DNA from: Parabacteroides faecis
GTDB taxonomy: Bacteria > Bacteroidota > Bacteroidia > Bacteroidales > Tannerellaceae
Reading direction: 5' to 3'
DNA: 64,000 nt
NCBI RefSeq assembly: GCF_014647375.1
Contig: NZ_BMPB01000012.1
Location: forward strand, 124,001-188,000
The translations under genes were made by a program, and so were the position numbers. Under the pieces are notes generated by a model. That model saw only the letters and a program-made list of their open reading frames with translations, had not been told where the DNA came from and did no database searches. Every line of letters begins with the position of its first letter. Within the stretch, counting starts at the first letter, position 1. This document shows, in pieces, positions 1 to 64,000 of the stretch.

Positions 1-1
1 T

Positions 2-700
2 GTTGTACAAAAATATGATTTGTATGAGTATGCTAAACCTATGGTAGGAAGAAGTGTTCAAGTTAATAGTCTTATTTTTAATAAACAAGATTGGGAAGAA
101 AATAAAAAATTGAACTCGAAAGCTCATCTCCTTGTTTTTTCTCAAGGTTCAAAGTTAAATGAAGGTGCTTTGAGGTATATTACATATGGTGAAGATATGG
201 AGATTAATAAAGGATATAAAACTAGCATAAGAGACGAGTGGTATGTTATTCCTTCTATTAAAGTTTCTGATGCACTTTTTATAAGAAGGAATAATTTATA
301 TCCCCGCTTAATTATAAATGAAGCAAATGCTTATACTACAGATACTATGCATCGAGTTTATTTGTTGCCAGAGACTAATATAAAGTCTTTTGTTTCAAGT
401 TACTATAACTCATTGTCTTTTGCATTTGCCGAGGTGTGTGGTAGAAGTCACGGTGGTGGTGTTTTGGAGCTTATGCCTAATGAGACCGAAAAGATATTAT
501 TGCCATATCATGAAAATAATGAAAAGCTTTTGTGGAATATTGATAAGATGATACGTGAAAAAGTTGATATAGATGATATTTTGGCTATTACAAATAAGAT
601 TATATTACAAAAAAATTATGGTTTAAGTCAAGAAGAAATATCTATTGCACATAATATTTGGAAAAAGTTATCGAATAGGAGATTGAATAGAAAGAGATAA
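2..700 (+). CDS. DNA adenine methylase, C-terminal part (partial)
   Basis: The reading frame is open to the window's left edge, so only the last 232 or so residues are seen. The segment reads like the C-terminal target-recognition end of Eco57I/TaqI-like N6-adenine methylases: a paired-strand region with YVIPSIKVSDALFIRR, then the tail signature GRSHGGGVLELMPNE, which in this family precedes a short helical end. The catalytic NPPY motif and SAM site would lie upstream, outside the window. It stands alone before a terminator, so it may be a solitary modification methylase that protects phage DNA or part of a restriction-modification unit further left. Family placement is from recognised motifs only. 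Confidence 0.55.
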   Translation, partial: VVQKYDLYEYAKPMVGRSVQVNSLIFNKQDWEENKKLNSKAHLLVFSQGSKLNEGALRYITYGEDMEINKGYKTSIRDEWYVIPSIKVSDALFIRRNNLYPRLIINEANAYTTDTMHRVYLLPETNIKSFVSSYYNSLSFAFAEVCGRSHGGGVLELMPNETEKILLPYHENNEKLLWNIDKMIREKVDIDDILAITNKIILQKNYGLSQEEISIAHNIWKKLSNRRLNRKR

Positions 701-720
701 TAAATTTTATTGATAAATGG

Positions 721-746
721 AAGCCAGTAATAAATACTGGCTTTTA
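721..746 (+). terminator. Rho-independent terminator after methylase
   Basis: AAGCCAGTA (721-729) pairs perfectly with TACTGGCTT (735-743) around a 5-base loop, followed by a T-rich tail. It separates the methylase from the next transcription unit. Confidence 0.75.
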
Positions 747-804
747 TTATATATGTAAATATATCATATTGTGTATATGATATTCTGTATGATATTTTTT
801 TTGT

Positions 805-812
805 TATATTTG
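805..812 (+). promoter_or_regulatory. Bacteroidetes-type promoter -7 element
   Basis: TATATTTG matches the Bacteroidetes sigma-A -7 form TAnnTTTG and lies about 22 bases before the ATG at 834. No good TTTG -33 partner is visible at the usual distance. It supports choosing 834 over a more upstream in-frame start at 771. Confidence 0.45.
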
Positions 813-833
813 TCTTTATATAAATCTGTATGT

Positions 834-1397
834 ATGAGTAATATAAAGACTGATCCCAACAACTATCGTATCCATGACGACAAGAACAAACGTCTGATCC
901 GGAAAAGCCTTGAAGAATGTGGTGCCGGTCGTTCTATCCTTTTTGACAATGATGATTGTATCATTGCCGGCAATGGCGTATATGAACAGGCCCAGGAGTT
1001 AGGTTTAAAGGTTCGTGTCATTGAAAGTGATGGTACAGAACTTATTGCGATCAAACGTAATGACTTATCGACGGAAGATGCCCGGCGTAAGGCATTAGCT
1101 CTAGCGGATAACCATACATCTGATACATCATTCTTTGATTTTGATGCTATCGTAAAAGATTTTGGTGTTGATGAACTGGACGCATGGGAATTAGAGATAA
1201 ACGAGGCTAAGGATTATTCCGATAAAAACAGAGAAATTGATGTAGAAGAATGGGAAGATGCGCATGAACTGATATTGAAGTTTGATGCTGAAACTTATTT
1301 ACGAGTTAAAGAGTCGTTAATGACTATTGACTCTGATCCGAGTAAGGCTGTATGTAAATTACTTTTTGAAAATGTCAATGATGAAACTACAATTTGA
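834..1397 (+). CDS. ParB-like N-terminal domain phage protein
   Basis: A 187-residue protein. Its first 80 or so residues resemble the ParB/sulfiredoxin-like nuclease fold often found in phage genomes beside methylases. Visible features are the NNYRIHDD start, a central 'DDCIIAGNG' turn that replaces the usual GHxR box, and a following helix with 'VIESDGTELIAIKRNDL'. The C-terminal half is acidic and helical with no recognised domain. The start at 834 sits just after a promoter-like TATATTTG. An upstream in-frame ATG at 771 would add only hydrophobic residues. The gene overlaps the start of the cytosine methylase by a few codons, which suggests translational coupling. In phages such proteins are linked to DNA modification or packaging-initiation control; the role here is not known. 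Confidence 0.6.
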   Translation: MSNIKTDPNNYRIHDDKNKRLIRKSLEECGAGRSILFDNDDCIIAGNGVYEQAQELGLKVRVIESDGTELIAIKRNDLSTEDARRKALALADNHTSDTSFFDFDAIVKDFGVDELDAWELEINEAKDYSDKNREIDVEEWEDAHELILKFDAETYLRVKESLMTIDSDPSKAVCKLLFENVNDETTI

Positions 1398-2442
1398 GTG
1401 GTATATAAAGAACGGTTATCCTTTTAAAGGGGTGGAACCTCACATGCTGAAGGTCTTTGGCGCTTTCATTTGTGGAGGTGGGTCGTCTATGGGATATAAG
1501 TTAGCCGGTTATGACCATCTCGGAGGGGTTGAATTAGATGAACAGGTGTCAAGAGTATATAACAGAAATCATTCTCCAAGGTTTTTATATACAGAAGATA
1601 TTCGACTGTTCAATGAAAGAGAAGATTTGCCTAACGAATTGTATAATTTGGATATTCTGGATGGTTCACCACCTTGTTCTACATTTTCCATGGCTGGGGA
1701 AAGGGAAAACGCATGGGGTAAAAAGAAGCGCTTCAAAGAAGGTCAGGCAATGCAACGTCTGGATGATCTTGTTTTCATTTACATTGATACGATCTGTAAG
1801 TTGCGGCCAAAGGTTGCTATACTGGAAAATGTAAAAGGAATAATACAGGGTAATGCCCGTGCCTATTCAAAGGAGATCGTAAAACGTGTGCAGAAGATAG
1901 GATATGATGTGCAGGTATTCCTTCTTAATTCTGCGAGTATGGGGATTCCTCAAAAGCGCGAACGTGTATTTTTTATCTGTAGGAGGAAAGATCTAGGCTT
2001 TCCAAAGTTGCAGCTTAGCTTTAGTGAAACACCTATCCTGTTCAGAGAAATTATGGATAAGAACGATCTGTCAGATAATCTTACCGAATACCAAAGAATG
2101 CTATGGAATAGTAAGCGTAAATCAGATAAATCCTTTGGAGATATAATAGATCGATTAGAAAAGCGCCTTAGTATGTTTTCTAACCCTATTATTCATTCAG
2201 ACGATGTGGCGCCTACTTTAACGAGTGGAGCCGGTGTGAATGCTCTTTATGATATCCCTAGAAGTCTAAATAAAAGAGAAATGTGTCTTATAGGCTCATA
2301 TCCTTTAGATTATGATTTTGCCGATATCAAACCAGAATATTTGATAGGTATGAGTGTTCCTCCTGTTATGACTGCTCGTATATCTTACGAAATATATAAA
2401 CAATGGTATCAGGATAAACCTGGTAATAGTTTAACAATATAG
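1381..2442 (+). CDS. C5-cytosine DNA methyltransferase
   Basis: Transfers a methyl group from SAM to carbon 5 of cytosine in a specific DNA site. The ten-motif layout is visible: motif I FGAFICGGGSSMG near residues 26-38, motif IV GSPPCSTFS with the catalytic cysteine at about residue 99, motif VI LENVKG, motif VIII QKRERVFF, and a late motif IX/X region with APTLTSGAG. About 353 residues is a normal length. ATGs at 1372, 1378 and 1381 are all possible, and 1381 gives the least overlap with the ParB-like gene. No restriction endonuclease partner lies next to it, so it probably protects phage DNA from host restriction as an orphan methylase. Its target sequence cannot be read from the protein. 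Confidence 0.85.
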   Translation: MKLQFEWYIKNGYPFKGVEPHMLKVFGAFICGGGSSMGYKLAGYDHLGGVELDEQVSRVYNRNHSPRFLYTEDIRLFNEREDLPNELYNLDILDGSPPCSTFSMAGERENAWGKKKRFKEGQAMQRLDDLVFIYIDTICKLRPKVAILENVKGIIQGNARAYSKEIVKRVQKIGYDVQVFLLNSASMGIPQKRERVFFICRRKDLGFPKLQLSFSETPILFREIMDKNDLSDNLTEYQRMLWNSKRKSDKSFGDIIDRLEKRLSMFSNPIIHSDDVAPTLTSGAGVNALYDIPRSLNKREMCLIGSYPLDYDFADIKPEYLIGMSVPPVMTARISYEIYKQWYQDKPGNSLTI

Positions 2443-2451
2443 GTTTAACAA

Positions 2452-3021
2452 ATGGCAGCAACAAGAAAAGCAGGAGAGAGGGAACGAGACAAACAGTTGA
2501 TTGCATCCCTTTACTTTAAAGCATATACATTCCGTGAGATTGCGGAGTCTGTATCTGTCATTACTGGCCGTACAATTTCCCATGTAACAGTATTCAATGA
2601 TGTTAAGGAGATACTGAAAGAATCGGAAGAGGCCCGGAAAGATTTCGTTAATAATCAATTGACAATAGAACTCGGAAAGATCAACAAGCTGGAACGTGAG
2701 TATTGGGAAGCCTGGGAGAAGTCAAAGACGGACCAGAAAAAGAAGTCTGTTGAGAAGAAAGACGATTGTGAGGGTGATCCGGCGAAAGGTAAGAAGAAAT
2801 CTTCTACTCGTGTCCTGGGTGAGGAAATTATCAACATGGGGGATCCGCGCTATTTGTCCGGGATTGAGCGATGTATTGAAATGCGTTGTAAGCTTCTTGG
2901 TATTAACGGTACTCAAAAGGTCGATGTAACAACAGGCGGTAATAAAATACAGTTTACTGGGTTTAATTTCCTTCCGGTAACCCCGAATGTTGAACAGTTA
3001 ATAAAGCAAGCAGATGAATGA
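2452..3021 (+). CDS. Probable terminase small subunit
   Basis: A 189-residue charged protein directly before the large terminase, overlapping it by 4 bp (ATGA). The N-terminal 50 residues look like a helix-turn-helix (FREIAESVSVITGRTISHVTVFNDV), as in small terminase subunits that bind the packaging site. A lysine/glutamate-rich helical stretch follows, then a C-terminal tail with a hydrophobic segment. The small subunit recognises viral DNA and regulates the motor. The assignment rests on the HTH and the position, because small subunits are too divergent to recognise directly. Confidence 0.6.
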   Translation: MAATRKAGERERDKQLIASLYFKAYTFREIAESVSVITGRTISHVTVFNDVKEILKESEEARKDFVNNQLTIELGKINKLEREYWEAWEKSKTDQKKKSVEKKDDCEGDPAKGKKKSSTRVLGEEIINMGDPRYLSGIERCIEMRCKLLGINGTQKVDVTTGGNKIQFTGFNFLPVTPNVEQLIKQADE

Positions 3022-4316
3022 AAGTAAATTTAAAACAGCGGCTTGCTTACAACTATCTAGCGGATAGTGAACATAAATTCATCCTGTACGGCGGTGCGGG
3101 AGGTGGTGGAAAATCTTGGTTAGGGTGTGAATGGTTGATGCAATGTGCTTTTCATTTGCCTGGTACACGCTGGTTTGTTGGTCGTAACAATCTAAAAGAC
3201 TCACAAGCTTCTGTATCGGTAACGTTTGGTAAGGTTGCAAGGTATCACGGGTTTACCGGTTACCGTATCACAAATGACGGTATCAAGTTCGACAACGGTT
3301 CGGAGATCGTTTATCTGGATTTGACCTACTATCCTCGTAAGGACCCAATGTATGAACGGTTAGGATCGAAAGAATTTACCGGGGGATGGATAGAGGAAGC
3401 CGGAGAGATCAACGGTCTGGCTTTTGAGATGCTGAAAACTCGTATAGGTCGGCACTTGAATGATCTTTATAAAATCCCGTCGAAAATACTGATAACCTGT
3501 AATCCGAAAAAGAACTGGCTGTATAAGAGATTTTATCAGCCCAGTAAAGCAGGTAAACTCAAAGTACCGTATGCATTCATACCGGCATTAGTACAAGATA
3601 ACCCGTTTGTCACAGAAGACTATGTTGATACCCTTCGTCAGACAGAGGATAAAGTAACGTATCAACGTCTTTATCTGGGAAAATGGGAGTATGACAGTGA
3701 TCCGAACTCTTTAGTTGATTACGATGCAGTGATGGATTGCTTTACCAACACCGGTGCATTGATCGGAGGAAAGGCTATAAGTGCCGACCTGGCAATGAAA
3801 GGAAGAGATCACTTTGTCGCTGGTTACTGGGAAGGCTTACGTGTTTCAATCGAGATTGATAAAGACAAATCATCAGGTCGGGAGATTGAAACGGATTTGC
3901 GAAAGCTCATGGTTATGCATGGTGTCGGCAGGTCCCAGACGGTGGCGGATAGTGATGGTTTAGGAAGTTATTTGGAGAGCTATCTGAACGGGATCAAAGA
4001 GTTCAAGAATGGTGCATCTGCATTCAAGAATAAATATGCGAACCTGAAAGCCGAATGTGCATACAAATTGGCTGAAATGATAGACAAACGGCAGTTACAG
4101 ATCATTTGCCGACCGGATCAGGCGGAACTCATTGCTGAAGAACTACAACTGTTGATTGCTGCGAATGTAGATAAGGATACCCGGAAAAAGGATATCATCA
4201 GCAAGGAAGCAATGAAAGGTATTATTAAGCGGTCTCCGGACTATTTGGATATGCTGATAATGGGAATGTATAGACTTGTTGCCCCGCGTACGGGTAACTC
4301 AACATATAACTGGTAA
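3018..4316 (+). CDS. terL: Terminase large subunit (DNA-packaging ATPase/nuclease)
   Basis: The motor that pumps DNA into the prohead and cuts it. The N-terminal ATPase shows Walker A GGAGGGGKS at residues 25-33, a Walker B-like strand ending in GWIEEAGE near 125-132, and the coupling motif LITCNPKK near 155-162. The C-terminal RNase H-like nuclease has candidate metal-binding aspartates in ISADLAMKGRDHF (about 253-265), VADSDGLGS (about 311-319) and the final SPDYLDMLIMGMY. At 432 residues it is typical for the phage terminase large subunit family. It overlaps the preceding gene by 4 bp and shares one base with the next gene. Confidence 0.95.
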   Translation: MKVNLKQRLAYNYLADSEHKFILYGGAGGGGKSWLGCEWLMQCAFHLPGTRWFVGRNNLKDSQASVSVTFGKVARYHGFTGYRITNDGIKFDNGSEIVYLDLTYYPRKDPMYERLGSKEFTGGWIEEAGEINGLAFEMLKTRIGRHLNDLYKIPSKILITCNPKKNWLYKRFYQPSKAGKLKVPYAFIPALVQDNPFVTEDYVDTLRQTEDKVTYQRLYLGKWEYDSDPNSLVDYDAVMDCFTNTGALIGGKAISADLAMKGRDHFVAGYWEGLRVSIEIDKDKSSGREIETDLRKLMVMHGVGRSQTVADSDGLGSYLESYLNGIKEFKNGASAFKNKYANLKAECAYKLAEMIDKRQLQIICRPDQAELIAEELQLLIAANVDKDTRKKDIISKEAMKGIIKRSPDYLDMLIMGMYRLVAPRTGNSTYNW

Positions 4317-4831
4317 TGAAGATAACGAGTAAGACTACTATTGAAAATGTGATTCTGATGCTAAAAGGAGTGGACTTTTGGGATCAGTTGGAAACGGTAT
4401 ATTCACCGGAGAAAATACCAGAGCTTACCTACGGTCAGCGTATTGACTTGTCTACTATAAACACAAGGTCTGAGCTTCTGTTTATTCCTCAAAAGGTGCT
4501 GCTAGGTTTGAATGAAAAGGAGGTGATGAGTAAACCTTTTATTTCTGTTTACAATTTTGGCCTGTCAGTTTACCGGGAATTGGAACGTATGACGGTACGT
4601 GATGAAAACACGTTCAAGTACAAACCAACACCGGAAGAAGTCAGAGCCGGATTTTATGGGATTGACCATGGTGTTTTTGGTGTTGTCGATCGGATTGCTC
4701 AACGTCTATCCATATCTCATGAAGCGGTATTCGATTTACCGGAAAGGCGTGTATATGCAATGATGAAAATTGATTATGACAGTGGCATGTATCAAAGGAG
4801 GTTAAACAAAATAATAAGTGAGAAGAAATGA
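4316..4831 (+). CDS. Phage protein of unknown function
   Basis: A 171-residue soluble protein that starts on the last base of the terminase stop codon and overlaps the next gene by 4 bp, so it is translated in tight coupling. It has no signal peptide or membrane segment. The C-terminal third is helix-rich (GVVDRIAQRLSISHEAVFDLPERRVYAMMKIDYD) and resembles tail-assembly-chaperone-like proteins in character, but I cannot confirm this. Its place between terminase and tail-completion-like genes suggests a morphogenesis role. Confidence 0.5.
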   Translation: MKITSKTTIENVILMLKGVDFWDQLETVYSPEKIPELTYGQRIDLSTINTRSELLFIPQKVLLGLNEKEVMSKPFISVYNFGLSVYRELERMTVRDENTFKYKPTPEEVRAGFYGIDHGVFGVVDRIAQRLSISHEAVFDLPERRVYAMMKIDYDSGMYQRRLNKIISEKK

Positions 4832-5256
4832 CGGTACAGGATAAATTGAAACAGGTTGCTGAATCACTAGGAGTACCGTTCGTTTTTGAGGACTGGACCC
4901 AGGCCAATGTGGAAATTGATAGGATACCGCTTCCGGCTGTTGTGTATGTTCTTCCTGCTTCTGGAGAACTGGACTTTAAGAATGGAAATATCCGTGACAA
5001 CCAGAACGGGATGCTGGCTTTCTTAGATAAAGTAGAGCTGAATGGCAACGGTCTGGATAATGACTGTGTCGTTGACCGGATGAAATCATTAGCTATGAGA
5101 TTCATTGTGAAGTTGAACGAAACAGGAAACTTTGAACCTTTGGGTGGAGTGATGAAATACCAGGTTGCATATAATAAACTCAATGCTGTTACTTCCGGTA
5201 TTGTCTTTGAAGTGGTGTTGAAAGAGATAGCCGGAATATGTGAACGTAATCTATGA
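4828..5256 (+). CDS. Putative tail terminator/completion protein
   Basis: A 142-residue protein with the alternating strand/helix pattern of small tail-terminator (gpU-like) proteins: an N-terminal helix, a strand containing IPLPAVVYVLP, a long helix through 'CVVDRMKSLAMRFIVKL', and a terminal strand pair. It sits immediately before a gp10-like gene with a 4-bp overlap, and this pairing is common in siphovirus connector regions. No diagnostic motif exists for the family, so the call rests on size, order and fold impression. Confidence 0.4.
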   Translation: MTVQDKLKQVAESLGVPFVFEDWTQANVEIDRIPLPAVVYVLPASGELDFKNGNIRDNQNGMLAFLDKVELNGNGLDNDCVVDRMKSLAMRFIVKLNETGNFEPLGGVMKYQVAYNKLNAVTSGIVFEVVLKEIAGICERNL

Positions 5257-5705
5257 AAGAAGTACAGAACATAATATTTGAAGAATTGGAAGATCTTCGG
5301 AAGCGAATCATTTCCAATATTGATAGCTCCGGTCGTAGAGCTTCTGGGCGTACATCTGAATCCATGCGTACCGATGTATCTGAGAATCGCGGAGTATTGT
5401 TTGGTCGTATGGCTTTTGGTACGTTGGAGACAGGGCGTAAACCGGGCAAGGTTCCGGCCGGATTCTATCAGATTATAAAGCAGTGGGTAATTGATAAGGG
5501 TATCTCTTTTGATAGCCAGTCAGAACGCAATTCTTTTGCTTATCTGGTTTCTCGTAAAATAACCAGGGAAGGAACACAACTTTACCGGAGGGGAGCGGAT
5601 ACAGATGTATATACGGCTGAAGTACCGGAAACGATATCACGAATAAAAGACCGTGTCGGCTTTTTAATGAGAATGGAGTTTGAATCTATAAAATTGAATA
5701 AATGA
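5253..5705 (+). CDS. HK97 gp10-like head-tail/tail completion protein
   Basis: A 150-residue basic protein. The N-terminal helix is followed by 'SGRRASGRTSESMRTDV', a glycine-rich turn, and 'GTLETGRKPGKVPAGFYQIIKQWVIDKGI'. The arrangement FGTxETGR, then a P-rich turn, then an amphipathic helix is typical of the HK97 gp10-like family that joins tail to head. The C-terminus ends in a helix. It overlaps the previous gene by 4 bp and is followed at once by a structural gene. Its exact place in the virion is inferred. Confidence 0.5.
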   Translation: MKEVQNIIFEELEDLRKRIISNIDSSGRRASGRTSESMRTDVSENRGVLFGRMAFGTLETGRKPGKVPAGFYQIIKQWVIDKGISFDSQSERNSFAYLVSRKITREGTQLYRRGADTDVYTAEVPETISRIKDRVGFLMRMEFESIKLNK

Positions 5706-5706
5706 A

Positions 5707-6357
5707 ATGGCTACAGTAAACGCACCATCGGATACGCAGTATGTTTTTGATCCGGTTCTTTTCACAATGGAGGGGGCAGGGGAATATGATATCACTATTG
5801 AAGGAGTAAAGACGAAAGTGTCAGCAATAGCAAATACAGCGGTGTTTGATGCGTCAGGACTGCTGAAATCTTTGTTCACCATTAATACGTTGTCAAATGG
5901 AACGGTACGGAAGAATGTAGCCTGGTCCGTGGTGCAAGCCGGGGTATCTCTTGCTTCTGGAATCTTTGAAGTTGTCTATGGAAGTAATAAGGTCGTGAGT
6001 TTTTCCGGAGATGGAGCACATATCACATTACGCTGGATTAGCCGTCGCGGTGAGTTGGATTCATACGAATTTTGTATTTATCAGGACAGCCGGAAATTGG
6101 AGAATATTCAAACGGCCGGTATCGGAGGACTGACTTATAAGTTGGCATTTGATCAGATAAATAAAATAACCCTGTTTGCAGCTATGGTAGACCGGGAAAC
6201 ATTTGAGAGCTTCACCGCTATACAGGAAAGTGCCATTGTGCAGGCTTCTGTTCCTGATGGGTGGTATAATGTGGAGGTCGAAGTAAAAGAGTACAAACGA
6301 ACAAAAGCTGCATTGCAGGATTTTGACATAACAATTGTATTGCCGAATGAAAGATAA
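5707..6357 (+). CDS. Phage tail-associated structural protein (unknown)
   Basis: A 216-residue, strand-rich protein with no signal peptide. It reads as two small beta domains: residues 1-90 (with TMEGAGEYDITIEG and a VVYGSNKVVS end) and 95-210 (with 'ITLRWISRRGELDSYEFCIYQ'). It overlaps the giant tail-tip gene by 11 bp. Proteins in this place are commonly distal-tail or hub components, but I recognise no specific motif. Confidence 0.45.
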   Translation: MATVNAPSDTQYVFDPVLFTMEGAGEYDITIEGVKTKVSAIANTAVFDASGLLKSLFTINTLSNGTVRKNVAWSVVQAGVSLASGIFEVVYGSNKVVSFSGDGAHITLRWISRRGELDSYEFCIYQDSRKLENIQTAGIGGLTYKLAFDQINKITLFAAMVDRETFESFTAIQESAIVQASVPDGWYNVEVEVKEYKRTKAALQDFDITIVLPNER

Positions 6358-9300
6358 ACTTTACATAGATGGTATAGAGGTTGACTTGCCAGAGGGTGGC
6401 TCAGGCATCGTATTGAATCGTGCTGTGAGTAAGCCGGCCGATATGTCAACAATATTGTCTGGGTATTCATACACTATCCAGCTTCCTAAAACGGCACACA
6501 ACATTCAGACGTTTAGTTACTCAACAGAAGTGAATGTTGAAACAGACTTTCCGCATGTAGAACATACAGCAAAGGTTATCAGGGGCGGTATTACTCTGTT
6601 TGATGATGGCGTTGCTGTTGTTAAATCGACCAGTAAAACAATAGAGGTCCTTATCAAATTTGGAGGAAATACACGTTTGACTCTTTTGAGTGATTGCAAG
6701 CTGAAAGATATTTTACCGGATAGCGGTTTGATCCCCTGGGACTATAATGTGACTGAAAATGATATTGTTACCTGGGTCCCAAAGTTGGACGGCATGCAAG
6801 CGCAGTACCCCGAACATTTGCGTCCAGCTGTGAAGGTCTCAATGTTATTTGATATGATAGTGGGGCAGTCGTTTGTAATGAATAATGCCTATCGTTCAGT
6901 AATTGAGAAAATGTGGTTGATGTTACCAACTACTAACGGGAGTAAAGAGGTCGCAAACAATCTGGCTTTTCGCCTTAGAGGGACTACTACATCTGATCAG
7001 ATCTCAGGTAGACAAAAGTATGATATTTTACCAGATTTGAACTATCAAAATGCTCTCTATCATCAGAAATTGTATGATCTCATGTATCGTACGATGCCAG
7101 TAACTTTTATTAAAATTCCGTTAGGTGGACGATATCGGATAAAAGGTACAGTAAAAGCGAATAATGCGGCTACCGGATGGAAATTTGGTATATTCAGTAT
7201 CGCTACAGAGTTTAAGGAGGGTGAAGCACCCATCTTTGATATATTTGAAAGTACATCAAAAGATATTGATGAGTATAGAAACATTGGTGCAGGTGATGTT
7301 TGTTTTGGTATTTACGATCCTTTTAGGACTGGGAATTTTGAAATAGACTTAACTATCTCTTTTGCTCCGGAGAATGAAAAGGATTATTCCCAAACTGCAT
7401 TCTTGTTGGATTATCCAATTCGAGAAAATTTGCCGGACATATCGGCGATGGATTTTATTAAGTCTGTCATGGGGGTATTTGGTTTGATGGTAGAATATCA
7501 AGGTAGTGTTCTCTCGTTTTACAATGCAGATGATGTAATCTTAAGTAAATCCGGAGCGATCAATATTTCAGAGATGCTGATCGACAAGAAAGATAATAAG
7601 CTGGAATATACCTATGGACTAACTAAAAAGAATGTACTGAAGTACGCGGAGGATGATCTGGTTGATAAAACATTCGCATCATATACGTTTACTGCAGATA
7701 CCTACGATAAACAGGAGAATACTGTGTATCAATCTCCATATGCAGCGACAGATAAGAATATTGCCTTATATACGCGCAAAATCGAAGATAATAAAGTTGA
7801 GTATGTTTTGAACAAATCAACTAAATGTCGATTGTTGCTAGAAAATGGTACGGAATCTCTTAAAGTGTGGGGAAAATGGATAGATGCAGATTCGAAGACG
7901 GTTGTTTTCCGTTCATTCACTTTTGAACCTTTGAAATATGACAACCTGGTTCGTAAGTATTGGACGGGGTATTTAGGTGTTTACGCAAATAAACCAAGAA
8001 TTTCATATCGAAAGGCAAAACTTGATCCGACCTTTTTCCCGAACCTGTCTTTTTGTAAACCGTTGTATGCAGATGGTAATTATTACATGTTGCTATCGGT
8101 AAATAACTATACAGAGGCCGGTAAAGCAGATTTGGAATTGGCTCTTATTGATGGTGTAGATGTAACGGGAGAGGGTGCAACATCTTTGAGAAATGCCATA
8201 TTGGTAAATCCGACAACACCGTTGAAATTTTCACCTACTACTGTTGCTCTTTATACGGCTATGTCTTTGGCTACCGCAACGTCTACTGTTACCGATGGTA
8301 AACTGATCCGGGAACTGGACGAAGCCGGGACGGTGACCAATGATATGTATTTGCCTGTTGATATAGGAGAGGGGGATGCAAGAAAGGTCTCTGTGAAAAC
8401 TTTCAAAGATAATATTCAAAGTGATAATGAAGAAATATTTCTTCGTAAAGACAAACCGGATTCAACAGAGTATCCAATCGCCTTTAAAGGAGGTGCTACC
8501 TTTGGCAATTATGTTGGTGGCTTTCATGGCTCCGGTGCCAGGATAAATGAAAAAGGGGAAGGCGAAATGCGTAGCCTTCAGCTATGGGAGTTCTTGGAAG
8601 TACCAGAACTGCGTTTTAACCGTATCGATGTTGTGTCGGGTGAACTTTGGAATGCTATCGCTTTCGGTTTGATCGAGTCTGTCGATACGGAGAATAAGAT
8701 CGTGAAGCTGAAACTGGAAGAAGGTGAACTTGCCGGATTACATGTGAATGATTTTTGTCGTGGTATATTCCATAACCTGACCGGTAATGCCACTACTTCC
8801 GGTGTTGACAGTGCCGGTTTCGATGTAGTGGTGGGATTCTCGACTGCCTACTTTACGCCTACAGAAATAATCGATAATGCCCATTTCAGATATGAGCTGA
8901 AACCCGGAACAATGGTTCACCCCTGCATGGCTATGAAGTTTGCCGTGTACGGTAATCCTATTGAGAAGAACCGGCAGCATTCTGCTTATTCAACAAGGAC
9001 TTATCAGCGATATCTTCGTAATGTCAGTACATGGGAGATCAATCCAGGGAAACATATTTCATCGCAATGGGGCGATCTTTCCAACTTGGTTATAAATGGG
9101 GAATCCTTAGCTGAAGGATCAATCTATTTGAACAATGTTTATTTCGGAGGAAACGTTTGGAACGTTCCCGGTCTGGAAAACAATTTGAAGGGACAGGATG
9201 CGTATTCTGTAACCTTATCAACTTATAGTGCAGTATATAATACGAAAGATGGATTGACGGAACAGGTCGATATCGTTACAGGTGATAAAAATGTTGTGAC

Positions 9301-11110
9301 GGGAACGGCTCAGGTTGTTGCACAAAACTTTCGTATATCAACCAAAATCCAGGTCTCGAAAGGTGCGACTCCATTACGGTACAGTACTGTTATTGGAGAA
9401 GGTAAATATCTGGTTACTTCAGTGGGTACAGGCTGCACATATACGGTCACTGATGGTCTTTTAGTAGTTCATGGTGTAACGGAAGAAAAGGCAGAAATAA
9501 AACTGGAGATTAATTGTGAGGGGCTGGCCGTCTACGAACAGGTATTTACTATTGTCCGTGTGATTGATGGTATGGACGGTACAGATGTGGAGTGGATATT
9601 TCAGCGTTCTACAACTGAAGCGAACAAACCCGGTAGACCTACAACATCTGAAAATGTTGCGGATTTTGTTCCTGTCGGTTGGACGGATGATCCGGTTGGC
9701 CCGGACATAACGAATCAATTTGAATGGAGCAGTAAGCGTGAAAAAGCGAATGGTGTTTGGGGAGCATTTTCCGAAGTATTCCTATGGTCCAGATGGGGTA
9801 AAGATGGTACTAGTACCGAATACATCTATGCCCTTTCAAAGAATTATGCGCCACCATCGATAACTAACAGCCAGGAAGATGGCCATGTCCCTATGGAATG
9901 GTATTCTACCCCTCTTAGCGTTACCGCAGAGTACAAAGTATTATGGGTGTCTCAGCGGGTAAAGAAAGATGGTATCTGGAGTAGATTTTCAAATCCCAGT
10001 ATATACGCAAAATGGGCGGAAGATGGAAAAGACGGTGATCCTGGTATAGATGGTTATTCCACATATGGAGTTTATAGAAGGTCAGAGACGCAACCGGTTA
10101 CTCCTGAGGAAGATAAATTGCCTCCTTCTGGTTGGGCACGGGATCCTCCTTCTGGAACCCTTCCGCTCTGGATGAGTAAGGCTGTATTTTTTAGCAGTGG
10201 TTTTAAAAAGGGGCCTTGGTCTGCTCCTGTAAGAATATCTGGCCCTGAAGGAGAGGATGGGAAAGCCGGTCCTTCATTGACATTCAGAAAAAAATATGAT
10301 GCTTCAAAAATCTATACCGGGACGGAACAACATGTTGATGCTGTTTATACTGAAGATACTCCAGGGACTAAAGTCTTTTGGATGGCTAAAACATCAGCCG
10401 GTTCATTCAGTAATAAATATCCGAGTTCCGGATCTGCATACTGGGAAAGATTTCAAGGTCAATTTGAAAGCATAGCAACGGGATTGGCGTTGATCGAAGA
10501 GGCAAATATTGCCGGTTGGTGGTTCTCGGACTTAACGATACAGAGCCAAAATAGGAATGTGGTCATTGATGGCAATGCCGATACTCATCCCCGTATAGCA
10601 TTGGGAGCCTCGTATGAAAACAGGGATACTGCTCCAACCAGGCTTTATGAAGATGGTTCTGTTTATTTTGAGAAGGGTGTTTTTGGTGGGTATCTGCAAA
10701 TGACATTTAAAGTTTTGTCGAGTTCGGATGCCGTAAGAGTCTCCGGGGGAAATGGTCCAACCTATAGACTTGTAGATGATTTAAACATAAAACTTCATGC
10801 AGGTGATTATTCAGAAGGGACTTATCATGTCTTTGTACAATTACCATCAGATCCATCATATGAAGGTAAAATGGCAACAATATATGAAGCTACATTCCCT
10901 CCTTATACAAAATCTTCATCAAGTCTTTTTATCACAACTCAAAACGGATACGGAATAGCCGGATGCGAGCCGTTGGGTACACTTTCCACAGACAGGAATG
11001 ATCCTGTGGAATTACAGGTAAATGGAGCTTGTCTACAATTTATGGCTGTTAGAGCGACAAGTATTCAAGGTTTGGAATATGCAAAATGGATAGCATTAAA
11101 TTATAAGTAA
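6347..11110 (+). CDS. Large tail-tip / central tail-spike protein
   Basis: A 1587-residue virion protein, the largest in the window. The start at 6347 (MKDKLYIDGIEVDLPEG) overlaps the previous gene by 11 bp; an upstream TTG at 6335 would add only four residues. The first 400 or so residues resemble a tail-hub region. Then come KTFKDNIQSDNEEIFLRKD and a glycine-rich segment typical of fibre attachment. Three similar modules of about 75 residues follow around residues 1075-1306, each with an aromatic W/Y-rich core and divided by short collagen-like DGMDG / GKDG / GKDGDPG / GEDGKAG links. The last 280 residues may be a receptor-facing domain. It likely forms the tip that contacts the Bacteroidales cell surface. 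Confidence 0.7.
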   Translation: MKDKLYIDGIEVDLPEGGSGIVLNRAVSKPADMSTILSGYSYTIQLPKTAHNIQTFSYSTEVNVETDFPHVEHTAKVIRGGITLFDDGVAVVKSTSKTIEVLIKFGGNTRLTLLSDCKLKDILPDSGLIPWDYNVTENDIVTWVPKLDGMQAQYPEHLRPAVKVSMLFDMIVGQSFVMNNAYRSVIEKMWLMLPTTNGSKEVANNLAFRLRGTTTSDQISGRQKYDILPDLNYQNALYHQKLYDLMYRTMPVTFIKIPLGGRYRIKGTVKANNAATGWKFGIFSIATEFKEGEAPIFDIFESTSKDIDEYRNIGAGDVCFGIYDPFRTGNFEIDLTISFAPENEKDYSQTAFLLDYPIRENLPDISAMDFIKSVMGVFGLMVEYQGSVLSFYNADDVILSKSGAINISEMLIDKKDNKLEYTYGLTKKNVLKYAEDDLVDKTFASYTFTADTYDKQENTVYQSPYAATDKNIALYTRKIEDNKVEYVLNKSTKCRLLLENGTESLKVWGKWIDADSKTVVFRSFTFEPLKYDNLVRKYWTGYLGVYANKPRISYRKAKLDPTFFPNLSFCKPLYADGNYYMLLSVNNYTEAGKADLELALIDGVDVTGEGATSLRNAILVNPTTPLKFSPTTVALYTAMSLATATSTVTDGKLIRELDEAGTVTNDMYLPVDIGEGDARKVSVKTFKDNIQSDNEEIFLRKDKPDSTEYPIAFKGGATFGNYVGGFHGSGARINEKGEGEMRSLQLWEFLEVPELRFNRIDVVSGELWNAIAFGLIESVDTENKIVKLKLEEGELAGLHVNDFCRGIFHNLTGNATTSGVDSAGFDVVVGFSTAYFTPTEIIDNAHFRYELKPGTMVHPCMAMKFAVYGNPIEKNRQHSAYSTRTYQRYLRNVSTWEINPGKHISSQWGDLSNLVINGESLAEGSIYLNNVYFGGNVWNVPGLENNLKGQDAYSVTLSTYSAVYNTKDGLTEQVDIVTGDKNVVTGTAQVVAQNFRISTKIQVSKGATPLRYSTVIGEGKYLVTSVGTGCTYTVTDGLLVVHGVTEEKAEIKLEINCEGLAVYEQVFTIVRVIDGMDGTDVEWIFQRSTTEANKPGRPTTSENVADFVPVGWTDDPVGPDITNQFEWSSKREKANGVWGAFSEVFLWSRWGKDGTSTEYIYALSKNYAPPSITNSQEDGHVPMEWYSTPLSVTAEYKVLWVSQRVKKDGIWSRFSNPSIYAKWAEDGKDGDPGIDGYSTYGVYRRSETQPVTPEEDKLPPSGWARDPPSGTLPLWMSKAVFFSSGFKKGPWSAPVRISGPEGEDGKAGPSLTFRKKYDASKIYTGTEQHVDAVYTEDTPGTKVFWMAKTSAGSFSNKYPSSGSAYWERFQGQFESIATGLALIEEANIAGWWFSDLTIQSQNRNVVIDGNADTHPRIALGASYENRDTAPTRLYEDGSVYFEKGVFGGYLQMTFKVLSSSDAVRVSGGNGPTYRLVDDLNIKLHAGDYSEGTYHVFVQLPSDPSYEGKMATIYEATFPPYTKSSSSLFITTQNGYGIAGCEPLGTLSTDRNDPVELQVNGACLQFMAVRATSIQGLEYAKWIALNYK

Positions 11111-11111
11111 T

Positions 11112-13079
11112 ATGGCAGGAACAAAGGATATTAAAGAATTTACGAAGTATCCCAGTCTATCGGATAACGATTATTTGTTGGGGACTAAGACCGATTTAGG
11201 TGGTACAGATGCCGGTATAACTGTTTCCGACTTTAAAAAGTTGGTAGCTCAAGATGTAAAGCCAACCATCAAGAATGGGTATTGGTGGGTAAACGGAGTG
11301 AACACTGGTGAATTGGCAACGGGTAGGACCCCACAGTTCCGTTATACGGCCAATGGCATGGAAATGAAGTATGACAATGAAGATGATACTGCTTTTCGAG
11401 TCATTATCCCTATTGAAGATTTGATATTCACTTTTGATGATCTTATCCCGGAACAGGTAGAGTTATTGAAGCTGAAATTCTCAGACTTAACGGAAGCTGA
11501 AAAGAATGAGCTTCGAGGTAAAGCTTTTACTTATACCGATTTCACTCCAGATCAATTGGCCGATCTCCGTTTGACATGGGATAAGTTGACTCCTACCCAA
11601 AAAAAAGAACTGCAGGGGGAACGTGGATATAGTGCCTTTGAGGTATGGGAACAGCAGGAAGGGAATACTGGTAAAACAGTGGATGATTATCTTTCATGGC
11701 TCCGTCTACCGGCAACGAGTGTAGCATTGGCTATTCGTGAGGAAATGGATCAAATAGCTGAAGAAGCGGAGGAAGTAATAAGAGAAACAAATGCTGCGGG
11801 AGAACAGGCTGGTAAGGCAGCTGTACGGGCGAATAATGCAGCAGAAGCCGCCGAAGGTATTGTTGCCGGTATAGTACCGACGAAAACAAGTGATTTGGAA
11901 AATGATAGCGGATTCATTACAAAGGTTGTTGATGATCTGGCTAATTATTTACTCAAATCAGAAACATACACCAGAGAAGAAGTTCTGAATCTGATATCCC
12001 AAATCAAAGGTATTAGTATATTGCCTGTTGAAGTTTTGCCTGATACAGGGGAAACTAATATTATCTACTTTCTTCCCAAAGAGGGGGCAGAGGATGATGT
12101 GTATGACGAGTATATTTGGATAAGTGGGAAATGGGAACGAATTGGTTCTACATCTATCGATTTATCGAAGTATTATACCAAAGAAGATGCAGATAACCGC
12201 TATGTATTGAAGGAGCTTGGAAAGCGTCTTATGACGGATGAAGAAGGGGAAAAGTTAGCTGGTATCGAAGAAGGAGCAAACAAGTTCCAGTACCCTGCCA
12301 ATCCCGAAGCAGGTCAGGTACTCACGTGGTCTGACGGTTCAGCTAAGTGGAATAATCCGGTTAGCGGGTACGAGTATATAGAACTAGGCGATATTTTGCA
12401 GGTCAACCGAGTAAAGACTTCTACCGAACTGGACTGGAACGACTTTATATTGGGTAAAACGATGGATGATTTAGAGCAGGCTTATATCAACAATACCCCT
12501 ATATATTCCAAAATACAAAGTCGTTATTTCGGGGAAAAGATGGGATATTCACAATGTACTTCCATAATGAAAATAGTTGACGGTACTGTTGTGCACTATT
12601 GCTTATCTTTTGTTGTGGCTTATAGCGCGACTAACTCTGATAATATTTACAATTACCTTATTGATTTAAGAGGCGTCACAGGGGAAGGTTGGCGCGATGC
12701 AACTGCAAGGGCGGCATGTTCTTATACAAAAACGACTGTTGCTATTGGCGTATCTATTCCGTTTACTGGTGGGTTTATTATCATGGACTTATCTACAAGC
12801 GGAAGCAGAGATTTACTTATAAACCCATCCGGTTTTTATCCGCTTCACAATTCAACTACTACTGTAATGCTTCGTAATACATCTACCTTGACAACTAAGT
12901 TGGCATTCACTATAAAATTAGGTGCTGATACAAAGTTGGATGGTTCGGTATTATTGATACCTTCTGATTTGCCGGAACTGGCGGGAGGTGAAGCATGTGA
13001 ATTAAATATATTGTGGGCGGACTGGAAATATATAGTTCGTGCGTCTGAGTCTTTTAATTACAAAGAATACGTAGAATAA
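11112..13079 (+). CDS. Tail fibre / appendage protein
   Basis: A 655-residue protein that begins one base after the tail-tip gene and ends overlapping the next gene by one base. The N-terminus (YPSLSDNDYLLGTKT, GITVSDFKKLV) is the kind of tail-attachment segment found on Bacteroidales phage fibres. Residues 210-260 form an alanine/glutamate-rich coiled coil, typical of trimeric fibres. The middle has 'PTKTSDLENDSGFITK' and 'YYTKEDADNRYV', recurrent fibre linker motifs. The C-terminal 220 residues are beta-rich and probably receptor-binding. Specific receptor unknown. Confidence 0.65.
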   Translation: MAGTKDIKEFTKYPSLSDNDYLLGTKTDLGGTDAGITVSDFKKLVAQDVKPTIKNGYWWVNGVNTGELATGRTPQFRYTANGMEMKYDNEDDTAFRVIIPIEDLIFTFDDLIPEQVELLKLKFSDLTEAEKNELRGKAFTYTDFTPDQLADLRLTWDKLTPTQKKELQGERGYSAFEVWEQQEGNTGKTVDDYLSWLRLPATSVALAIREEMDQIAEEAEEVIRETNAAGEQAGKAAVRANNAAEAAEGIVAGIVPTKTSDLENDSGFITKVVDDLANYLLKSETYTREEVLNLISQIKGISILPVEVLPDTGETNIIYFLPKEGAEDDVYDEYIWISGKWERIGSTSIDLSKYYTKEDADNRYVLKELGKRLMTDEEGEKLAGIEEGANKFQYPANPEAGQVLTWSDGSAKWNNPVSGYEYIELGDILQVNRVKTSTELDWNDFILGKTMDDLEQAYINNTPIYSKIQSRYFGEKMGYSQCTSIMKIVDGTVVHYCLSFVVAYSATNSDNIYNYLIDLRGVTGEGWRDATARAACSYTKTTVAIGVSIPFTGGFIIMDLSTSGSRDLLINPSGFYPLHNSTTTVMLRNTSTLTTKLAFTIKLGADTKLDGSVLLIPSDLPELAGGEACELNILWADWKYIVRASESFNYKEYVE

Positions 13080-14401
13080 TGGGAAATAGAAGAAGATCAA
13101 TACTTTTTGCTTCTGGAATGATAGAGGTCACTCAAATGGTTGTAATCAAATCATCGGAGATTTATACAATTCCTGTTGACACTGTTAAACTTGACGCGTT
13201 TATAGTGGGGGCTGGTGGTGGTGGTGGTCTGCCAGTAGCCCCCACATCTTACGGTTCGTATACAGCGGGATATGCCGGGAAAGGTGGTACAGTTGTATAT
13301 CAGGAAAATATACCCTTCATTAAAGGAGAAGAAATGACTGTTGTGATCGGACAAGGTGGGGTTGCTGCAACGACGGCCAATAATGCGGGAAACAAAGGAG
13401 GTGATACATCTTTCGGGACTCTCATTGCTTTGGGCGGAAGTGGTGGAGCTGCCGGAACAAATTCTTCGCCATCAATCGGGAGAGATGGAACAGCATGTCC
13501 GTTTGGAGATATAGAATCGGAGTCTATCGCATCTACTGATTTATTTGGCGCAAATGGTGGAGATGGAAGTATCACCACTATGGCTAATGCAGGTGGGAAT
13601 ACTGGTGCGGGAAAGGGGGCAAATCGCTCTACAGCCGCTGCAGCCGGAGTTTTTTATGGCTCGGCTGGAGGAGGTGGAACAATATATAGGTCATTTAGTA
13701 ACACAATAAGAAATGCCGGAAGCGGTTATCAGGGTATTGCTATATTAAAGGTCGTTCGCAGGATGAAAGAAAGTGATATGCCGCTTGTGGTAAAGACAGC
13801 AATAATAACAGACGTTCTTCAGACTTCTTGGTCCGTACCTGCCAATACTAAAAAAATTGATGTTTTTATAGTTGCTGGCGGTGGTTCAGGATTCGGTTCA
13901 AATCAGATGAATGTACTTAATAGGATGATTACAGGAGGTAGAGGGGGACAGGTCTTATATGTGGAAGATATTCCCTTTACAAAAAATAAAGTTTTTAATT
14001 TAAAGATAGGAGATCAGACCGCCAACACTTCATATACTGGTGTTAAAGGTAATGATACGACTTTTGGCGAATATACTGCAATCGGAGGGGCGACAGGAGC
14101 AATGTATTCAGGTTCAGCACCTACTATACATGACGGCAAAAAATGCATATTTGAAGACATAAATCCCAATAACTTATATGGGGCAGACGGGGGCACTGTA
14201 AGTAATAACAACGGTGAAATTCTTTTGTTTGATGGTGGGAAAACAGGTGGCGGGAAAGGTAGCTCTCAGAGTGGAAAAGATGCTACGTTTTATGGTTCAG
14301 GCGGGGGAGCGCATGGGGTTCTTAGTGGTGCGATGTCCTATCCCGGAAGAGGTTATCAAGGCATAATAATAATCCGGTATTATGTAAGAACCCTTGAATA
14401 A
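13079..14401 (+). CDS. Glycine-rich tail fibre tip protein with internal duplication
   Basis: A 440-residue protein rich in Gly, Ala, Ser and Asn, made of two diverged copies of one unit: residues about 20-232 and about 236-440. Each copy has a beta start (DAFIVGAGGGGG / DVFIVAGGGSGFG), a middle strand GGTVVYQENIPF / GGQVLYVEDIPF, a TSFGTLIALGG / TTFGEYTAIGG turn, a glycine-rich patch (NAGGNTGAGKG / DGGKTGGGKG), and an end GSGYQGIAIL / GRGYQGIIII. Glycine-rich domains of this style form polyglycine-helix bundles in phage adhesins. It follows the main fibre gene and is probably the receptor-binding tip. The duplication is seen directly; the role is inferred. Confidence 0.6.
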   Translation: MGNRRRSILFASGMIEVTQMVVIKSSEIYTIPVDTVKLDAFIVGAGGGGGLPVAPTSYGSYTAGYAGKGGTVVYQENIPFIKGEEMTVVIGQGGVAATTANNAGNKGGDTSFGTLIALGGSGGAAGTNSSPSIGRDGTACPFGDIESESIASTDLFGANGGDGSITTMANAGGNTGAGKGANRSTAAAAGVFYGSAGGGGTIYRSFSNTIRNAGSGYQGIAILKVVRRMKESDMPLVVKTAIITDVLQTSWSVPANTKKIDVFIVAGGGSGFGSNQMNVLNRMITGGRGGQVLYVEDIPFTKNKVFNLKIGDQTANTSYTGVKGNDTTFGEYTAIGGATGAMYSGSAPTIHDGKKCIFEDINPNNLYGADGGTVSNNNGEILLFDGGKTGGGKGSSQSGKDATFYGSGGGAHGVLSGAMSYPGRGYQGIIIIRYYVRTLE

Positions 14402-14426
14402 AGTTTAATAAAAGTTACTAAGTAGT

Positions 14427-17186
14427 ATGGTAGATAATAAAGAACAAGTAATATTAGAAGTTATCATAAAAAATGATGTCGCTTCGAAGCGGATCAAGGA
14501 GAATAAGCAGGATATTGTCGAGCTTCGGGAAGAACAATCCTTGTTGAATAAAACGACATTGGAAGGTAAAGAAGCCTATAAACGGTATGAAGATGAGATA
14601 AAGAATCTTAGGAAACATAATGTACTGTTGAATCAGGAGATTAGGAACAATAACAAATCAATAGAGGATCAGGAAGGTAGTTTGCAATCTATGCGTGCTG
14701 AACTTTCCCGGCTGAATAAGGTATATGTGAATCTAAGCCAGATCGAAAGAGAATCAGCGAAAGGACGTGATTTGCAGAAGAAGATTAAAACTCTCAATGA
14801 TGAAATTAAAATAACGGAACAGGGTTTAGGTGATTTTCGCCGTTCAGTTGGGGGATATGAAGAGGCAATCAAAGTAGCTGCTAATGAAACTGGAATATTT
14901 TCTAAGGTCAATAGCTCTTTGAAAAGTGTAATTACCCCTTTTCAGCCCCTATACAAAAAGGTACGGCAGGAGGTTGGTTTATTAACAGTAGATTATAAAT
15001 TGAACTCTGCCGCTACTACTCAAATGTCCGGGGCCCAGAAAGCGGCTGCCGTATCTTCAAATCTCCTTTCTGCCGGATTGAAAATATTAAAGATTGCTCT
15101 TTTCAGTACAGGGATAGGTGCGATCGTTGTGGTGTTGGGGTCTTTGGTGGCATATCTAACTAAGACACAAAAAGGGACCGAGTTTCTGAGTAATGCTATG
15201 GCTGGTCTAGGGGCGGCCATTAATGTTATTATTGATCGAGTTGCCAAATTTGGAGGTGCATTGGTTAAAGTATTTTCCGGCGACTTTAAGGGGGCTGCTC
15301 AGGATATGAAAGCGACCTTTGCCGGGATCGGTGATGAATTGCAGCGTGAAATAAAACTGGCTTATGAGTTGAACAATATCAGTCAACAGTTGGAAAAACA
15401 GGAAGTCATGTTGAACATGCAGCGGGCTGCCAGTCGAAAAGAGATTGAGCGGCTGAAAATGATTTCCGATGATACAACCAAATCAGCTAAAGAACGTATT
15501 GCTGCTGCAAAACAAGCTAGTGAAATGGAACAGGCCGACATGAAACAACAGATCGAACTTGGAGAAAAGAAGCTGGCTAATATCCTGGGGCAAAAGGAGG
15601 TCACTCAAGAAGTTCGTGATATGTTGGATGCGGTATCTAAGGGTGCGATGAGTGCAGATGATGCAATTTCCCAACTAGGACTATCTGAAAGTACTGTATC
15701 TGATTTGAAAGATTTTGCTGATCTGTTTCAAAATGTGGTAGACAAACAACGTGATAGTTATACAAAACAGATTGAACTTCAAAATAAGACAAATTCCATT
15801 GCAAAGGAGAGCTCAAGAAAAATACTAGAAACAAAAAAAGCTCAGCAGACTAAAGAATTAGAGTTGATCCGCCAGGCTGAAGATACGGCTTTATCTCTGG
15901 TAAAGGAAGGAATAGAAAAACAGAGGCAAACGATTAATTTACAGTATGACCGGCAGATCGAAGATTTGAAACGTAAGCTCAGTTCAGAGAAAAATTTAAC
16001 TGATGCAGCAAAGAAAGCATTGAATGACTCTATGGTTTTAGCAGAACAGAAGCGTGACGCTGATTTGAAAAAATTATCTGATGAATCTATCCAGGTCCTG
16101 ATCAGAAAAGAAACAGAACGTATCCAGTTACAACTGGATTCTGTCAAAGAAGGTACATCACAGGAACATGATCTCCGTCTTTCCCTAATCGAGCAGAACC
16201 GGCAGGCTGAACTTGCTGCTAATTTGCAATTAGCTGAAGAACTTCGGCAGTCGGAGGCTGATATAAATGCTGCATATAACAAACAGATTACAGATGAAAA
16301 CGAAGCTTTTCGGAAAGAACAATTCGATAGGCAGTCTGAATATATTCGCTTAGAATGGGAAAATAAGATTCTACGGGCCAAAGAAGGAACGTTGCAAGAA
16401 TATGATCTGAAACTACAACAGGCTCAGGCAGAGTATGATTTATTAGTGAATATGGATGCTGCAACTAAAGCTGCATTGTATGAATCAGATGCCGAATACA
16501 CGAATGCTGTACTACAAAGTCAGAAGATGATAACAGAAGCAAAGCGGGCACAGGTTAATGCGGAAAATGAATTTGTACTTATGCAGATAGAAGCTGCAGC
16601 AACTGTTACTGATGCTTTTTCCTCAATGATTGATACTTTTGCTGAAGACAATGAAAATTTAGCCGCTTTTGCTAAAACTATAGCATTATTCAATATCGGT
16701 TTGAGTACGGCAGAAGCTTTGGCAAAAGGGGTAGCCTCTGCTCAAGCAGTTGGTTTCCCAGCCAATATTCCAGCAATTGCTACAACTATTGCAGCCATTA
16801 TGACAAATATCGCAAAAGCAAAGCAGTTGGTAAATAAAGAGAAGAACCCAAAATATGCCGATGGTGGTGAAATCAGCGGTCCTTCGCATGCTTCAGGTGG
16901 GGTTCTGATCGAAGCTGAAGGAGGGGAAGGTATTATAAATAAACACTCAATGTCTAACCCTTTATTACGTTCTATCGCTAGTGCGGTAAATGTTGCTGGG
17001 GGCGGTGTACCTTTTTCAAATGTTCCAATATTCCCGTCGGTTTCTGGTGGTGGTTTTGATACAGCAGAACTGAAAGCTGTTTTTGTTGAAGCATTAAAAG
17101 AAATGCCGGTTCCTGTGGTTAGTGTTGTTGAATTTACAGAAGTTCAGGACAGAGTAAAAATGATTCAAAATAATTCGACTATATGA
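14427..17186 (+). CDS. Tape measure protein
   Basis: A 919-residue protein that sets tail length and is ejected ahead of the DNA. It has long coiled coils at residues 1-150 and about 300-720, with glutamate/lysine/glutamine-rich heptads. Hydrophobic, probably membrane-inserting segments occur around residues 215-275 (LKIALFSTGIGAIVVVLGSLV) and in the alanine-rich stretch near 770-800. The C-terminus is glycine-rich (YADGGEISGPSHASGG), a common tape-measure ending. The start ATG at 14427 is 25 bases after the glycine-rich fibre gene. It overlaps the next small gene by 4 bp. Having the tape measure after the fibre genes is unusual. Confidence 0.85.
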   Translation: MVDNKEQVILEVIIKNDVASKRIKENKQDIVELREEQSLLNKTTLEGKEAYKRYEDEIKNLRKHNVLLNQEIRNNNKSIEDQEGSLQSMRAELSRLNKVYVNLSQIERESAKGRDLQKKIKTLNDEIKITEQGLGDFRRSVGGYEEAIKVAANETGIFSKVNSSLKSVITPFQPLYKKVRQEVGLLTVDYKLNSAATTQMSGAQKAAAVSSNLLSAGLKILKIALFSTGIGAIVVVLGSLVAYLTKTQKGTEFLSNAMAGLGAAINVIIDRVAKFGGALVKVFSGDFKGAAQDMKATFAGIGDELQREIKLAYELNNISQQLEKQEVMLNMQRAASRKEIERLKMISDDTTKSAKERIAAAKQASEMEQADMKQQIELGEKKLANILGQKEVTQEVRDMLDAVSKGAMSADDAISQLGLSESTVSDLKDFADLFQNVVDKQRDSYTKQIELQNKTNSIAKESSRKILETKKAQQTKELELIRQAEDTALSLVKEGIEKQRQTINLQYDRQIEDLKRKLSSEKNLTDAAKKALNDSMVLAEQKRDADLKKLSDESIQVLIRKETERIQLQLDSVKEGTSQEHDLRLSLIEQNRQAELAANLQLAEELRQSEADINAAYNKQITDENEAFRKEQFDRQSEYIRLEWENKILRAKEGTLQEYDLKLQQAQAEYDLLVNMDAATKAALYESDAEYTNAVLQSQKMITEAKRAQVNAENEFVLMQIEAAATVTDAFSSMIDTFAEDNENLAAFAKTIALFNIGLSTAEALAKGVASAQAVGFPANIPAIATTIAAIMTNIAKAKQLVNKEKNPKYADGGEISGPSHASGGVLIEAEGGEGIINKHSMSNPLLRSIASAVNVAGGGVPFSNVPIFPSVSGGGFDTAELKAVFVEALKEMPVPVVSVVEFTEVQDRVKMIQNNSTI

Positions 17187-17410
17187 AAGTTCATGAGATA
17201 TTAGCCTTTAATAAAGAGTTGTTGGAAAAACTGTATTCTGCAGGTTTGAATACATCTGATTTCCTGTATGTCGGTTTGTATAATGAATATGATCGTTTAA
17301 AAAGAGACGGGTTGAAGAAGGCTTATATTGTTTCTTTCCTCTCTGATCAGTATAATATGAGTGAAAGGAAGGTGTATCAAGTCATTTCTAAGATGGAACG
17401 CTCTTTTTGA
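17183..17410 (+). CDS. Small helix-turn-helix protein
   Basis: A 75-residue all-helical protein. The last 30 residues (AYIVSFLSDQYNMSERKVYQVIS) look like a winged or Mor-type helix-turn-helix. Its ATG overlaps the tape-measure stop (ATGA) and a strong terminator follows within 25 bases, so it is the last gene of the tail operon. It lies just before the promoter of the head operon. That placement suggests a role in late gene control, but this is inference; it could also be a small structural protein. Confidence 0.45.
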   Translation: MKVHEILAFNKELLEKLYSAGLNTSDFLYVGLYNEYDRLKRDGLKKAYIVSFLSDQYNMSERKVYQVISKMERSF

Positions 17411-17431
17411 ACTCTATATTGTTTATTTCAT

Positions 17432-17464
17432 AGGCTGCATCGTGTTTCGGTACAGCCTTTTTTT
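17432..17464 (+). terminator. Terminator ending tail operon
   Basis: An 11-bp stem with one mismatch (AGGCTGCATCG with CGGTACAGCCT) and loop TGTTT, followed by a run of seven T. It splits the structural genes into separate tail and head transcription units. Confidence 0.85.
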
Positions 17465-17527
17465 ATTACTGCAAAATTCGTGCAGTGCTTTTTCATTTTA
17501 TTTTCTCTTTTAATATACAATATGATA

Positions 17528-17535
17528 TAAATTTG
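17528..17535 (+). promoter_or_regulatory. Promoter -7 element of head operon
   Basis: TAAATTTG fits the TAnnTTTG form, 22 bases before the protease ATG and after the terminator at 17464. The intervening DNA is strongly AT-rich. A clear -33 TTTG is not seen. Confidence 0.4.
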
Positions 17536-17557
17536 TACAAAAAGATAATTTTGAAAT

Positions 17558-18718
17558 ATGGCAATATTAAAGATTCACAGTGATATAGTAGATGAAGAAA
17601 CAAGAGTAGTACGGTTAATGTGGACCGGGATAGATGGAACGTCTTTTTCAACTGTTGATGCTTTTATTGACTCAATTCCGGAAAATGATAATGAAATTGA
17701 AATTCGTCTCAATTGTGAGGGTGGCAATATTTCTGAGGGGTGGAGTATTTATGATAAACTTCGTGCTACTGGGAAGGAAATTTCGGCAATTATTGAGGGG
17801 AAATGTGCGTCGATGGCTTCTATATTATTGCTTGCTGCATCAAAAGAAAAACGATTTGGATATACTAATTCAAAATTATGTATTCATAAACCCCTTGTCC
17901 TTGCAAACAAAGGCTGCGCGATGAGGTCGAATGATCTCCGTCAAATGGCGGATGATCTGGATCGTGAAAATGAAAAGTTTCTGGATTTATATGTAGAAAG
18001 GACAGGAGCAGACAGGGAACAACTTCAATCTTTGATGGAAAAAGATAAATATGTAGATATGGATCAGGCGAAAGAGTTGGGCTTTGTATCAACTATTCTC
18101 CTTCCGCTATCTGCTTCAAAAAATGATCACTCAAATATAAATAATATGGCAAAAACAGGAGAAAATGTAGAAGTTAGTCAGAGTCTATTTGCTAAAATGC
18201 TTGCAAAGTTAGGCTATGCAAAAATTGAAGATGCGGAGGCTGCATTTAAAAAAGTTGCCCTTGATTTATCAACTGCAGACGGAAGTACATTAACAGTAGA
18301 GCGGGAGGAGGGAGATCCACAGGTCGGTGATACAGCCTCTCCGGATGGTGAGCATCTTATGCCGGATGGAAGTACCATTGTCGTAGAAGGAGGTGTAATA
18401 TCCGAAATACGCGATCCGGAAGAAGAAAATAACAATGACGAGTTGGATGCTGCCAATGCTCGAATTGCAGAGTTGGAAACAGAACTAACGTCTTTGCGTA
18501 CTCAGGCTAAGAGCCAGGATGAACTTGTGATCTTGAACAAGGTCAAAACTATGGGAGGTTTGGAAGGCTTGAAGAAAATTGCAAGTAGCTATGTTCCTGA
18601 TGCGCGAGGTTTCCAGGGTAATCAAGGTGTTCAGGGTGGAAATGGTGATCCGGTATCTCTGATCGATAAAAAGCTGGCTGAAAAACGCGATGCCCGTAAA
18701 AAGAAGTTTAACAAATAA
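17558..18718 (+). CDS. ClpP-type prohead protease fused to scaffold region
   Basis: Residues 1-190 form a ClpP/SppA-like serine protease. Ser85 lies in CASMAS, the active-site context of the family, and His110 lies in KLCIHKP, with 'NCEGGNISEG' forming the oxyanion loop. It would mature the capsid by cleaving scaffold and itself. Residues 200-386 are charged and partly coiled, ending in a basic tail (KKLAEKRDARKKK), like a scaffolding domain. An in-frame ATG at 18146 (residue 197) could start a separate scaffold protein, as in lambda-type protease/scaffold genes. The next gene is the major capsid, as expected. Confidence 0.85.
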   Translation: MAILKIHSDIVDEETRVVRLMWTGIDGTSFSTVDAFIDSIPENDNEIEIRLNCEGGNISEGWSIYDKLRATGKEISAIIEGKCASMASILLLAASKEKRFGYTNSKLCIHKPLVLANKGCAMRSNDLRQMADDLDRENEKFLDLYVERTGADREQLQSLMEKDKYVDMDQAKELGFVSTILLPLSASKNDHSNINNMAKTGENVEVSQSLFAKMLAKLGYAKIEDAEAAFKKVALDLSTADGSTLTVEREEGDPQVGDTASPDGEHLMPDGSTIVVEGGVISEIRDPEEENNNDELDAANARIAELETELTSLRTQAKSQDELVILNKVKTMGGLEGLKKIASSYVPDARGFQGNQGVQGGNGDPVSLIDKKLAEKRDARKKKFNK

Positions 18719-18729
18719 AAATTGTTTAT

Positions 18730-19797
18730 ATGCCTAAGTTAGATTTTACGAAATTAACCCCGACAAATCATGCTATTGAGAGTTTGCGTGATTTATTGAA
18801 TATGACTGTATTCCAAGATGAAAACCTGGAACAGTTTATTACTTCTATGGGTAAAATAGTCCACGGTAAACGCCTTGGTTTCATTGGAGAAATGGATGAT
18901 GTTGGTAACGAGGGAGCCGGTTGTAACCCGACCTACAAATCAGTCGGTATTCCGGCTGCCGAAAAGCAGTGGGAACTTGGAGACTGGGAAATACCTCTTA
19001 ATCTCTGTTATGAGGATTTGGAAGGGACGATTGCTGATTACTGTCTGAAAACTGGTACTGAAATTGGTGATTTGACATCTACGGAGTATATGGATTACAT
19101 CGTATTACCCAAACTGGAAGAAGCCATGCGAAAAATGATGTGGCGTATTGCCTGGTATGGTGATAAAGATGCGAAAAATAATGCTGATGGAGGTGTGTTG
19201 ACAACAGGTGTCGATCCAACTCTGTTTACGATGGCCGACGGTTTTTGGAAACGCATTTTTGCTATTGCAGCCGGGAACTCTAATCAATATACAGAAATCT
19301 CAGCGAATGATACTGCGTCTTATGCAACCCAGAAATCAGGATTATTGACAAAAGGTGTTGCAACATCTTTGTTTGAAAAAATCCGAATGGATGCAGATGG
19401 ACGTATTGAGGCAATGGACGGATCTGCCATTTTCTGTACGAAATCTTTGGCTGATGCTTTAGCCTGGGATGCGAAACAATCCTATAATACGATTATGCCG
19501 TGGCAGGTTCTATTTGATGGCTTGAAAGTGTCTGAATGGGATGGAGTAAAAGTTTATTCAATATCTGTATTTGACCGGTTCGCCAAAAAGTACCAGGACA
19601 ATGGGACAAAGTTGAATTTACCGCATCGCGCTGTATATACTTCACCTAGTCAGTTGCTTATGGGCTATCCGGGTAACTCTGCTATTTCTGAACTAGATGT
19701 GTGGTTCGAACGTAAAGAACGTATGAACTATATCTATTCAACGGGTAAGATCGGTACTCTAACCAAAGAGGATGAACTTATTCATGCTGCTTATTAA
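18730..19797 (+). CDS. Major capsid protein
   Basis: A 355-residue protein directly after the protease/scaffold gene, the standard place of an HK97-fold shell protein. N-terminal helices precede a region with 'IVHGKRLGFIGEMDDVG', a long middle with helix 'YMDYIVLPKLEEAMRKMMWRIAWYGD' (spine-helix-like) and a beta-rich C-terminus ending in a conserved-looking 'IYSTGKIGTLTKEDELIHAAY'. The family is the Bacteroidales phage capsid type; no single motif proves it, and the call is by context and architecture. A stable hairpin follows the stop. Confidence 0.75.
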   Translation: MPKLDFTKLTPTNHAIESLRDLLNMTVFQDENLEQFITSMGKIVHGKRLGFIGEMDDVGNEGAGCNPTYKSVGIPAAEKQWELGDWEIPLNLCYEDLEGTIADYCLKTGTEIGDLTSTEYMDYIVLPKLEEAMRKMMWRIAWYGDKDAKNNADGGVLTTGVDPTLFTMADGFWKRIFAIAAGNSNQYTEISANDTASYATQKSGLLTKGVATSLFEKIRMDADGRIEAMDGSAIFCTKSLADALAWDAKQSYNTIMPWQVLFDGLKVSEWDGVKVYSISVFDRFAKKYQDNGTKLNLPHRAVYTSPSQLLMGYPGNSAISELDVWFERKERMNYIYSTGKIGTLTKEDELIHAAY

Positions 19798-19803
19798 TAA
19801 TCC

Positions 19804-19826
19804 GGGGTATGGAAATTCCGTACCCC
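19804..19826 (+). other. Intercistronic hairpin after capsid gene
   Basis: GGGGTATGG pairs with CCGTACCCC (one G-T pair) and the stem can extend with A-T pairs. There is no T-run, so it is likely an mRNA-stabilising or attenuating hairpin after the highly expressed capsid message rather than a full terminator. Confidence 0.5.
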
Positions 19827-19843
19827 ATTAAATACTCATAAAT

Positions 19844-20434
19844 ATGGCAGATTGCGAAAGCTTAATAAAAAAAGATATTGATATCAACTGTGATACACCG
19901 GTTACTCGTGGTTTAGAAGCAAATGCAGTAATTGTTAATCGTTCAGATATCGATTTTGCAAAAAGCGTGTTTTCTACCGGGAAAAAGAATGTTCTTGAAT
20001 CCCTTGTATTGAAAACAGGCAAAAAGGGCTATAAATGTTTTGTACCAGGAAAAACGCCCTTTACTGGGACTAAGACAAGTCTGAATGTTGGCACCTATGT
20101 AAATACGTTCAATAATGAGTTTGCAATTGTGATCCTGGACAACGGACCAGAGACTTGTGAAAGTATTATTGATGGTTTGGCAAATGGAACGTTTGTAGTC
20201 GTCTATGAAAATAAACATAAAGGAACGACAAAAGATGCTGCATTTCAGGTTTCTGGTTTTTATCAGGGCTTGACTGCAACGACATTAGAAAATGACAAAT
20301 ACAGTGAGGAAACCGAAGGCGGTTGGAAAGCTGTGTTGACAGAAGAACGTGCTCCGAAATCCGGTTTGTTCCTGCATAAAACGGATTATGAAACAACGAA
20401 GGCTTTGTTTGATAGTTTAACTGCAGCGGCATAA
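19844..20434 (+). CDS. Probable major tail tube protein
   Basis: A 196-residue beta-rich protein, one gene after the capsid and separated by a hairpin. Features are the N-terminal 'DINCDTPVTRGLEANAVIVNR', a central 'VVYENKHKGTTKDAAFQVSGFYQGL', and the ending 'GGWKAVLTEERAPKSGLFLHKT', which fit abundant tail-tube proteins of Bacteroidales siphophages. Its position behind the capsid implies high expression. It is separated from its tape measure by the capsid genes, which is unusual. The alternative is another abundant head decoration protein. Confidence 0.5.
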   Translation: MADCESLIKKDIDINCDTPVTRGLEANAVIVNRSDIDFAKSVFSTGKKNVLESLVLKTGKKGYKCFVPGKTPFTGTKTSLNVGTYVNTFNNEFAIVILDNGPETCESIIDGLANGTFVVVYENKHKGTTKDAAFQVSGFYQGLTATTLENDKYSEETEGGWKAVLTEERAPKSGLFLHKTDYETTKALFDSLTAAA

Positions 20435-20445
20435 TCCCTCTTTCT

Positions 20446-21135
20446 ATGAGAGTCGATGAACTATTGACAAATGATATGATCGAGCGTTTCCGTATGCGGA
20501 AAGAAACACCACAAGAACGGGACACGCTCGTTTCTATCGCTACAAAGGTGTTATGTCGTAAAATAACATACACTTGTAGGAACTGCTATTTTGACGCGTT
20601 GATGGAACTGATCAACCTTTATAAAACTAATCGAATATTATTTGAGGAACGTATGAAAGAAAAAAGATATCAAATAGCTAGAGGTGTATGTATGCCTCTT
20701 GGTTTTGGTTCCAGTCGTATGATTGTGTATCAGAACTGTACGGATGAGTTAGCAATCGAATTTTTGTCTTTGGATGAAAAAAACAGTAAGTATTTTGAAC
20801 ATCTACCTGATGGATGGAAGTCTGATGTTGCAGACTACTTGGATAAGTTGTCAGGGAAAGATCATATCCCTGTTGAATTGACTCAGGCAGAATTGGATGC
20901 TATCGCTGATATGAAGAAAATGCTTATTGCTGGAACGACTAAAAAAGCTGTGAAGGATCATTTTGTGACCTTTGAGAAGATTGGCGATGTGAAAGTAACG
21001 AAAAAGTATATTGATTTTTTACTGAAAGAAGCATCTGAACAATTGAAGGCAGAAAATGAGAAAAAGACAGATGATCCAGATGAAAACGGTGCATTGGAGA
21101 GCGAAAAAAATCCGGATCAGACGGAAGTAGATTAA
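20446..21135 (+). CDS. Phage protein of unknown function
   Basis: A 229-residue, mostly helical protein with no signal or membrane segment. It has a cysteine-containing patch (KITYTCRNCYFDALM), a middle 'GFGSSRMIVYQNCTDELAIEFLS', and an acidic Lys/Glu-rich tail of about 35 residues. Position between tube and portal suggests a tail-assembly chaperone or head-to-tail function, but neither can be confirmed. Confidence 0.45.
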   Translation: MRVDELLTNDMIERFRMRKETPQERDTLVSIATKVLCRKITYTCRNCYFDALMELINLYKTNRILFEERMKEKRYQIARGVCMPLGFGSSRMIVYQNCTDELAIEFLSLDEKNSKYFEHLPDGWKSDVADYLDKLSGKDHIPVELTQAELDAIADMKKMLIAGTTKKAVKDHFVTFEKIGDVKVTKKYIDFLLKEASEQLKAENEKKTDDPDENGALESEKNPDQTEVD

Positions 21136-21158
21136 TTGATATAATAGACTTGTGAAAT

Positions 21159-22328
21159 ATGACAATTGATGAAGTAAAAATACCGAAAATACGTATTCCC
21201 GTTGCAGATGTAACTAACCTGGATATACAAAGTTATGGGAAAGGGAATAACTATCCTCAGATGATATTGCAGCTATTGGGCGCTTCCAGTAATGCAAAAA
21301 GTTGTGTGGGGCGGTATGCAAAATTTATTAGAGGGGCGGGCTTCAAAGATTCCATCTTTTACAAGTCTATTGTAAATACAAAAGGTCAGACATGTGATGC
21401 TTTGTTAAGGCTCTGCTCAGATGATTTGGCGAAGTTTGGTGGATTTGCTTTGCACATAAATTACAATCTTCTATGTGAAATCACCAGCGTTGAGCATATT
21501 CCTTTTGAAGACTGCCGACTGGGTATTGAAGACGATGCTGGATATATCGCTGAAATCGCCATACACCCAGATTGGACTTGTTCGAAGGGTAGGAAAAAGA
21601 TCAAGAAACCTAGTAAAAGTACCATTGCCTATACAGATGTGTTTAATCCCAATCCAGACGTTGTACTATCTCAAATTGTGGAAGCTGGAGGTATCGAAGC
21701 TTATAAAGGTCAGACGTTATATGTGTCAAAAGATGGGTTCATGGTCTATCCGTCGGCTGTTTATGACAGTGCTATAACTGATATTAGCACCGATGAAGGC
21801 CTGGCAAATGTCCGTTATCGTAATGTTCGGAATAATTTCCTGCCGATGGGTATGTATGTCTACCGGAAAGGTCAGAAAGTTATGGTTGAAGATAAAGACG
21901 GAAACCTGGTTGAAGGTGACGAATACCAGAACGGTTTTGATGCTGAAAAATTTAAGGCTTTTCAGGGAGATTCGGAAGCGTGCAAAATTATAGGCGTAGG
22001 GCTTGATGATGGAGACGAAAAACCGGAATTTGTCGAGTTCCCAACCAAGAACTTCGATAAAGACTTTACTGTGACAAAGGATGCAACAGCGGAGGAAATA
22101 TATGCAGCATTCAATCAGGAGGTATTTTACCGCATTCGTTCCGGGGCACTGGGGTTTTCAAACGACATTATTAATGATGCCTTTAACTTCTATAATGCTA
22201 TGACGATCGACGAACGTGTCCTGATGGAACAAAGTTTCCGATCGGTGTTTTCACATTTTGCATATCCGGTTAATCAAACAAACGACTATTCATTAATCCC
22301 TTTAAGTTATGAAGTCCAATCCGTTTAA
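21159..22328 (+). CDS. Portal protein
   Basis: A 389-residue protein of the dodecameric portal type, the DNA entry channel and packaging-motor dock. The N-terminal part (GNNYPQMILQLLGASSNAKSCVGRYAKFIRGAGF) matches the opening of short Bacteroidales phage portals. The middle carries the wing/stem region, and the C-terminus has a helical 'DIINDAFNFYNAMTIDERVLMEQSFRSVF' followed by a strand. It overlaps the next connector-like gene by 20 bp. Portal after capsid is the reverse of the usual order. Confidence 0.65.
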   Translation: MTIDEVKIPKIRIPVADVTNLDIQSYGKGNNYPQMILQLLGASSNAKSCVGRYAKFIRGAGFKDSIFYKSIVNTKGQTCDALLRLCSDDLAKFGGFALHINYNLLCEITSVEHIPFEDCRLGIEDDAGYIAEIAIHPDWTCSKGRKKIKKPSKSTIAYTDVFNPNPDVVLSQIVEAGGIEAYKGQTLYVSKDGFMVYPSAVYDSAITDISTDEGLANVRYRNVRNNFLPMGMYVYRKGQKVMVEDKDGNLVEGDEYQNGFDAEKFKAFQGDSEACKIIGVGLDDGDEKPEFVEFPTKNFDKDFTVTKDATAEEIYAAFNQEVFYRIRSGALGFSNDIINDAFNFYNAMTIDERVLMEQSFRSVFSHFAYPVNQTNDYSLIPLSYEVQSV

Positions 22329-22863
22329 GAAGCAATTAACGGACGTAGATAGTGTAAAGACTACCGTTCGCCCCATGTCAACGCATGTTGATGTTGAAAA
22401 AATACTTGTGTACATAGATGAATCCCAACAGCAGGATATCAAAAATGCTTTAGGTGATAATCTTTTTATTGATTTGCTCCGGTATGTCAATCGATCAGGT
22501 GGAGAACCGGCCAATGATGCCTATGATAATTTGCTTCATGGTGGTATCTATAAAAATGGGAATGATGAATTTATATTTTCAGGTCTTGAAAAAGCACTGA
22601 AATATTTCGTTTACGCTCGCTTAGTAAAGCATGGAGACAGGAACCTATCACGGGTGGGATTGATGCAGAATCAGTCTGAATATAGTTCACATACGGAGTT
22701 AAAAGAAAAACAGGAAGAATATAAAGATGCTTTTTCTATTGCTGAAGAATTGATGAATGACTGTCTCCGGTATATCAAGCATAATTCAGATAAGTTCCCT
22801 AAATGGGGGAAAGGTAGTATTACTCCGGTTCGTGGGCCCGTAATTTCTAAAATTGGAGATTAA
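22309..22863 (+). CDS. Head-tail connector-like protein (DUF6712-like)
   Basis: A 184-residue helical protein that overlaps the portal gene. The pattern 'QQQDIKNALGDNLFIDLLRYV', then 'FSGLEKALKYFVYARLVKHGDRNLSRVGLMQNQSEYS', then a helix 'YKDAFSIAEELMNDCLRYIKHN' is seen in small connector/adaptor proteins after portals in Bacteroidetes phages. It probably binds below the portal. Confidence 0.55.
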   Translation: MKSNPFKKQLTDVDSVKTTVRPMSTHVDVEKILVYIDESQQQDIKNALGDNLFIDLLRYVNRSGGEPANDAYDNLLHGGIYKNGNDEFIFSGLEKALKYFVYARLVKHGDRNLSRVGLMQNQSEYSSHTELKEKQEEYKDAFSIAEELMNDCLRYIKHNSDKFPKWGKGSITPVRGPVISKIGD

Positions 22864-22868
22864 ATAGC

Positions 22869-23273
22869 ATGAATATAGAATTAGGAGATATACTGACCAT
22901 CGTCGGAACTATGGGTGGTATAGAGGGAGTGAAATGGGCTGTTCGGGCATGGGTGAATCGGCATACTGATGCTCGAAAGGAGGATGCAGCAGCAGACGCT
23001 TTAGAAATTGATAATAAAAAAAAACAAATTACCTGGTTAGAAGATCGTATTTCCCAACGTGATTTAAAAATTGATGCATTATATGTTGAACTCCGACAAG
23101 AACAGTCTGCAAAGCTTGATGAAATACACAAAAGGCATGGAGTTGAACTAGCTCTTAAAGATGCGGAACATGATCGATGTGATCGTCCGGATAGTGAGTG
23201 TAGCCGGAGGATTCCTCCACGTAGAAAATTGGATTTAAAAATAGAAGGAAATAATAATGAGACAGATAAATAA
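22869..23273 (+). CDS. Small phage protein before the endolysin (possible lysis accessory)
   Basis: A 134-residue protein with a mildly hydrophobic N-terminus (LGDILTIVGTMGGIEGVKWAV), a coiled coil at residues 40-90, and a cysteine pair near CDRPDSECSR. It overlaps the endolysin by 17 bp and so belongs to the lysis cassette. The N-terminal hydrophobic stretch is weak for a holin membrane segment. It may be a holin-like or structural protein; no clear holin is visible in the window. Confidence 0.45.
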   Translation: MNIELGDILTIVGTMGGIEGVKWAVRAWVNRHTDARKEDAAADALEIDNKKKQITWLEDRISQRDLKIDALYVELRQEQSAKLDEIHKRHGVELALKDAEHDRCDRPDSECSRRIPPRRKLDLKIEGNNNETDK

Positions 23274-23733
23274 AATCATAATACATTGCTCTGCATCACG
23301 GGAAGGACAGTCTCTTACCGTTGCAGATATTGATAAGATGCACCGGGCACGCGGGTGGAACGGTATCGGCTACCATTATATTGTTGACATCGACGGATCT
23401 GTTCACGGAGGAAGGCCGGTGGAAAAAGTAGGAGCACATGTTTCGGGGCATAATGCAGACAGTATAGGTATTTGTTATGTCGGTGGACTGGATGGTTCCG
23501 GAAATCCCAAAGATACCCGTACCGAAGTGCAAAAGGCTGCCATCCGTGAGCTGGTGAATGAGTTGTGTCGGAAATATACGACTGTTGTAGAGGTGAGAGG
23601 GCACAGGGATTATTCACCTGATTTAAACGGTAACGGTGTGATTGAACCTTTTGAATGGTTAAAGGCTTGTCCCTGCTTCGACGTACAGAGTGAATTTACT
23701 TCGTTTCTCTCCAATGTAAATGTAAAACCATGA
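23257..23733 (+). CDS. Endolysin, N-acetylmuramoyl-L-alanine amidase
   Basis: A 158-residue zinc amidase (Amidase_2/PGRP family) that cuts the amide bond between muramic acid and the peptide stem of peptidoglycan. Features are IIHCSASREG with a zinc-binding histidine, GIGYHYIVDIDGSVHGGR, a GICYVGGLD turn, VEVRGHRDYSPD with a second ligand histidine, and a final CPCFD with the third ligand. It has no signal peptide, so it needs a holin or other export route. It overlaps the spanin-like gene by 4 bp. Confidence 0.9.
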   Translation: MRQINKIIIHCSASREGQSLTVADIDKMHRARGWNGIGYHYIVDIDGSVHGGRPVEKVGAHVSGHNADSIGICYVGGLDGSGNPKDTRTEVQKAAIRELVNELCRKYTTVVEVRGHRDYSPDLNGNGVIEPFEWLKACPCFDVQSEFTSFLSNVNVKP

Positions 23734-24197
23734 AAGGAATTGTATTACTCTGGTGTATGTTCCTTTTGTTTGGATGCGGAACAAAAAAGCAAAACTACAG
23801 ATCGGAAACGGTTAGTACGGCTGTCAGTAGTCAAAAGGATAGTGTACATATCATTGAATCTGTTCAACGGACAGTTACAGAGTTACTGGAGTGCCAGGGA
23901 ACCGGTATCATAACGATAACAGAGCTTTCTAAGCCGGACAGTATCGGTAACCAATATATTGTAAAGACAACCCAGATGGATATTCATTCCGAACAAAAAC
24001 GATCGGTGATAACGGAAGAGAGTAGTGATAAGCAGAAGACGGATATATCTATTAAAGAAAAGAATGAAGGTATAAAAGAGGTTGTTACTGATGATATACT
24101 GATTGATCGGAGGTCTGTTTTACCGAATTGGCTATCTGGACTGATTGTTATTCTGTTCGGTTGTTTGGGCTTATGGATAGCCAGGAATATTAAATAG
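23730..24197 (+). CDS. Probable unimolecular spanin (lipoprotein with C-terminal membrane helix)
   Basis: A 155-residue protein with a lipoprotein signal (LLFGC, lipid cysteine at residue 16), a polar, largely coiled or strand-forming middle, and a C-terminal hydrophobic helix around residues 131-150 (WLSGLIVILFGCLGLWIA) with a short basic end. Lipidated N-terminus plus C-terminal inner-membrane anchor is the topology of u-spanins, which span the periplasm and disrupt the outer membrane in the last step of lysis. Its place directly after the endolysin agrees. Function is inferred from topology and position. Confidence 0.65.
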   Translation: MKGIVLLWCMFLLFGCGTKKQNYRSETVSTAVSSQKDSVHIIESVQRTVTELLECQGTGIITITELSKPDSIGNQYIVKTTQMDIHSEQKRSVITEESSDKQKTDISIKEKNEGIKEVVTDDILIDRRSVLPNWLSGLIVILFGCLGLWIARNIK

Positions 24198-24233
24198 TTT
24201 TTTTTCTCATAGTAATAGTTTAGTTAGTAATTG

Positions 24234-24265
24234 GCCGTCTTACTCGTGAGAGTGGGACGGCTTTT
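24234..24265 (+). terminator. Terminator after lysis genes
   Basis: A 12-bp stem with two G-T pairs starts GCCGTC and ends GACGGC, with the four-base loop GTGA and a CTTTT tail. It ends the head-lysis operon. The AT-rich 24266-24406 stretch beyond it holds no gene. Confidence 0.85.
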
Positions 24266-24406
24266 CAGGTGTTGTTTACATGAAAAAGTTGTGTGTTGTT
24301 TAATTGTGGAAGAAAAATTATAAATATTATTTTTAATATTCTTTTATCATTTGAATTTCTTATATTTACAAGCAATTTGTTGTGCTAAAATATAAAATGT
24401 ATTATT

Positions 24407-25366
24407 ATGGAAAATTTGTATTTAATAGGGAATGGATTTGATCTTCATCATGAAATACCTAGTAGTTACCGTGATTATCATGAATGGTTATCAAAAGAAA
24501 AAAACGATGTAGCAGAGCAGTTGGATAGAATTTATGGTACTGATGATCAATGGTGGAGTGATTTTGAAAATAGTTTAGGCGCATTGGATATTGAAACTTA
24601 TATAAAAGGATTGAAAGATCTATATCCTGATATTCAAAGTGAGGACTATCGTGATAGAGATCGTTATGTTATGTCTGATACTGCTAAAAGTGAGTTGATT
24701 ACATTATATAAAAATGTACGTGAATCATTTTATGAATGGATTTTATCATTACCTAGTGGTAATTCGGATAAAAAATTGAAAATTGTAACTACTGATGCTT
24801 TTTTTATTACTTTTAATTATACAGAAACACTCCAGGATCTATATAATATACCAAATGATTCAATTCTCCATCTTCATGGAAGAGCAAGTCAACATGATGA
24901 TTTAATTTTAGGGCATGGTCGTAACTATGACGAAATTAAGAAATCTACAACATTTGATCCTCCTAAGGAATTAACTGATGCAGAAGGTATAGAGGATTGG
25001 TTCAATGCAAATTATGACCCGATTATTGATGATACAACAAAAAATGTCATAGATGAGGTATCACAACAAATGAAAGATGTAGAAGGTATTATTTCTTCTA
25101 ACCGAGCAATAATAAATGAAGTATCGGATATTTCTAATATTTATGCGTATGGATTATCATTTTCTTCAGTGGACTTACCGTATTTGAATGCAATTGTTTC
25201 TAAAATAGATATTTCCAAAGTAAAATGGATAATTAGTTATTATTCAGAATCAGATAAACAAAAGATAGAACAATACATGTTTTCAAAAGGAATAGAAAGA
25301 CAGTTGTATTCACTTATAAAATTAGGAGATATTTGTGTGTTAAAACAATTTGATTTGTTTGAGTGA
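24407..25366 (+). CDS. abiH: AbiH-family abortive infection protein
   Basis: A 319-residue protein of the AbiH phage-exclusion family. The N-terminal 'LYLIGNGFDLHHEIP' is the family signature. Further family-like features are the aromatic 'WWSDFENSLG', FITFNYTETLQDLY followed by ILHLHG, and 'LILGHGRNYD'. The C-terminal YAYGLSFSSVDLPYLN plus a Trp-Ile strand ends the domain. AbiH was described as a lactococcal abortive infection gene that stops phage growth; its chemistry is not established. Here it is AT-rich, stands outside the structural operon beside an HNH gene, and is probably a prophage-encoded defence gene against other phages. Confidence 0.8.
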   Translation: MENLYLIGNGFDLHHEIPSSYRDYHEWLSKEKNDVAEQLDRIYGTDDQWWSDFENSLGALDIETYIKGLKDLYPDIQSEDYRDRDRYVMSDTAKSELITLYKNVRESFYEWILSLPSGNSDKKLKIVTTDAFFITFNYTETLQDLYNIPNDSILHLHGRASQHDDLILGHGRNYDEIKKSTTFDPPKELTDAEGIEDWFNANYDPIIDDTTKNVIDEVSQQMKDVEGIISSNRAIINEVSDISNIYAYGLSFSSVDLPYLNAIVSKIDISKVKWIISYYSESDKQKIEQYMFSKGIERQLYSLIKLGDICVLKQFDLFE

Positions 25367-25442
25367 AAATAAGGGATTTTTTATATTTTTAGTCTATGAT
25401 GTCGTTTTCATAATTCTTATTATATGGTAAAAAATTATAGAT

Positions 25443-26252
25443 ATGCAACAAGAAAAAAAGAAAGTAACAGAAAACTTATTCCCATATATTTTTAATGAGA
25501 CTGTTGCCTTTTATCAAAAGAGATATGTTAAAAATGTAGCTAAGAAAAATTTGGTAAAGTTGGGGATAAATGAAAATACAGCGTCTCGATATATTGGCTC
25601 ATTAGATGACATGTTACATGGGGAAGGTTATAAATCAACCATGAATCTGTCTGCTACTGATTATTTTTTGCAAAAAATCAGTGATAAATTCGGGGAAGAA
25701 AAACTGCAAAAGGCTTTATCTGCATTAAAACAACATCTTGAATATTATACCAGTTTAAAAGATAGAACTAAAAATAGCAAGAACGGACTTTGGGAAATAT
25801 ATTACAAATACAGGAATGTAACAAAAATAGAAGATGAAGATGACTTGGAACAGAATTGTCTTGATAAGATTGTTATAAAAGAAGATATAAAAGCAATCGT
25901 AGATGATTTGATGAATTTGAAGGTATCAGATCCAGTGTCAGTGGTAATTAATAAAAAAGTATTTAAAAGAGATAATAAAACTATATCTCAATTAAAATAT
26001 CTGCGAGGTTATTGTTGTCAGATGTGTGGGATTCAAATACTAAAGGCAGATGGTAGTTTTTATATAGAGGGGGCGCATATTGATCCTAAAAAAGATTGGG
26101 GGAATGAACTTCCTAATAATATACTCATTTTATGTCCCAATCATCATAAAGAGTTTGATTATGGTAATCTTGAAAGAATTAGTCGAGATGATGAACATTT
26201 TAAATTTAAATTAAATGGCGAAATTTATGATATATCTCTTAAATTGGAATAA
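25443..26252 (+). CDS. HNH endonuclease-domain protein
   Basis: A 269-residue protein. The N-terminal 150 residues are helical and polar (a possible DNA- or protein-binding region). The HNH nuclease fills the last 85 residues: CQMCG near residue 192, EGAHIDPKKDWG containing the first histidine, NNILILCPNHHKEFD with Asn and His ligands near 223-237. It is AT-rich, 76 bases after AbiH, and on the same strand. The pair may be a defence module, or the HNH may be an unrelated accessory nuclease. Its DNA target is unknown. The genome-packaging HNH role is unlikely because it is far from terminase and in a different operon. Confidence 0.75.
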   Translation: MQQEKKKVTENLFPYIFNETVAFYQKRYVKNVAKKNLVKLGINENTASRYIGSLDDMLHGEGYKSTMNLSATDYFLQKISDKFGEEKLQKALSALKQHLEYYTSLKDRTKNSKNGLWEIYYKYRNVTKIEDEDDLEQNCLDKIVIKEDIKAIVDDLMNLKVSDPVSVVINKKVFKRDNKTISQLKYLRGYCCQMCGIQILKADGSFYIEGAHIDPKKDWGNELPNNILILCPNHHKEFDYGNLERISRDDEHFKFKLNGEIYDISLKLE

Positions 26253-26402
26253 TTTGATAGCAAGTTTTTTTATTTTCAGAGAAATCAAAGTTAATTAGTT
26301 TTCTCTTAAAATAGATCGCTTTTGGCTTGTTCGTGTATTTTTTTAGATATTTAGCTGGGTTCAAATACGCTTTTGATTACACAATTGTATTTAGTCTGGT
26401 GT

Positions 26403-26431
26403 GCCCGGTGGTTAGTTCCATCGGGCTTTTT
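26403..26431 (+). terminator. Terminator between HNH gene and integrase
   Basis: GCCCGGTGG pairs with CCATCGGGC (one G-T) around TTAGTT, then TTTTT. It lies at the convergent ends of the HNH and integrase genes and would stop rightward transcripts. Confidence 0.85.
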
Positions 26432-27747
26432 CATTCTCCTTTAAAAAAGGAATTGTCTGCTATCCTCCTGGCATTTTCTTCAACGGACACTTTTAAATAT
26501 TTGATCGTTGTCTCAATTTTAGAATGTCCGAGTAAATCCTTTATTACAAAGATGTCTGCTCCGGAGAAGTAGAGGTTGGTCGCAAATGATCTACGTGCTG
26601 TATGTGTACATATACATTCATTCTTATTATATGTATATGTATTGATAACTCCGCCTTCTGTTTTAGAGATCTTAACTTCGTCTGTTATCCCGGCAATTAA
26701 GCCTAACTCCTTAACATGGTCGTTCAATTTTTGGTCTGACATCTTAATACTCATGACATTTGTTGTGCTCAATAGGGTCTGGAAGTTCTTATGTATTGGT
26801 ATGGATACAATTTTATTTGTTTTCTGGGTTCGTATTTTAATGAGTTCTTTATCAATGTTGAAATCTTCAATACGTGAATAATCTGATATCCGGAGACCGG
26901 TATAGCATCCAACAAGAAAAATAAGACGTGCGTCGTTTAAGGCTTTTACTTTCCTGGCGATACCGGATGGCCGAACATTTTTGAAGTGAGTTTGAATTGT
27001 TTCAGCTGTAATGTTTAGCTCATAAAGCTTTTGAACCTCTTCTTTTGTTAGGTATATTGAATCTGTTTCCTCCCTTTCTTTTTTGAACCTTTTATCTATG
27101 TAGGCAGTGTTGTTGTGTAATTCGCCTACTGATTCGTTCATAAACTTGGTAATGATCTTGAACAGACCACCTATATAGTTTTTGGAATAATGACGTTGTT
27201 CATTCTTTAATGTATATGTTTTAGTTAGCATGTGAGCACGAAATCCATTATAGAAGTCCATGTTTATGCTAGAGAAACGAAGTTTAGAGCCAGTCTCTTG
27301 TTCGTATGTGATAAGGTGATTGAGTAAACTCTGGTAGTTTTTATATGTACCAGTCGTTTTATCGCAAGTTTGGATATAGTTTGATATATAGTTTACTAAA
27401 AGGGACTCATCTTTTACCACACCGCCGGCCTCTTCATTTATTTGTGCGATTTTGTTATCGACGGCTTTTTTGAATGATTGCTGGGTTGGAGTGATCAATT
27501 CTCTATCAAATTCGATAAATACAGAGTCTATGATGTTGATATATTTTTTTATCTGTTCGTTTTTTAGGAAGCCGTCAGGGTATTTTTTACCTTCGCGGCA
27601 CCAACGTTGGCTATCGATCCAGTGTTCGGTCCGGATAGATATGCCAGGAGTGTAGCGATATCTTTCACCGTTTTTTCTAATGATAAACTGTATAGATGTT
27701 GTTTCTTTACTCTTGTCAACAAGGAACGGATTTATCTTATTTGCCAT
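26431..27747 (-). CDS. int: Tyrosine recombinase (prophage integrase)
   Basis: A 438-residue integrase catalysing site-specific strand exchange between phage and chromosomal attachment sites. It has an N-terminal arm-binding domain (MANKINPFLVDKSKETTSIQ), a SAM-like core-binding region, and the C-terminal catalytic domain with Arg in GCYTGLRISDYSRI (about 285), His-x-x-Arg in HTARRSFATNL, His in LGHSKIETT and the nucleophile Tyr417 in IKYLKV. This Bacteroides-type layout is complete. It points inward from the right end. Its ATG is followed upstream by a perfect tandem 12-bp repeat, which may be an operator or arm site. Confidence 0.95.
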   Translation of the reverse strand: MANKINPFLVDKSKETTSIQFIIRKNGERYRYTPGISIRTEHWIDSQRWCREGKKYPDGFLKNEQIKKYINIIDSVFIEFDRELITPTQQSFKKAVDNKIAQINEEAGGVVKDESLLVNYISNYIQTCDKTTGTYKNYQSLLNHLITYEQETGSKLRFSSINMDFYNGFRAHMLTKTYTLKNEQRHYSKNYIGGLFKIITKFMNESVGELHNNTAYIDKRFKKEREETDSIYLTKEEVQKLYELNITAETIQTHFKNVRPSGIARKVKALNDARLIFLVGCYTGLRISDYSRIEDFNIDKELIKIRTQKTNKIVSIPIHKNFQTLLSTTNVMSIKMSDQKLNDHVKELGLIAGITDEVKISKTEGGVINTYTYNKNECICTHTARRSFATNLYFSGADIFVIKDLLGHSKIETTIKYLKVSVEENARRIADNSFFKGE

Positions 27748-27771
27748 TTGGAACGAATTTTGGAACGAATT
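27748..27771. repeat. Tandem 12-bp repeat abutting integrase start
   Basis: Two perfect back-to-back copies of TTGGAACGAATT (27748-27759 and 27760-27771) begin one base after the integrase ATG. Possible roles are an arm-type integrase site, a repressor operator controlling int, or a translated short leader on the minus strand. Confidence 0.6.
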
Positions 27772-27889
27772 GTGTAAATGTTGTGAATGCGAATATAGTC
27801 AAAATTAATAACAGTGGGAAAAAGTGATAATGCATATGCTTAATCTAATGATTAACAACTGTTTTGATCGCTCCGGAATCACTACTTGT

Positions 27890-27925
27890 AAACCCTTCTG
27901 CAATTTACAAATTGCAGAAGGGTTT
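27890..27925. terminator. Very strong hairpin between integrase and sigma factor
   Basis: The two 17-base arms (AAACCCTTCTGCAATTT and its complement) match perfectly around a 2-base gap, so the real loop is larger and the stem about 15 bp. A T-rich stretch follows on the plus strand. It would insulate host from phage transcription. Confidence 0.7.
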
Positions 27926-28043
27926 GTATTTTTATGTGATCCAACTAATCTTTAAGGGTAATAGAAGGATTTGATGTTTAGTGCTTTAATCCGTGAATAT
28001 TAAATAAAAGATTCCTTTATTAAGAAAATATTGAATCTTTGTG

Positions 28044-28051
28044 TATCTTTG
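28044..28051 (+). promoter_or_regulatory. Promoter -7 element for ECF sigma gene
   Basis: TATCTTTG is a perfect TAnnTTTG match 33 bases before the sigma-factor ATG; a GGAGG stretch directly abuts that start. Confidence 0.45.
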
Positions 28052-28083
28052 GAGCCAGTGAAAACAATCAATGAATTTGGAGG

Positions 28084-28635
28084 ATGGGCAGTAACAACGA
28101 TGATATATTATTGCTAAAGCTAATAAAACAAGGTGATCAGATTGCTTTTAAGCATTTGTTTTATCAGTATATGGATTCATTGGAGCGTTTTATTACCTAT
28201 TATATCCATGACCGGGAAAAATCGCAGGAGCTGGTATTGGATATTTTTACTTATATATGGGAAAACCGCGAACGCTTTGAGATAAAGTTAACATTGAAGG
28301 CCTATCTTTTTCAGTCAGCCCGTAATAAGGCTTTTACTTATATCCGTGATAAAAAAATACCTGTCTATCTGGAAGATGTCTCTGCCGGTGAAGTGGGGCA
28401 AGATTATAATTCGGATTTGGAGTTCCAGGAATTGTACCGTTTGATAGAAGAGGCCGTATGTCTTTTGCCGGAGAAATGCAGGGAGATATTTAAGAAAAGC
28501 CGCGAAGAGAATTTAACCAATAAAGAAATAGCCCAGCAACTTCATATTTCGGAGAAGACGGTGGAGGGACAAATAACGATAGCCCTTAAGAAGATTAGAG
28601 TCTATTTGGGCGATTCTTATTCATATTTGTGGTAA
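28084..28635 (+). CDS. ECF RNA polymerase sigma factor
   Basis: A 183-residue sigma-70 family protein of the extracytoplasmic-function class. Region 2 spans residues 10-85 (FKHLFYQYMDSLERFITYYI, then LVLDIFTYIWENRE). Region 4 has a helix-turn-helix (LTNKEIAQQLHISEKTVEGQI) near residues 140-165. It lacks region 1.1 and 3. In Bacteroidales PULs such sigma factors are controlled by a FecR-like anti-sigma and a SusC with an STN domain, all present here, but separated from this gene by 3.6 kb. The motif at 28648-28677 just after its stop looks like a target promoter. Confidence 0.9.
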   Translation: MGSNNDDILLLKLIKQGDQIAFKHLFYQYMDSLERFITYYIHDREKSQELVLDIFTYIWENRERFEIKLTLKAYLFQSARNKAFTYIRDKKIPVYLEDVSAGEVGQDYNSDLEFQELYRLIEEAVCLLPEKCREIFKKSREENLTNKEIAQQLHISEKTVEGQITIALKKIRVYLGDSYSYLW

Positions 28636-28647
28636 AAAAACTTTATA

Positions 28648-28677
28648 TTTTAGGGGGTATCAAGCCTTTTTGAGTCT
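28648..28677 (+). promoter_or_regulatory. Putative ECF-dependent promoter, copy 1
   Basis: TTTTAGGGGGTA, six variable bases, then CTTTTTGAGTCT. The G-rich block could be a -35 and GAGTCT a -10 for an ECF sigma. It lies 41 bases before the GH43 gene and recurs at 32210-32239 and, diverged, at 53234-53263 on the minus strand. Confidence 0.6.
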
Positions 28678-28718
28678 ATTTTTGTAAAAGAAAATGTTTT
28701 ACAATAATTCTCAATGCC

Positions 28719-29675
28719 ATGAAAAAAATATTCTTGATGCTTTTTGTGTTCTTTTGGGTTGGAGTGACCTCTGTCTGTGGACAGCATATTTCTTTGGCTG
28801 ATCCTACGATCTTTTATGAAAACGGAACTTATTACCTGTATGGTACAGGTGGAGATTCTAATTTCGGTTTTCAGGTATATACTTCCAAAGACTTGAAAAT
28901 GTGGGAGGGACCGAATGGTGCTTCCGACGGATATGCTTTAAAGAAAGGCGATTCATTTGGATCGAAGGGGTTTTGGGCGCCTCAGATTTTTCGTTATAAA
29001 GGGAAATATTATATGGCTTATACGGCTGACGAGTTTATAGCCATAGCTTCTGCCGACAGTCCTTTAGGACCTTTTCGTCAGGATAAAATAGCTAAACTAC
29101 CTGCTGAAATCAAGCAGATCGATCCGTATGTGTTTTTTGATGAGGATGGCAAGGTTTATCTGTATCATGTCCGTCTAACAAAAGGAAACCGCCTGTTTGT
29201 TGCCGAACTGAATGAAGATCTTACCGCTATAAAAGAAAACACTCTCCGGGAATGCCTCTCTGCAACTGAAGACTGGGAAAATACAGCACATTCGGAATGG
29301 CCGGTTTCTGAAGGCCCTACTATCCTTAAGAAAGAGGGTGTTTATTACTTTTTCTATTCAGCTAATGATTTCCGGAATATAGATTATGCGGTAGGTTACG
29401 CAACCTCCTGTTCACCTTATGGTCCCTGGAAGAAGTATGAAGGGAATCCGGTTATTAGCCGTAAACTGCTGAAGCATAACGGGACCGGTCATGGAGATGT
29501 TTTTATTGATGAAAAAGGGGATATGCGTTATGTGTTCCATACCCATTATTCGAACTCCGTTGTATCTCCCAGGCAAACAGCTATTGTCTCTTTGCAGGAA
29601 AAGGCACAGGATGGCATCATTCGTTTTAGTATTTTGCCTGATACCTTTTTCTTTCCTCAATTAATGAATAAATGA
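28719..29675 (+). CDS. GH43-family glycoside hydrolase (secreted)
   Basis: A 318-residue secreted enzyme with a signal peptide ending near VCGQ and a five-bladed propeller. The GH43 catalytic triad fits: Asp28 in LADPTIF as base, Asp135 in IDPYVFFDEDG as pKa modulator, Glu198 in VSEGPTIL as acid. GH43 members usually act on arabinan, xylan or arabinogalactan side chains, inverting the anomeric centre. It is in one unit with the GH127 gene (51-bp gap), behind ECF promoter copy 1. Likely releases L-arabinofuranose, but exact specificity is not readable. Confidence 0.85.
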   Translation: MKKIFLMLFVFFWVGVTSVCGQHISLADPTIFYENGTYYLYGTGGDSNFGFQVYTSKDLKMWEGPNGASDGYALKKGDSFGSKGFWAPQIFRYKGKYYMAYTADEFIAIASADSPLGPFRQDKIAKLPAEIKQIDPYVFFDEDGKVYLYHVRLTKGNRLFVAELNEDLTAIKENTLRECLSATEDWENTAHSEWPVSEGPTILKKEGVYYFFYSANDFRNIDYAVGYATSCSPYGPWKKYEGNPVISRKLLKHNGTGHGDVFIDEKGDMRYVFHTHYSNSVVSPRQTAIVSLQEKAQDGIIRFSILPDTFFFPQLMNK

Positions 29676-29726
29676 TTAAATAACCTCTCCGGAATTTTAT
29701 CTCTCCGGAAATAAAATAATTGTATT

Positions 29727-31742
29727 ATGAAGAAAAGTATATTGTTCCTCTCTTTGATTTGTGGTGCCTGTACAGCTCCACAAGATACCTTGTTGGAACA
29801 GGTCGATCGATTATCAACTTCTACGCAGAATGATTTTTATGTAAGTAACCGGGCTCCTTTACAGCCGCAGCAGTTTATAAAACTCCCGGCCGGTACTATT
29901 CAGCCGGAAGGATGGTTGAAGCAACAACTGGAGTTACAAAAAGAAGGTCTGAACGGACATCTGGGAGAGATCAGTGCCTGGTTGCAAAAGAAGGATAATG
30001 CCTGGTTGGAAACCGGAGGCCAGTGGGGATGGGAAGAAGTACCTTACTGGCTGCGAGGGTATGCAAATCTGGCTTATATTGTTGAAGATAATCAGATGCT
30101 GAATGAAGCTAAATTCTGGATTGAGGGTATCTTGAAAAGTCAGCGGGAAGATGGTAACTTCGGTCCGATGCATCTGAATGACGGTAAACAGGATTTTTGG
30201 CCGAATATGATTGTCCTGTGGATCATGCAATCTTATTATGAATATTCGAATGATGAGCGGATAATCGATTTTATGACGAAGTATTGTAATTACCTGCTTA
30301 CTGTCCCGGATGAAGATTTCTTATATAGCTATTGGGAAAATAGCCGTGGCGGAGATAATCTTTGGAGTGTCGTGTGGCTATATAATCACACGGGCGATAA
30401 GAACTTACTTACGTTGGGCGAAAAAATACATAAAAATACAGCCGACTGGACAAAGTCGACTCAATTGCCTAACTGGCATAATGTAAATGTAGCGCAGTGT
30501 TTCCGTGAGCCGGCTACTTATTATCTGTTTTCAGGGGACTCATCCATGCTGGCTGCCAGCTATAATGTGCAAAGCCTGGTGCGCAGGGCATTTGGACAAG
30601 TACCGGGGGGCATGTTCGGTGCGGACGAAAATGCACGTATCGGCTTCTTTGATCCCCGGCAAGGTACTGAAACCTGTGGTTTTGTGGAACAGATGGCTTC
30701 AGATGAAATTATGCTGCAGATCAGTGGCGATCCTTATTGGGCTGAAAACTGTGAGGATGTGGCATTTAATAGTTATCCGGCGGCATTGATGCCGGATTAT
30801 AAGGCCCTTCGTTATATAACCAGTCCGAATCATGTCGTAAGTGACTCTAAAAATCATCATCCGGGTATTGATAATAGCGGACCGTTTCTTTCCATGAATC
30901 CGTTCAGTAGTCGTTGTTGCCAGCATAATCATGGTTTCGGATGGCCATATTATGCCGAAAATCTAATTTATGCAACACCGGATAATGGAATAGCTGCTGT
31001 TTTATATAATGCTTGTCAGGCGAAAGTTAAAGTTGGAAACGGAACTGAAGTGACGATAAAAGAACAAACGAACTACCCTTTTGAGGAAATAATTCGTTTT
31101 ACTTTGACGACACCTGAAAAGGTTTCATTCCCACTTTATTTGCGTATTCCGTCGTGGTGTAAAGATGCGTCGATTGCCGTAAACGGTCAGAAGTTGGGTG
31201 TCGATTTGATTAGCGGTAAATATGCTAAAATCACACGTGAGTGGTCGGATGCAGACGAAATCGTTCTTACGGTTCCCATGACATTCAATTATCGCCAATG
31301 GCAGGTAAATAAAAATAGCGTCAGTGTTGATTATGGTCCTCTGAGCTTGTCTTTAAAGATAGACGAAGATTATCAACAGAAAGACAGTCGTCAAACAGCT
31401 ATCGGCGATTCAAAATGGCAGGAGGGTGCCGATGCTTCTGCATGGCCTACTTATGAGATCTATCCGGCAAGCCCGTGGAACTATGCTTTGCTGCTCAACA
31501 GCCCGATCTCGGTTCAGCGTAAGGAATGGCCTTTTGATAATAATCCATTTACATTGACTAATGTCCCATTGGAGTTTAAGGCAAAAGGACGTCTTATTCC
31601 TGAATGGAAGATCGATGAATATGGTTTATGCGGTGTGCTACCTTATGAAGATGCCCCGAAAGCAGACACATTGGACGAAATAACATTGGTTCCGATGGGA
31701 GCTGCCCGTTTGCGTATTGCATCGTTTCCGACAACGGAATAG
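29727..31742 (+). CDS. GH127-like beta-L-arabinofuranosidase (lipoprotein)
   Basis: A 671-residue enzyme of the DUF1680/GH127 clan with lipobox ICGAC at residue 15. Two residue sets match this clan's zinc-cysteine active site: GTETCGFVEQM (Glu and Cys) and SSRCCQHNHGFGW (adjacent cysteines, one the nucleophile in characterised GH127 enzymes). The (alpha/alpha)6 barrel precedes beta domains. Family members remove beta-L-arabinofuranose, as in plant extensin or rhamnogalacturonan-II. GH146 is a related alternative. Its pairing with GH43 points to an arabinose-decorated target. Confidence 0.8.
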   Translation: MKKSILFLSLICGACTAPQDTLLEQVDRLSTSTQNDFYVSNRAPLQPQQFIKLPAGTIQPEGWLKQQLELQKEGLNGHLGEISAWLQKKDNAWLETGGQWGWEEVPYWLRGYANLAYIVEDNQMLNEAKFWIEGILKSQREDGNFGPMHLNDGKQDFWPNMIVLWIMQSYYEYSNDERIIDFMTKYCNYLLTVPDEDFLYSYWENSRGGDNLWSVVWLYNHTGDKNLLTLGEKIHKNTADWTKSTQLPNWHNVNVAQCFREPATYYLFSGDSSMLAASYNVQSLVRRAFGQVPGGMFGADENARIGFFDPRQGTETCGFVEQMASDEIMLQISGDPYWAENCEDVAFNSYPAALMPDYKALRYITSPNHVVSDSKNHHPGIDNSGPFLSMNPFSSRCCQHNHGFGWPYYAENLIYATPDNGIAAVLYNACQAKVKVGNGTEVTIKEQTNYPFEEIIRFTLTTPEKVSFPLYLRIPSWCKDASIAVNGQKLGVDLISGKYAKITREWSDADEIVLTVPMTFNYRQWQVNKNSVSVDYGPLSLSLKIDEDYQQKDSRQTAIGDSKWQEGADASAWPTYEIYPASPWNYALLLNSPISVQRKEWPFDNNPFTLTNVPLEFKAKGRLIPEWKIDEYGLCGVLPYEDAPKADTLDEITLVPMGAARLRIASFPTTE

Positions 31743-31832
31743 ATGTTGTGACCGATCTCTTTAGCTATGAAATTGATCCTTTACGGATTATTTATGTATA
31801 GAAAGTATATGTAGATATTGGAATCTTCTGTT

Positions 31833-31840
31833 TATCTTTG
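31833..31840 (+). promoter_or_regulatory. Promoter -7 element of the hairpin ncRNA
   Basis: TATCTTTG, a perfect TAnnTTTG match, with TTGG upstream near the -33 position. The start point would fall about 31845, just before the structured RNA. Confidence 0.5.
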
Positions 31841-31842
31841 CC

Positions 31843-32103
31843 TCGTACAGCAAAAGGAAAGCGTAACCGGCTGTACAATGTACGAGTAAAGCATAAGCGT
31901 TTAAGATATTATCCGATTCTGAAATCTGGACAATTTCACTATGACCGGATAAGGTACAACAAACGTTCATGCTCTTTTCTTGTTATATACCTAAGTTATT
32001 GCGTATACCAAGATAAAGAGCGTGGGCTGTTGTATATATTGGTCATAGGGGCAGTCCAGAGCCTCAGAATCGATATGTCAACAGTTTCCACGCTTCTTTT
32101 TTT
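31843..32103 (+). ncRNA. Long rod-like small RNA, 6S RNA candidate
   Basis: A strong promoter is followed by a nested imperfect duplex about 200 nt long and a run of seven T. Stems pair in order: AAGCGT 31895/ACGCTT 32090; CGATTCTGA 31914/TCAGAATCG 32064; TCTGGAC 31925/GTCCAGA 32054; TATGACC 31940/GGTCATA 32041; TACAACA 31955/TGTTGTA 32028; CATGCTCTTT 31968/AAAGAGCGTG 32015; CTTG 31979/CAAG 32009; TATAC 31986/GTATA 32003. A long rod with internal loops is the shape of 6S RNA. An additional 5' hairpin (CTCGTACA 31842/TGTACGAG 31879) is present. The 6S identity is inference, the folded transcript is well supported. The 31743-31832 and 32104-32209 flanks hold no gene. Confidence 0.6.
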
Positions 32104-32209
32104 ATTATCCAATTCGGAAACTGGTGGATCTGGTAACCGTTTTGAATATGAGCAATTTATCTTTCCGTGATCTTCCCGGATCAAATTTTTTCAAAGAAAA
32201 ATACAATCC

Positions 32210-32239
32210 TTTTAGGGGGTAGCTATTCTTTTTGAGTCT
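32210..32239 (+). promoter_or_regulatory. Putative ECF-dependent promoter, copy 2
   Basis: The same two 12-base blocks as copy 1, with six different spacer bases, 22 bases before the FecR ATG at 32262. The position fits autoregulation of the anti-sigma/SusCD operon. Confidence 0.6.
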
Positions 32240-32261
32240 CACGATGTATAAGATGCAAAAA

Positions 32262-33245
32262 ATGGATAGAAACATACCTTGGGATATTATAATAAAGGGA
32301 TTTAAACATGAAATCTCGTTAGAAGAGCAACTTGATTTGGAACGGTGGCTTGCTGACGAGAAGAATCTCTCCGTATATAAAGATTTACAATCTCTTTGGT
32401 TAGCTATTATAGAAGAAGGTACAACTTTTGAATCGAATGTGGATGCTTTGTGGGCAAAGATGGAGCTTCGCATGAAGAAAGATGAACCTAGAATAATAAA
32501 ATTCTCGCAGGCTTCTTTTCGCTGGTTCTCCGGGGTTGCATGTATTTTAATCCTCGCTTTATTGTCTTTAACCGGATATATCTCTCTTGAAACATATAAG
32601 GGAGGGCCGGTTTATACCTATTCTTCTCTGACAGGTAAATCGAAAGTAATACTTCCTGATGGTTCGCAGGTTTGGTTAAATACTGAATCTACGTTGGAAT
32701 ATTCAGCTTCAATCTGGAATAAAACAAGAAATGTCAAATTGAAGGGTGAGGCCTATTTTGATGTAAAGAAGGATCCGGATCGTCCTTTTATTGTCAAGAG
32801 TAATAATTTTGATGTCAGAGTACATGGTACTACTTTTAACGTGGCAGCACGTGATAATGAACCGAATATAAACGTTAGCCTGTTGTCCGGATCTGTAGTT
32901 GTCGGCAATGGCTCAGTTTCAAAGACGATAGTACCGGGTGAAACGGCTGTCTGTTCCAAAAAACAGGGCAGTATCCTAACAAAGAAAAATGATGTACTTT
33001 TTGCTGCCATGTGGGCGAATGAGTCTATTCATTTTGAGCGTAAATCAATTAAGGAATTATCCAAATATTTATCTAAATGGTATGGTGTAAAGATTATACT
33101 GGACCCTCTTATTCCTGAAGATCAGGCTTATACTTTTTCTATCAGGCATGAGCCTCTGGAAGAGATCCTTCGGTTAATGGCTCGGACAAATCCTATCCAG
33201 TATAGTTTTGATGAAAAGAATATTGTGAAAATCATGAATAAGTAA
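32262..33245 (+). CDS. FecR-family anti-sigma factor
   Basis: A 327-residue inner-membrane protein: cytoplasmic N-terminal helical domain (LEEQLDLERWLADEKNLSVYKDLQSLW) that holds the sigma factor, one membrane helix at about 85-105 (WFSGVACILILALLSLTGYI), then periplasmic FecR domain (ILPDGSQVWLNTESTLEY, GEAYFDVKKDPDRPFIVKSNNFDVRVHGTTFNV) and C-terminal DUF4974-like end. An ATG at 32244 would give six more residues but would overlap the putative promoter start, so 32262 is preferred. It passes the SusC STN signal to the ECF sigma at 28084. Confidence 0.9.
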   Translation: MDRNIPWDIIIKGFKHEISLEEQLDLERWLADEKNLSVYKDLQSLWLAIIEEGTTFESNVDALWAKMELRMKKDEPRIIKFSQASFRWFSGVACILILALLSLTGYISLETYKGGPVYTYSSLTGKSKVILPDGSQVWLNTESTLEYSASIWNKTRNVKLKGEAYFDVKKDPDRPFIVKSNNFDVRVHGTTFNVAARDNEPNINVSLLSGSVVVGNGSVSKTIVPGETAVCSKKQGSILTKKNDVLFAAMWANESIHFERKSIKELSKYLSKWYGVKIILDPLIPEDQAYTFSIRHEPLEEILRLMARTNPIQYSFDEKNIVKIMNK

Positions 33246-33352
33246 AACCTTTAAAATCAAATGCCTATGAAGTAACAGGAAAGAAAAAGTAATATTGTTT
33301 TAACCTTTTTATTAATTAATTTATTTCGATAATAATCTTAAAATAAGAGCTT

Positions 33353-36300
33353 ATGAAGAAGCAAATGTTTTATGAGGCCAGCGGGAAAATCTGGAGAATC
33401 CCCTTGTTTGTCGGTCTCTTTTTTCTTGCCTCAAGTTTGTATGGATATTCAAACGAGCAGGCAAAAGCTTTCTCAATTCAATTAGAAAATGTATTGTTAA
33501 GTGAAGCCATTAACCAGATCGAAAAAGCGAGTGGTTACTCCTTTTTTTATGATGAGAATAAAATAGATTTTTCTCATCGGGTCAGTGTAAATGCAAAGAA
33601 CCAGACTGTTGCCAGTATTTTAGATAGCATTCTGAAATCGACGGGATTAGCTTATGAGATTTCGAATAATCAGATTGTTTTATTGCCGGATGAAAAGAGA
33701 GCAACCGGCAGAAATGGATTAGAGCCAATTGCAACAAAGGTACAACAGCAAAAAACTACGATAACAGGAACAGTTATCGATAATTTAGGAGAGCCTGTAA
33801 TTGGGGCAAATGTTGTTGAAAAAGGAACAACTAATGGTACTATTACAGATATGAACGGAAACTTTTCTTTGAGTACATCTCCAAATGCAACTTTGGAAGT
33901 TTCGTTTATCGGGTATATAACTCAGCGTACACCTGTTAAAGGTTCAACTGTAAATATAACATTAAGAGAAGATGCACAGGCTTTGGATGAAGTTGTTATT
34001 ACCGGTTTCGGTATGTCACAAAAGAAAGAATCTCTGACGAGTGCAATTTCTTTAATTGACTCCAAAGATATAGCCCGTTCTTCTGCCTCTACATCTTCGG
34101 GTGCATTGGTTGGTAAGATCGCTGGTGTGAACTCCCGTCAGACGGATGGTCGTCCGGGTGCAAGTACCGGTCTTCAGATTCGTAATATGGGTACTCCGTT
34201 GTATGTAATAGATGGTATCCAGACGGATGAAGGGCAGTTTAATAATATTGACTTTAATGATATTGAAGCGATCTCTATATTGAAGGATGCTTCTGCTTCT
34301 ATCTATGGTGTACGTGCTGCCAATGGTGTAGTAGTTGTAACAACGAAGAAAGGTCGCAGAAATACAAAGAATACGGTGACTATCAACGCACGTTATGGCT
34401 GGCAGTCTGCATCTGCATTCCCAAAACCCGCGGATGCTGCTACCTATGTTTCCAATTGGATACAATCGGAAACGTTACAAGGAGTGGAAGAACAGAACCG
34501 TAAGTACACGATGGAAGATTTGGGTAAGTGGCAACAAGGAACAGAGAAGGGTTATCAATCATTTGACTGGTATGATTTCATCTGGGAAACATCTCCTCAG
34601 TCTTATGTTTCAGCCAATGTATCCGGTGGATCTGATAAGGTAAATTATTATTTCTCTTTAGGGTATATCGACCAGGATGCTATGATCCGTAATTATGGCG
34701 GTTTCAAACGATATAATACGCAGATGAATATTGATGCTCAGATTACCGAACGTTTTAAAATGAGTGCATCTATGAACGGACGTATCGAATCGCGTGTCAA
34801 TCCGGGTGTTCCGGGTGGTGACGACTATTGGTTGCCGGTATTCGGTACTTACCGAAATCTTCCGACAGTTCGTCCATTTGCAAACGATAATCCTAAATAT
34901 CCGGCATTAACATCCGGTAATAAGGATGTGAATTTCGGTCTGTTGAATTATGATATTTCCGGTAAATATCAGGATGACTGGCGTGTAATGCAACTTACAT
35001 TCAATGGTGAATATAAGATTATCGACGGATTGACGGCAAAGGCTCAGTTCGGATTCTACTATGGTCAGCGTGAACAGAATAACCAGGAAAACGAATGGGA
35101 CCTGTATCGTTATGATGAAGATAAGGATGAATATATCATTGTGGATGGTATGCATAACCCTTACCGGGACAGAACGATCAAAAGAGTCCAGGATATTACG
35201 ACAAATATTCAGTTGAATTACAAGAAAAGTTTTGACGATCATCATATCGATGTAATGGCAGGTATGGAGTCTATTAAACGCGATCAGCCGGAACATTTTA
35301 TCCATTCAACTCCAACATCCAATACGTTACATTTAATAGATGTAGATGAAATTGTTGAATTTAATGATTATGGTAATAGAACGGAAGCCCGCTTGGGTTA
35401 TACTTTCAGAGCCAATTATGATTTTGCATCTAAATATCTGTTAGAATTCTCCGGACGTTATGACGGTTCCTGGAAATTCCCGCCTAATCACCGTTGGGGA
35501 TTCTTCCCATCAGGTTCTGCCGGATGGCGTATCTCAGAAGAAAATTTCTGGAAAGACAGTAAGTTGTCGAATATCGTAAATGACTTTAAGATCCGTGGTT
35601 CTTATGGTTTGTTGGGTGATGATAATCTGGGAAAAGATGGTGATAATAAAGACTATTATAGCGCATTTGATTATATGGGAGGATACAATTACAAAGATGG
35701 TGGTTCGACTATTGACGGCGCTTATGTTGTCGGCTCTGTTCCCCGTGGTCTGCCCGTTACAACTATCTCATGGATAAAAGCTAAAATACTGGACATCGGT
35801 TTTGATGTTTCGTTCCTTAATAATCGTTTGTCCGGTCAGTTTGACTATTTCCGTCGTACACGTGATGGTTTGCCTGATCGTCGTTATGATGTGTTGATCC
35901 CGGCTGAAGCAGGTTTTGATTTACCTTATGAAAATTTGAAATCAGACGTGCATACAGGTTATGACCTGTCTATCCGGTGGAATGATAATGTAGAAGATTT
36001 TTATTATTCGATCGGAGTGAATATGACTTATTCACGTTTCCTGGATTGGAATCAGTATAAACCTCGTTTCGGTAACTCATGGCATTATTATCGTAATTCT
36101 ATTGATGAACGTTATGGCAACCTGAACTGGATGCTGGAATCTGACGGACAATTCCAGAGTTGGGAGGAAATTGCTGCCTGGCCGATTGATAATGACCGTC
36201 AGGGTAATAAAACAATTCGCCCGGGAGATATTAAATATGTCGATCAGAATGGTGATGGTGTAATTAATAGTATGGATGAACGTCCTTTAGGATATAAAGA

Positions 36301-36811
36301 AGGTGGTACTCCCATTGTAAACTTTGGTCTTAACTTCAGCTTCCAGTGGAAAGGTTTTGACTTGGCATTCGACTTGACAGGTGGTGGTTTGAACAGTAGA
36401 TATCAGGATTATGAGCAACGTAATCCGTTCCATGACGGAGGTAATAATGCACAGTATTATATGGAAGATACCTGGCATTTAGCTGATATTACAGATTCGA
36501 ACAGTGCTTTGATCCCGGGTAAATATCCGACTTTATTGATCGGGAATTCAGGACACAGTAACTATTGGAAGAGTGATTTCTGGATGCATAATGTACGTTA
36601 TATGAAGCTCCGAAATCTTGAATTCGGTTACTCATTACCGAAATCGATACTGGCTAAAGCTTTTATTACTGATTTACGTTTGTATGTTTCAGGACAGAAC
36701 TTACTGACTCTGACCAATACTCATGGTATAGACCCGGAAATTGAGAATTCGGCAGGTCTGGCTTATCCTACAACACGTATTATTAATTTAGGTCTTACTC
36801 TTAAATTCTAA
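33353..36811 (+). CDS. SusC-family TonB-dependent transporter with STN domain
   Basis: A 1152-residue outer-membrane glycan importer. After a signal peptide it has an STN domain (residues about 38-115: SIQLENVLLSEAINQIEKASGYSF) used for signalling to FecR, a carboxypeptidase-like repeat (ITGTVIDNLGEPVIGANVV), a TonB box and plug (LDEVVITGFG, LYVIDGIQTDEGQF, ISILKDASASIYG) and a beta barrel ending in INLGLTLKF. It pairs with SusD six bases downstream. The STN domain links transport to ECF/FecR control in this locus. Confidence 0.95.
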   Translation: MKKQMFYEASGKIWRIPLFVGLFFLASSLYGYSNEQAKAFSIQLENVLLSEAINQIEKASGYSFFYDENKIDFSHRVSVNAKNQTVASILDSILKSTGLAYEISNNQIVLLPDEKRATGRNGLEPIATKVQQQKTTITGTVIDNLGEPVIGANVVEKGTTNGTITDMNGNFSLSTSPNATLEVSFIGYITQRTPVKGSTVNITLREDAQALDEVVITGFGMSQKKESLTSAISLIDSKDIARSSASTSSGALVGKIAGVNSRQTDGRPGASTGLQIRNMGTPLYVIDGIQTDEGQFNNIDFNDIEAISILKDASASIYGVRAANGVVVVTTKKGRRNTKNTVTINARYGWQSASAFPKPADAATYVSNWIQSETLQGVEEQNRKYTMEDLGKWQQGTEKGYQSFDWYDFIWETSPQSYVSANVSGGSDKVNYYFSLGYIDQDAMIRNYGGFKRYNTQMNIDAQITERFKMSASMNGRIESRVNPGVPGGDDYWLPVFGTYRNLPTVRPFANDNPKYPALTSGNKDVNFGLLNYDISGKYQDDWRVMQLTFNGEYKIIDGLTAKAQFGFYYGQREQNNQENEWDLYRYDEDKDEYIIVDGMHNPYRDRTIKRVQDITTNIQLNYKKSFDDHHIDVMAGMESIKRDQPEHFIHSTPTSNTLHLIDVDEIVEFNDYGNRTEARLGYTFRANYDFASKYLLEFSGRYDGSWKFPPNHRWGFFPSGSAGWRISEENFWKDSKLSNIVNDFKIRGSYGLLGDDNLGKDGDNKDYYSAFDYMGGYNYKDGGSTIDGAYVVGSVPRGLPVTTISWIKAKILDIGFDVSFLNNRLSGQFDYFRRTRDGLPDRRYDVLIPAEAGFDLPYENLKSDVHTGYDLSIRWNDNVEDFYYSIGVNMTYSRFLDWNQYKPRFGNSWHYYRNSIDERYGNLNWMLESDGQFQSWEEIAAWPIDNDRQGNKTIRPGDIKYVDQNGDGVINSMDERPLGYKEGGTPIVNFGLNFSFQWKGFDLAFDLTGGGLNSRYQDYEQRNPFHDGGNNAQYYMEDTWHLADITDSNSALIPGKYPTLLIGNSGHSNYWKSDFWMHNVRYMKLRNLEFGYSLPKSILAKAFITDLRLYVSGQNLLTLTNTHGIDPEIENSAGLAYPTTRIINLGLTLKF

Positions 36812-36816
36812 TTAGT

Positions 36817-38658
36817 ATGAAAAAGAAATATATTTATTCTGCCTGTTTGGCTTTTACATTGGCATTTTGCGGATGTTCCGATTTTCTGGATCGGGATCCG
36901 GACCGTATCTTGTCTGATGAACAGGTGTTTAGTGATGAAAAAATGATTACCTCTGTTTTGGCTAACTTCTATGGTCGTATGGAATGGGGACAACGTATAA
37001 CAGATGCCGGTTCTTATGTTTGTCTGGACGAGGCTTTACGTTCGAGCGGAGGTCCTGATTTATTCCGTACTTTTGGTGACGATCACTGGCGTATTTATGA
37101 TTACGGATTGATACGCAATATCAACCAGTTTTTGGCCAGCTTGAATAATACAGATGTAATATCTGAAGAGAGAAAGAACCAGCTTCGCGGTGAAGTTCGT
37201 TTTATGCGTGCCTATACTTATTTCTGCATGTGCAGATGTATGGGAGGAATGCCGATTGTTGGCGACGAAGTGTTTTCGTATGAATCGGGAATGGATATCA
37301 CTACTTTACAATATCCTCGTTCGACAGAAGCAGAGTTGTATGATTACGTTATTAAAGAATGTACCGAAATCGCAGCGGATGGAATGTTACCATCTGAAGC
37401 TTCCAAAAATTCAGCCCGTGCAACCAAATGGGCAGCGTTGGCATTAAAAGCTCGGGCTGCTGTTTATGCCGGTTCTATTGCCAATTATAATAACAAAATG
37501 GAGAATCCTGTTTCTACTCCGGGTAGCGAAGTCGGTATTCCGGCATCTAAAGCCTCTGAATATTATAAGATAGCATATGATGCTGCGAAAGCTGTGATTG
37601 ATGGAGGTGTGTATGTGTTACAGAATAATATATCTGATAAAGCAGATAATTTCTATGCTGCAACTACATTGAAAGATAATAATACCGAAGTTATTTGGGC
37701 ACGTGATTATAAAGGTCCGTCCAATTATCAGGGATGGACTCGCGATAATGTTCCGTCATCGCATGCCGAAGATATCGATCAGGCGTATTTAGGCCCGGTA
37801 CTAAATCTGGTGGAAGATTTCGAATACATCGGTAATCGTGATGGAAAACTGAATATAAAAAATTCTGACGGTAGCTATATCGCTTACGATAAGGCAATAG
37901 ACCTGTTCAAGGATAAAGATCCTCGTTTGTTTGCAACTGTAATAGTACCGGGTTCTTCTTTCAGAGGTTCGGAAGTCGTATTACGCGCAGGTGTTAAACG
38001 TAATGAGAGCGGTGAATGGAAAAGCTATCATGGCAAACGTGGACAGGATGTGACTTCAAGAGGTTTGATCATTACTCCGGTAAATGGTCCGATGACTACC
38101 GGTGACGACCAATATGTAAACAAATCAGGTTTCTTTGTCAGAAAGTTTATGGATGAAACTGTCGGTGCAACCACCCGTGGCCGTGGTTCTGAAGTATGGT
38201 TCCCTCGTTTCCGTGTATCGGAAATGTATCTGATTGCTGCTGAAGCTGCCATGGAAATGAACGATCAGGATAATGCTTGCCGTTATTTGAATGCAGTTCG
38301 TGAACGTGCCGGTATCCAGCCGTTGAACGGAACTATCACACTGAATGATATTGTTCGTGAAAATCGTGTGGAGTTTGCTTTTGAAAACCATCGTTTCTAT
38401 GATCTGAAACGTTGGAGACTGGCTGATAAGCTTTGGGATAACAATGAGAACACCTCGACGGCCATTCATCGTGTATTGTTCCCTTATCAGATTGATCAGG
38501 TGGGCGATCCGAATGACTTGAAATGGGTTTTTGATGCTACAACAACTTATATGTCTCCGTATCCTCGTTATTTTCAACCGAAGAATTATTATAACTTTAT
38601 TAACCAGGATTGGATTAACAGGAATCCTAAGATGGTGAAGAATCCGTATCAATCTTAA
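36817..38658 (+). CDS. SusD-family glycan-binding lipoprotein
   Basis: A 613-residue surface lipoprotein; lipid cysteine in LAFCGCSDFLDRDPD near residue 20. The SusD fold shows RFMRAYTYFCMCRCMGGMPIV in the TPR-like helices and the conserved end signature ENRVEFAFENHRFYDLKRW followed by YPRYFQPKNYYNFIN. It sits as the lid of the SusC barrel and grips oligosaccharide. Ligand probably arabinose- or rhamnose-containing, from the neighbouring enzymes. Confidence 0.95.
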   Translation: MKKKYIYSACLAFTLAFCGCSDFLDRDPDRILSDEQVFSDEKMITSVLANFYGRMEWGQRITDAGSYVCLDEALRSSGGPDLFRTFGDDHWRIYDYGLIRNINQFLASLNNTDVISEERKNQLRGEVRFMRAYTYFCMCRCMGGMPIVGDEVFSYESGMDITTLQYPRSTEAELYDYVIKECTEIAADGMLPSEASKNSARATKWAALALKARAAVYAGSIANYNNKMENPVSTPGSEVGIPASKASEYYKIAYDAAKAVIDGGVYVLQNNISDKADNFYAATTLKDNNTEVIWARDYKGPSNYQGWTRDNVPSSHAEDIDQAYLGPVLNLVEDFEYIGNRDGKLNIKNSDGSYIAYDKAIDLFKDKDPRLFATVIVPGSSFRGSEVVLRAGVKRNESGEWKSYHGKRGQDVTSRGLIITPVNGPMTTGDDQYVNKSGFFVRKFMDETVGATTRGRGSEVWFPRFRVSEMYLIAAEAAMEMNDQDNACRYLNAVRERAGIQPLNGTITLNDIVRENRVEFAFENHRFYDLKRWRLADKLWDNNENTSTAIHRVLFPYQIDQVGDPNDLKWVFDATTTYMSPYPRYFQPKNYYNFINQDWINRNPKMVKNPYQS

Positions 38659-38668
38659 TTAAAAGGTA

Positions 38669-39415
38669 ATGAGAATGAAAAAGATAATATATAATATAGC
38701 CTCATTATTGTTGTTGGCTGTTTTTGCCACTAGTTGTGGTATGGATAATTACGATGCTCCCGAATCCAAGTTGTATGGCCAGATCCTGTACAAAGATGCC
38801 GGTGGCGTAGAACATCCTTTACAGGTGAAAGGTACCGGAGAAGCCATAAAACTCTCGTTATATCAGTATGGCTGGCAGTTATCAGATGGTATAACGTTGT
38901 ATGCCGACCAGGATGCTAAGTTTGAAGCCATTCTTTTTGACGGTGATTACCATATGATTACAAACAATAATAATGGTCCCTGGAAAACGGTACAGATATC
39001 TGAAGTAAAAAAAGATACAGTCGATTTTACACTGAAGGGTAGTACCGAAGTCAAGATCTATGTGACTCCTTATTTTATGATAGAAAATGCTGCAATCAGT
39101 CTGAATGGAACTAATTTATCGGCTACCTGTGCTGTAAAACAGATTATTTCTGATGCAGCGATAAATACGCAAAGTGTGTTTATTAGTTCTACCCGGTTTG
39201 TAGATGAGCAGACGAATTTCGCACGTATGGACTATTCTGAAGATAAGTCTGCCGGGAATAAAAACTTCTCATTCGCGATAACCGATGCATCACAGCTAAA
39301 ATCTTTGGAGAATGCAAAGAATCGTACAGGAAAAGTGTATGCTCGTATAGGTATTAAGGCAGAAGGAGCTGACCAGTTTATTTATTCGGAGGTCTTCGAA
39401 CTTGCTGTAAAATAA
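38669..39415 (+). CDS. DUF3823-type surface lipoprotein
   Basis: A 248-residue lipoprotein, lipobox FATSC, made of two beta-sandwich domains: residues about 25-130 (the DUF3823 N-terminal part with YGQILYKDAGG and DGDYHMITNNNNGPW) and 130-248. Such proteins often follow SusD in PULs and help hold the glycan at the surface. The start could also be ATG 38675 (MKKIIYN). It is 10 bases after SusD and is the last gene before a terminator. Confidence 0.75.
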   Translation: MRMKKIIYNIASLLLLAVFATSCGMDNYDAPESKLYGQILYKDAGGVEHPLQVKGTGEAIKLSLYQYGWQLSDGITLYADQDAKFEAILFDGDYHMITNNNNGPWKTVQISEVKKDTVDFTLKGSTEVKIYVTPYFMIENAAISLNGTNLSATCAVKQIISDAAINTQSVFISSTRFVDEQTNFARMDYSEDKSAGNKNFSFAITDASQLKSLENAKNRTGKVYARIGIKAEGADQFIYSEVFELAVK

Positions 39416-39430
39416 ATTGCTTTGTAGGAG

Positions 39431-39465
39431 GGGTGTGTCATTAGATAATGATGCACCCTTTTTTT
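39431..39465 (+). terminator. Terminator after SusCD operon
   Basis: GGGTGTGTCATT pairs with AATGATGCACCC (two G-T pairs), loop AGAT, then seven T. The remainder to 39645 is AT-rich and presumably carries the GH2 promoter, but I see no clear consensus. Confidence 0.9.
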
Positions 39466-39645
39466 ATTATGACCTCAAAATATATAGTTATGAAAGTACA
39501 TGCCTTTGGCTATTTATATTTTTCAATATAGAAATATTTATACAATGATATAGAAAGTGGGATTTACTTATTAATTTTGACCCATTGAACTTTCAGGCAA
39601 TTATCTCATTCTAGATCTCATTTACTTATATTAAATAACAATATC

Positions 39646-41472
39646 ATGAAAAAAGTTGTGTTTATTTGCTTTCTCTTCTGTTTCTTTTTAGGGGGAGGGA
39701 TTACTATGAAAGGGCAAAGCCCGAAAAAGTTTACATTACCAACTCCCTGGACCGATAAAGCATTGGAAGTTGCTGTTCCTTTGCCGGAATATCCGCGGCC
39801 ACAAATGGTGAGGACGGAGTGGTTGAATTTGAATGGTGTATGGGATTATATGGGTGGAAAAGACTTACAGGACCCGGTGTCGGCAACTTCTGTCCCGACA
39901 TTCCCCGTTAAGCCGGAACAAATCAGGGTTCCTTTCCCTCCGGAGGCAGAATTATCAGGTATTGCCCGCAAAGGGGGTACTTGTCTATGGTATCGTCGAA
40001 GTTTTACTATACCCGGAGCCTGGAAAGGAAAGAATGTCTTATTGAATTTTGGTGCGGTAGACCGTATTTCGACTGTGTTTGTGAATGGAAAGAAAGTGGG
40101 CACACATACAGGAGGATATGATGCTTTTACTTTTGATATTACTGCTTTTTTGAAGTCGGGTGAAAATACTCTTGTGGTCGGTGCCTATGATCCTAACGAT
40201 GGAAAGGCAGCATCCGGTAAAAACGGGCCGCGTGGCGATTATACTTTTACGTCCGGTATCTGGCAGACAGTCTGGTTAGAGCCTGTAGAAAAACAATATG
40301 TTTCTCGGATCAAGCTGATCCCCGATCTGAAGAACAACCGTTTGGAGGTGCTTGTTAACACAGATAATGACGGGTTAAAAGTTTCAGCAGTAGCAAAAGA
40401 TGGTGGAAAGGAAATAGCGAAAGCGGAAGGAACCGTTAATGGTAAGTTTTATATTCCCATACAGAACCCTCGTCTCTGGACTCCTGAAGATCCTTTTTTG
40501 TATGATTTAAAGTTACAGCTGAAGAATACGAAAGGTAAAGTAGTGGATGAAGTCGATTCTTATTTTGGAATGCGCTCCGTTTCTTTAGGAAAGGTGGATG
40601 GAGTAAACCGCCCTTTATTGAACGGTAAGTTTGTTTTTCAAATAGGGTTGCTGGATCAGGGATATTGGCCGGATGGTATTTTTACGGCTCCGACGGATGA
40701 AGCATTGCTGTATGATATAGAATTAGCCAAACGGGCCGGTTTTAACGTGATCCGTAAGCATATAAAAGTGGAACCGCAGCGTTGGTATTATCATTGTGAC
40801 CGCCTGGGATTGATGGTCTGGCAGGATATGCCTAATCTTTGGGAACCGGATGGTACCGATTCTGTTGCTGTACGTAAGCAGTTCCGCGAAGAATTGAAAG
40901 TAATGATCGATCAGCATATCAGTTCACCTTCCATTGTGATGTGGGTTCCTTTTAATGAAAACTGGGGAGCGTTCGAGGTTACTGATATAACAGCCTGGGT
41001 GAAAAAGTATGATCCGAGCCGCCTGGTCAATGGCCTGTCCGGTTATAATTATGCTCCGGGTTACCGGCCGGCCTATGGCGATCCGGGTAATGGTGATTTC
41101 GTCGACATGCATCATTACGGCAAAATAGAGCCGAAGGCAATGCCTCGTCCGGATGAGAAAAGAGCTGCGTCTCTCGGTGAGTTCGGAGGGAAAGGATTAT
41201 TTGTCAGGGATCATTTATGGCCTGTAAGGAATGATGCTTATGAAATGATGTTGAACAAAGAGGTACTGACCGATACATATATACTTATGCTTAACGAATT
41301 GGAGCAAATGATTAAATACTTTGGCTTGAGTACGGCTATTTACACGCAGACGACGGATGTGGAGCACGAAATAAACGGGTTGGTCACTTATGATCGTTGG
41401 GTTGAGAAGATGAATCTGGATAAGGTTAAACAAATCAACCGGGAGGTAATAGAAGGTACGCGGCAGAAATAA
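39646..41472 (+). CDS. GH2-family glycoside hydrolase
   Basis: A 608-residue secreted enzyme: signal peptide to about residue 24, sugar-binding jelly roll ([43 protein letters not shown]), immunoglobulin-like domain and TIM barrel. Likely acid/base Glu lies in [12 protein letters not shown] and nucleophile Glu in SLGEFGG. The family covers beta-galactosidase, beta-glucuronidase, and arabinopyranosidase activities and specificity cannot be set. It is transcribed alone from its own promoter region and converges with the GH43 gene at 41600. Confidence 0.85.
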
Positions 41473-41491
41473 GTAGCATATCTGTGTGAGG

Positions 41492-41584
41492 AAGGTAGCA
41501 CTATAGTGTTGACTGGTGTAAGTCTATAGTGCTGATAGATGTAGGTTTATAATGTTGATACATCTGAGTCTATAGTGCTACCTT
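41492..41584. repeat. 23-bp tandem repeat with mirrored ends
   Basis: CTATAGTG-like blocks begin at 41501, 41524, 41547 and 41570, an exact 23-bp period. The outer ends, AAGGTAGCACTATAG (41492-41506) and its complement (41570-41584), make a perfect 15-bp inverted repeat. It sits between the convergent GH2 and GH43 genes and may act as a transcription end or folding site. Confidence 0.75.
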
Positions 41585-41599
41585 ATCCTTTTTCAGTAT

Positions 41600-42592
41600 T
41601 TAGAATACAGGGATTTCAGCCTCCAGTGAGGGGGTAGAGCCGGTTACCTCCGGCCAGTCGTTTACCCATCTGACCTGATCGAGCATCAGAACACGTCCGG
41701 TAGGATTTTCTTTACTCACCGCATGATAAAGCATCCAGTCGTTTCCGGCTTTGTCAGTCACTATTTCCGAGTTATGACCCGTACCGACAAAAGCCTCATT
41801 TCCGCGAATCAGTATCTCATGATGGTTTTCCATCATCGGTTGCCCCTTTTTGTCCACATAAGGACCGAACAGGTTTTCTGAACGGCCGACTACGGTTGTA
41901 TAGGTGCTTTTTAATCCTTCGCAGCAACTGCCGATAGAGGCGAACAGGTAATAATATTTGCCACGTTTATGAATATAAGTTCCTTCATAAGCTGTACCGG
42001 CTACCTGTTTTTTCTCTGCTCCTTCCTTCAGAGTTAGTCCGTCGTCTGACAACTCTATCCCGTAAATTCCCCGGAAGCTTCCCCAGAACATGTACTTTTT
42101 GCCATTCTCTTCGATGTAATACTGGTCGATGGAGTTTTGCACACCTATCGTATTGCTCCTGAACATCATCCCCCGGTCGGTAAAAGGCCCCTCCGGTTTG
42201 TCGGCAGTTGCGACTCCGATACCGCAGGTCCATTCTCCACCCCAGACGGACATGGAGTAATATAAAACGTATTGCCCGTTGATATAATTGATATCAGGTG
42301 CCCACAGACCGCCTTTAGGCTCGAAAGTCGGACGGGTTTCGTCTGTAAAGGCAGTACCTACTTCTTCCCAGTCTACCAGGTTTCTGGAACGGTGGATAGG
42401 AAGATTACGGATATTCTCCGTTGCATACACGTAAAAGTAACCGTCATCGGCTTTGATGAGGCTGGGGTCCGGAAGACTGTAATCGATGACAGGATTCCTA
42501 TAGGTCTTATTTTCTGTTTGTAGCGGCTTATCGGCCAGACAGGCTGTAAGCGATGCGATCCCGAATAAGGATATAAAAAATAATTTTCTCAT
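41600..42592 (-). CDS. GH43-family arabinan-type hydrolase (lipoprotein)
   Basis: A 330-residue lipoprotein with lipobox LTAC and a five-blade propeller. GH43 residues: Asp in LPDPSLIKADDG, Asp in NSIDQYYIEENG, Glu in TAYEGTYIHKRG. The layout with WAPDINYINGQYVLYYS resembles endo-arabinanases and arabinofuranosidases. It is the last gene of the minus-strand cluster. About 20% shorter or longer relatives exist, so length is ordinary. Confidence 0.85.
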   Translation of the reverse strand: MRKLFFISLFGIASLTACLADKPLQTENKTYRNPVIDYSLPDPSLIKADDGYFYVYATENIRNLPIHRSRNLVDWEEVGTAFTDETRPTFEPKGGLWAPDINYINGQYVLYYSMSVWGGEWTCGIGVATADKPEGPFTDRGMMFRSNTIGVQNSIDQYYIEENGKKYMFWGSFRGIYGIELSDDGLTLKEGAEKKQVAGTAYEGTYIHKRGKYYYLFASIGSCCEGLKSTYTTVVGRSENLFGPYVDKKGQPMMENHHEILIRGNEAFVGTGHNSEIVTDKAGNDWMLYHAVSKENPTGRVLMLDQVRWVNDWPEVTGSTPSLEAEIPVF

Positions 42593-42642
42593 ATAGCTGT
42601 TGTCTGAATGATTGTTTGAATAACAACGAATTAGAAAGTGCC

Positions 42643-43524
42643 TTAATGAAACGAACCGGTATTTTCATCCAGGCTGAATACGGAAGACATGGTTTGTATC
42701 CCTTCCTGATCCTTTAATGTACATAGAACGTTCTTATCCCTGTCTACCAGGAACAGATGATCCCGTTTTTCCGGATTTACATGCCCGACCCAGTTGGTGA
42801 AGAGCAAGCGCCCGTCAGGGAAATATTGCATGCCTCCCAGAAACTTTAAAGGCTCTCCGGGAATGTCCTTGTTCGATATTTCCCATACGGTGTTGCCTTT
42901 TTTGTCTAATTCGACAATGCGGGGATTCTGTGTCTTATCGGCTACGGCGACCAGTGTGTGGCCGTTCGGCAGCCGGATCACAGAATGGGGACCGCCGGGG
43001 ACCTGTACCTGCCAGACCACTTCTCCTTTTGAATTGTATTCTTTGACGTATTCCCCTCCGTAATGCGCAACGAGATAATTACCATTATCCAGTTTGCGGG
43101 CATTACGCATAAAGGCAAATGTTCCGTCTGAGACACCTTCCGGCAGGATGCATACCTCACTTACGATTTTCCCCCCGGGAGAAACTTCCAGTAAGCGTCC
43201 GGCATTGCATTCACCGATAAAAGTATTCCCGTTTTTCAGACGCTGGCAGGCGAAGACGGGACTTTCCGAAGCATAATAAAAGACGGTATCGTTTTGCCGG
43301 GTCACTTCCAGCACTCCTTTGCCAACCGAAAACAATAAGTTCCCATTCGGAAGTACCCAGAGATCATTCGATTCCGGAGCCTCATGTTGCCAGACGATCT
43401 TGTTGTTTTCCATAATGAAAACGATCCCCTGGGAGTAATCGGCTCCGGCGAAGTTCCCGCATTGTGCCAATACATTAAAGCAGTGGATGCAGGAAAGAAA
43501 AAGGATATAAGTAAAATGTCTCAT
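42643..43524 (-). CDS. Secreted beta-propeller protein (unknown)
   Basis: A 293-residue exported protein with repeated blades such as NDLWVLPNGNLLFS, RLKNGNTFIGEC, KLDNGNYLVAHYG, RLPNGHTLVAVA and YFPDGRLLFTNW, a PQQ-like or arylsulfotransferase-like propeller. The function is not known; such modules may bind sugar or scaffold others. It lies 11 bases after the cytochrome-domain gene at 43536-45332 and is probably translated together with it. Confidence 0.6.
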   Translation of the reverse strand: MRHFTYILFLSCIHCFNVLAQCGNFAGADYSQGIVFIMENNKIVWQHEAPESNDLWVLPNGNLLFSVGKGVLEVTRQNDTVFYYASESPVFACQRLKNGNTFIGECNAGRLLEVSPGGKIVSEVCILPEGVSDGTFAFMRNARKLDNGNYLVAHYGGEYVKEYNSKGEVVWQVQVPGGPHSVIRLPNGHTLVAVADKTQNPRIVELDKKGNTVWEISNKDIPGEPLKFLGGMQYFPDGRLLFTNWVGHVNPEKRDHLFLVDRDKNVLCTLKDQEGIQTMSSVFSLDENTGSFH

Positions 43525-43535
43525 AATGTTGTTTC

Positions 43536-45332
43536 TTAAAGAGATAATACGTATTCTGCCAGCTCGTTCAGTTCGTTTTCCGACAGTGTTTCTGCGGGGC
43601 CATGCACTTTCAGCATTTCTTGCATGGTGTAGCTGCGCCCGTCATACAGGTAAGGAGCTGTTCTCCATACTTCGTTCAAGGCGGGAACATCCATTTTTAC
43701 GTTCTTATCCGGCCCGTTCGTCCAGTTTACTTTGTATTGTTTCATATCCGTATAATAAGTACCCGAATGACAAGACGCACAGTTTTTCTCGAAATGTACC
43801 TTCCCTTTTTGGGCAGCTTCAGATAAATTACCGTTTACCAGGTAAGGACTCGGAACCGGTGACAATGACTTCAGGTACACGTCGATAGCCGGAGCTATTT
43901 CTTCGGTCGAGGCAGCAAATAAGATATACTTGATACCTGAGATGACAGCCGTTTCTGCATCTTTACGAATACCGGAAACCATACAGGGAGGAGTCTGGTG
44001 GGATAAAACCAATGTCTTGGTATTCTTAGGATTCCCCATGCCGTCGTTCAGCAAATCCCAGTTCAGGCCGTCCATGCGGGCATCGTTGGGATGGCAACTG
44101 GCACAGCTCTGCCATTCCTGGAAGCCGATGGAAGCATCGTGGAAATACATATCGCCTTTCCCTTTTTGAGTGGATGCGAGCGAGGTACCCAATGAGGTAG
44201 AAACCATATCTTTGCCGCTTCCGTTGAAGGCAACCAGTTCTCCGGTATAGTAATTCGCCGTATAGACTTTATCCGGTGTGACGTACAAGGCACGGGGACC
44301 TTTCCCCTGCGTTTTGTAGAAATCGCGGATGCCGTATAAGAAACCTGCATCATCTAGGATATGCGCATAATCTTTGGTTGAAGGAGTTACTTTTTCGCCG
44401 TCTTTTGCCCGTGCCAAGCGGTCATGCAATGAGGTTCTGTCTACACATACCAGTTCGTGAGTTCCGGAGACAGAGATCCATATTTTACTGTCATCCGGCG
44501 AAACGACAACGTTCCACGGATTGGAGGCGCCTTTCTGCGGAGTGTCCAACAGGATCGTGTTTTCCACTTCCTGTGTATGCAGATTGATGACGGACAGGAC
44601 ATTCGTACTCATCCATCCCCGGTCTACCTGGTTGGTCGGGAGCTGGTAGCGTGCCAGCAGATGAACGGCATACGCATAATCGCCTTTGCTGTCCGTAGCC
44701 AATGCTTTTACATCTGTGGAACCGTTTGGAAGCTGTAAGCGTTTCACTACCTTTTTATTGTTTACATCGACAATATCCAACTGGCAGGCAATCGGATAAG
44801 TGAGCGATGACATTTCCGGCAGGTTGTTGGCAACCAGCAATAAGCTGTCGCCAGCGAATGAAACGATGTCTACCGGTTCGCGGCCTACGGTAATCCGGTT
44901 CAACACCTCTTTGGTTTCCGGAGATACTTCCCACAGTTCGTTGTTGAAGCGTTGGGTTGTCCATAAAGAACCTGTCTGCCGGTTGAACAAGAGGGCAGAA
45001 GGGGTGTGTCCCAAGGCTGTTTGAGAGATAACGGACAGGTCTTTTCCGTTCAGCTCACATAAAGAACCCCCAACGCCGTCGCACACCACCCAGATATGCC
45101 GGTTGGGCGTTTCCGTCAGGTCGTTGGCGGCGGTTGGCAATGTCACTTTGATACCTGTATTCTTTAAACGGGTATCGATGAGGCATATTTCTTTTTTCTC
45201 CCGGTTTGTCACCAGAAGTCCGCCTTCTTCTCCGGCACTCCATATATGATCCGGAGCAAAAACATCATTCCCGTTGCATCCTGTCAGGGCAGCCAGGCAC
45301 AGACAGGCTATATAAGTCCAGTTTATTTTCAT
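43536..45332 (-). CDS. Lipoprotein with YncE-like propeller and c-type haem domain
   Basis: A 598-residue protein: lipobox LTGCNG, a propeller over residues 30-390 (TLGHTPSALLFNRQTGS, VSPDDSKIWISVSG) and a C-terminal domain with two haem-binding CXXCH motifs (SCASCHPND and NCASCHSG). The end PYLYDGRSYTMQEML resembles di-haem cytochrome c peroxidase/MauG-like domains. It may oxidise or transfer electrons from a carbohydrate substrate in the periplasm. It is unusual in a gut anaerobe. Its substrate is unknown. Confidence 0.7.
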   Translation of the reverse strand: MKINWTYIACLCLAALTGCNGNDVFAPDHIWSAGEEGGLLVTNREKKEICLIDTRLKNTGIKVTLPTAANDLTETPNRHIWVVCDGVGGSLCELNGKDLSVISQTALGHTPSALLFNRQTGSLWTTQRFNNELWEVSPETKEVLNRITVGREPVDIVSFAGDSLLLVANNLPEMSSLTYPIACQLDIVDVNNKKVVKRLQLPNGSTDVKALATDSKGDYAYAVHLLARYQLPTNQVDRGWMSTNVLSVINLHTQEVENTILLDTPQKGASNPWNVVVSPDDSKIWISVSGTHELVCVDRTSLHDRLARAKDGEKVTPSTKDYAHILDDAGFLYGIRDFYKTQGKGPRALYVTPDKVYTANYYTGELVAFNGSGKDMVSTSLGTSLASTQKGKGDMYFHDASIGFQEWQSCASCHPNDARMDGLNWDLLNDGMGNPKNTKTLVLSHQTPPCMVSGIRKDAETAVISGIKYILFAASTEEIAPAIDVYLKSLSPVPSPYLVNGNLSEAAQKGKVHFEKNCASCHSGTYYTDMKQYKVNWTNGPDKNVKMDVPALNEVWRTAPYLYDGRSYTMQEMLKVHGPAETLSENELNELAEYVLSL

Positions 45333-45337
45333 AATCT

Positions 45338-47821
45338 TTACTTCTTTGCTTTTAGCGATTGAAGATACTGACGGATGTTTTCTTTCTCGGCAGCCCGGGA
45401 TGTTTCCCGCTTCTTCTCATAATACGTATAATAATCCTTCTCCTCCTGTGTCCAGTTGTTTGCTTCCCGGTAATCACCGATGAACGGTACGCACAGGTCG
45501 ATCCATAAAGCGATCGTTTCCATTTCTTCCTTGCTCAGGTTGCATCCGCCGTGCCCGTTTTCAAGCCGTTTGATCAGGTTGCTTGTGTTGGAACCGGCAA
45601 AATAAGGGGCGAGCAACGTCGGCTCGGACAGATTGCTTATCCAGTTTACTTCCGGGTGATGAGCATCTCCCTGCCAAGAGTCGTTGTCTCTCGTCATCTG
45701 GCGGGCATGCGTCAGGCTCAGATAAGAGTCTGAGAACTTGCGCTTGGTCTGCTGGTCGACTACTTTCAACTCGCCTTTCAGGCTCAGTTTGCTTTTCACC
45801 CCGTCATGGCAGGATATGCAATGAGCATCCCAGATAGGCTGCACCTCTTTGATGTAGCTGAAGCAACGGTCGCCAATTCCTTCCGGCTCGATCTTTTGGA
45901 TACCGGTATTCATCGCCATAGATACCGGATGCGAAGCTACCGGAACCGTATTTTTATGTTCATGGCATCCTACGCAACTTTGTGTTTCTCCCGGCTGCAA
46001 AGTCGACCAGCTACGCATGGTTTGTACAACGCGGTTGTTTTCATCCAATGCCTGGAAGTATAAAGGTGTGCGGCAAGGCACTTTGAAGAAGGCCGAACCG
46101 TCCGGCTGCACATCTATCGTTCCCAGTATCCGTTTTACGTCCCAGCTGGCATTGCCGACTCCTACCGGGGAAAAGGCATGTCCGCCGCCCCCCGCATCAA
46201 AGCCATAAGCGGCACCGATACTGGCTACGCGGTAGATGGGTTCGACAATCCGCAGTTTCTTGATCGTTCCCGGCTCGATGCCTTTCAAACCGTTTCCTTC
46301 GTAAATGTTCTGCATATAGTAGACACCTTCCTCTTTCGTGTAGTCCACATTGTTTACACGCTCGAAAGGACGTTCACGTTCGGCTAGCAGAACTGGCTGA
46401 TTGCAGGATATGCTGGCATCCGAAACCAATAGTTCGCGTTCTCCGTCCGGTGTCATCCAGTAGATACCAAATTCCATCGGATGGCCTACGTGGTAGCCTA
46501 GCGGCGTATAGGAAATCAGAAACTCTTCTTCATTCAAAGGGTAAGGGTGTTGGAACTGGTCGCCGAATTGTCCGTAGGTATCGACTTTTACAGCTTCCGG
46601 CCTGTGGAGCGGGGCAACCAACATGACACCTTCGTTCTCATCGCGTCCGGCTTCAGGGTCGATGATGCATAATTTACCGTGTTGAGGAGTGTGATGACCG
46701 AGGATGGTTGCCATCACCTTTCGTGTTCCGGGGATTTGGCGGGTATGTGTGACCGTGGTAGGGAAGAAGCTGTTTCCTCCGTAATACTCAGCCTGTCCGG
46801 TACCGTCCGGATTCATCTGGCAGAGCGGTTGCATAAATACCTGGCCACGGTCGTTGTATTCCCAACGGGTATAGACAACGCGGCCGTCGTCGAGCAGTGT
46901 CGGATTGGAGGTATGCACCTGGTCGAATCCGACCTGCCGCATATAACGACCTTCGCGGTCGCAAAGATAGAGGTTGCTGACTTCTACGGTCCAGCAGTCT
47001 ACCGCACTACCGTTGCGGGTCGAGTTGAACAGGATATTTTCGTCCGGCAGATAGATCGGCTCTATATCGGCAAATCCCAGGCCGGAAGTGATCTGTTTCA
47101 GTTTCCGGGAGGGCATTTCTATTTCGTACAGGTGGAAGTCGTCTTCTTTCTGTGACTTCTTCCATGCAAATAATATATGCTTTCCGTCGAAATGTACGTC
47201 CGGATCACGGAAAACGCCGGCTGTATCTTTCAGCAAGGTTTCTTCTTTTGCCCAGATACCATCCATCTTAAAAGATGCCAATTCTCCCCCGGCAAAGAAA
47301 TTACATTCCGCACGGGCATCGGACAAACCTTCCGTATAGGCAAAGAAAGACGGACGCAGCGTACGGAATTTGGTAAACACAACTTCGGGAGTGTTCTTTA
47401 TAAATGAAGCCAGCCGCTGCTCTCTTCTTTTCGTACAGGCGTCGAGATAGGAAGACAAAGCCTGTGTGATGCTTTCCGGGGTATCGGTTACTTTTGTTTC
47501 CAGCTGTAGTTTGTGCAGGCGTTCGCTGATCTGACCGGAAAAAGTCCCGTCAAACCATTTCACATTGCTTCCATCCTGTAGCCACCAGTCGTAATAGACG
47601 GGATAGTGATGATATAAATGCAGATGCGCCTCCCGGATCAGGGTGGCGGTACTGTCTTTTGAGACTACCCCTTCGGTAGCCTTTATTTTATTGAATCGGT
47701 CTTGTATTTCGGCTATAAATTCCTGCTTATCGGCGGGATGGTAATCTTTATACTCGTTGTTCTGACAGGCTGCCAGTACAACGAGTATAAGTCCCATTCC
47801 TATTTTGTGTAAGTTATTCAT
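45338..47821 (-). CDS. HzsA-related lipoprotein with c-type haem motifs
   Basis: An 827-residue lipoprotein; the true start at 47821 gives MNNLHKIG and lipobox LAAC. Upstream is a purine-rich AAGGGAGTAAC. The middle is a PD40/TolB-like propeller (LPDENILFNSTRNGSAVDCWT, GFADIEPIYLPDENI). The C-terminal part has CVGCH and CISCH haem-binding motifs and an EANNWTQEEKDYY end. The layout recalls hydrazine synthase alpha-related proteins of Bacteroidetes, a name from similarity, not function. It stands 5 bases before the next haem protein gene, so they probably work together. Confidence 0.65.
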   Translation of the reverse strand: MNNLHKIGMGLILVVLAACQNNEYKDYHPADKQEFIAEIQDRFNKIKATEGVVSKDSTATLIREAHLHLYHHYPVYYDWWLQDGSNVKWFDGTFSGQISERLHKLQLETKVTDTPESITQALSSYLDACTKRREQRLASFIKNTPEVVFTKFRTLRPSFFAYTEGLSDARAECNFFAGGELASFKMDGIWAKEETLLKDTAGVFRDPDVHFDGKHILFAWKKSQKEDDFHLYEIEMPSRKLKQITSGLGFADIEPIYLPDENILFNSTRNGSAVDCWTVEVSNLYLCDREGRYMRQVGFDQVHTSNPTLLDDGRVVYTRWEYNDRGQVFMQPLCQMNPDGTGQAEYYGGNSFFPTTVTHTRQIPGTRKVMATILGHHTPQHGKLCIIDPEAGRDENEGVMLVAPLHRPEAVKVDTYGQFGDQFQHPYPLNEEEFLISYTPLGYHVGHPMEFGIYWMTPDGERELLVSDASISCNQPVLLAERERPFERVNNVDYTKEEGVYYMQNIYEGNGLKGIEPGTIKKLRIVEPIYRVASIGAAYGFDAGGGGHAFSPVGVGNASWDVKRILGTIDVQPDGSAFFKVPCRTPLYFQALDENNRVVQTMRSWSTLQPGETQSCVGCHEHKNTVPVASHPVSMAMNTGIQKIEPEGIGDRCFSYIKEVQPIWDAHCISCHDGVKSKLSLKGELKVVDQQTKRKFSDSYLSLTHARQMTRDNDSWQGDAHHPEVNWISNLSEPTLLAPYFAGSNTSNLIKRLENGHGGCNLSKEEMETIALWIDLCVPFIGDYREANNWTQEEKDYYTYYEKKRETSRAAEKENIRQYLQSLKAKK

Positions 47822-47887
47822 GTTACTCCCTTCTTTATTAATAATCCGGTTACCGGAATAAACTGAAACGATGCTTTGTTTCAATTT

Positions 47888-47953
47888 GTTTCTTCTGGAT
47901 GAAACTGTTGTTTCTCTTAGGTGAAACTAATGTTTCATAAGGAAGAAACTTTG
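47888..47953. repeat. 22-bp tandem hairpin repeat at DeoC end
   Basis: Three units each hold GTTTC, eight variable bases and GAAAC. GTTTC falls at 47888, 47910 and 47932, GAAAC at 47901, 47923 and 47945, an exact 22-bp period. The last unit lies in the end of the DeoC coding region. Possible attenuator. Confidence 0.75.
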
Positions 47954-48630
47954 TAAGCCTCTACGATTGAGACTCCGCTAGACGTACCGATGCGGGTAGC
48001 GCCTGCCTTAATCATGGCTAATGCCGTATCCAGGTCGCGGATGCCGCCTGCTGCTTTCACTCCGATTTCCGGACCAACTACCCGGCGCATCAGGGCAACG
48101 TCTTCTACGGTGGCTCCGGCTGTGCCGAAACCGGTCGAAGTCTTCACGAAATCGACACCTGCTTCTTTGGCGATTTGGCAGACTGTCTCCTTTTCTGCAT
48201 CAGACAGGTAGCAGGTTTCCAGAATCACTTTACAGATCACGCCTGCCGGTTTGCAGATGGCTACCATATCTTCGATTTCTTTCTTTACGATGTCCAATCT
48301 TCCTTTTTGCAGAGCGCGGACGTTAATTACCGTATCGATTTCCGTTGCTCCTTTTTCGATGGCATCGCGTGTTTCAAACGCTTTGCATTCGGTGGTCGTC
48401 TGGCCTAACGGAAATCCGATGGCTGCACCGACGCGAACAGGCGAACCTTCCAGCAGTTTGACGCAGGTTTCTACTTCTGCCGGATTGATGGCTACCATTG
48501 CAAATTCATATTTCCGTGCTTCGGCACACAGTTTTTCGATGTTCTCTGCCGTGCCGAAAGGTTTCAGGAAGGTATGATCGATCATTCCTGCCAATTTTTC
48601 TGCTGTTAAGTTTGCGATTATTTCGTTCAT
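47935..48630 (-). CDS. deoC: Deoxyribose-phosphate aldolase-like enzyme
   Basis: A 231-residue class I aldolase. The Schiff-base lysine is Lys163 in DFVKTSTGFG, with Asp99 in EIDTVIN and Lys192 in GVKAAGGIRD. DeoC splits 2-deoxyribose-5-phosphate into glyceraldehyde-3-phosphate and acetaldehyde. In this cluster it lies after a dehydrogenase and kinase, which points to a related sugar-phosphate aldolase for an unusual pentose or polyol rather than nucleoside salvage. It is 12 bases after the dehydrogenase gene. Confidence 0.9.
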   Translation of the reverse strand: MNEIIANLTAEKLAGMIDHTFLKPFGTAENIEKLCAEARKYEFAMVAINPAEVETCVKLLEGSPVRVGAAIGFPLGQTTTECKAFETRDAIEKGATEIDTVINVRALQKGRLDIVKKEIEDMVAICKPAGVICKVILETCYLSDAEKETVCQIAKEAGVDFVKTSTGFGTAGATVEDVALMRRVVGPEIGVKAAGGIRDLDTALAMIKAGATRIGTSSGVSIVEAYKVSSL

Positions 48631-48642
48631 GATAAATGATGT

Positions 48643-49689
48643 TTAGAATGTTAATACTGTTTTTATTACTTCGTTACGTTTTACGGCTTCCAGAGCCTCG
48701 TTTATTTGTCCAATCTTAAAGCGATGGGAGATAAAGTCGGAGGCAGACAGACGGCCTTCACGTATCCATCCGGTCAGTGCGATCATGGCCCGTTTCTCTT
48801 CCGAGCGGGTCGGCCAGCGGTGGATGTAGAGGTTGAAGTTGTATGGAGCCTGATCTAAATCGATTGTCGGATTTTTGGTCATTACACCGTAGACGCAAAT
48901 GTCGCCGGCCATTTTGATAAGCGGTAGAGCCGAGTTAACGATGGATGGCAAACCTACTGCGTCGATGATCGTATCGTACGAACGGTTGGCAGCGGCTATA
49001 AATTCAGGGGTGGCGATTTCTGCCGGAGTATATCCGTTGTCTGCTCCCATCTGTTTGGCCAGTTCCAGCTTGGCGGGAAGCATATCGACGATATCCACCT
49101 GTCCTAAGCCGAACAACTTGCCCAGTTTGACGAAACTCAACCCGACGGGACCGGCACCGAATACCATTACTTTCTTGCCCGGAGCCAGACGGAAGTCTTT
49201 AAATGCGCCGACTATCTCACGCCAGGTACAAGCGATTACCGCTTCTTCCGGCTGTATATCGGCAGGTACGGCATTCTGAATTTCAAAGCTGTCCCAACAA
49301 CCCTGTTCCGGTGTGGCGAGGCCTTCTTCCTGTAACACTTCGAAATCGTTCACGACAACATATTCGCTGAAGCCTCCCCAGGCACTGTTCAATCCAGGAG
49401 TTGTAAAAGTAGCATTCAACCCGCCGATGGCCCTGTCACCCACACGGAAGTTGCGAACTTTAGCCCCGACTTCCACTACGATACCAACATTCTCATGTCC
49501 CAGAGCCATTGGGAACTGGTCTGCTCCGGGGAAATGCCCGGAAATCAGTTTACTGTCGGTTGCATTACACAAGGCTACCATCTCGGTTTTCACCAAAGCC
49601 TGATACGGCGTGATAGCCGGTATATCTATCTCCCGGATTTCTACTACGCCGGGAGCTGTTGCGATTACGCTTTTCATTTGTCCTTTCAT
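48643..49689 (-). CDS. Zinc-type medium-chain dehydrogenase
   Basis: A 348-residue alcohol/polyol dehydrogenase. Catalytic zinc ligands fit CNATDSKL and ALGHENVG near residues 41 and 65. The Rossmann signature is VFGAGPVGLSFVKLGKLFG. The usual four-cysteine structural zinc lobe is missing. It may oxidise a hydroxyl of the pathway sugar with NAD(P). An in-frame ATG five codons downstream gives an alternative start. It is separated by 8 bp from the kinase gene. Confidence 0.85.
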   Translation of the reverse strand: MKGQMKSVIATAPGVVEIREIDIPAITPYQALVKTEMVALCNATDSKLISGHFPGADQFPMALGHENVGIVVEVGAKVRNFRVGDRAIGGLNATFTTPGLNSAWGGFSEYVVVNDFEVLQEEGLATPEQGCWDSFEIQNAVPADIQPEEAVIACTWREIVGAFKDFRLAPGKKVMVFGAGPVGLSFVKLGKLFGLGQVDIVDMLPAKLELAKQMGADNGYTPAEIATPEFIAAANRSYDTIIDAVGLPSIVNSALPLIKMAGDICVYGVMTKNPTIDLDQAPYNFNLYIHRWPTRSEEKRAMIALTGWIREGRLSASDFISHRFKIGQINEALEAVKRNEVIKTVLTF

Positions 49690-49697
49690 ATTCTTTC

Positions 49698-51221
49698 TTA
49701 TAGGTTTAAATTCGATAAGTCGGTATAGACCTCTTTCAAATGGTCGTATGTTTTATCGAATACTCCGATTAATTCCTGATATTTCTCCACATTGGCAGGG
49801 ATAGGGGTGATCTTCTTATCGATATGGATAAAGCGGTCGGTTACGCTGAAGTCCTTGAACAGTCCGGCTCCGATACCGGCCAGGATAGCGGCACCCATCG
49901 AGGTGGCTTCTTCCAGATAGTTCGGTATTTTTATTTCTGTCTGGTAGATGTCAGCCATCATTTGCTGCCAGATCGGATTTTTGGCACAGCCGCCTATCAC
50001 GGTCATATTCTCAACCGGCACGTGGTTACGGAATATATTCACGATAAGTCCCAGGTTCAAGGTGATACCTTCCATGACGGAACGAAGCATATCTCCATGC
50101 GTATGTCCTACGGTCAGTCCGATAAAGGCTCCTTTGGCATTTACGTTCCAGCGTGGGGAACGTTCGCCCATAAGGTAGGGTAGGAACAGCAGCTTGTTGG
50201 AACCTATCGGTGATTTCCGGATTTGTTCGTCGATCAGTTCGTATACATTTCCTTTCCTTTGTCTGGCTTCTTCCTGTTCCTGTTGGCACAGTTGCTGAAC
50301 CATCCAGTTATAGGAAGCTCCTGCCGTCTGCATGGTGCCGGACGGATGAAGCATGCCCGGAACGACATGCGCCCAGTTCATCGTGCGCCGCTGTTCGTCG
50401 ACAACAGGTTTTTCTACAGTCAGGGCTACCCATGAGGAAGATCCCAGGTAGTTGTAAGATGTTCCCGGAGCTACGCAGCCAACGCCTACTCCGGCACAAC
50501 TGCCGTCGCCGCCTCCGCAAACGACCGGTGTCCCTTTCCGGAGTCCGGTAGCTTTGGCTGCTTCTTCCGTTACCTCGCCTATCACGTCGATGGAGGAACG
50601 TACTTCCGGGAACAGCGAAATATCCAGTCCGGCTGCCTCGATGATCTCTTCACTCCAGGCCCAGCGATTCAGGTCGTAGGCATTCGTACCGGATGCATCC
50701 GACGGATCGGTGGCAATCGTACCGCAAAGACGGAAATTGATATAATCCTTAGCATTGAGCATCTTGTAAGTATTCGCGAATACTTCCGGCAGATGTTTCC
50801 GTATCCACATGAGCTTTTCTATCGAATAAGAGGCGCTGATGCGATGGCCTGTTATCTCGTAGAAATGAAGCGGATCGATCTTTCCGGCCAGGAACGCTTC
50901 CTCCTCCTGCGAACGCTGATCGCAATACAACAGGTGGGGATAAAGCGGATTTCCTTTTTTATCGACGCATAAACAGCCCATCATTTGTCCGCTCAGGGCA
51001 ACCCCGGCAATATCATCCGGCGAAACGATTTGCAGTAGCGCATGGGTCGTTTCAACGATCGCTTTCCACCAATCCGCAGGATTTTGTTCCGCCCGGTTGC
51101 CGGCAGCGTAATCGGTACGGTAAGAGGCTACATAGGAGGCGACCAGCATACCTTCTTCGTTGAATAAAGTCGCCTTGTTGCCACTCGTGCCTAAGTCGTG
51201 TGCAATAACGTATTTTGACAT
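49698..51221 (-). CDS. FGGY-family carbohydrate kinase (xylulokinase-like)
   Basis: A 507-residue sugar kinase using ATP to phosphorylate a pentulose or polyol. Features are the N-terminal AHDLGTSGNKATLFNEEG, GVALSGQMMG, catalytic-region YCDQRSQEE, DPSDASGTNAYDL, and the C-terminal ATP motif TVIGGCAKNPIWQQMMADI. It is closest to xylulokinase in general layout, but a different ketose or alditol is possible. The membrane-pair genes directly upstream suggest import of the same substrate. Confidence 0.85.
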   Translation of the reverse strand: MSKYVIAHDLGTSGNKATLFNEEGMLVASYVASYRTDYAAGNRAEQNPADWWKAIVETTHALLQIVSPDDIAGVALSGQMMGCLCVDKKGNPLYPHLLYCDQRSQEEEAFLAGKIDPLHFYEITGHRISASYSIEKLMWIRKHLPEVFANTYKMLNAKDYINFRLCGTIATDPSDASGTNAYDLNRWAWSEEIIEAAGLDISLFPEVRSSIDVIGEVTEEAAKATGLRKGTPVVCGGGDGSCAGVGVGCVAPGTSYNYLGSSSWVALTVEKPVVDEQRRTMNWAHVVPGMLHPSGTMQTAGASYNWMVQQLCQQEQEEARQRKGNVYELIDEQIRKSPIGSNKLLFLPYLMGERSPRWNVNAKGAFIGLTVGHTHGDMLRSVMEGITLNLGLIVNIFRNHVPVENMTVIGGCAKNPIWQQMMADIYQTEIKIPNYLEEATSMGAAILAGIGAGLFKDFSVTDRFIHIDKKITPIPANVEKYQELIGVFDKTYDHLKEVYTDLSNLNL

Positions 51222-51238
51222 GGTCTATAGAATATTAT

Positions 51239-51718
51239 TTATAATGCAGCATTCGTATATCCGGTCAGTCCGACCAGAATACCTCCAACGATCCCTCCGG
51301 CTATGATAACCACCCAGCGCGGGAATGCTTCTTTCAATAAGCCCAGACGCTGGCCTTTCGGGGCGCAGAGCGTATCGCAAACCACAAATCCCATCGCAAT
51401 GGCCCAACCCATATCTACCCAGGGGGCACTTCCGCGTGCACCTTGATGGATCAGGCTGAATTGCATCGGCAGTCCGTTTGCATCCGGAGCCAGCCCGGTG
51501 GAGAAACCGAAGCCGGGCAATTTATGGTTGACGAGCCAGAACGTTCCTATGATTAATGCGGCGGCGATAAAGCCTCCCTTTGCTCCAAAGTCCCTGACCA
51601 GTTTAGGCCAGCAGAATATAACCGTGAATGTGACGGCGAAAGAACCGAATATGCTGGTGATGATACCGGCATTGTACATGCCGAACAGTTCATTGTAAGT
51701 CTGTAACCACTCGCTCAT
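51239..51718 (-). CDS. Small multi-pass membrane protein, paralogue of its neighbour
   Basis: A 159-residue membrane protein with four or five helices. The segment GSFAVTFTVIFCWPKLVRDF followed by GGFIAAALIIGTFWLVNHK matches the neighbouring 127-residue protein, as does the later PWVDMGWAIAMGF. The two genes overlap by 4 bp. From memory they resemble the Lin0368-type putative glycerol transporter subunits of Listeria, where they lie beside similar catabolic genes. I cannot verify this. Probably subunit of a small solute transporter or channel. Confidence 0.5.
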   Translation of the reverse strand: MSEWLQTYNELFGMYNAGIITSIFGSFAVTFTVIFCWPKLVRDFGAKGGFIAAALIIGTFWLVNHKLPGFGFSTGLAPDANGLPMQFSLIHQGARGSAPWVDMGWAIAMGFVVCDTLCAPKGQRLGLLKEAFPRWVVIIAGGIVGGILVGLTGYTNAAL

Positions 51719-52098
51719 ACTGCCTCCTCCTCTTTTGACAGGCGGTTACCGCACGAACGCATCGCCCAGATAGTCAGACCGGCCAAAGCTCCCCCGATCA
51801 GACAACAAAGCAGGGTAGGAGCCGCCAGAAAGAATTGTGTGATGTCGCCCTGGAAACGGACGATCCCCCAGGCTATACCGGCGGAACCGATACACCATCC
51901 CTGGTCCAGCCATATCTTTCCTTCCGGGTTTAATATGGCTCCGTTGTAATGGTTCATGTACCACATGATCCCGATGATAAGTGTAGCCGCCAGCCATCCT
52001 CCCATGAGGCCGTAGGTCTTCCAAAGCTCCGGCCAGATGCCGAAAGCAAAACCTCCGCATATGGCCGATCCGGCAAATGTAGATAAGTAGTGTTTCAT
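51715..52098 (-). CDS. Small multi-pass membrane protein, paralogue of its neighbour
   Basis: A 127-residue membrane protein with about four helices. Aligned with the neighbour: AFGIWPELWKTYGLMGGWLAA and TLIIGIMWYMNHYNG, then IWLDQGWCIGSAGIAWG, then GGALAGLTIW. It overlaps the 159-residue gene by 4 bp, so the two are translated together and likely form a two-subunit membrane complex. It precedes the kinase and follows the SMP-30-like gene by 18 bp. Confidence 0.5.
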   Translation of the reverse strand: MKHYLSTFAGSAICGGFAFGIWPELWKTYGLMGGWLAATLIIGIMWYMNHYNGAILNPEGKIWLDQGWCIGSAGIAWGIVRFQGDITQFFLAAPTLLCCLIGGALAGLTIWAMRSCGNRLSKEEEAV

Positions 52099-52116
52099 GA
52101 TATTATGGTTAATCTG

Positions 52117-53205
52117 TTAGTTAAGTTGCAATTTAGCTAGTGTAAAAGGCTTGTCGTGTCCGGTATTTACTTTGTCGGGGCCTGTTACGATATCGAAGCA
52201 GGAAACGATTACCTGGCCGTTCCATACGATCGGTTCTCCCGGCTGGTCGAGTCCGCCGTCGCTTCCGTCGCAATCCGGACTCTGGGCGATACGCTGAATA
52301 CGACCGTCTTTATCAATGCGGGCGACAGCATTCTCGGAGAAATCGGCTACCCAGATATTTCCGTCGTCATCGATACACATCCCGTCGGTGGTACGTAACT
52401 GTGAAGGGTCCTGTGCCCAGATCTCATTACTGGTTACATTGCTGTTGCCATCCATTGTTATCCGGTGGATAGTACCGTCACCGAAGTTGCCTACATATAA
52501 ATAACCTTCCTTATCGAACACGATGCCATCCAGTCCGTACTGTACATCTTTGTTCTTGGTAATGACGGTGGTGATCAGGTTTTTATCTTCCCGGGTATTG
52601 GTGATCTTTATATTTTTATCATTCTTATCGAAACAATATACACCGCTGACCAGCAAACCGGACGGGTCCTGGATGGAAGACAAGGAGCTTTGGGTTACAT
52701 ATAATTTCCCGTTCCTGAAGCGGATTCCGTTCGGATGCTCCATGCCGGAAGCTACTTCAATAACTTCTTTCAGCTTATACCCGTCTAATTTTAAACAGAG
52801 TATTCTCCCTTTGTTTTTGGCCTTTTCGGCTCCGCTCCATCCCTGGTTGTCGCAAATGAAAAGGTTACCCTCGTCATCGAAAGTGATTCCCATGGGTGCG
52901 GCCCACCCCGTTTCCGGTAATACGGGCACATCCATCCATTTACTGATTTTTCCCTCTTTGGTAATCTGCATCAGGCAGGCCGGTTTTGACAGATCTGCAA
53001 AATTGGGACAAGCCAGGATGAGGTCACCGTTCGGGGCAATAGCCATACCGTCGGGTGTCGGGCAATCGTCCGGCAATATCATAAACAGTTCGCTTTTTTG
53101 CATGGTGGTAACATCGGCTACCGTAGCGGCATTCTTTTGAGAAGTCCTGTGGCAAGCACCGAATAAGACCGATAATAAGATAGACATTAAAAACACATTT
53201 TTCAT
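52117..53205 (-). CDS. SMP-30/gluconolactonase-like propeller lipoprotein
   Basis: A 362-residue lipoprotein; the start at 53205 gives MKNVFLM and lipobox LFGAC. The six-blade propeller has repeated motifs such as PDGMAIAPNGDLILAC, PMGITFDDEGNLFICDN, HPNGIRFRNGKLYVTQ and GLDGIVFDKEGYLYVGN, typical of SMP-30 lactonases. It may hydrolyse a sugar lactone or bind a sugar in the periplasm. It is the first gene of the minus-strand catabolic cluster, with an ECF-like promoter just upstream. An ATG at 53241 would begin inside that element. Confidence 0.75.
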   Translation of the reverse strand: MKNVFLMSILLSVLFGACHRTSQKNAATVADVTTMQKSELFMILPDDCPTPDGMAIAPNGDLILACPNFADLSKPACLMQITKEGKISKWMDVPVLPETGWAAPMGITFDDEGNLFICDNQGWSGAEKAKNKGRILCLKLDGYKLKEVIEVASGMEHPNGIRFRNGKLYVTQSSLSSIQDPSGLLVSGVYCFDKNDKNIKITNTREDKNLITTVITKNKDVQYGLDGIVFDKEGYLYVGNFGDGTIHRITMDGNSNVTSNEIWAQDPSQLRTTDGMCIDDDGNIWVADFSENAVARIDKDGRIQRIAQSPDCDGSDGGLDQPGEPIVWNGQVIVSCFDIVTGPDKVNTGHDKPFTLAKLQLN

Positions 53206-53233
53206 GATATATAGATTTGTTGATATATTAGTC

Positions 53234-53263
53234 AGACTCAAAAAGGAGGGTTATCCCTTAAAG
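53234..53263 (-). promoter_or_regulatory. Putative ECF-dependent promoter, diverged copy 3
   Basis: Read on the minus strand it keeps the right-hand block CCTTTTTGAGTCT and most of the G-rich block; 22 of 30 bases match copy 1. It lies 29 bases before the SMP-30-like start. Confidence 0.5.
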
Positions 53264-53369
53264 CTATCTGTTGTTTTTTTCATTTTTTCGTTGGCAAAGG
53301 AATATAATCCTGTAGTAATAAGGTTTCAGTAATCGGTCAAATGTATTCAAAAATCAATCGCAAACTTGC

Positions 53370-53879
53370 TTATATCAACTTTTTCAATGTGTATCTGAGC
53401 ATATTTCTGACAACCAGGTAATGAAAAGGGCATATAGTATAGAAGTAAACATATCCCAGCCAGTAATGGAAATGTACAACGGTAATACTTCTGATCTTTT
53501 TACGATTTCCTTCGAGGTTTTCTATATGGATGGATAAATAAGCGCAGAGATGTTTATCGTCGAGACAAACAATTGTTTCTTGTGGGGATTTGTCCGTGAC
53601 ACTGGCAAAACTACAATTGCCTCCTGACCGGATACATTCTTTAAACTCCTGAATCTTTCCTTCTCCGGCTTGTAAGCCGAATGGCTTTACCAGTAGATTC
53701 CGTAGTTTGAACAGCTGATTCACCCAGCCAGGCATAGTTGTCCAGAATGATACCTGAATATCGTCCGGCGTGATCTTTTTATCCGAGTCTGTTTCACATT
53801 CGAATGAGTCCGAATAATTAGCCGGAAGATATTGGTTTATCAGGCTATCAGGAGGAATAGTAGAATTTCTTACTTTCAT
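53370..53879 (-). CDS. DUF2867-like protein
   Basis: A 169-residue protein resembling DUF2867: the pattern 'FWTTMPGWVNQLFKLRNLLVKPFGLQ' and a later YLSIHIENLEGNRKKIRSITVVHFHYWLG are usual for the family. The role is unknown. It is read toward the SMP-30-like gene but is probably a separate unit, with about 130 AT-rich bases between. Confidence 0.6.
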   Translation of the reverse strand: MKVRNSTIPPDSLINQYLPANYSDSFECETDSDKKITPDDIQVSFWTTMPGWVNQLFKLRNLLVKPFGLQAGEGKIQEFKECIRSGGNCSFASVTDKSPQETIVCLDDKHLCAYLSIHIENLEGNRKKIRSITVVHFHYWLGYVYFYTICPFHYLVVRNMLRYTLKKLI

Positions 53880-53919
53880 AATGTTTCTGTATTTCAGTTA
53901 GAACAGAGACAAATATAAC

Positions 53920-55566
53920 TTATTTCTGAAATATTTCCGGATATTTCCGAATGAAATACGTAGGGGTACAACTCCAGGCATGGCAGTAACTATTAACCGG
54001 ATAGAAGTTGTAGGGTGACAGGTATTCATTCCGGGGATCATAGACTTCCCAGAAGGTATCAGCCCCTTTGTGGATCATTCCGCCCCAGTATTCCGCCATT
54101 TCTTTTTTGGCTTCTTCTTTCAATCCCGATTTGATCAGGGCTTCTATATAATAATGGAAGAGGTAAGGTGCTCCCGGCGTACATACATTTTCTGTCGTTT
54201 TCAAAGCCCTTAATGCCCTTTGGGCTTCTTTTTGTGTGGGTACTTCGCTTAATACCATCCAGATCTGGGAGGCGTACGATACCTGGTCGTTCAGTATGCC
54301 GGTGAACAGTCCTGTTTTTGGATTATAATAATGCTTGCGGACTGCTTTTTTCATTTTTTTGATAAGCTCCGGTAATTGCGATACCTCATTTTCTTTGTTC
54401 AGCAGTTGTGCTAGTTCGTAGGCTTCCCGGAATGCGAAAATGGTAACGCCATGGAATGCTACTTCCCGATGTAACCCATCTTTCCAGTCGAAGAATATCC
54501 ACCATTCACGGGAGGCTTGCTCGTAATTCATCATTCCGTCGTCCTGTAGATATTTGTAGGCCGATTCCAGTTGTTTTTTAACGACGGGCCACAGGTCTTC
54601 CGCTGTCTCCCTGTCTCCGGTTTCCAGTAAGTAGTCTTTGAGGGTCACGCCAAACAGGAAAGAATAGTCATATAGATGTTGTTTGGCCTGGGGCTTCGGT
54701 TCCGGAGCTTCAAAAACAGTCGCATTCAGTTTTCCGTTGTGTTCGCTTAAACTGGCAAGCAGATACAGGCATCGTTTGGTCAGGTCGTACTGTTTGAAAG
54801 AATAATTGTTTGCCAATGCTTCCAGATACAGGTCTCCCAGCCATAAGCGCTGGTCTCTTTTAGGACCGTCTTCATAAACGGTTTGCATACATTCTTTTAA
54901 TGTATTCAGGCTAACCCTGTCTATATCCTTGAACAGTTGAGGTGTGGTTGCCGATAACTCTTCAGGTGTGTTGACAGCCGAAGTCACCGCATCACATTTC
55001 ATTCCGGAAATACAGAAATCATAACCGGGAGGTGTGGCGATCAACTCTATTTTTACATATCTGAAGGAGACGCGGCGGGGAATGGTCATTGTTGCAGGCA
55101 TCGTCATCACGGTAACAACCTCATCCTGTAACCATGCACGGCTGAGTCCTCCCTGATAGGGATCGAAAGGTGTGACCAGTTCCGACGGTACTTCTCCGAA
55201 TGTCAGCTTGAAACGGGCAGGTGCGTCGGATTCGGCTCTCAACAAGTCTGTACTGAAGCTGAAACTTCCTGTTATATGTTCCCCAAAGTCTACGATAACG
55301 GACTTTGTCTCTTTAAACGAACTGTCGTATAGTTTGTGTATAGGGGCAGTCTGAACTGCTTTATATTGTTGAAATGCTGTTTCATCTTTAACTATATTGA
55401 CCAGGGCGACAGGCTTTTTTTCGGTAACGGTCAGCCTTGGAATACTTTGTTTTGCTTTTTCAGCCCAGGAAGCACGTTGGGGTGCGTAAAAGTCTTGTCC
55501 GTAGGCTGTTATGAAACAACTGGTAAGTAAACAGTTTAAGAGAAGTCTTTTTAGGGTCGTTTTCAT
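53920..55566 (-). CDS. GH78-like alpha-L-rhamnosidase (short)
   Basis: A 548-residue secreted protein. The (alpha/alpha)6 catalytic core shows YEDGPKRDQRLWLGDLYLEA, REWWIFFDWKDGLHREVAFH, and GADTFWEVYDP, as in GH78. Family enzymes usually have about 900 residues with several N-terminal beta domains; here only a reduced N-terminus with one beta part remains. The start at 55566 gives MKTTLKRL and a signal peptide; an upstream ATG would add 11 odd residues. It likely removes terminal L-rhamnose, with altered specificity. Confidence 0.7.
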   Translation of the reverse strand: MKTTLKRLLLNCLLTSCFITAYGQDFYAPQRASWAEKAKQSIPRLTVTEKKPVALVNIVKDETAFQQYKAVQTAPIHKLYDSSFKETKSVIVDFGEHITGSFSFSTDLLRAESDAPARFKLTFGEVPSELVTPFDPYQGGLSRAWLQDEVVTVMTMPATMTIPRRVSFRYVKIELIATPPGYDFCISGMKCDAVTSAVNTPEELSATTPQLFKDIDRVSLNTLKECMQTVYEDGPKRDQRLWLGDLYLEALANNYSFKQYDLTKRCLYLLASLSEHNGKLNATVFEAPEPKPQAKQHLYDYSFLFGVTLKDYLLETGDRETAEDLWPVVKKQLESAYKYLQDDGMMNYEQASREWWIFFDWKDGLHREVAFHGVTIFAFREAYELAQLLNKENEVSQLPELIKKMKKAVRKHYYNPKTGLFTGILNDQVSYASQIWMVLSEVPTQKEAQRALRALKTTENVCTPGAPYLFHYYIEALIKSGLKEEAKKEMAEYWGGMIHKGADTFWEVYDPRNEYLSPYNFYPVNSYCHAWSCTPTYFIRKYPEIFQK

Positions 55567-55803
55567 GTTTCTGTAGATTATGAGTAAGTGTTTCGTCAAA
55601 AGTATTCTTTCTTGAAATAGCGGATAAAATTACCGTTTATCAGGTGGATGCATGTTGTATTATTGATATTAAATGTTACAAAAATGACACGGTGATAAAG
55701 TTTGATTGATTTTATCCTTTTCGTGTTCGTATAGCGTATTTATTATAAAGTTTTTTTCTACATTTACAAATCTAACTTTTTGCTAATCAATACACATGTG
55801 AAT

Positions 55804-58611
55804 ATGAGCCTTTCAAGAAGAACCTTTATCAAGTCGAGTGTGGTATCCGTACTGGGAATTCCTTTTATGCAAGGATGCCGATTTATTGACAGTAGAGAAA
55901 ATGAAGGAGACAGTTTGTTTATGCTGTTTCAGAATCCGCCTGTTACTTCCAGACCGTTTGTCCGTTGGTGGTGGAATGGGGATAAAGTGACGGCAAAAGA
56001 AATTTTACGGGAGCTTGATATAATGAAAGCTGCCGGTATCGGAGGGGTCGAGATCAACCCGATCCGTTTCCCGGGAGGGGATGATCTGGGTATTCCTTCG
56101 TTGGAATGGTTAAGTCCCGAATGGATCGAAATGGTAAAAGTAGCTTTGGCCGGAGCGGAGGAACGAGGAATGATCTGCGATATTATTGTTGGGTCAGGAT
56201 GGCCTTTCGGAGGAGAGTTCCTGCAACCGGAAGAACAGACCCAACTGATGACACAGACCGCCCAAAAAGTAAAAGGTCCCGGAAAGGTGCAATTGAAAAC
56301 AGCAGATTTGCTGAAGGAAGCATCTCCGCAGGTCGGTTCCAGATATGAAGGTTCGACCAGTGAATTGCATGCGCTTTGTCTGGCTCCTCTTGAAATGGAC
56401 ACTTTCTCTACCGGAAAAGATATTCCTTTTGAGAAGGGGGCGGAGATAATCACTGTGGAGCTGCCGGAAGGAGAGTATATTCTCTATGCCTTGGTGAAGG
56501 TTATCGGATTCCAGGCTGTGATCAATGGGGCGCCCGGTGCCGCCGGTCCCGTATTAAACCATTATAATCAGGTGGCAGTGGAAAAATTCCTGAACCGCAT
56601 GTCGGATAATCTGTTTCCTGCTATCAAAGGATTGAAAGGATTCCGTGCCATGTTCTGCGACAGCATGGAGCTGGAAGGAGCAAATTGGTGTCATGATTTT
56701 ACCGATGAGTTTCAAAAGCGCAGAGGGTATGATGTTACTCCTTATCTGCCTTTCATCCTGTATAAAGTCGGACATATGGGGCATGCGATCGAGGGAGCTG
56801 CGGCAACGAAGTTGTCCGGCGAAGCGAAAGAAGAGGTCGACCGCGTTCGTTATGACTTTTTTGTAACCTGTATGGATATTGTCCGGGATCGTTTCCTGAA
56901 ACCTTATACACAATGGTGTAATAAATATAATTTCAAATCGAGGGTTCAGGCTTATGGACGCGAATTCCATCCGCTGGAAGCATCGTTTGAAGTGGATATA
57001 CCCGAATGTGAAACCTGGTTCTGGAATGCAGACAGTTGTGATAAGGATGCTTTCGTCAAATCACCGACGGATACGAACGTGAATAAATTCGTATCATCTG
57101 CTGCTCATTATTCAGGAAAAAGATTGGTTAGTTGTGAGGAGATCACCAATACGAATAATGCTTTTAATGCCACGTTGGAAAAAATTAAGATGACAGGCGA
57201 CCAGAGTAATCTTTCCGGTGTCACCCATTCGATACTGCATGGTTTCAACTATAGTCCTCTGGAAGTTCCGTTTCCCGGTTGGATCATGTATGGGGCATTC
57301 TTGAATGAACGTAATAGCTGGTGGCCTTATTTCAACCTGTGGGCGACCTACAAGACCCGTGTGTCGACTGTACTTCAGGAGTCGGACTTTTTTGCCGATA
57401 TTGCTGTGATGCATCCGTTGGCAGACATGTGGACGATACACGGACCGCAGCGTGATCCGTTCCCCGGCCTGCTTTATCCGTCTTATCAATATAAGGTATG
57501 GGAAGCGATCCATCAGAATGGGAATAGTTGCGACTATATAAGTGAAAATGTTATTCAACAGAGTAGTTTCAAGAAAGGAAATCTGGTATTTAATAAAAGA
57601 AAATATAATACTTTATTATTACTGGAAGTCGAATCGATGATGTCGGCAACGGCTGAGGCGTTGGTTGAATTTGTAAAGGCCGGAGGTAAACTGATCTTTG
57701 TCGGAAAAGAGCCTTACAAGTCTCCGGGATTTAAAGATCATCAGGCCAACGACGAGAGGGTAAAGCAAGCGATCGGTCGTATCAAAGAATCCTATCCGTC
57801 GCAAGTCTTTACCGTGGATGCACCGACAGAGATGGTGCCGTGGTTCCGTCAGGTACAACAGCAGTGCGGTATCGTTCCTTATATGAAAATAGATGCACCG
57901 AGTCCCTATGTGAGTCAGATCCGTCATCAAACGGAGGATAAGGATATTTACTTCATCACGAATTGTAATCCGGAAGATAAGGTACGGATAAAGGCAACAT
58001 TTGCAGCTAACGGAAAAACACCCTGGTTGTGGAATCCGGAAACAGGCGAACGGACTCCTTATCCTGTTTCTGCCGACTCTGCTTTACTGATAGACCTGGG
58101 ACCGGCAGATTCCAAACTGATTGTTTTTGAGGAAATAAAGGTAGCCAAGCTTTCCATTCCGGCTGTACCTCTTCAAAGTTCGTCTCCTAAGGAACTGAGC
58201 GGATGGTCGGTGAGAATGGCACATATTAATGGTGAATCGACCAAGAGGGAACTGGATACATTGGTAGACTTCTCTGCCAGTCCGGAAACGCAGTCGTTTG
58301 CCGGAAACCTGTATTATGAAAAGACGGTAAATGATGCGGCAGGATTCTATTATCTGGATTTAGGGAAGGTGTACGGTGTCTCGGAAGTCAGTGTGAACGG
58401 AGAGAATTTAGGCAACAAATGGTATGGTAACCGAGTGTATCAGTTGCCGGAACATCTGGCGAAAGCTCCGGTTAAGTCGATACAGGTAAAGATTACGACT
58501 ACTGTGGGTAATTATCTGAAAGCCACTCCTGAAAATAAGATCGGACAGGCATGGACACATTATCAGAAATGGGCACCGACGGGTATGTTGGGACCTGTTA
58601 AACTAATGTAG
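55804..58611 (+). CDS. GH106-like alpha-L-rhamnosidase (Tat lipoprotein)
   Basis: A 935-residue enzyme starting MSLSRRTFIKSS: a twin-arginine signal (SRRTFIK) with lipobox FMQGC. The N-terminal part FVRWWWNGDKVTAKEILRELDIMKAAGIGGVEI starts a TIM barrel typical of GH106. Later DIIVGSGWPFGGEFLQPEEQT and 'FCDSMELEGANW' contain acidic catalytic candidates. The C-terminal jelly-roll ends in YLDLGKVYGVSEVSVNGENLGNKW. ATG 55780 would give eight extra residues. It overlaps no neighbour and runs into the GH78 gene 18 bases on, so together they form a rhamnose-releasing unit. Confidence 0.75.
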   Translation: MSLSRRTFIKSSVVSVLGIPFMQGCRFIDSRENEGDSLFMLFQNPPVTSRPFVRWWWNGDKVTAKEILRELDIMKAAGIGGVEINPIRFPGGDDLGIPSLEWLSPEWIEMVKVALAGAEERGMICDIIVGSGWPFGGEFLQPEEQTQLMTQTAQKVKGPGKVQLKTADLLKEASPQVGSRYEGSTSELHALCLAPLEMDTFSTGKDIPFEKGAEIITVELPEGEYILYALVKVIGFQAVINGAPGAAGPVLNHYNQVAVEKFLNRMSDNLFPAIKGLKGFRAMFCDSMELEGANWCHDFTDEFQKRRGYDVTPYLPFILYKVGHMGHAIEGAAATKLSGEAKEEVDRVRYDFFVTCMDIVRDRFLKPYTQWCNKYNFKSRVQAYGREFHPLEASFEVDIPECETWFWNADSCDKDAFVKSPTDTNVNKFVSSAAHYSGKRLVSCEEITNTNNAFNATLEKIKMTGDQSNLSGVTHSILHGFNYSPLEVPFPGWIMYGAFLNERNSWWPYFNLWATYKTRVSTVLQESDFFADIAVMHPLADMWTIHGPQRDPFPGLLYPSYQYKVWEAIHQNGNSCDYISENVIQQSSFKKGNLVFNKRKYNTLLLLEVESMMSATAEALVEFVKAGGKLIFVGKEPYKSPGFKDHQANDERVKQAIGRIKESYPSQVFTVDAPTEMVPWFRQVQQQCGIVPYMKIDAPSPYVSQIRHQTEDKDIYFITNCNPEDKVRIKATFAANGKTPWLWNPETGERTPYPVSADSALLIDLGPADSKLIVFEEIKVAKLSIPAVPLQSSSPKELSGWSVRMAHINGESTKRELDTLVDFSASPETQSFAGNLYYEKTVNDAAGFYYLDLGKVYGVSEVSVNGENLGNKWYGNRVYQLPEHLAKAPVKSIQVKITTTVGNYLKATPENKIGQAWTHYQKWAPTGMLGPVKLM

Positions 58612-58628
58612 TAATATGTATAGATGAT

Positions 58629-61415
58629 ATGAATAGCAAATTGAATATGAGAAGGACAGGACTTTTGATCTGTCTTTTGGCTGGTTTTGTCTGGCTTGCA
58701 GGTGCCGAACCGTTACAGTTGAAGAAACTGACCTGCGAGTATGTGGAAAATCCATTAGGTACAGATGCCCTAACCCCAGTGCTTGGATGGCAATTGGAGT
58801 CACGAGCTCGCAATCAGATGCAATCGGCTTATGAGATACAGGTTTCTTTGAATGAAGATGATCTTCAGCATGGAAGGAAATTGGTCTGGAAAAGCGGAAA
58901 GGTCGATAGCCGACAGAATGTGAATATCACTTATTCAGGTAAAAAGTTAAAACCTTTTACCCGTTACTATTGGCGGGTTCGTGTTTATAATCAGGACGGT
59001 GAGGTTTCCGATTGGAGTCGGGCGGCTTGGTGGGAGACAGCCATGTTGTCTTCGGTTGACTGGAAAGCTGAGTGGATCGCGGACGGTTCCAAAGCACCGG
59101 AAAAGGAAGAGGATTTCTATAAGGATGATCCTGCCCCGCTCTTTCGTAGAGATTTCCAATTACGTAAACCGGTGCAGGAAGCTCGTTTATATATAGCCGG
59201 TATCGGATATTATGAAGCCAGTGTGAACGGAAAACGTGTCGGAGACCATGTGCTCGATCCAGGTTGGACCAATTATGGGAAACAAATATTATATAGTACG
59301 TATGATATTACTTCATTGATCGCCTCCGGAAAGAATACGATCGGTGTTATGTTAGGAAACGGATTCTATAATCCGCTACCTATCCGTATTTTTCAGCCTT
59401 TAAGAGAATATCTGACTATCGGTCGGCCTTGTCTGAAGGCACAGCTTCGTGTTCAGTATACAGATGGTTCTATAGAGACTGTATGTACGGATGGAAGTTG
59501 GAAAACAGCAACTGGTCCGATTATGCGTAACAATGTTTATCTGGGCGAACATTATGATGCCCGTCACGAGATTCCAGGTTGGGATACCGGGGATTTCGAC
59601 GACGCCAATTGGAAACAGGCTATACTGGTACCGGAAATACCGACCGGACAATTGAGTGCCCAGATGCAGCCACCTGTCCGGGTTCTTGAAGTTATAAAAC
59701 CGGTCAGAATGACTGAATGCCGTCCGGGAGAGTTTATATTCGATATGGGACAGAACTTTGCCGGTGTTGCACGTATTAAAGTCAAAGGTCCGAAAGGAAC
59801 AGCCGTGAAAATTCGTTACGGAGAAGATGTCTATTCGGATGGTAGTTTGAATGTTATGACCTCGGTTGCCGGACAACAGAAGAAAGTCTGGAATGCCAAT
59901 TGGAATATGCCCGGACAACCTCAGACTGCCTGGCAGGAAGATGTTTATGTTTTGAAGGGCGAAGATGAGGAAATATGGTCGCCTCGCTTTACATTTCATG
60001 GTTTTCGGTATATTGAAATAACCGGGTGGCCCGGTCGGCCCTCTCTGGCAGATATTGAAGGAGTTCGTTTGAGTGCAGATTTGCAGAAGACAGGGCGTTT
60101 CGAATGTTCTAACCCGATGCTAAATCGTTTGGATAAAGTACTTGACTATACATTCCACAGTAATTTATTCAGCGTGCAGTCTGATTGTCCGGCACGCGAA
60201 AAGTTCGGTTACGGCGGTGATATTGTCGGTACAGCCAGGGCTTTCTGCTGGTTCTATGATATGGAGAATTTCTATCGAAAAGCGATTCAAGACTTTGCTA
60301 ACGATCAACGCCCTGAAGGTGGGATAACGGAAACAGCTCCTTATAACGGAATTGCAGCAGAGGGGTTGGGAGACGATTCTGGTCCGATTGGCTGGCAATT
60401 GGCTTTTGCTTTCATGCAGAAGCAGTTATACGAATATTATGGTGATCTGCGAACTATCGTAGACTTTTACCCTGCTTTGCGTAGACAGGTGGAATTTCTC
60501 CGTTCGAAGGCAGAAGGGAATAGGATAGGAGGATGTATCAATGATCATGAAAGTCTTGAGGAACGTATTCCGTCATTGTTTGCAACGGCTCATTATTATC
60601 ATCATGTGATTTTATTGGCAGAGTTTGCCTCTCTGACGAAACGGACAAAAGATGTTCAGACATATACTCAGTTGGCCTCAGAGATAAAGGAGGCTTTTAT
60701 TAAAGAGTTTCTGAAGGCCGGTACAGGAAAAGTCGGTAATTGTACCCAGGCTGCGCAAGCTTTTGCCTTGTTCTATGACTTGATTCCTGAAAATGAAAAG
60801 GCTACAGCTTTCAATGTCCTGTTACAAGCAATTGATAAATGGGATGGGCATGTCGCTTCAGGTATTTTCGGAGTTCCCGCCGTCTTTGAGGTTTTGCGCC
60901 TAAACAACCGAAATGATATAGCTTATGAGATGGCGACCAAGAAAGACTTTCCGGGTTGGGGCCATATGTTGGAATCCGGTGCAACTACATTGTGGGAAAC
61001 TTGGAGGTATTCGGATAATGTCTTTTCACAAAACCATCCGATGTTCGGTAGTGTAGGTGAGTGGATGTATCAATCTTTGGGAGGAATCACCCCGGGGGCT
61101 CCCGGTTTCAGTAAAGTTGTGATCAAGCCGCAACCGGCCGGCGATCTTTCGTGGGTAAATTGCAGTTATGAATCTGTAAACGGAACAATCGTAAGTAATT
61201 GGAAGAAGGAAGGGGATATCTTTGAACTTCAGGTAACAGTCCCTGCTAATACAACTGCGCGAATATATCTTCCCTCGTCGACAGATTCGAAGATAACAGA
61301 AAGCGGCAGCTCCCTGAAGGGGGTGTCTGATATGAAAATACTTGGATATGACAATGGTTTTTCCTGTATGGAGGTAGGATCGGGAGATTATAAATTTGTG
61401 GTGGAAAATAGGTGA
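58629..61415 (+). CDS. GH78 alpha-L-rhamnosidase (full length)
   Basis: A 928-residue secreted enzyme: signal peptide to about residue 26, then the Bac_rhamnosid_N fibronectin-like part (YIAGIGYYEASVNGKRVGDHVLDPGWTNY), a concanavalin-like domain, the (alpha/alpha)6 barrel and a C-terminal beta sandwich. Catalytic region SDCPAREKFGYGGDIVGTA and ESGATTLWETW carry the usual acid Glu/Asp. It hydrolyses terminal alpha-L-rhamnose. A later start at 58647 (MRRTGLL) is possible. It ends 64 bases before a terminator. Confidence 0.9.
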   Translation: MNSKLNMRRTGLLICLLAGFVWLAGAEPLQLKKLTCEYVENPLGTDALTPVLGWQLESRARNQMQSAYEIQVSLNEDDLQHGRKLVWKSGKVDSRQNVNITYSGKKLKPFTRYYWRVRVYNQDGEVSDWSRAAWWETAMLSSVDWKAEWIADGSKAPEKEEDFYKDDPAPLFRRDFQLRKPVQEARLYIAGIGYYEASVNGKRVGDHVLDPGWTNYGKQILYSTYDITSLIASGKNTIGVMLGNGFYNPLPIRIFQPLREYLTIGRPCLKAQLRVQYTDGSIETVCTDGSWKTATGPIMRNNVYLGEHYDARHEIPGWDTGDFDDANWKQAILVPEIPTGQLSAQMQPPVRVLEVIKPVRMTECRPGEFIFDMGQNFAGVARIKVKGPKGTAVKIRYGEDVYSDGSLNVMTSVAGQQKKVWNANWNMPGQPQTAWQEDVYVLKGEDEEIWSPRFTFHGFRYIEITGWPGRPSLADIEGVRLSADLQKTGRFECSNPMLNRLDKVLDYTFHSNLFSVQSDCPAREKFGYGGDIVGTARAFCWFYDMENFYRKAIQDFANDQRPEGGITETAPYNGIAAEGLGDDSGPIGWQLAFAFMQKQLYEYYGDLRTIVDFYPALRRQVEFLRSKAEGNRIGGCINDHESLEERIPSLFATAHYYHHVILLAEFASLTKRTKDVQTYTQLASEIKEAFIKEFLKAGTGKVGNCTQAAQAFALFYDLIPENEKATAFNVLLQAIDKWDGHVASGIFGVPAVFEVLRLNNRNDIAYEMATKKDFPGWGHMLESGATTLWETWRYSDNVFSQNHPMFGSVGEWMYQSLGGITPGAPGFSKVVIKPQPAGDLSWVNCSYESVNGTIVSNWKKEGDIFELQVTVPANTTARIYLPSSTDSKITESGSSLKGVSDMKILGYDNGFSCMEVGSGDYKFVVENR

Positions 61416-61478
61416 TCGTAAAATATGATCCGGTTTATAGAACATAGATGATATGTTCTTCATCAATAAAAGTTGTTT

Positions 61479-61511
61479 ATGACGTCCTCAAAAACATTTT
61501 GAGGACGTCAT
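61479..61511. terminator. Bidirectional terminator between GH78 and HU
   Basis: A perfect 15-bp stem, ATGACGTCCTCAAAA with its complement, around loop ACA, then an A/T-rich stretch. It lies between the convergent GH78 and HU genes. Confidence 0.85.
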
Positions 61512-61609
61512 AATTATTTTAGACATTCCCGTAAATAGAAAAAAATCATCTTCTTTCACAGGAGAGACAGCCATAGCTGGTTGAATAGTTATACTGAAGT
61601 TTCCTGGGA

Positions 61610-61885
61610 TTATTTGTTCAGAGCCTTTAACAGATCTGAACCTGCGCGGAACTTGACAGATGTACGCGGCTTGATCATCACCGGTTCTCCTGTCTGGGGA
61701 TTCCGGGCAGGCCGTTCGGTCTGTTGCCAGGGAAGAAATGTTCCGAATCCCTGGAATACGACCTGGTCACCATCCTGTAATGCTTCCGTAGCATTGTCTA
61801 TAAAGGAGTTGATCACGGCTTTTACATCAGTTTTTGTCATGCCGGTATCTGTTGCTATTTGTTCGATCAATTTACTTTTATTCAT
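61610..61885 (-). CDS. HU/IHF-family DNA-binding protein
   Basis: A 91-residue histone-like protein. It shows the HU fold: MNKSKLIEQIATDTGMTKTDVKAVINSF helices, VVFQGFGTFLPWQQTERPARNPQTGEPVMI arm, and VKFRAGSDLLKALN end. It bends and compacts DNA as a dimer. It is separated from the TolC gene by a 745-bp regulatory region with an inverted repeat pair and a promoter facing HU. Confidence 0.95.
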   Translation of the reverse strand: MNKSKLIEQIATDTGMTKTDVKAVINSFIDNATEALQDGDQVVFQGFGTFLPWQQTERPARNPQTGEPVMIKPRTSVKFRAGSDLLKALNK

Positions 61886-61933
61886 ATATCGCAGGTTTAA
61901 ATCATTTTTGATCCAACTGTTTCGGATACTTGA

Positions 61934-61979
61934 TCGGAAATAGTATTCTGCGGTAGAAGCAGAGTATCTTTATTTCCGA
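61934..61979. other. Hairpin in HU upstream region
   Basis: TCGGAAATA (61934) pairs with TATTTCCGA (61971), and the inner segments TATTCTGC and GCAGAGTA extend it. It could regulate HU translation, since transcripts from 62101 would contain it. Confidence 0.5.
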
Positions 61980-62100
61980 ATAATATCCCTGAAATCAATG
62001 TCAGCATCTGTAATTTGGATGCGATGAACTTATTCTCATTACGTGAAACAGGTTTATTGAATTTAATGGAGTTCGTTAAGAACTTTGTTATTTATGTCGG

Positions 62101-62108
62101 CAAAGATA
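62101..62108 (-). promoter_or_regulatory. Promoter -7 element facing HU
   Basis: On the minus strand TATCTTTG matches TAnnTTTG perfectly. A TTTG or TTG -33 candidate lies 18-22 bases upstream. Transcription would start near 62093 and cross the left inverted repeat. Confidence 0.5.
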
Positions 62109-62296
62109 ACAAATACAAAGGATCCACAATCAAATATCAGCTAAAATTCATCTCATATGCTTCGTTAAGTCCTTCGTACCAATGATTATTGAGAAGAATC
62201 CGGATTCTATTGAAGTACCATATAAGAATGAATAAGAGGTAGAAGTAAATTATGTTTCCTCTGATAGAGAGATGTAATATTCATTATATGCTAAAG

Positions 62297-62373
62297 GTAG
62301 TGGCATAGCAGTGGCACTGTAATGCCACCCTAGTGGCACAACTGGGCCATTATAGTGTCACTACCATGTCACA
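62297..62373. repeat. 22-bp spaced AGTGGCAC repeat
   Basis: AGTG blocks begin at 62297, 62308, 62330 and 62352 with spacing 11, 22, 22; internal parts such as GTGGCA with TGCCAC can form hairpins, and the outer GGTAGTGGCA mirrors TGTCACTACC with one mismatch. Confidence 0.6.
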
Positions 62374-62510
62374 ATCTAGCTGGAACCTCTTTCTCTTACA
62401 CCTCTTTATTACCATTAGGAGAAGATAATAGGACTCTCCCTATGAAATAGCATGTAGTTTACTGAATTTTCCTTAGTTCTTAACGAACTACGTCCTATTC
62501 CCTCGATGAC

Positions 62511-62543
62511 TTCATTATCGGACAGACTGTTCATTATCGGACA
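62511..62543 (+). promoter_or_regulatory. Paired upstream activator sites
   Basis: TTCATTATCGGACA occurs at 62511-62524 and 62530-62543. Paired direct sites upstream of a sigma-54 promoter are the usual binding place of NtrC-type activators. Confidence 0.6.
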
Positions 62544-62588
62544 CTTCTTTTGTTTGTATAGGGCAGATAATCAATGGTATAAGTTTTT

Positions 62589-62602
62589 GGCATAGCTTTT
62601 GC
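62589..62602 (+). promoter_or_regulatory. Sigma-54-type promoter (-24/-12)
   Basis: TTGGCATAGCTTTTGCC has GG at 62589-62590, ten bases, then GC at 62601-62602, fitting TGGCA...TTGC. A start near 62613 would give a 17-base leader to the TolC ATG at 62630. The rest of 62110-62510 has no gene. Confidence 0.65.
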
Positions 62603-62629
62603 CTATAGCTGGGTAAAACATATATTACG

Positions 62630-64000
62630 ATGAAAAAGATCTATATAGCCATTACTTACTTATTGCTGACAAGCTTTGGTTTGCGAGCCGAAGAACAAGA
62701 TAATATTGTCCATCTGACGTTGAAAGAAGCGATCACATTGGCACAACACCAATCTGTAGATGCCGCCGTCGCTTTGAATGAGTTGAAAACGTCCTACTGG
62801 GAATACCGTACCCATGTAGCCGACCAGTTGCCGGAGGTCAATTTTAAAGGAACGATCCCTAGTTACAGCAAGCAATATACCCGTTACCAGCAGTCGGACG
62901 GAACCTATGCCTTTGTGCAGGATAATAACCTGTCGATGAGCGGTGCGATCTCTGTCGACCAGAATATAGCCTTGACCGGTGGCAAAATATCGTTGAATTC
63001 TTCCCTTAATTTCTCCCGCCAATTGGGAGATGGAGCTTTCAATGAATATATGAGTGTACCGATCGGCCTGACCCTGACGCAACCGATCTTCGGAGTGAAC
63101 GACCAGAAATGGAACCGCCGGATCGAGCCTGTCCGTTACCAGGAGGCAAAGGCTGCCTATATCGAAAGTGTGGAAGGTGTAACGATCTCTACGATCGCTT
63201 ATTTCTTCAACCTGTTGCTGGCAAAAGAGAATCTGGTAACCTCTGTCCAGAATCTGGATAATGCGAACAAACTCTATGATATTGCCATCGCCAAACGAAA
63301 GATCGGACATATATCCGAAAGTGAACTGATGCAATTGAAATTGTCGGCATTGCAGGCAAAGGGTAAATTGACGGAGGCACAGTCCAATCTGAATGCCAAG
63401 ATGTTCCAGTTGCGCTCTTTCCTCGGGTTGAGCGAGGACGATGTGATAGAACCTGTCGTTCCTGAATCGGTACCGAATATGCGCCTTGTATATCAGGAAG
63501 TGTTGGAAAAGGCGCAGGAAAACAACTCATTTGCAAAACGTATTTTACGCGAACAACTGGAAGCCGATTATGCTGTAGCGACAGCGAAAGGAAAACGTCG
63601 CGATATCAATCTGTTTGCGTCTGTAGGATATACGGGAAAAGACAGTGACTTCAGAGGTGCTTATAATCCGTTGCGAGACAATCAGGTGGTCGAGGTCGGT
63701 TTTAGTATTCCTTTGCTGGACTGGGGGAAGCGGAAAGGTAAAGTAAAGGTAGCCGAGTCCAACCGCGAAGTCGTACTCTCCAAAAACCGGCAGGACCAGA
63801 TGACCTTCAACCAAAATATCTTCCTGTTGGTGGAGAATTTTAATAATCAGGCTGCCCAGCTGGAAATAGCGGAAGAGGCGGACGAGATTGCCCAGAAGCG
63901 TTACCGGACATCTATCGAAACATTTATGATCGGAAAGATTAATATCCTTGACCTGAATGACGCCCAACAATCGAAAGACGAGGCAAAACAGAAACATATC
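62630..64000 (+). CDS. TolC-family outer membrane efflux protein (partial, cut by window end)
   Basis: 457 codons are visible and the frame is open to the edge. Signal peptide MKKIYIAITYLLLTSFGLRA is followed by the TolC pattern LTLKEAITLAQHQSVDAAVALNE, paired long coiled helices, and a second similar half with 'GFSIPLLDWGKRKGKVKVAE'. TolC proteins form the outer-membrane channel of RND or ABC pumps. The periplasmic fusion protein and the pump would lie to the right. It is preceded by the sigma-54-type promoter and the candidate invertible segment. Confidence 0.9.
   Translation, partial: MKKIYIAITYLLLTSFGLRAEEQDNIVHLTLKEAITLAQHQSVDAAVALNELKTSYWEYRTHVADQLPEVNFKGTIPSYSKQYTRYQQSDGTYAFVQDNNLSMSGAISVDQNIALTGGKISLNSSLNFSRQLGDGAFNEYMSVPIGLTLTQPIFGVNDQKWNRRIEPVRYQEAKAAYIESVEGVTISTIAYFFNLLLAKENLVTSVQNLDNANKLYDIAIAKRKIGHISESELMQLKLSALQAKGKLTEAQSNLNAKMFQLRSFLGLSEDDVIEPVVPESVPNMRLVYQEVLEKAQENNSFAKRILREQLEADYAVATAKGKRRDINLFASVGYTGKDSDFRGAYNPLRDNQVVEVGFSIPLLDWGKRKGKVKVAESNREVVLSKNRQDQMTFNQNIFLLVENFNNQAAQLEIAEEADEIAQKRYRTSIETFMIGKINILDLNDAQQSKDEAKQKHI

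Follow-up and report, generated by a model that had tools for sequence, protein, structure and literature searches.

A putative sugar-catabolic gene run of Parabacteroides faecis that holds remote homologues of the hydrazine synthase subunits

Why should genes for exported c-type haem proteins stand in one run with those of a sugar kinase, a dehydrogenase and an aldolase in a gut bacterium? The question is raised by a stretch of 64,000 nucleotides of Parabacteroides faecis (assembly GCF_014647375.1, contig NZ_BMPB01000012.1, positions 124,001 to 188,000), hereafter the window, in which ten open reading frames lie closely packed on one strand, from 53241 to 41600. In the direction of reading, they are as follows.

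52117..53205, minus strand: SMP-30/gluconolactonase-like beta-propeller lipoprotein (SGL; PF08450, 1.5e-19)
51715..52098, minus strand: DUF6905 small membrane protein a (PF21846, 97.8 bits, cut-off 27)
51239..51718, minus strand: DUF6905 small membrane protein b, with a 4-base overlap with a (PF21846, 83.9 bits, cut-off 27)
49698..51221, minus strand: FGGY sugar kinase, xylulokinase-like (TIGR01312 xylulokinase, 395.8 bits, a narrow pass of the cut-off of 380.25)
48643..49689, minus strand: medium-chain alcohol/polyol dehydrogenase, catalytic-zinc type (PF08240/PF00107)
47935..48630, minus strand: deoxyribose-phosphate aldolase (DERA, DeoC; TIGR00126, 262.7 bits, cut-off 117.3)
45338..47821, minus strand: hydrazine-synthase alpha-like lipoprotein, TolB-type propeller with two c-haem motifs, CVGCH and CISCH (PF18582, 3.5e-35)
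43536..45332, minus strand: hydrazine-synthase beta-gamma-fusion-like lipoprotein, YVTN propeller with a di-haem domain, CASCH twice (profile and Foldseek matches to 5c2v)
42643..43524, minus strand: exported Mala_s_1/arylsulfotransferase (ASST)-type beta-propeller (PF22701, 5.3e-15)
41600..42592, minus strand: GH43 lipoprotein, accessory (PF04616, 4.1e-76)

With ATG starts taken, the spacing between these genes runs from the 4-base overlap up to 113 bases; the starts of the SGL gene (53205, within a frame that opens at TTG 53241) and of the alpha-like gene (47821) were read from the sequence. Reading frames and family matches bear out the ten-gene run described in the initial annotation, but its membership has to be narrowed: the GH43 gene falls outside the conserved core, as P. 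goldsteinii, P. gordonii and the six Bacteroides loci have no such gene beside the operon. It adjoins the operon in L041, L044 (the same as L068) and L046 (L070), and is missing from L042 (L069), L043 (L067), L045 (L077), L071-L076 and L078, the locus sets L041-L046 and L067-L070/L077 overlapping on the same contigs. A family scan of ten flanking proteins found carbohydrate genes around the operon, an Rfam scan gave no match and a tRNA scan no tRNA.

Profile searches and predicted folds identify the haem genes as distant homologues of the alpha subunit and of a fused beta-gamma subunit of hydrazine synthase (HZS; PDB 5c2v), an enzyme of the ammonium-oxidizing anammox bacteria. The alpha-like protein matches 5c2v_A in a profile search with an E value of 5.8e-30, and the same chain is the best Foldseek match to its predicted fold (1.4e-29). 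The betagamma protein matches 5c2v_C (4.9e-26) and 5c2v_B (5.8e-26) by profile, and its best Foldseek match is 5c2v_B, with a TM of 0.83 on the target and an AF2 model of low confidence in the di-haem region. Both lie below the cut-offs of the curated NCBIfam models, alpha with 66.9 bits against 800 and betagamma, far below, with 63.7 bits against 1250; the model of the HZS beta-gamma fusion (9.7e-18) is nevertheless the one in NCBIfam that betagamma matches best. The c-type haem proteins noticed in the initial annotation are present, but their HZS-like identity, and the separate cluster that holds CcsBA, had been overlooked.

In alignments whose rows were hand-chosen from the available loci, the place of alpha Tyr591, four residues after the CxxCH histidine, is occupied by Asn in the window protein and by Asn (31), Leu (10) or Ser (1) in 42 other alpha rows, and by Tyr in none. 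One residue off alpha His772, the distal ligand of haem alpha-II, the alignment shows an invariant His (GHGG). The place of gamma Cys165, the third covalent haem bond, is Leu or Val in two alignments, and as residues 451-517 of betagamma hold no Cys, there is no counterpart of it. That of gamma His144, near haem gamma-I, is Val452 in one alignment and lies within an insert in the second; V, I or A fills this column in 18 of 21 betagamma rows, the three Rikenellaceae rows being unclear. With alpha Tyr591 and gamma Cys165 missing, and gamma His144 less securely so, the pair is therefore HZS-like rather than HZS.

In the kinase, aligned to 2itm, the GQMHG motif of xylulokinases has Met in place of its His, which we take to be the substrate His; the same Met is found in 17 of 18 kinase rows (12 distinct loci), the 18th being an 87-residue fragment without the motif. 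The dehydrogenase carries LCNATD and GHE, presumably motifs of the catalytic type. All four of its Cys residues (41, 131, 154 and 265) lie outside residues 42-130, where we assume that a structural zinc site would fall, in agreement with its earlier description as lacking structural zinc. The DERA motifs VKTSTG and KAAGGIR, which we take to carry the catalytic Lys residues, and EIDTVIN are intact in the window protein and in relatives.

The two DUF6905 genes are the only PF21846 matches genome-wide, and in the wider phylum a match occurs in 5 of 395 genomes, above the cut-off in the source genome only. Listeria innocua and Enterococcus gilvus have two adjoining DUF6905 genes between dhaM and dhaK genes, in runs that also hold triose-phosphate isomerase, RpiB, an FSA-type aldolase and transketolase. 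Searches of the open-access literature found no paper on DUF6905, on an 'HzsA-related protein' or on a sugar-cassette link of HZS-like genes; those returned for HZS with polysaccharide utilisation or with Parabacteroides were off subject, as judged by their titles.

Is the arrangement more than an accident of one genome? The order DUF6905 genes, FGGY kinase, dehydrogenase, DERA, alpha, betagamma recurs in 11 of the 15 named loci, those 11 belonging to Parabacteroides, Tannerellaceae and Bacteroides, and its conservation across two families indicates that the cluster is more than chance. The initial annotation had suggested looking for the same set in other genomes and had regarded scattering in relatives as evidence against it; in these 11 loci the set is together and in order. 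A run headed by an SGL gene or domain also occurs in 11 of the 15 (L067-L077), as does a Mala_s_1/ASST-type propeller gene adjoining betagamma (L067-L074 and L076-L078), and in five of the six Bacteroides loci the run goes on into a chorismatase-like gene and CcsBA. L078 begins within the run. These gene maps, like those given below for the second cassette, the core loci and the more distant loci, come from a simple longest-ORF script that sets some starts too early and leaves out reading frames below 80-100 residues and unmatched ones below 120-130.

Across 124 genomes of the family, alpha and betagamma are together or both missing in 116 (60 both, 56 neither, five alpha only and three betagamma only); the P value of 2.7e-25 is not a true probability, since the genome rows are related. 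Within the genus, 27 of 39 genomes have both and 12 neither, and both are present in all ten further genomes, which were picked for having alpha. Shared descent in one order could keep genes adjacent even if their functions were not tightly linked, and against a tight link stand the alpha/betagamma pairs without catabolic genes in a Muribaculaceae locus (L075) and in three Rikenellaceae loci. More distantly, the HZS-alpha domain matches in 17 of 395 genomes of the wider phylum, 13 above the cut-off, 11 of these being other than the source genome and one genus-mate; most of the seven loci fetched hold a partial domain match with a single CxxCH, and in all seven a kinase or DERA match is absent.

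The same genome holds a second cassette, in the order IclR, alpha, SDR, DERA, FGGY kinase and a D-lyxose-isomerase-like cupin lipoprotein, and the best-scoring within-genome paralogues of the window alpha, DERA and kinase all lie in it (34-39% identity, 39% for the kinase). That the exported haem proteins and the cytoplasmic kinase, dehydrogenase and aldolase form one unit, as the initial annotation held, is supported, the unit recurring in other genomes and, diverged, in this cassette. An alpha tree, quick and with long branches, was used for grouping into three types only. Among loci of the second type, L090 keeps the alpha-DERA-kinase trio with an iron-type alcohol dehydrogenase (ADH) in place of SDR, and L097 also has an iron-type ADH; seven of ten (L091-L093 and L095-L098) show neither kinase nor DERA in the fetched stretch, which argues against a tight link. 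A further, core cluster comprises IclR, betagamma, a chorismatase-like protein, a cupin, alpha and CcsBA. The full-length CcsBA of the genome lies in this separate cluster (L047, 15546-17990, with ResB and CcsA domains). ResB is present in 117 of the 124 genomes of the family and so is not specific, and the ccsA loci shown in the cited part of PMC10434189 are other loci.

We propose, giving it an even chance, that the run serves as an operon for the breakdown of a small sugar-like compound and that a c-haem complex with the HZS fold carries out one of the steps beyond the inner membrane. The compound is probably a pentose-sized sugar, a deoxysugar or a polyol. In the scheme that we infer, the alpha-like and betagamma-like lipoproteins would form one four-haem unit, its haem attached by the CcsBA of the core cluster. 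This unit would oxidize (less likely reduce) the compound, its specificity set by alpha and the electrons handed on by the gamma part, and SGL may be a lactone-opening enzyme. The DUF6905 pair would import the product, the FGGY kinase phosphorylate it, the dehydrogenase adjust its oxidation state and DERA split it into glyceraldehyde-3-phosphate and an aldehyde of two to three carbons. Apiose, put forward earlier as a model for the substrate, was dropped, as none of the ten proteins has an apiose-specific family match in Pfam and NCBIfam scans. 1-Deoxyxylulose, 2-deoxypentitols, ascorbate-type substrates and galactosyl polyols are pure speculation.

An unlikely alternative is that the HZS-like pair serves periplasmic redox chemistry in general (as a peroxidase, an electron-transfer complex or a MauG-like modifier of proteins) and lies in one operon with a sugar pathway without taking part in it. 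In favour of this, di-haem peroxidases and MauG-like enzymes are also among the matches of the gamma part, the three Rikenellaceae loci have the pair by itself, and in all 13 core loci examined a core copy accompanies IclR, a chorismatase-like protein, a cupin and CcsBA, with no kinase or DERA. However, the catalytic Trp of the di-haem peroxidase/MauG family sits at the gamma His144 place, according to the cited sections of PMC12758564, and residues 426-536 of the window betagamma, where it would be expected, contain no Trp. Two cassettes, moreover, keep alpha with kinase and DERA, and three alpha paralogues of the genome adjoin SusC/SusD-like genes of glycan loci (labels based on BLAST identities of 22-30% to proteins of the window). 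We think it improbable that this is an ordinary xylulokinase/DERA route for D-xylulose, xylitol or deoxyribose to which the haem proteins are irrelevant: kinase and aldolase do pass their family cut-offs and the DERA motifs are intact, but the kinase motif departs from that of xylulokinases, two DERA copies accompany HZS-alpha while the third sits apart on contig C1, and the haem genes are held in tight order across two families. A true HZS, or another enzyme of nitrogen chemistry (NO, hydroxylamine), is hardly credible despite the homology of both subunits and the four haem motifs, and was dropped on the residues described above and on the carbohydrate genes around the operon.

The catabolic operon with a haem-dependent outer step, if real, would extend the carbohydrate metabolism of gut anaerobes by such a step. 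More tentatively, and we regard this as rather doubtful, HZS-fold c-haem complexes of gut Bacteroidales may represent a new kind of periplasmic sugar/polyol redox enzyme, in which exchangeable alphas, from glycan loci and alpha-kinase-DERA cassettes, would work with common betagamma partners and supply FGGY kinase and DERA with deoxy- or keto-sugars. As stated in the cited sections of PMC12758564, other species were formerly thought to have no homologues of HZS, and no function had been confirmed by experiment for any of the top structural matches to HZS alpha. Here, a homologue adjoins enzymes of known chemistry (kinase, dehydrogenase and DERA) in named, culturable species of Bacteroides and Parabacteroides, so that a growth screen of deletion mutants could, for the first time, assign a function to an HZS-like complex from outside anammox. 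Such a function could hint at the chemistry that the HZS fold served before anammox.

The anammox enzyme (PDB 5c2v) shares with the window pair an alpha propeller with two c-haem motifs, a beta propeller and a di-haem gamma, four c-haem motifs in all, and in Scalindua japonica beta and gamma are likewise fused (PMC12758564, cited sections). Unlike it, the window pair lacks alpha Tyr591 and gamma Cys165 and, less securely, gamma His144, and has lipobox-like N termini and an operon with carbohydrate genes. HZS-like pairs have already been published as clades I-IV by Hagglund et al. 2025 (PMC12758564), whose cited sections name Bacteroidota among the betagamma homologues. Similarities are the alpha gene upstream of the betagamma-fusion gene (clades I-III), the missing HZS residues and the two haem motifs of clade II betagamma. 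Differences are the FG-GAP/CRTAC1 gene beside the pair in clades I-III, with no FG-GAP match here among the ten cluster and ten flanking proteins scanned, the alpha-II haem motif, lost in clades II and III whereas both alpha motifs are kept here, and the link to FGGY kinase, dehydrogenase and DERA; the sugar cassette is not described in those sections, and the word 'sugar' is absent from the main text. Deoxyribose (DeoK-DeoC) and pentose (XylB) operons have DERA and an FGGY xylulokinase-like enzyme in common with the run. The kinase of the deoxyribose operon is of the PfkB type, whereas the kinase here is FGGY, and the exported haem proteins are an addition of the present run.

Within the window, homologues of both parts of anammox hydrazine synthase (HZS; PDB 5c2v), one of the alpha subunit and one of a fused beta-gamma, are encoded in a single run with enzymes of sugar catabolism, which we delimited from open reading frames and family matches:

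53205 to 41600, minus strand: ten-gene run; in order from 53205, SMP-30/gluconolactonase-like (SGL) propeller lipoprotein, DUF6905 a, DUF6905 b, FGGY kinase, medium-chain dehydrogenase, deoxyribose-phosphate aldolase (DERA), HZS-alpha-like, HZS-betagamma-like, Mala_s_1-type propeller, GH43

The window covers 124001-188000 of contig C12 in a 6.66 Mb Parabacteroides genome. The flanks (28719-41472 and 53920-61415) hold glycan-locus genes, namely GH43, GH127, FecR, SusC/SusD-type and GH2, then GH78-type and GH106 alpha-rhamnosidase. Just beyond the window on the same contig (L048 5867-10074), a further HZS-alpha-like protein (1108 aa) is encoded, and after it a Mala_s_1-like propeller, with an alpha-L-fucosidase-type gene nearby.

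In the alpha-like protein (827 aa, ATG at 47821), the HZS alpha middle domain, PF18582, is recognised at 3.5e-35; against 5c2v_A, the protein gives 2.4e-13 as a single sequence and 5.8e-30 as a 20-row profile. For the betagamma-like protein (598 aa), a single-sequence search gives 2e-12 with 5c2v_C and 4.9e-10 with 5c2v_B; a 21-row profile lowers these to 4.9e-26 and 5.8e-26, respectively, its best match being the YVTN propeller 1l0q (2.2e-33). The predicted folds agree: the best Foldseek match of alpha is 5c2v_A (mean pLDDT 76.2, E 1.4e-29, TM 0.60), and that of betagamma is 5c2v_B (mean pLDDT 76.4, E 1.9e-21, TM 0.83 on the target), with its haem part weakly predicted. Lipobox-like N termini (VLAACQ and LTGCNG), as read from the sequence, suggest that the haem proteins are exported lipoproteins.

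Searching named genomes with the alpha alignment as query gave 15 loci, in 11 of which (L067-L074 and L076-L078) the order DUF6905, kinase, dehydrogenase, DERA, alpha, betagamma, Mala_s_1 is kept, with broken frames in some genes of L068, L077, and L078 and a single DUF6905 frame printed for L076. The catabolic genes are absent from the other four: L075 (Muribaculaceae) consists of SGL, alpha, betagamma, a chorismatase-like gene, and the c-haem attachment gene CcsBA, and L079-L081 (Rikenellaceae/Alistipes) have the alpha-betagamma pair alone. The run extends, in all Bacteroides loci but L076 (five of six: L071-L074 and L078), into an FkbO/Hyg5-like gene (in L071, TIGR04444 at 122.6 bits, below the cut-off of 325) and CcsBA, split in two pieces in L078. 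The window SGL (52117-53205) is separate, whereas in P. goldsteinii, P. gordonii, and Parabacteroides loci L041 and L046 it is the C-terminal region of a longer protein (~1190 aa), the remainder of which is a GtaA/DUF5127 region in the sole one scanned (L041 15444-18998).

The best-scoring relatives of the window alpha, DERA, and kinase within their own genome all lie in one second cassette, on contig C6, where IclR, an alpha-like protein (787 aa), SDR, DERA (189.3 bits, above cut-off), FGGY kinase (329.9 bits, below the xylulokinase cut-off), and a cupin are encoded on one strand. The margin is small for alpha (346 bits, next 325), and large for the kinase (363, next 116); DERA scores 117, next 77. 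The cupin has a lipobox-like N terminus and resembles D-lyxose/D-mannose isomerase (7nzo, 1.8e-20). DERA and kinase adjoin alpha in three of ten second-type loci (L085, L090, and L094, the last a 5.5-kb contig) and were not found beside it in the other seven (L091-L093 and L095-L098, with 12 kb covered for L097); L090 and L097 hold an iron-type ADH.

A core cluster is spread more widely across the family than the operon of the window:

G000:C2:34872-45989 (= L047 6873-17990): own-genome core cluster; IclR, HZS-betagamma, FkbO/Hyg5 chorismatase-like, cupin lipoprotein, NPCBM/HZS-alpha/FGE fusion, CcsBA

All 13 core loci (L047 and L049-L060) keep the order IclR, betagamma, cupin, alpha; 11 of them contain the chorismatase-like gene (L051 and L056 do not) and 12 contain CcsBA (L060 does not). 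In both core alphas that were scanned (L047 and L049), NPCBM and FGE-sulfatase regions form part of the same protein, and the L049 cupin lipoprotein is cysteine-rich after the lipobox. Of 124 family genomes, 63 (in 12 of 16 genera) encode a betagamma-like protein and 65 the alpha domain; 60 have both and 56 neither. Alpha occurs without betagamma in five (G001, G085, G092, G098, and G118) and betagamma without alpha in three (G022, G077, and G086), several of these discordant genomes being incomplete drafts. Among the 39 genomes of the genus, 27 have both and 12 neither. Alpha-like genes number seven in the window's own genome and betagamma-like genes two, which would fit a few betagammas common to several alphas. 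Three of these alphas adjoin SusC/SusD-like genes or lie within ~4 kb of them, with no betagamma gene directly beside them:

L087 8215-11544 (C13): HZS-alpha-like
L088 8522-12511 (C3): HZS-alpha-like
L089 9236-12697 (C6): HZS-alpha-like (the three range from 1109 to 1329 aa)

As for the catabolic enzymes, all 17 window-type rows (12 distinct loci) preserve the three DERA motifs; of the three rows of the second type, L090 departs from the strict pattern of the first Lys motif and L094 from that of the Asp motif. In the window kinase, the His of GQMHG is replaced by Met. Known DERA activity suggests that the last phosphorylated intermediate is a deoxy-aldose-phosphate or a close analogue. The DUF6905 pair may import small ketoses or polyols. 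In two records from outside Bacteroidota, dhaM and dhaK flank a pair of neighbouring DUF6905 genes:

L065 8515-10782: DUF6905 pair, Listeria innocua record
L066 8581-10836: DUF6905 pair, Enterococcus gilvus record

These genes score 119-132 bits (cut-off 27), and the same runs hold triose-phosphate isomerase, RpiB, FSA-type aldolase, and transketolase genes; the pairs offer a lead to a candidate small-ketose transporter. For the haem pair, we lean tentatively toward oxidation rather than reduction of the compound, because a lactonase-like protein accompanies it.

On its residues, the window pair is not a hydrazine synthase. The place of alpha Tyr591 is taken by Asn, and Tyr is found there in none of 42 other alpha rows; in HZS alignments of the window betagamma, gamma Cys165 is absent and gamma His144 was not found; and both proteins fall far below the curated NCBIfam HZS cut-offs. 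Full-text searches of the open PMC library, some of them directed at DUF6905 or the Listeria operon alone, listed no paper whose title ties HZS-like pairs to Parabacteroides, DERA, or a sugar cassette. HZS-like alpha/betagamma pairs as such are already published: PMC12758564 lists the HZS-specific residues and describes non-anammox homologues without them, and the window pair likewise lacks alpha Tyr591 and gamma Cys165.
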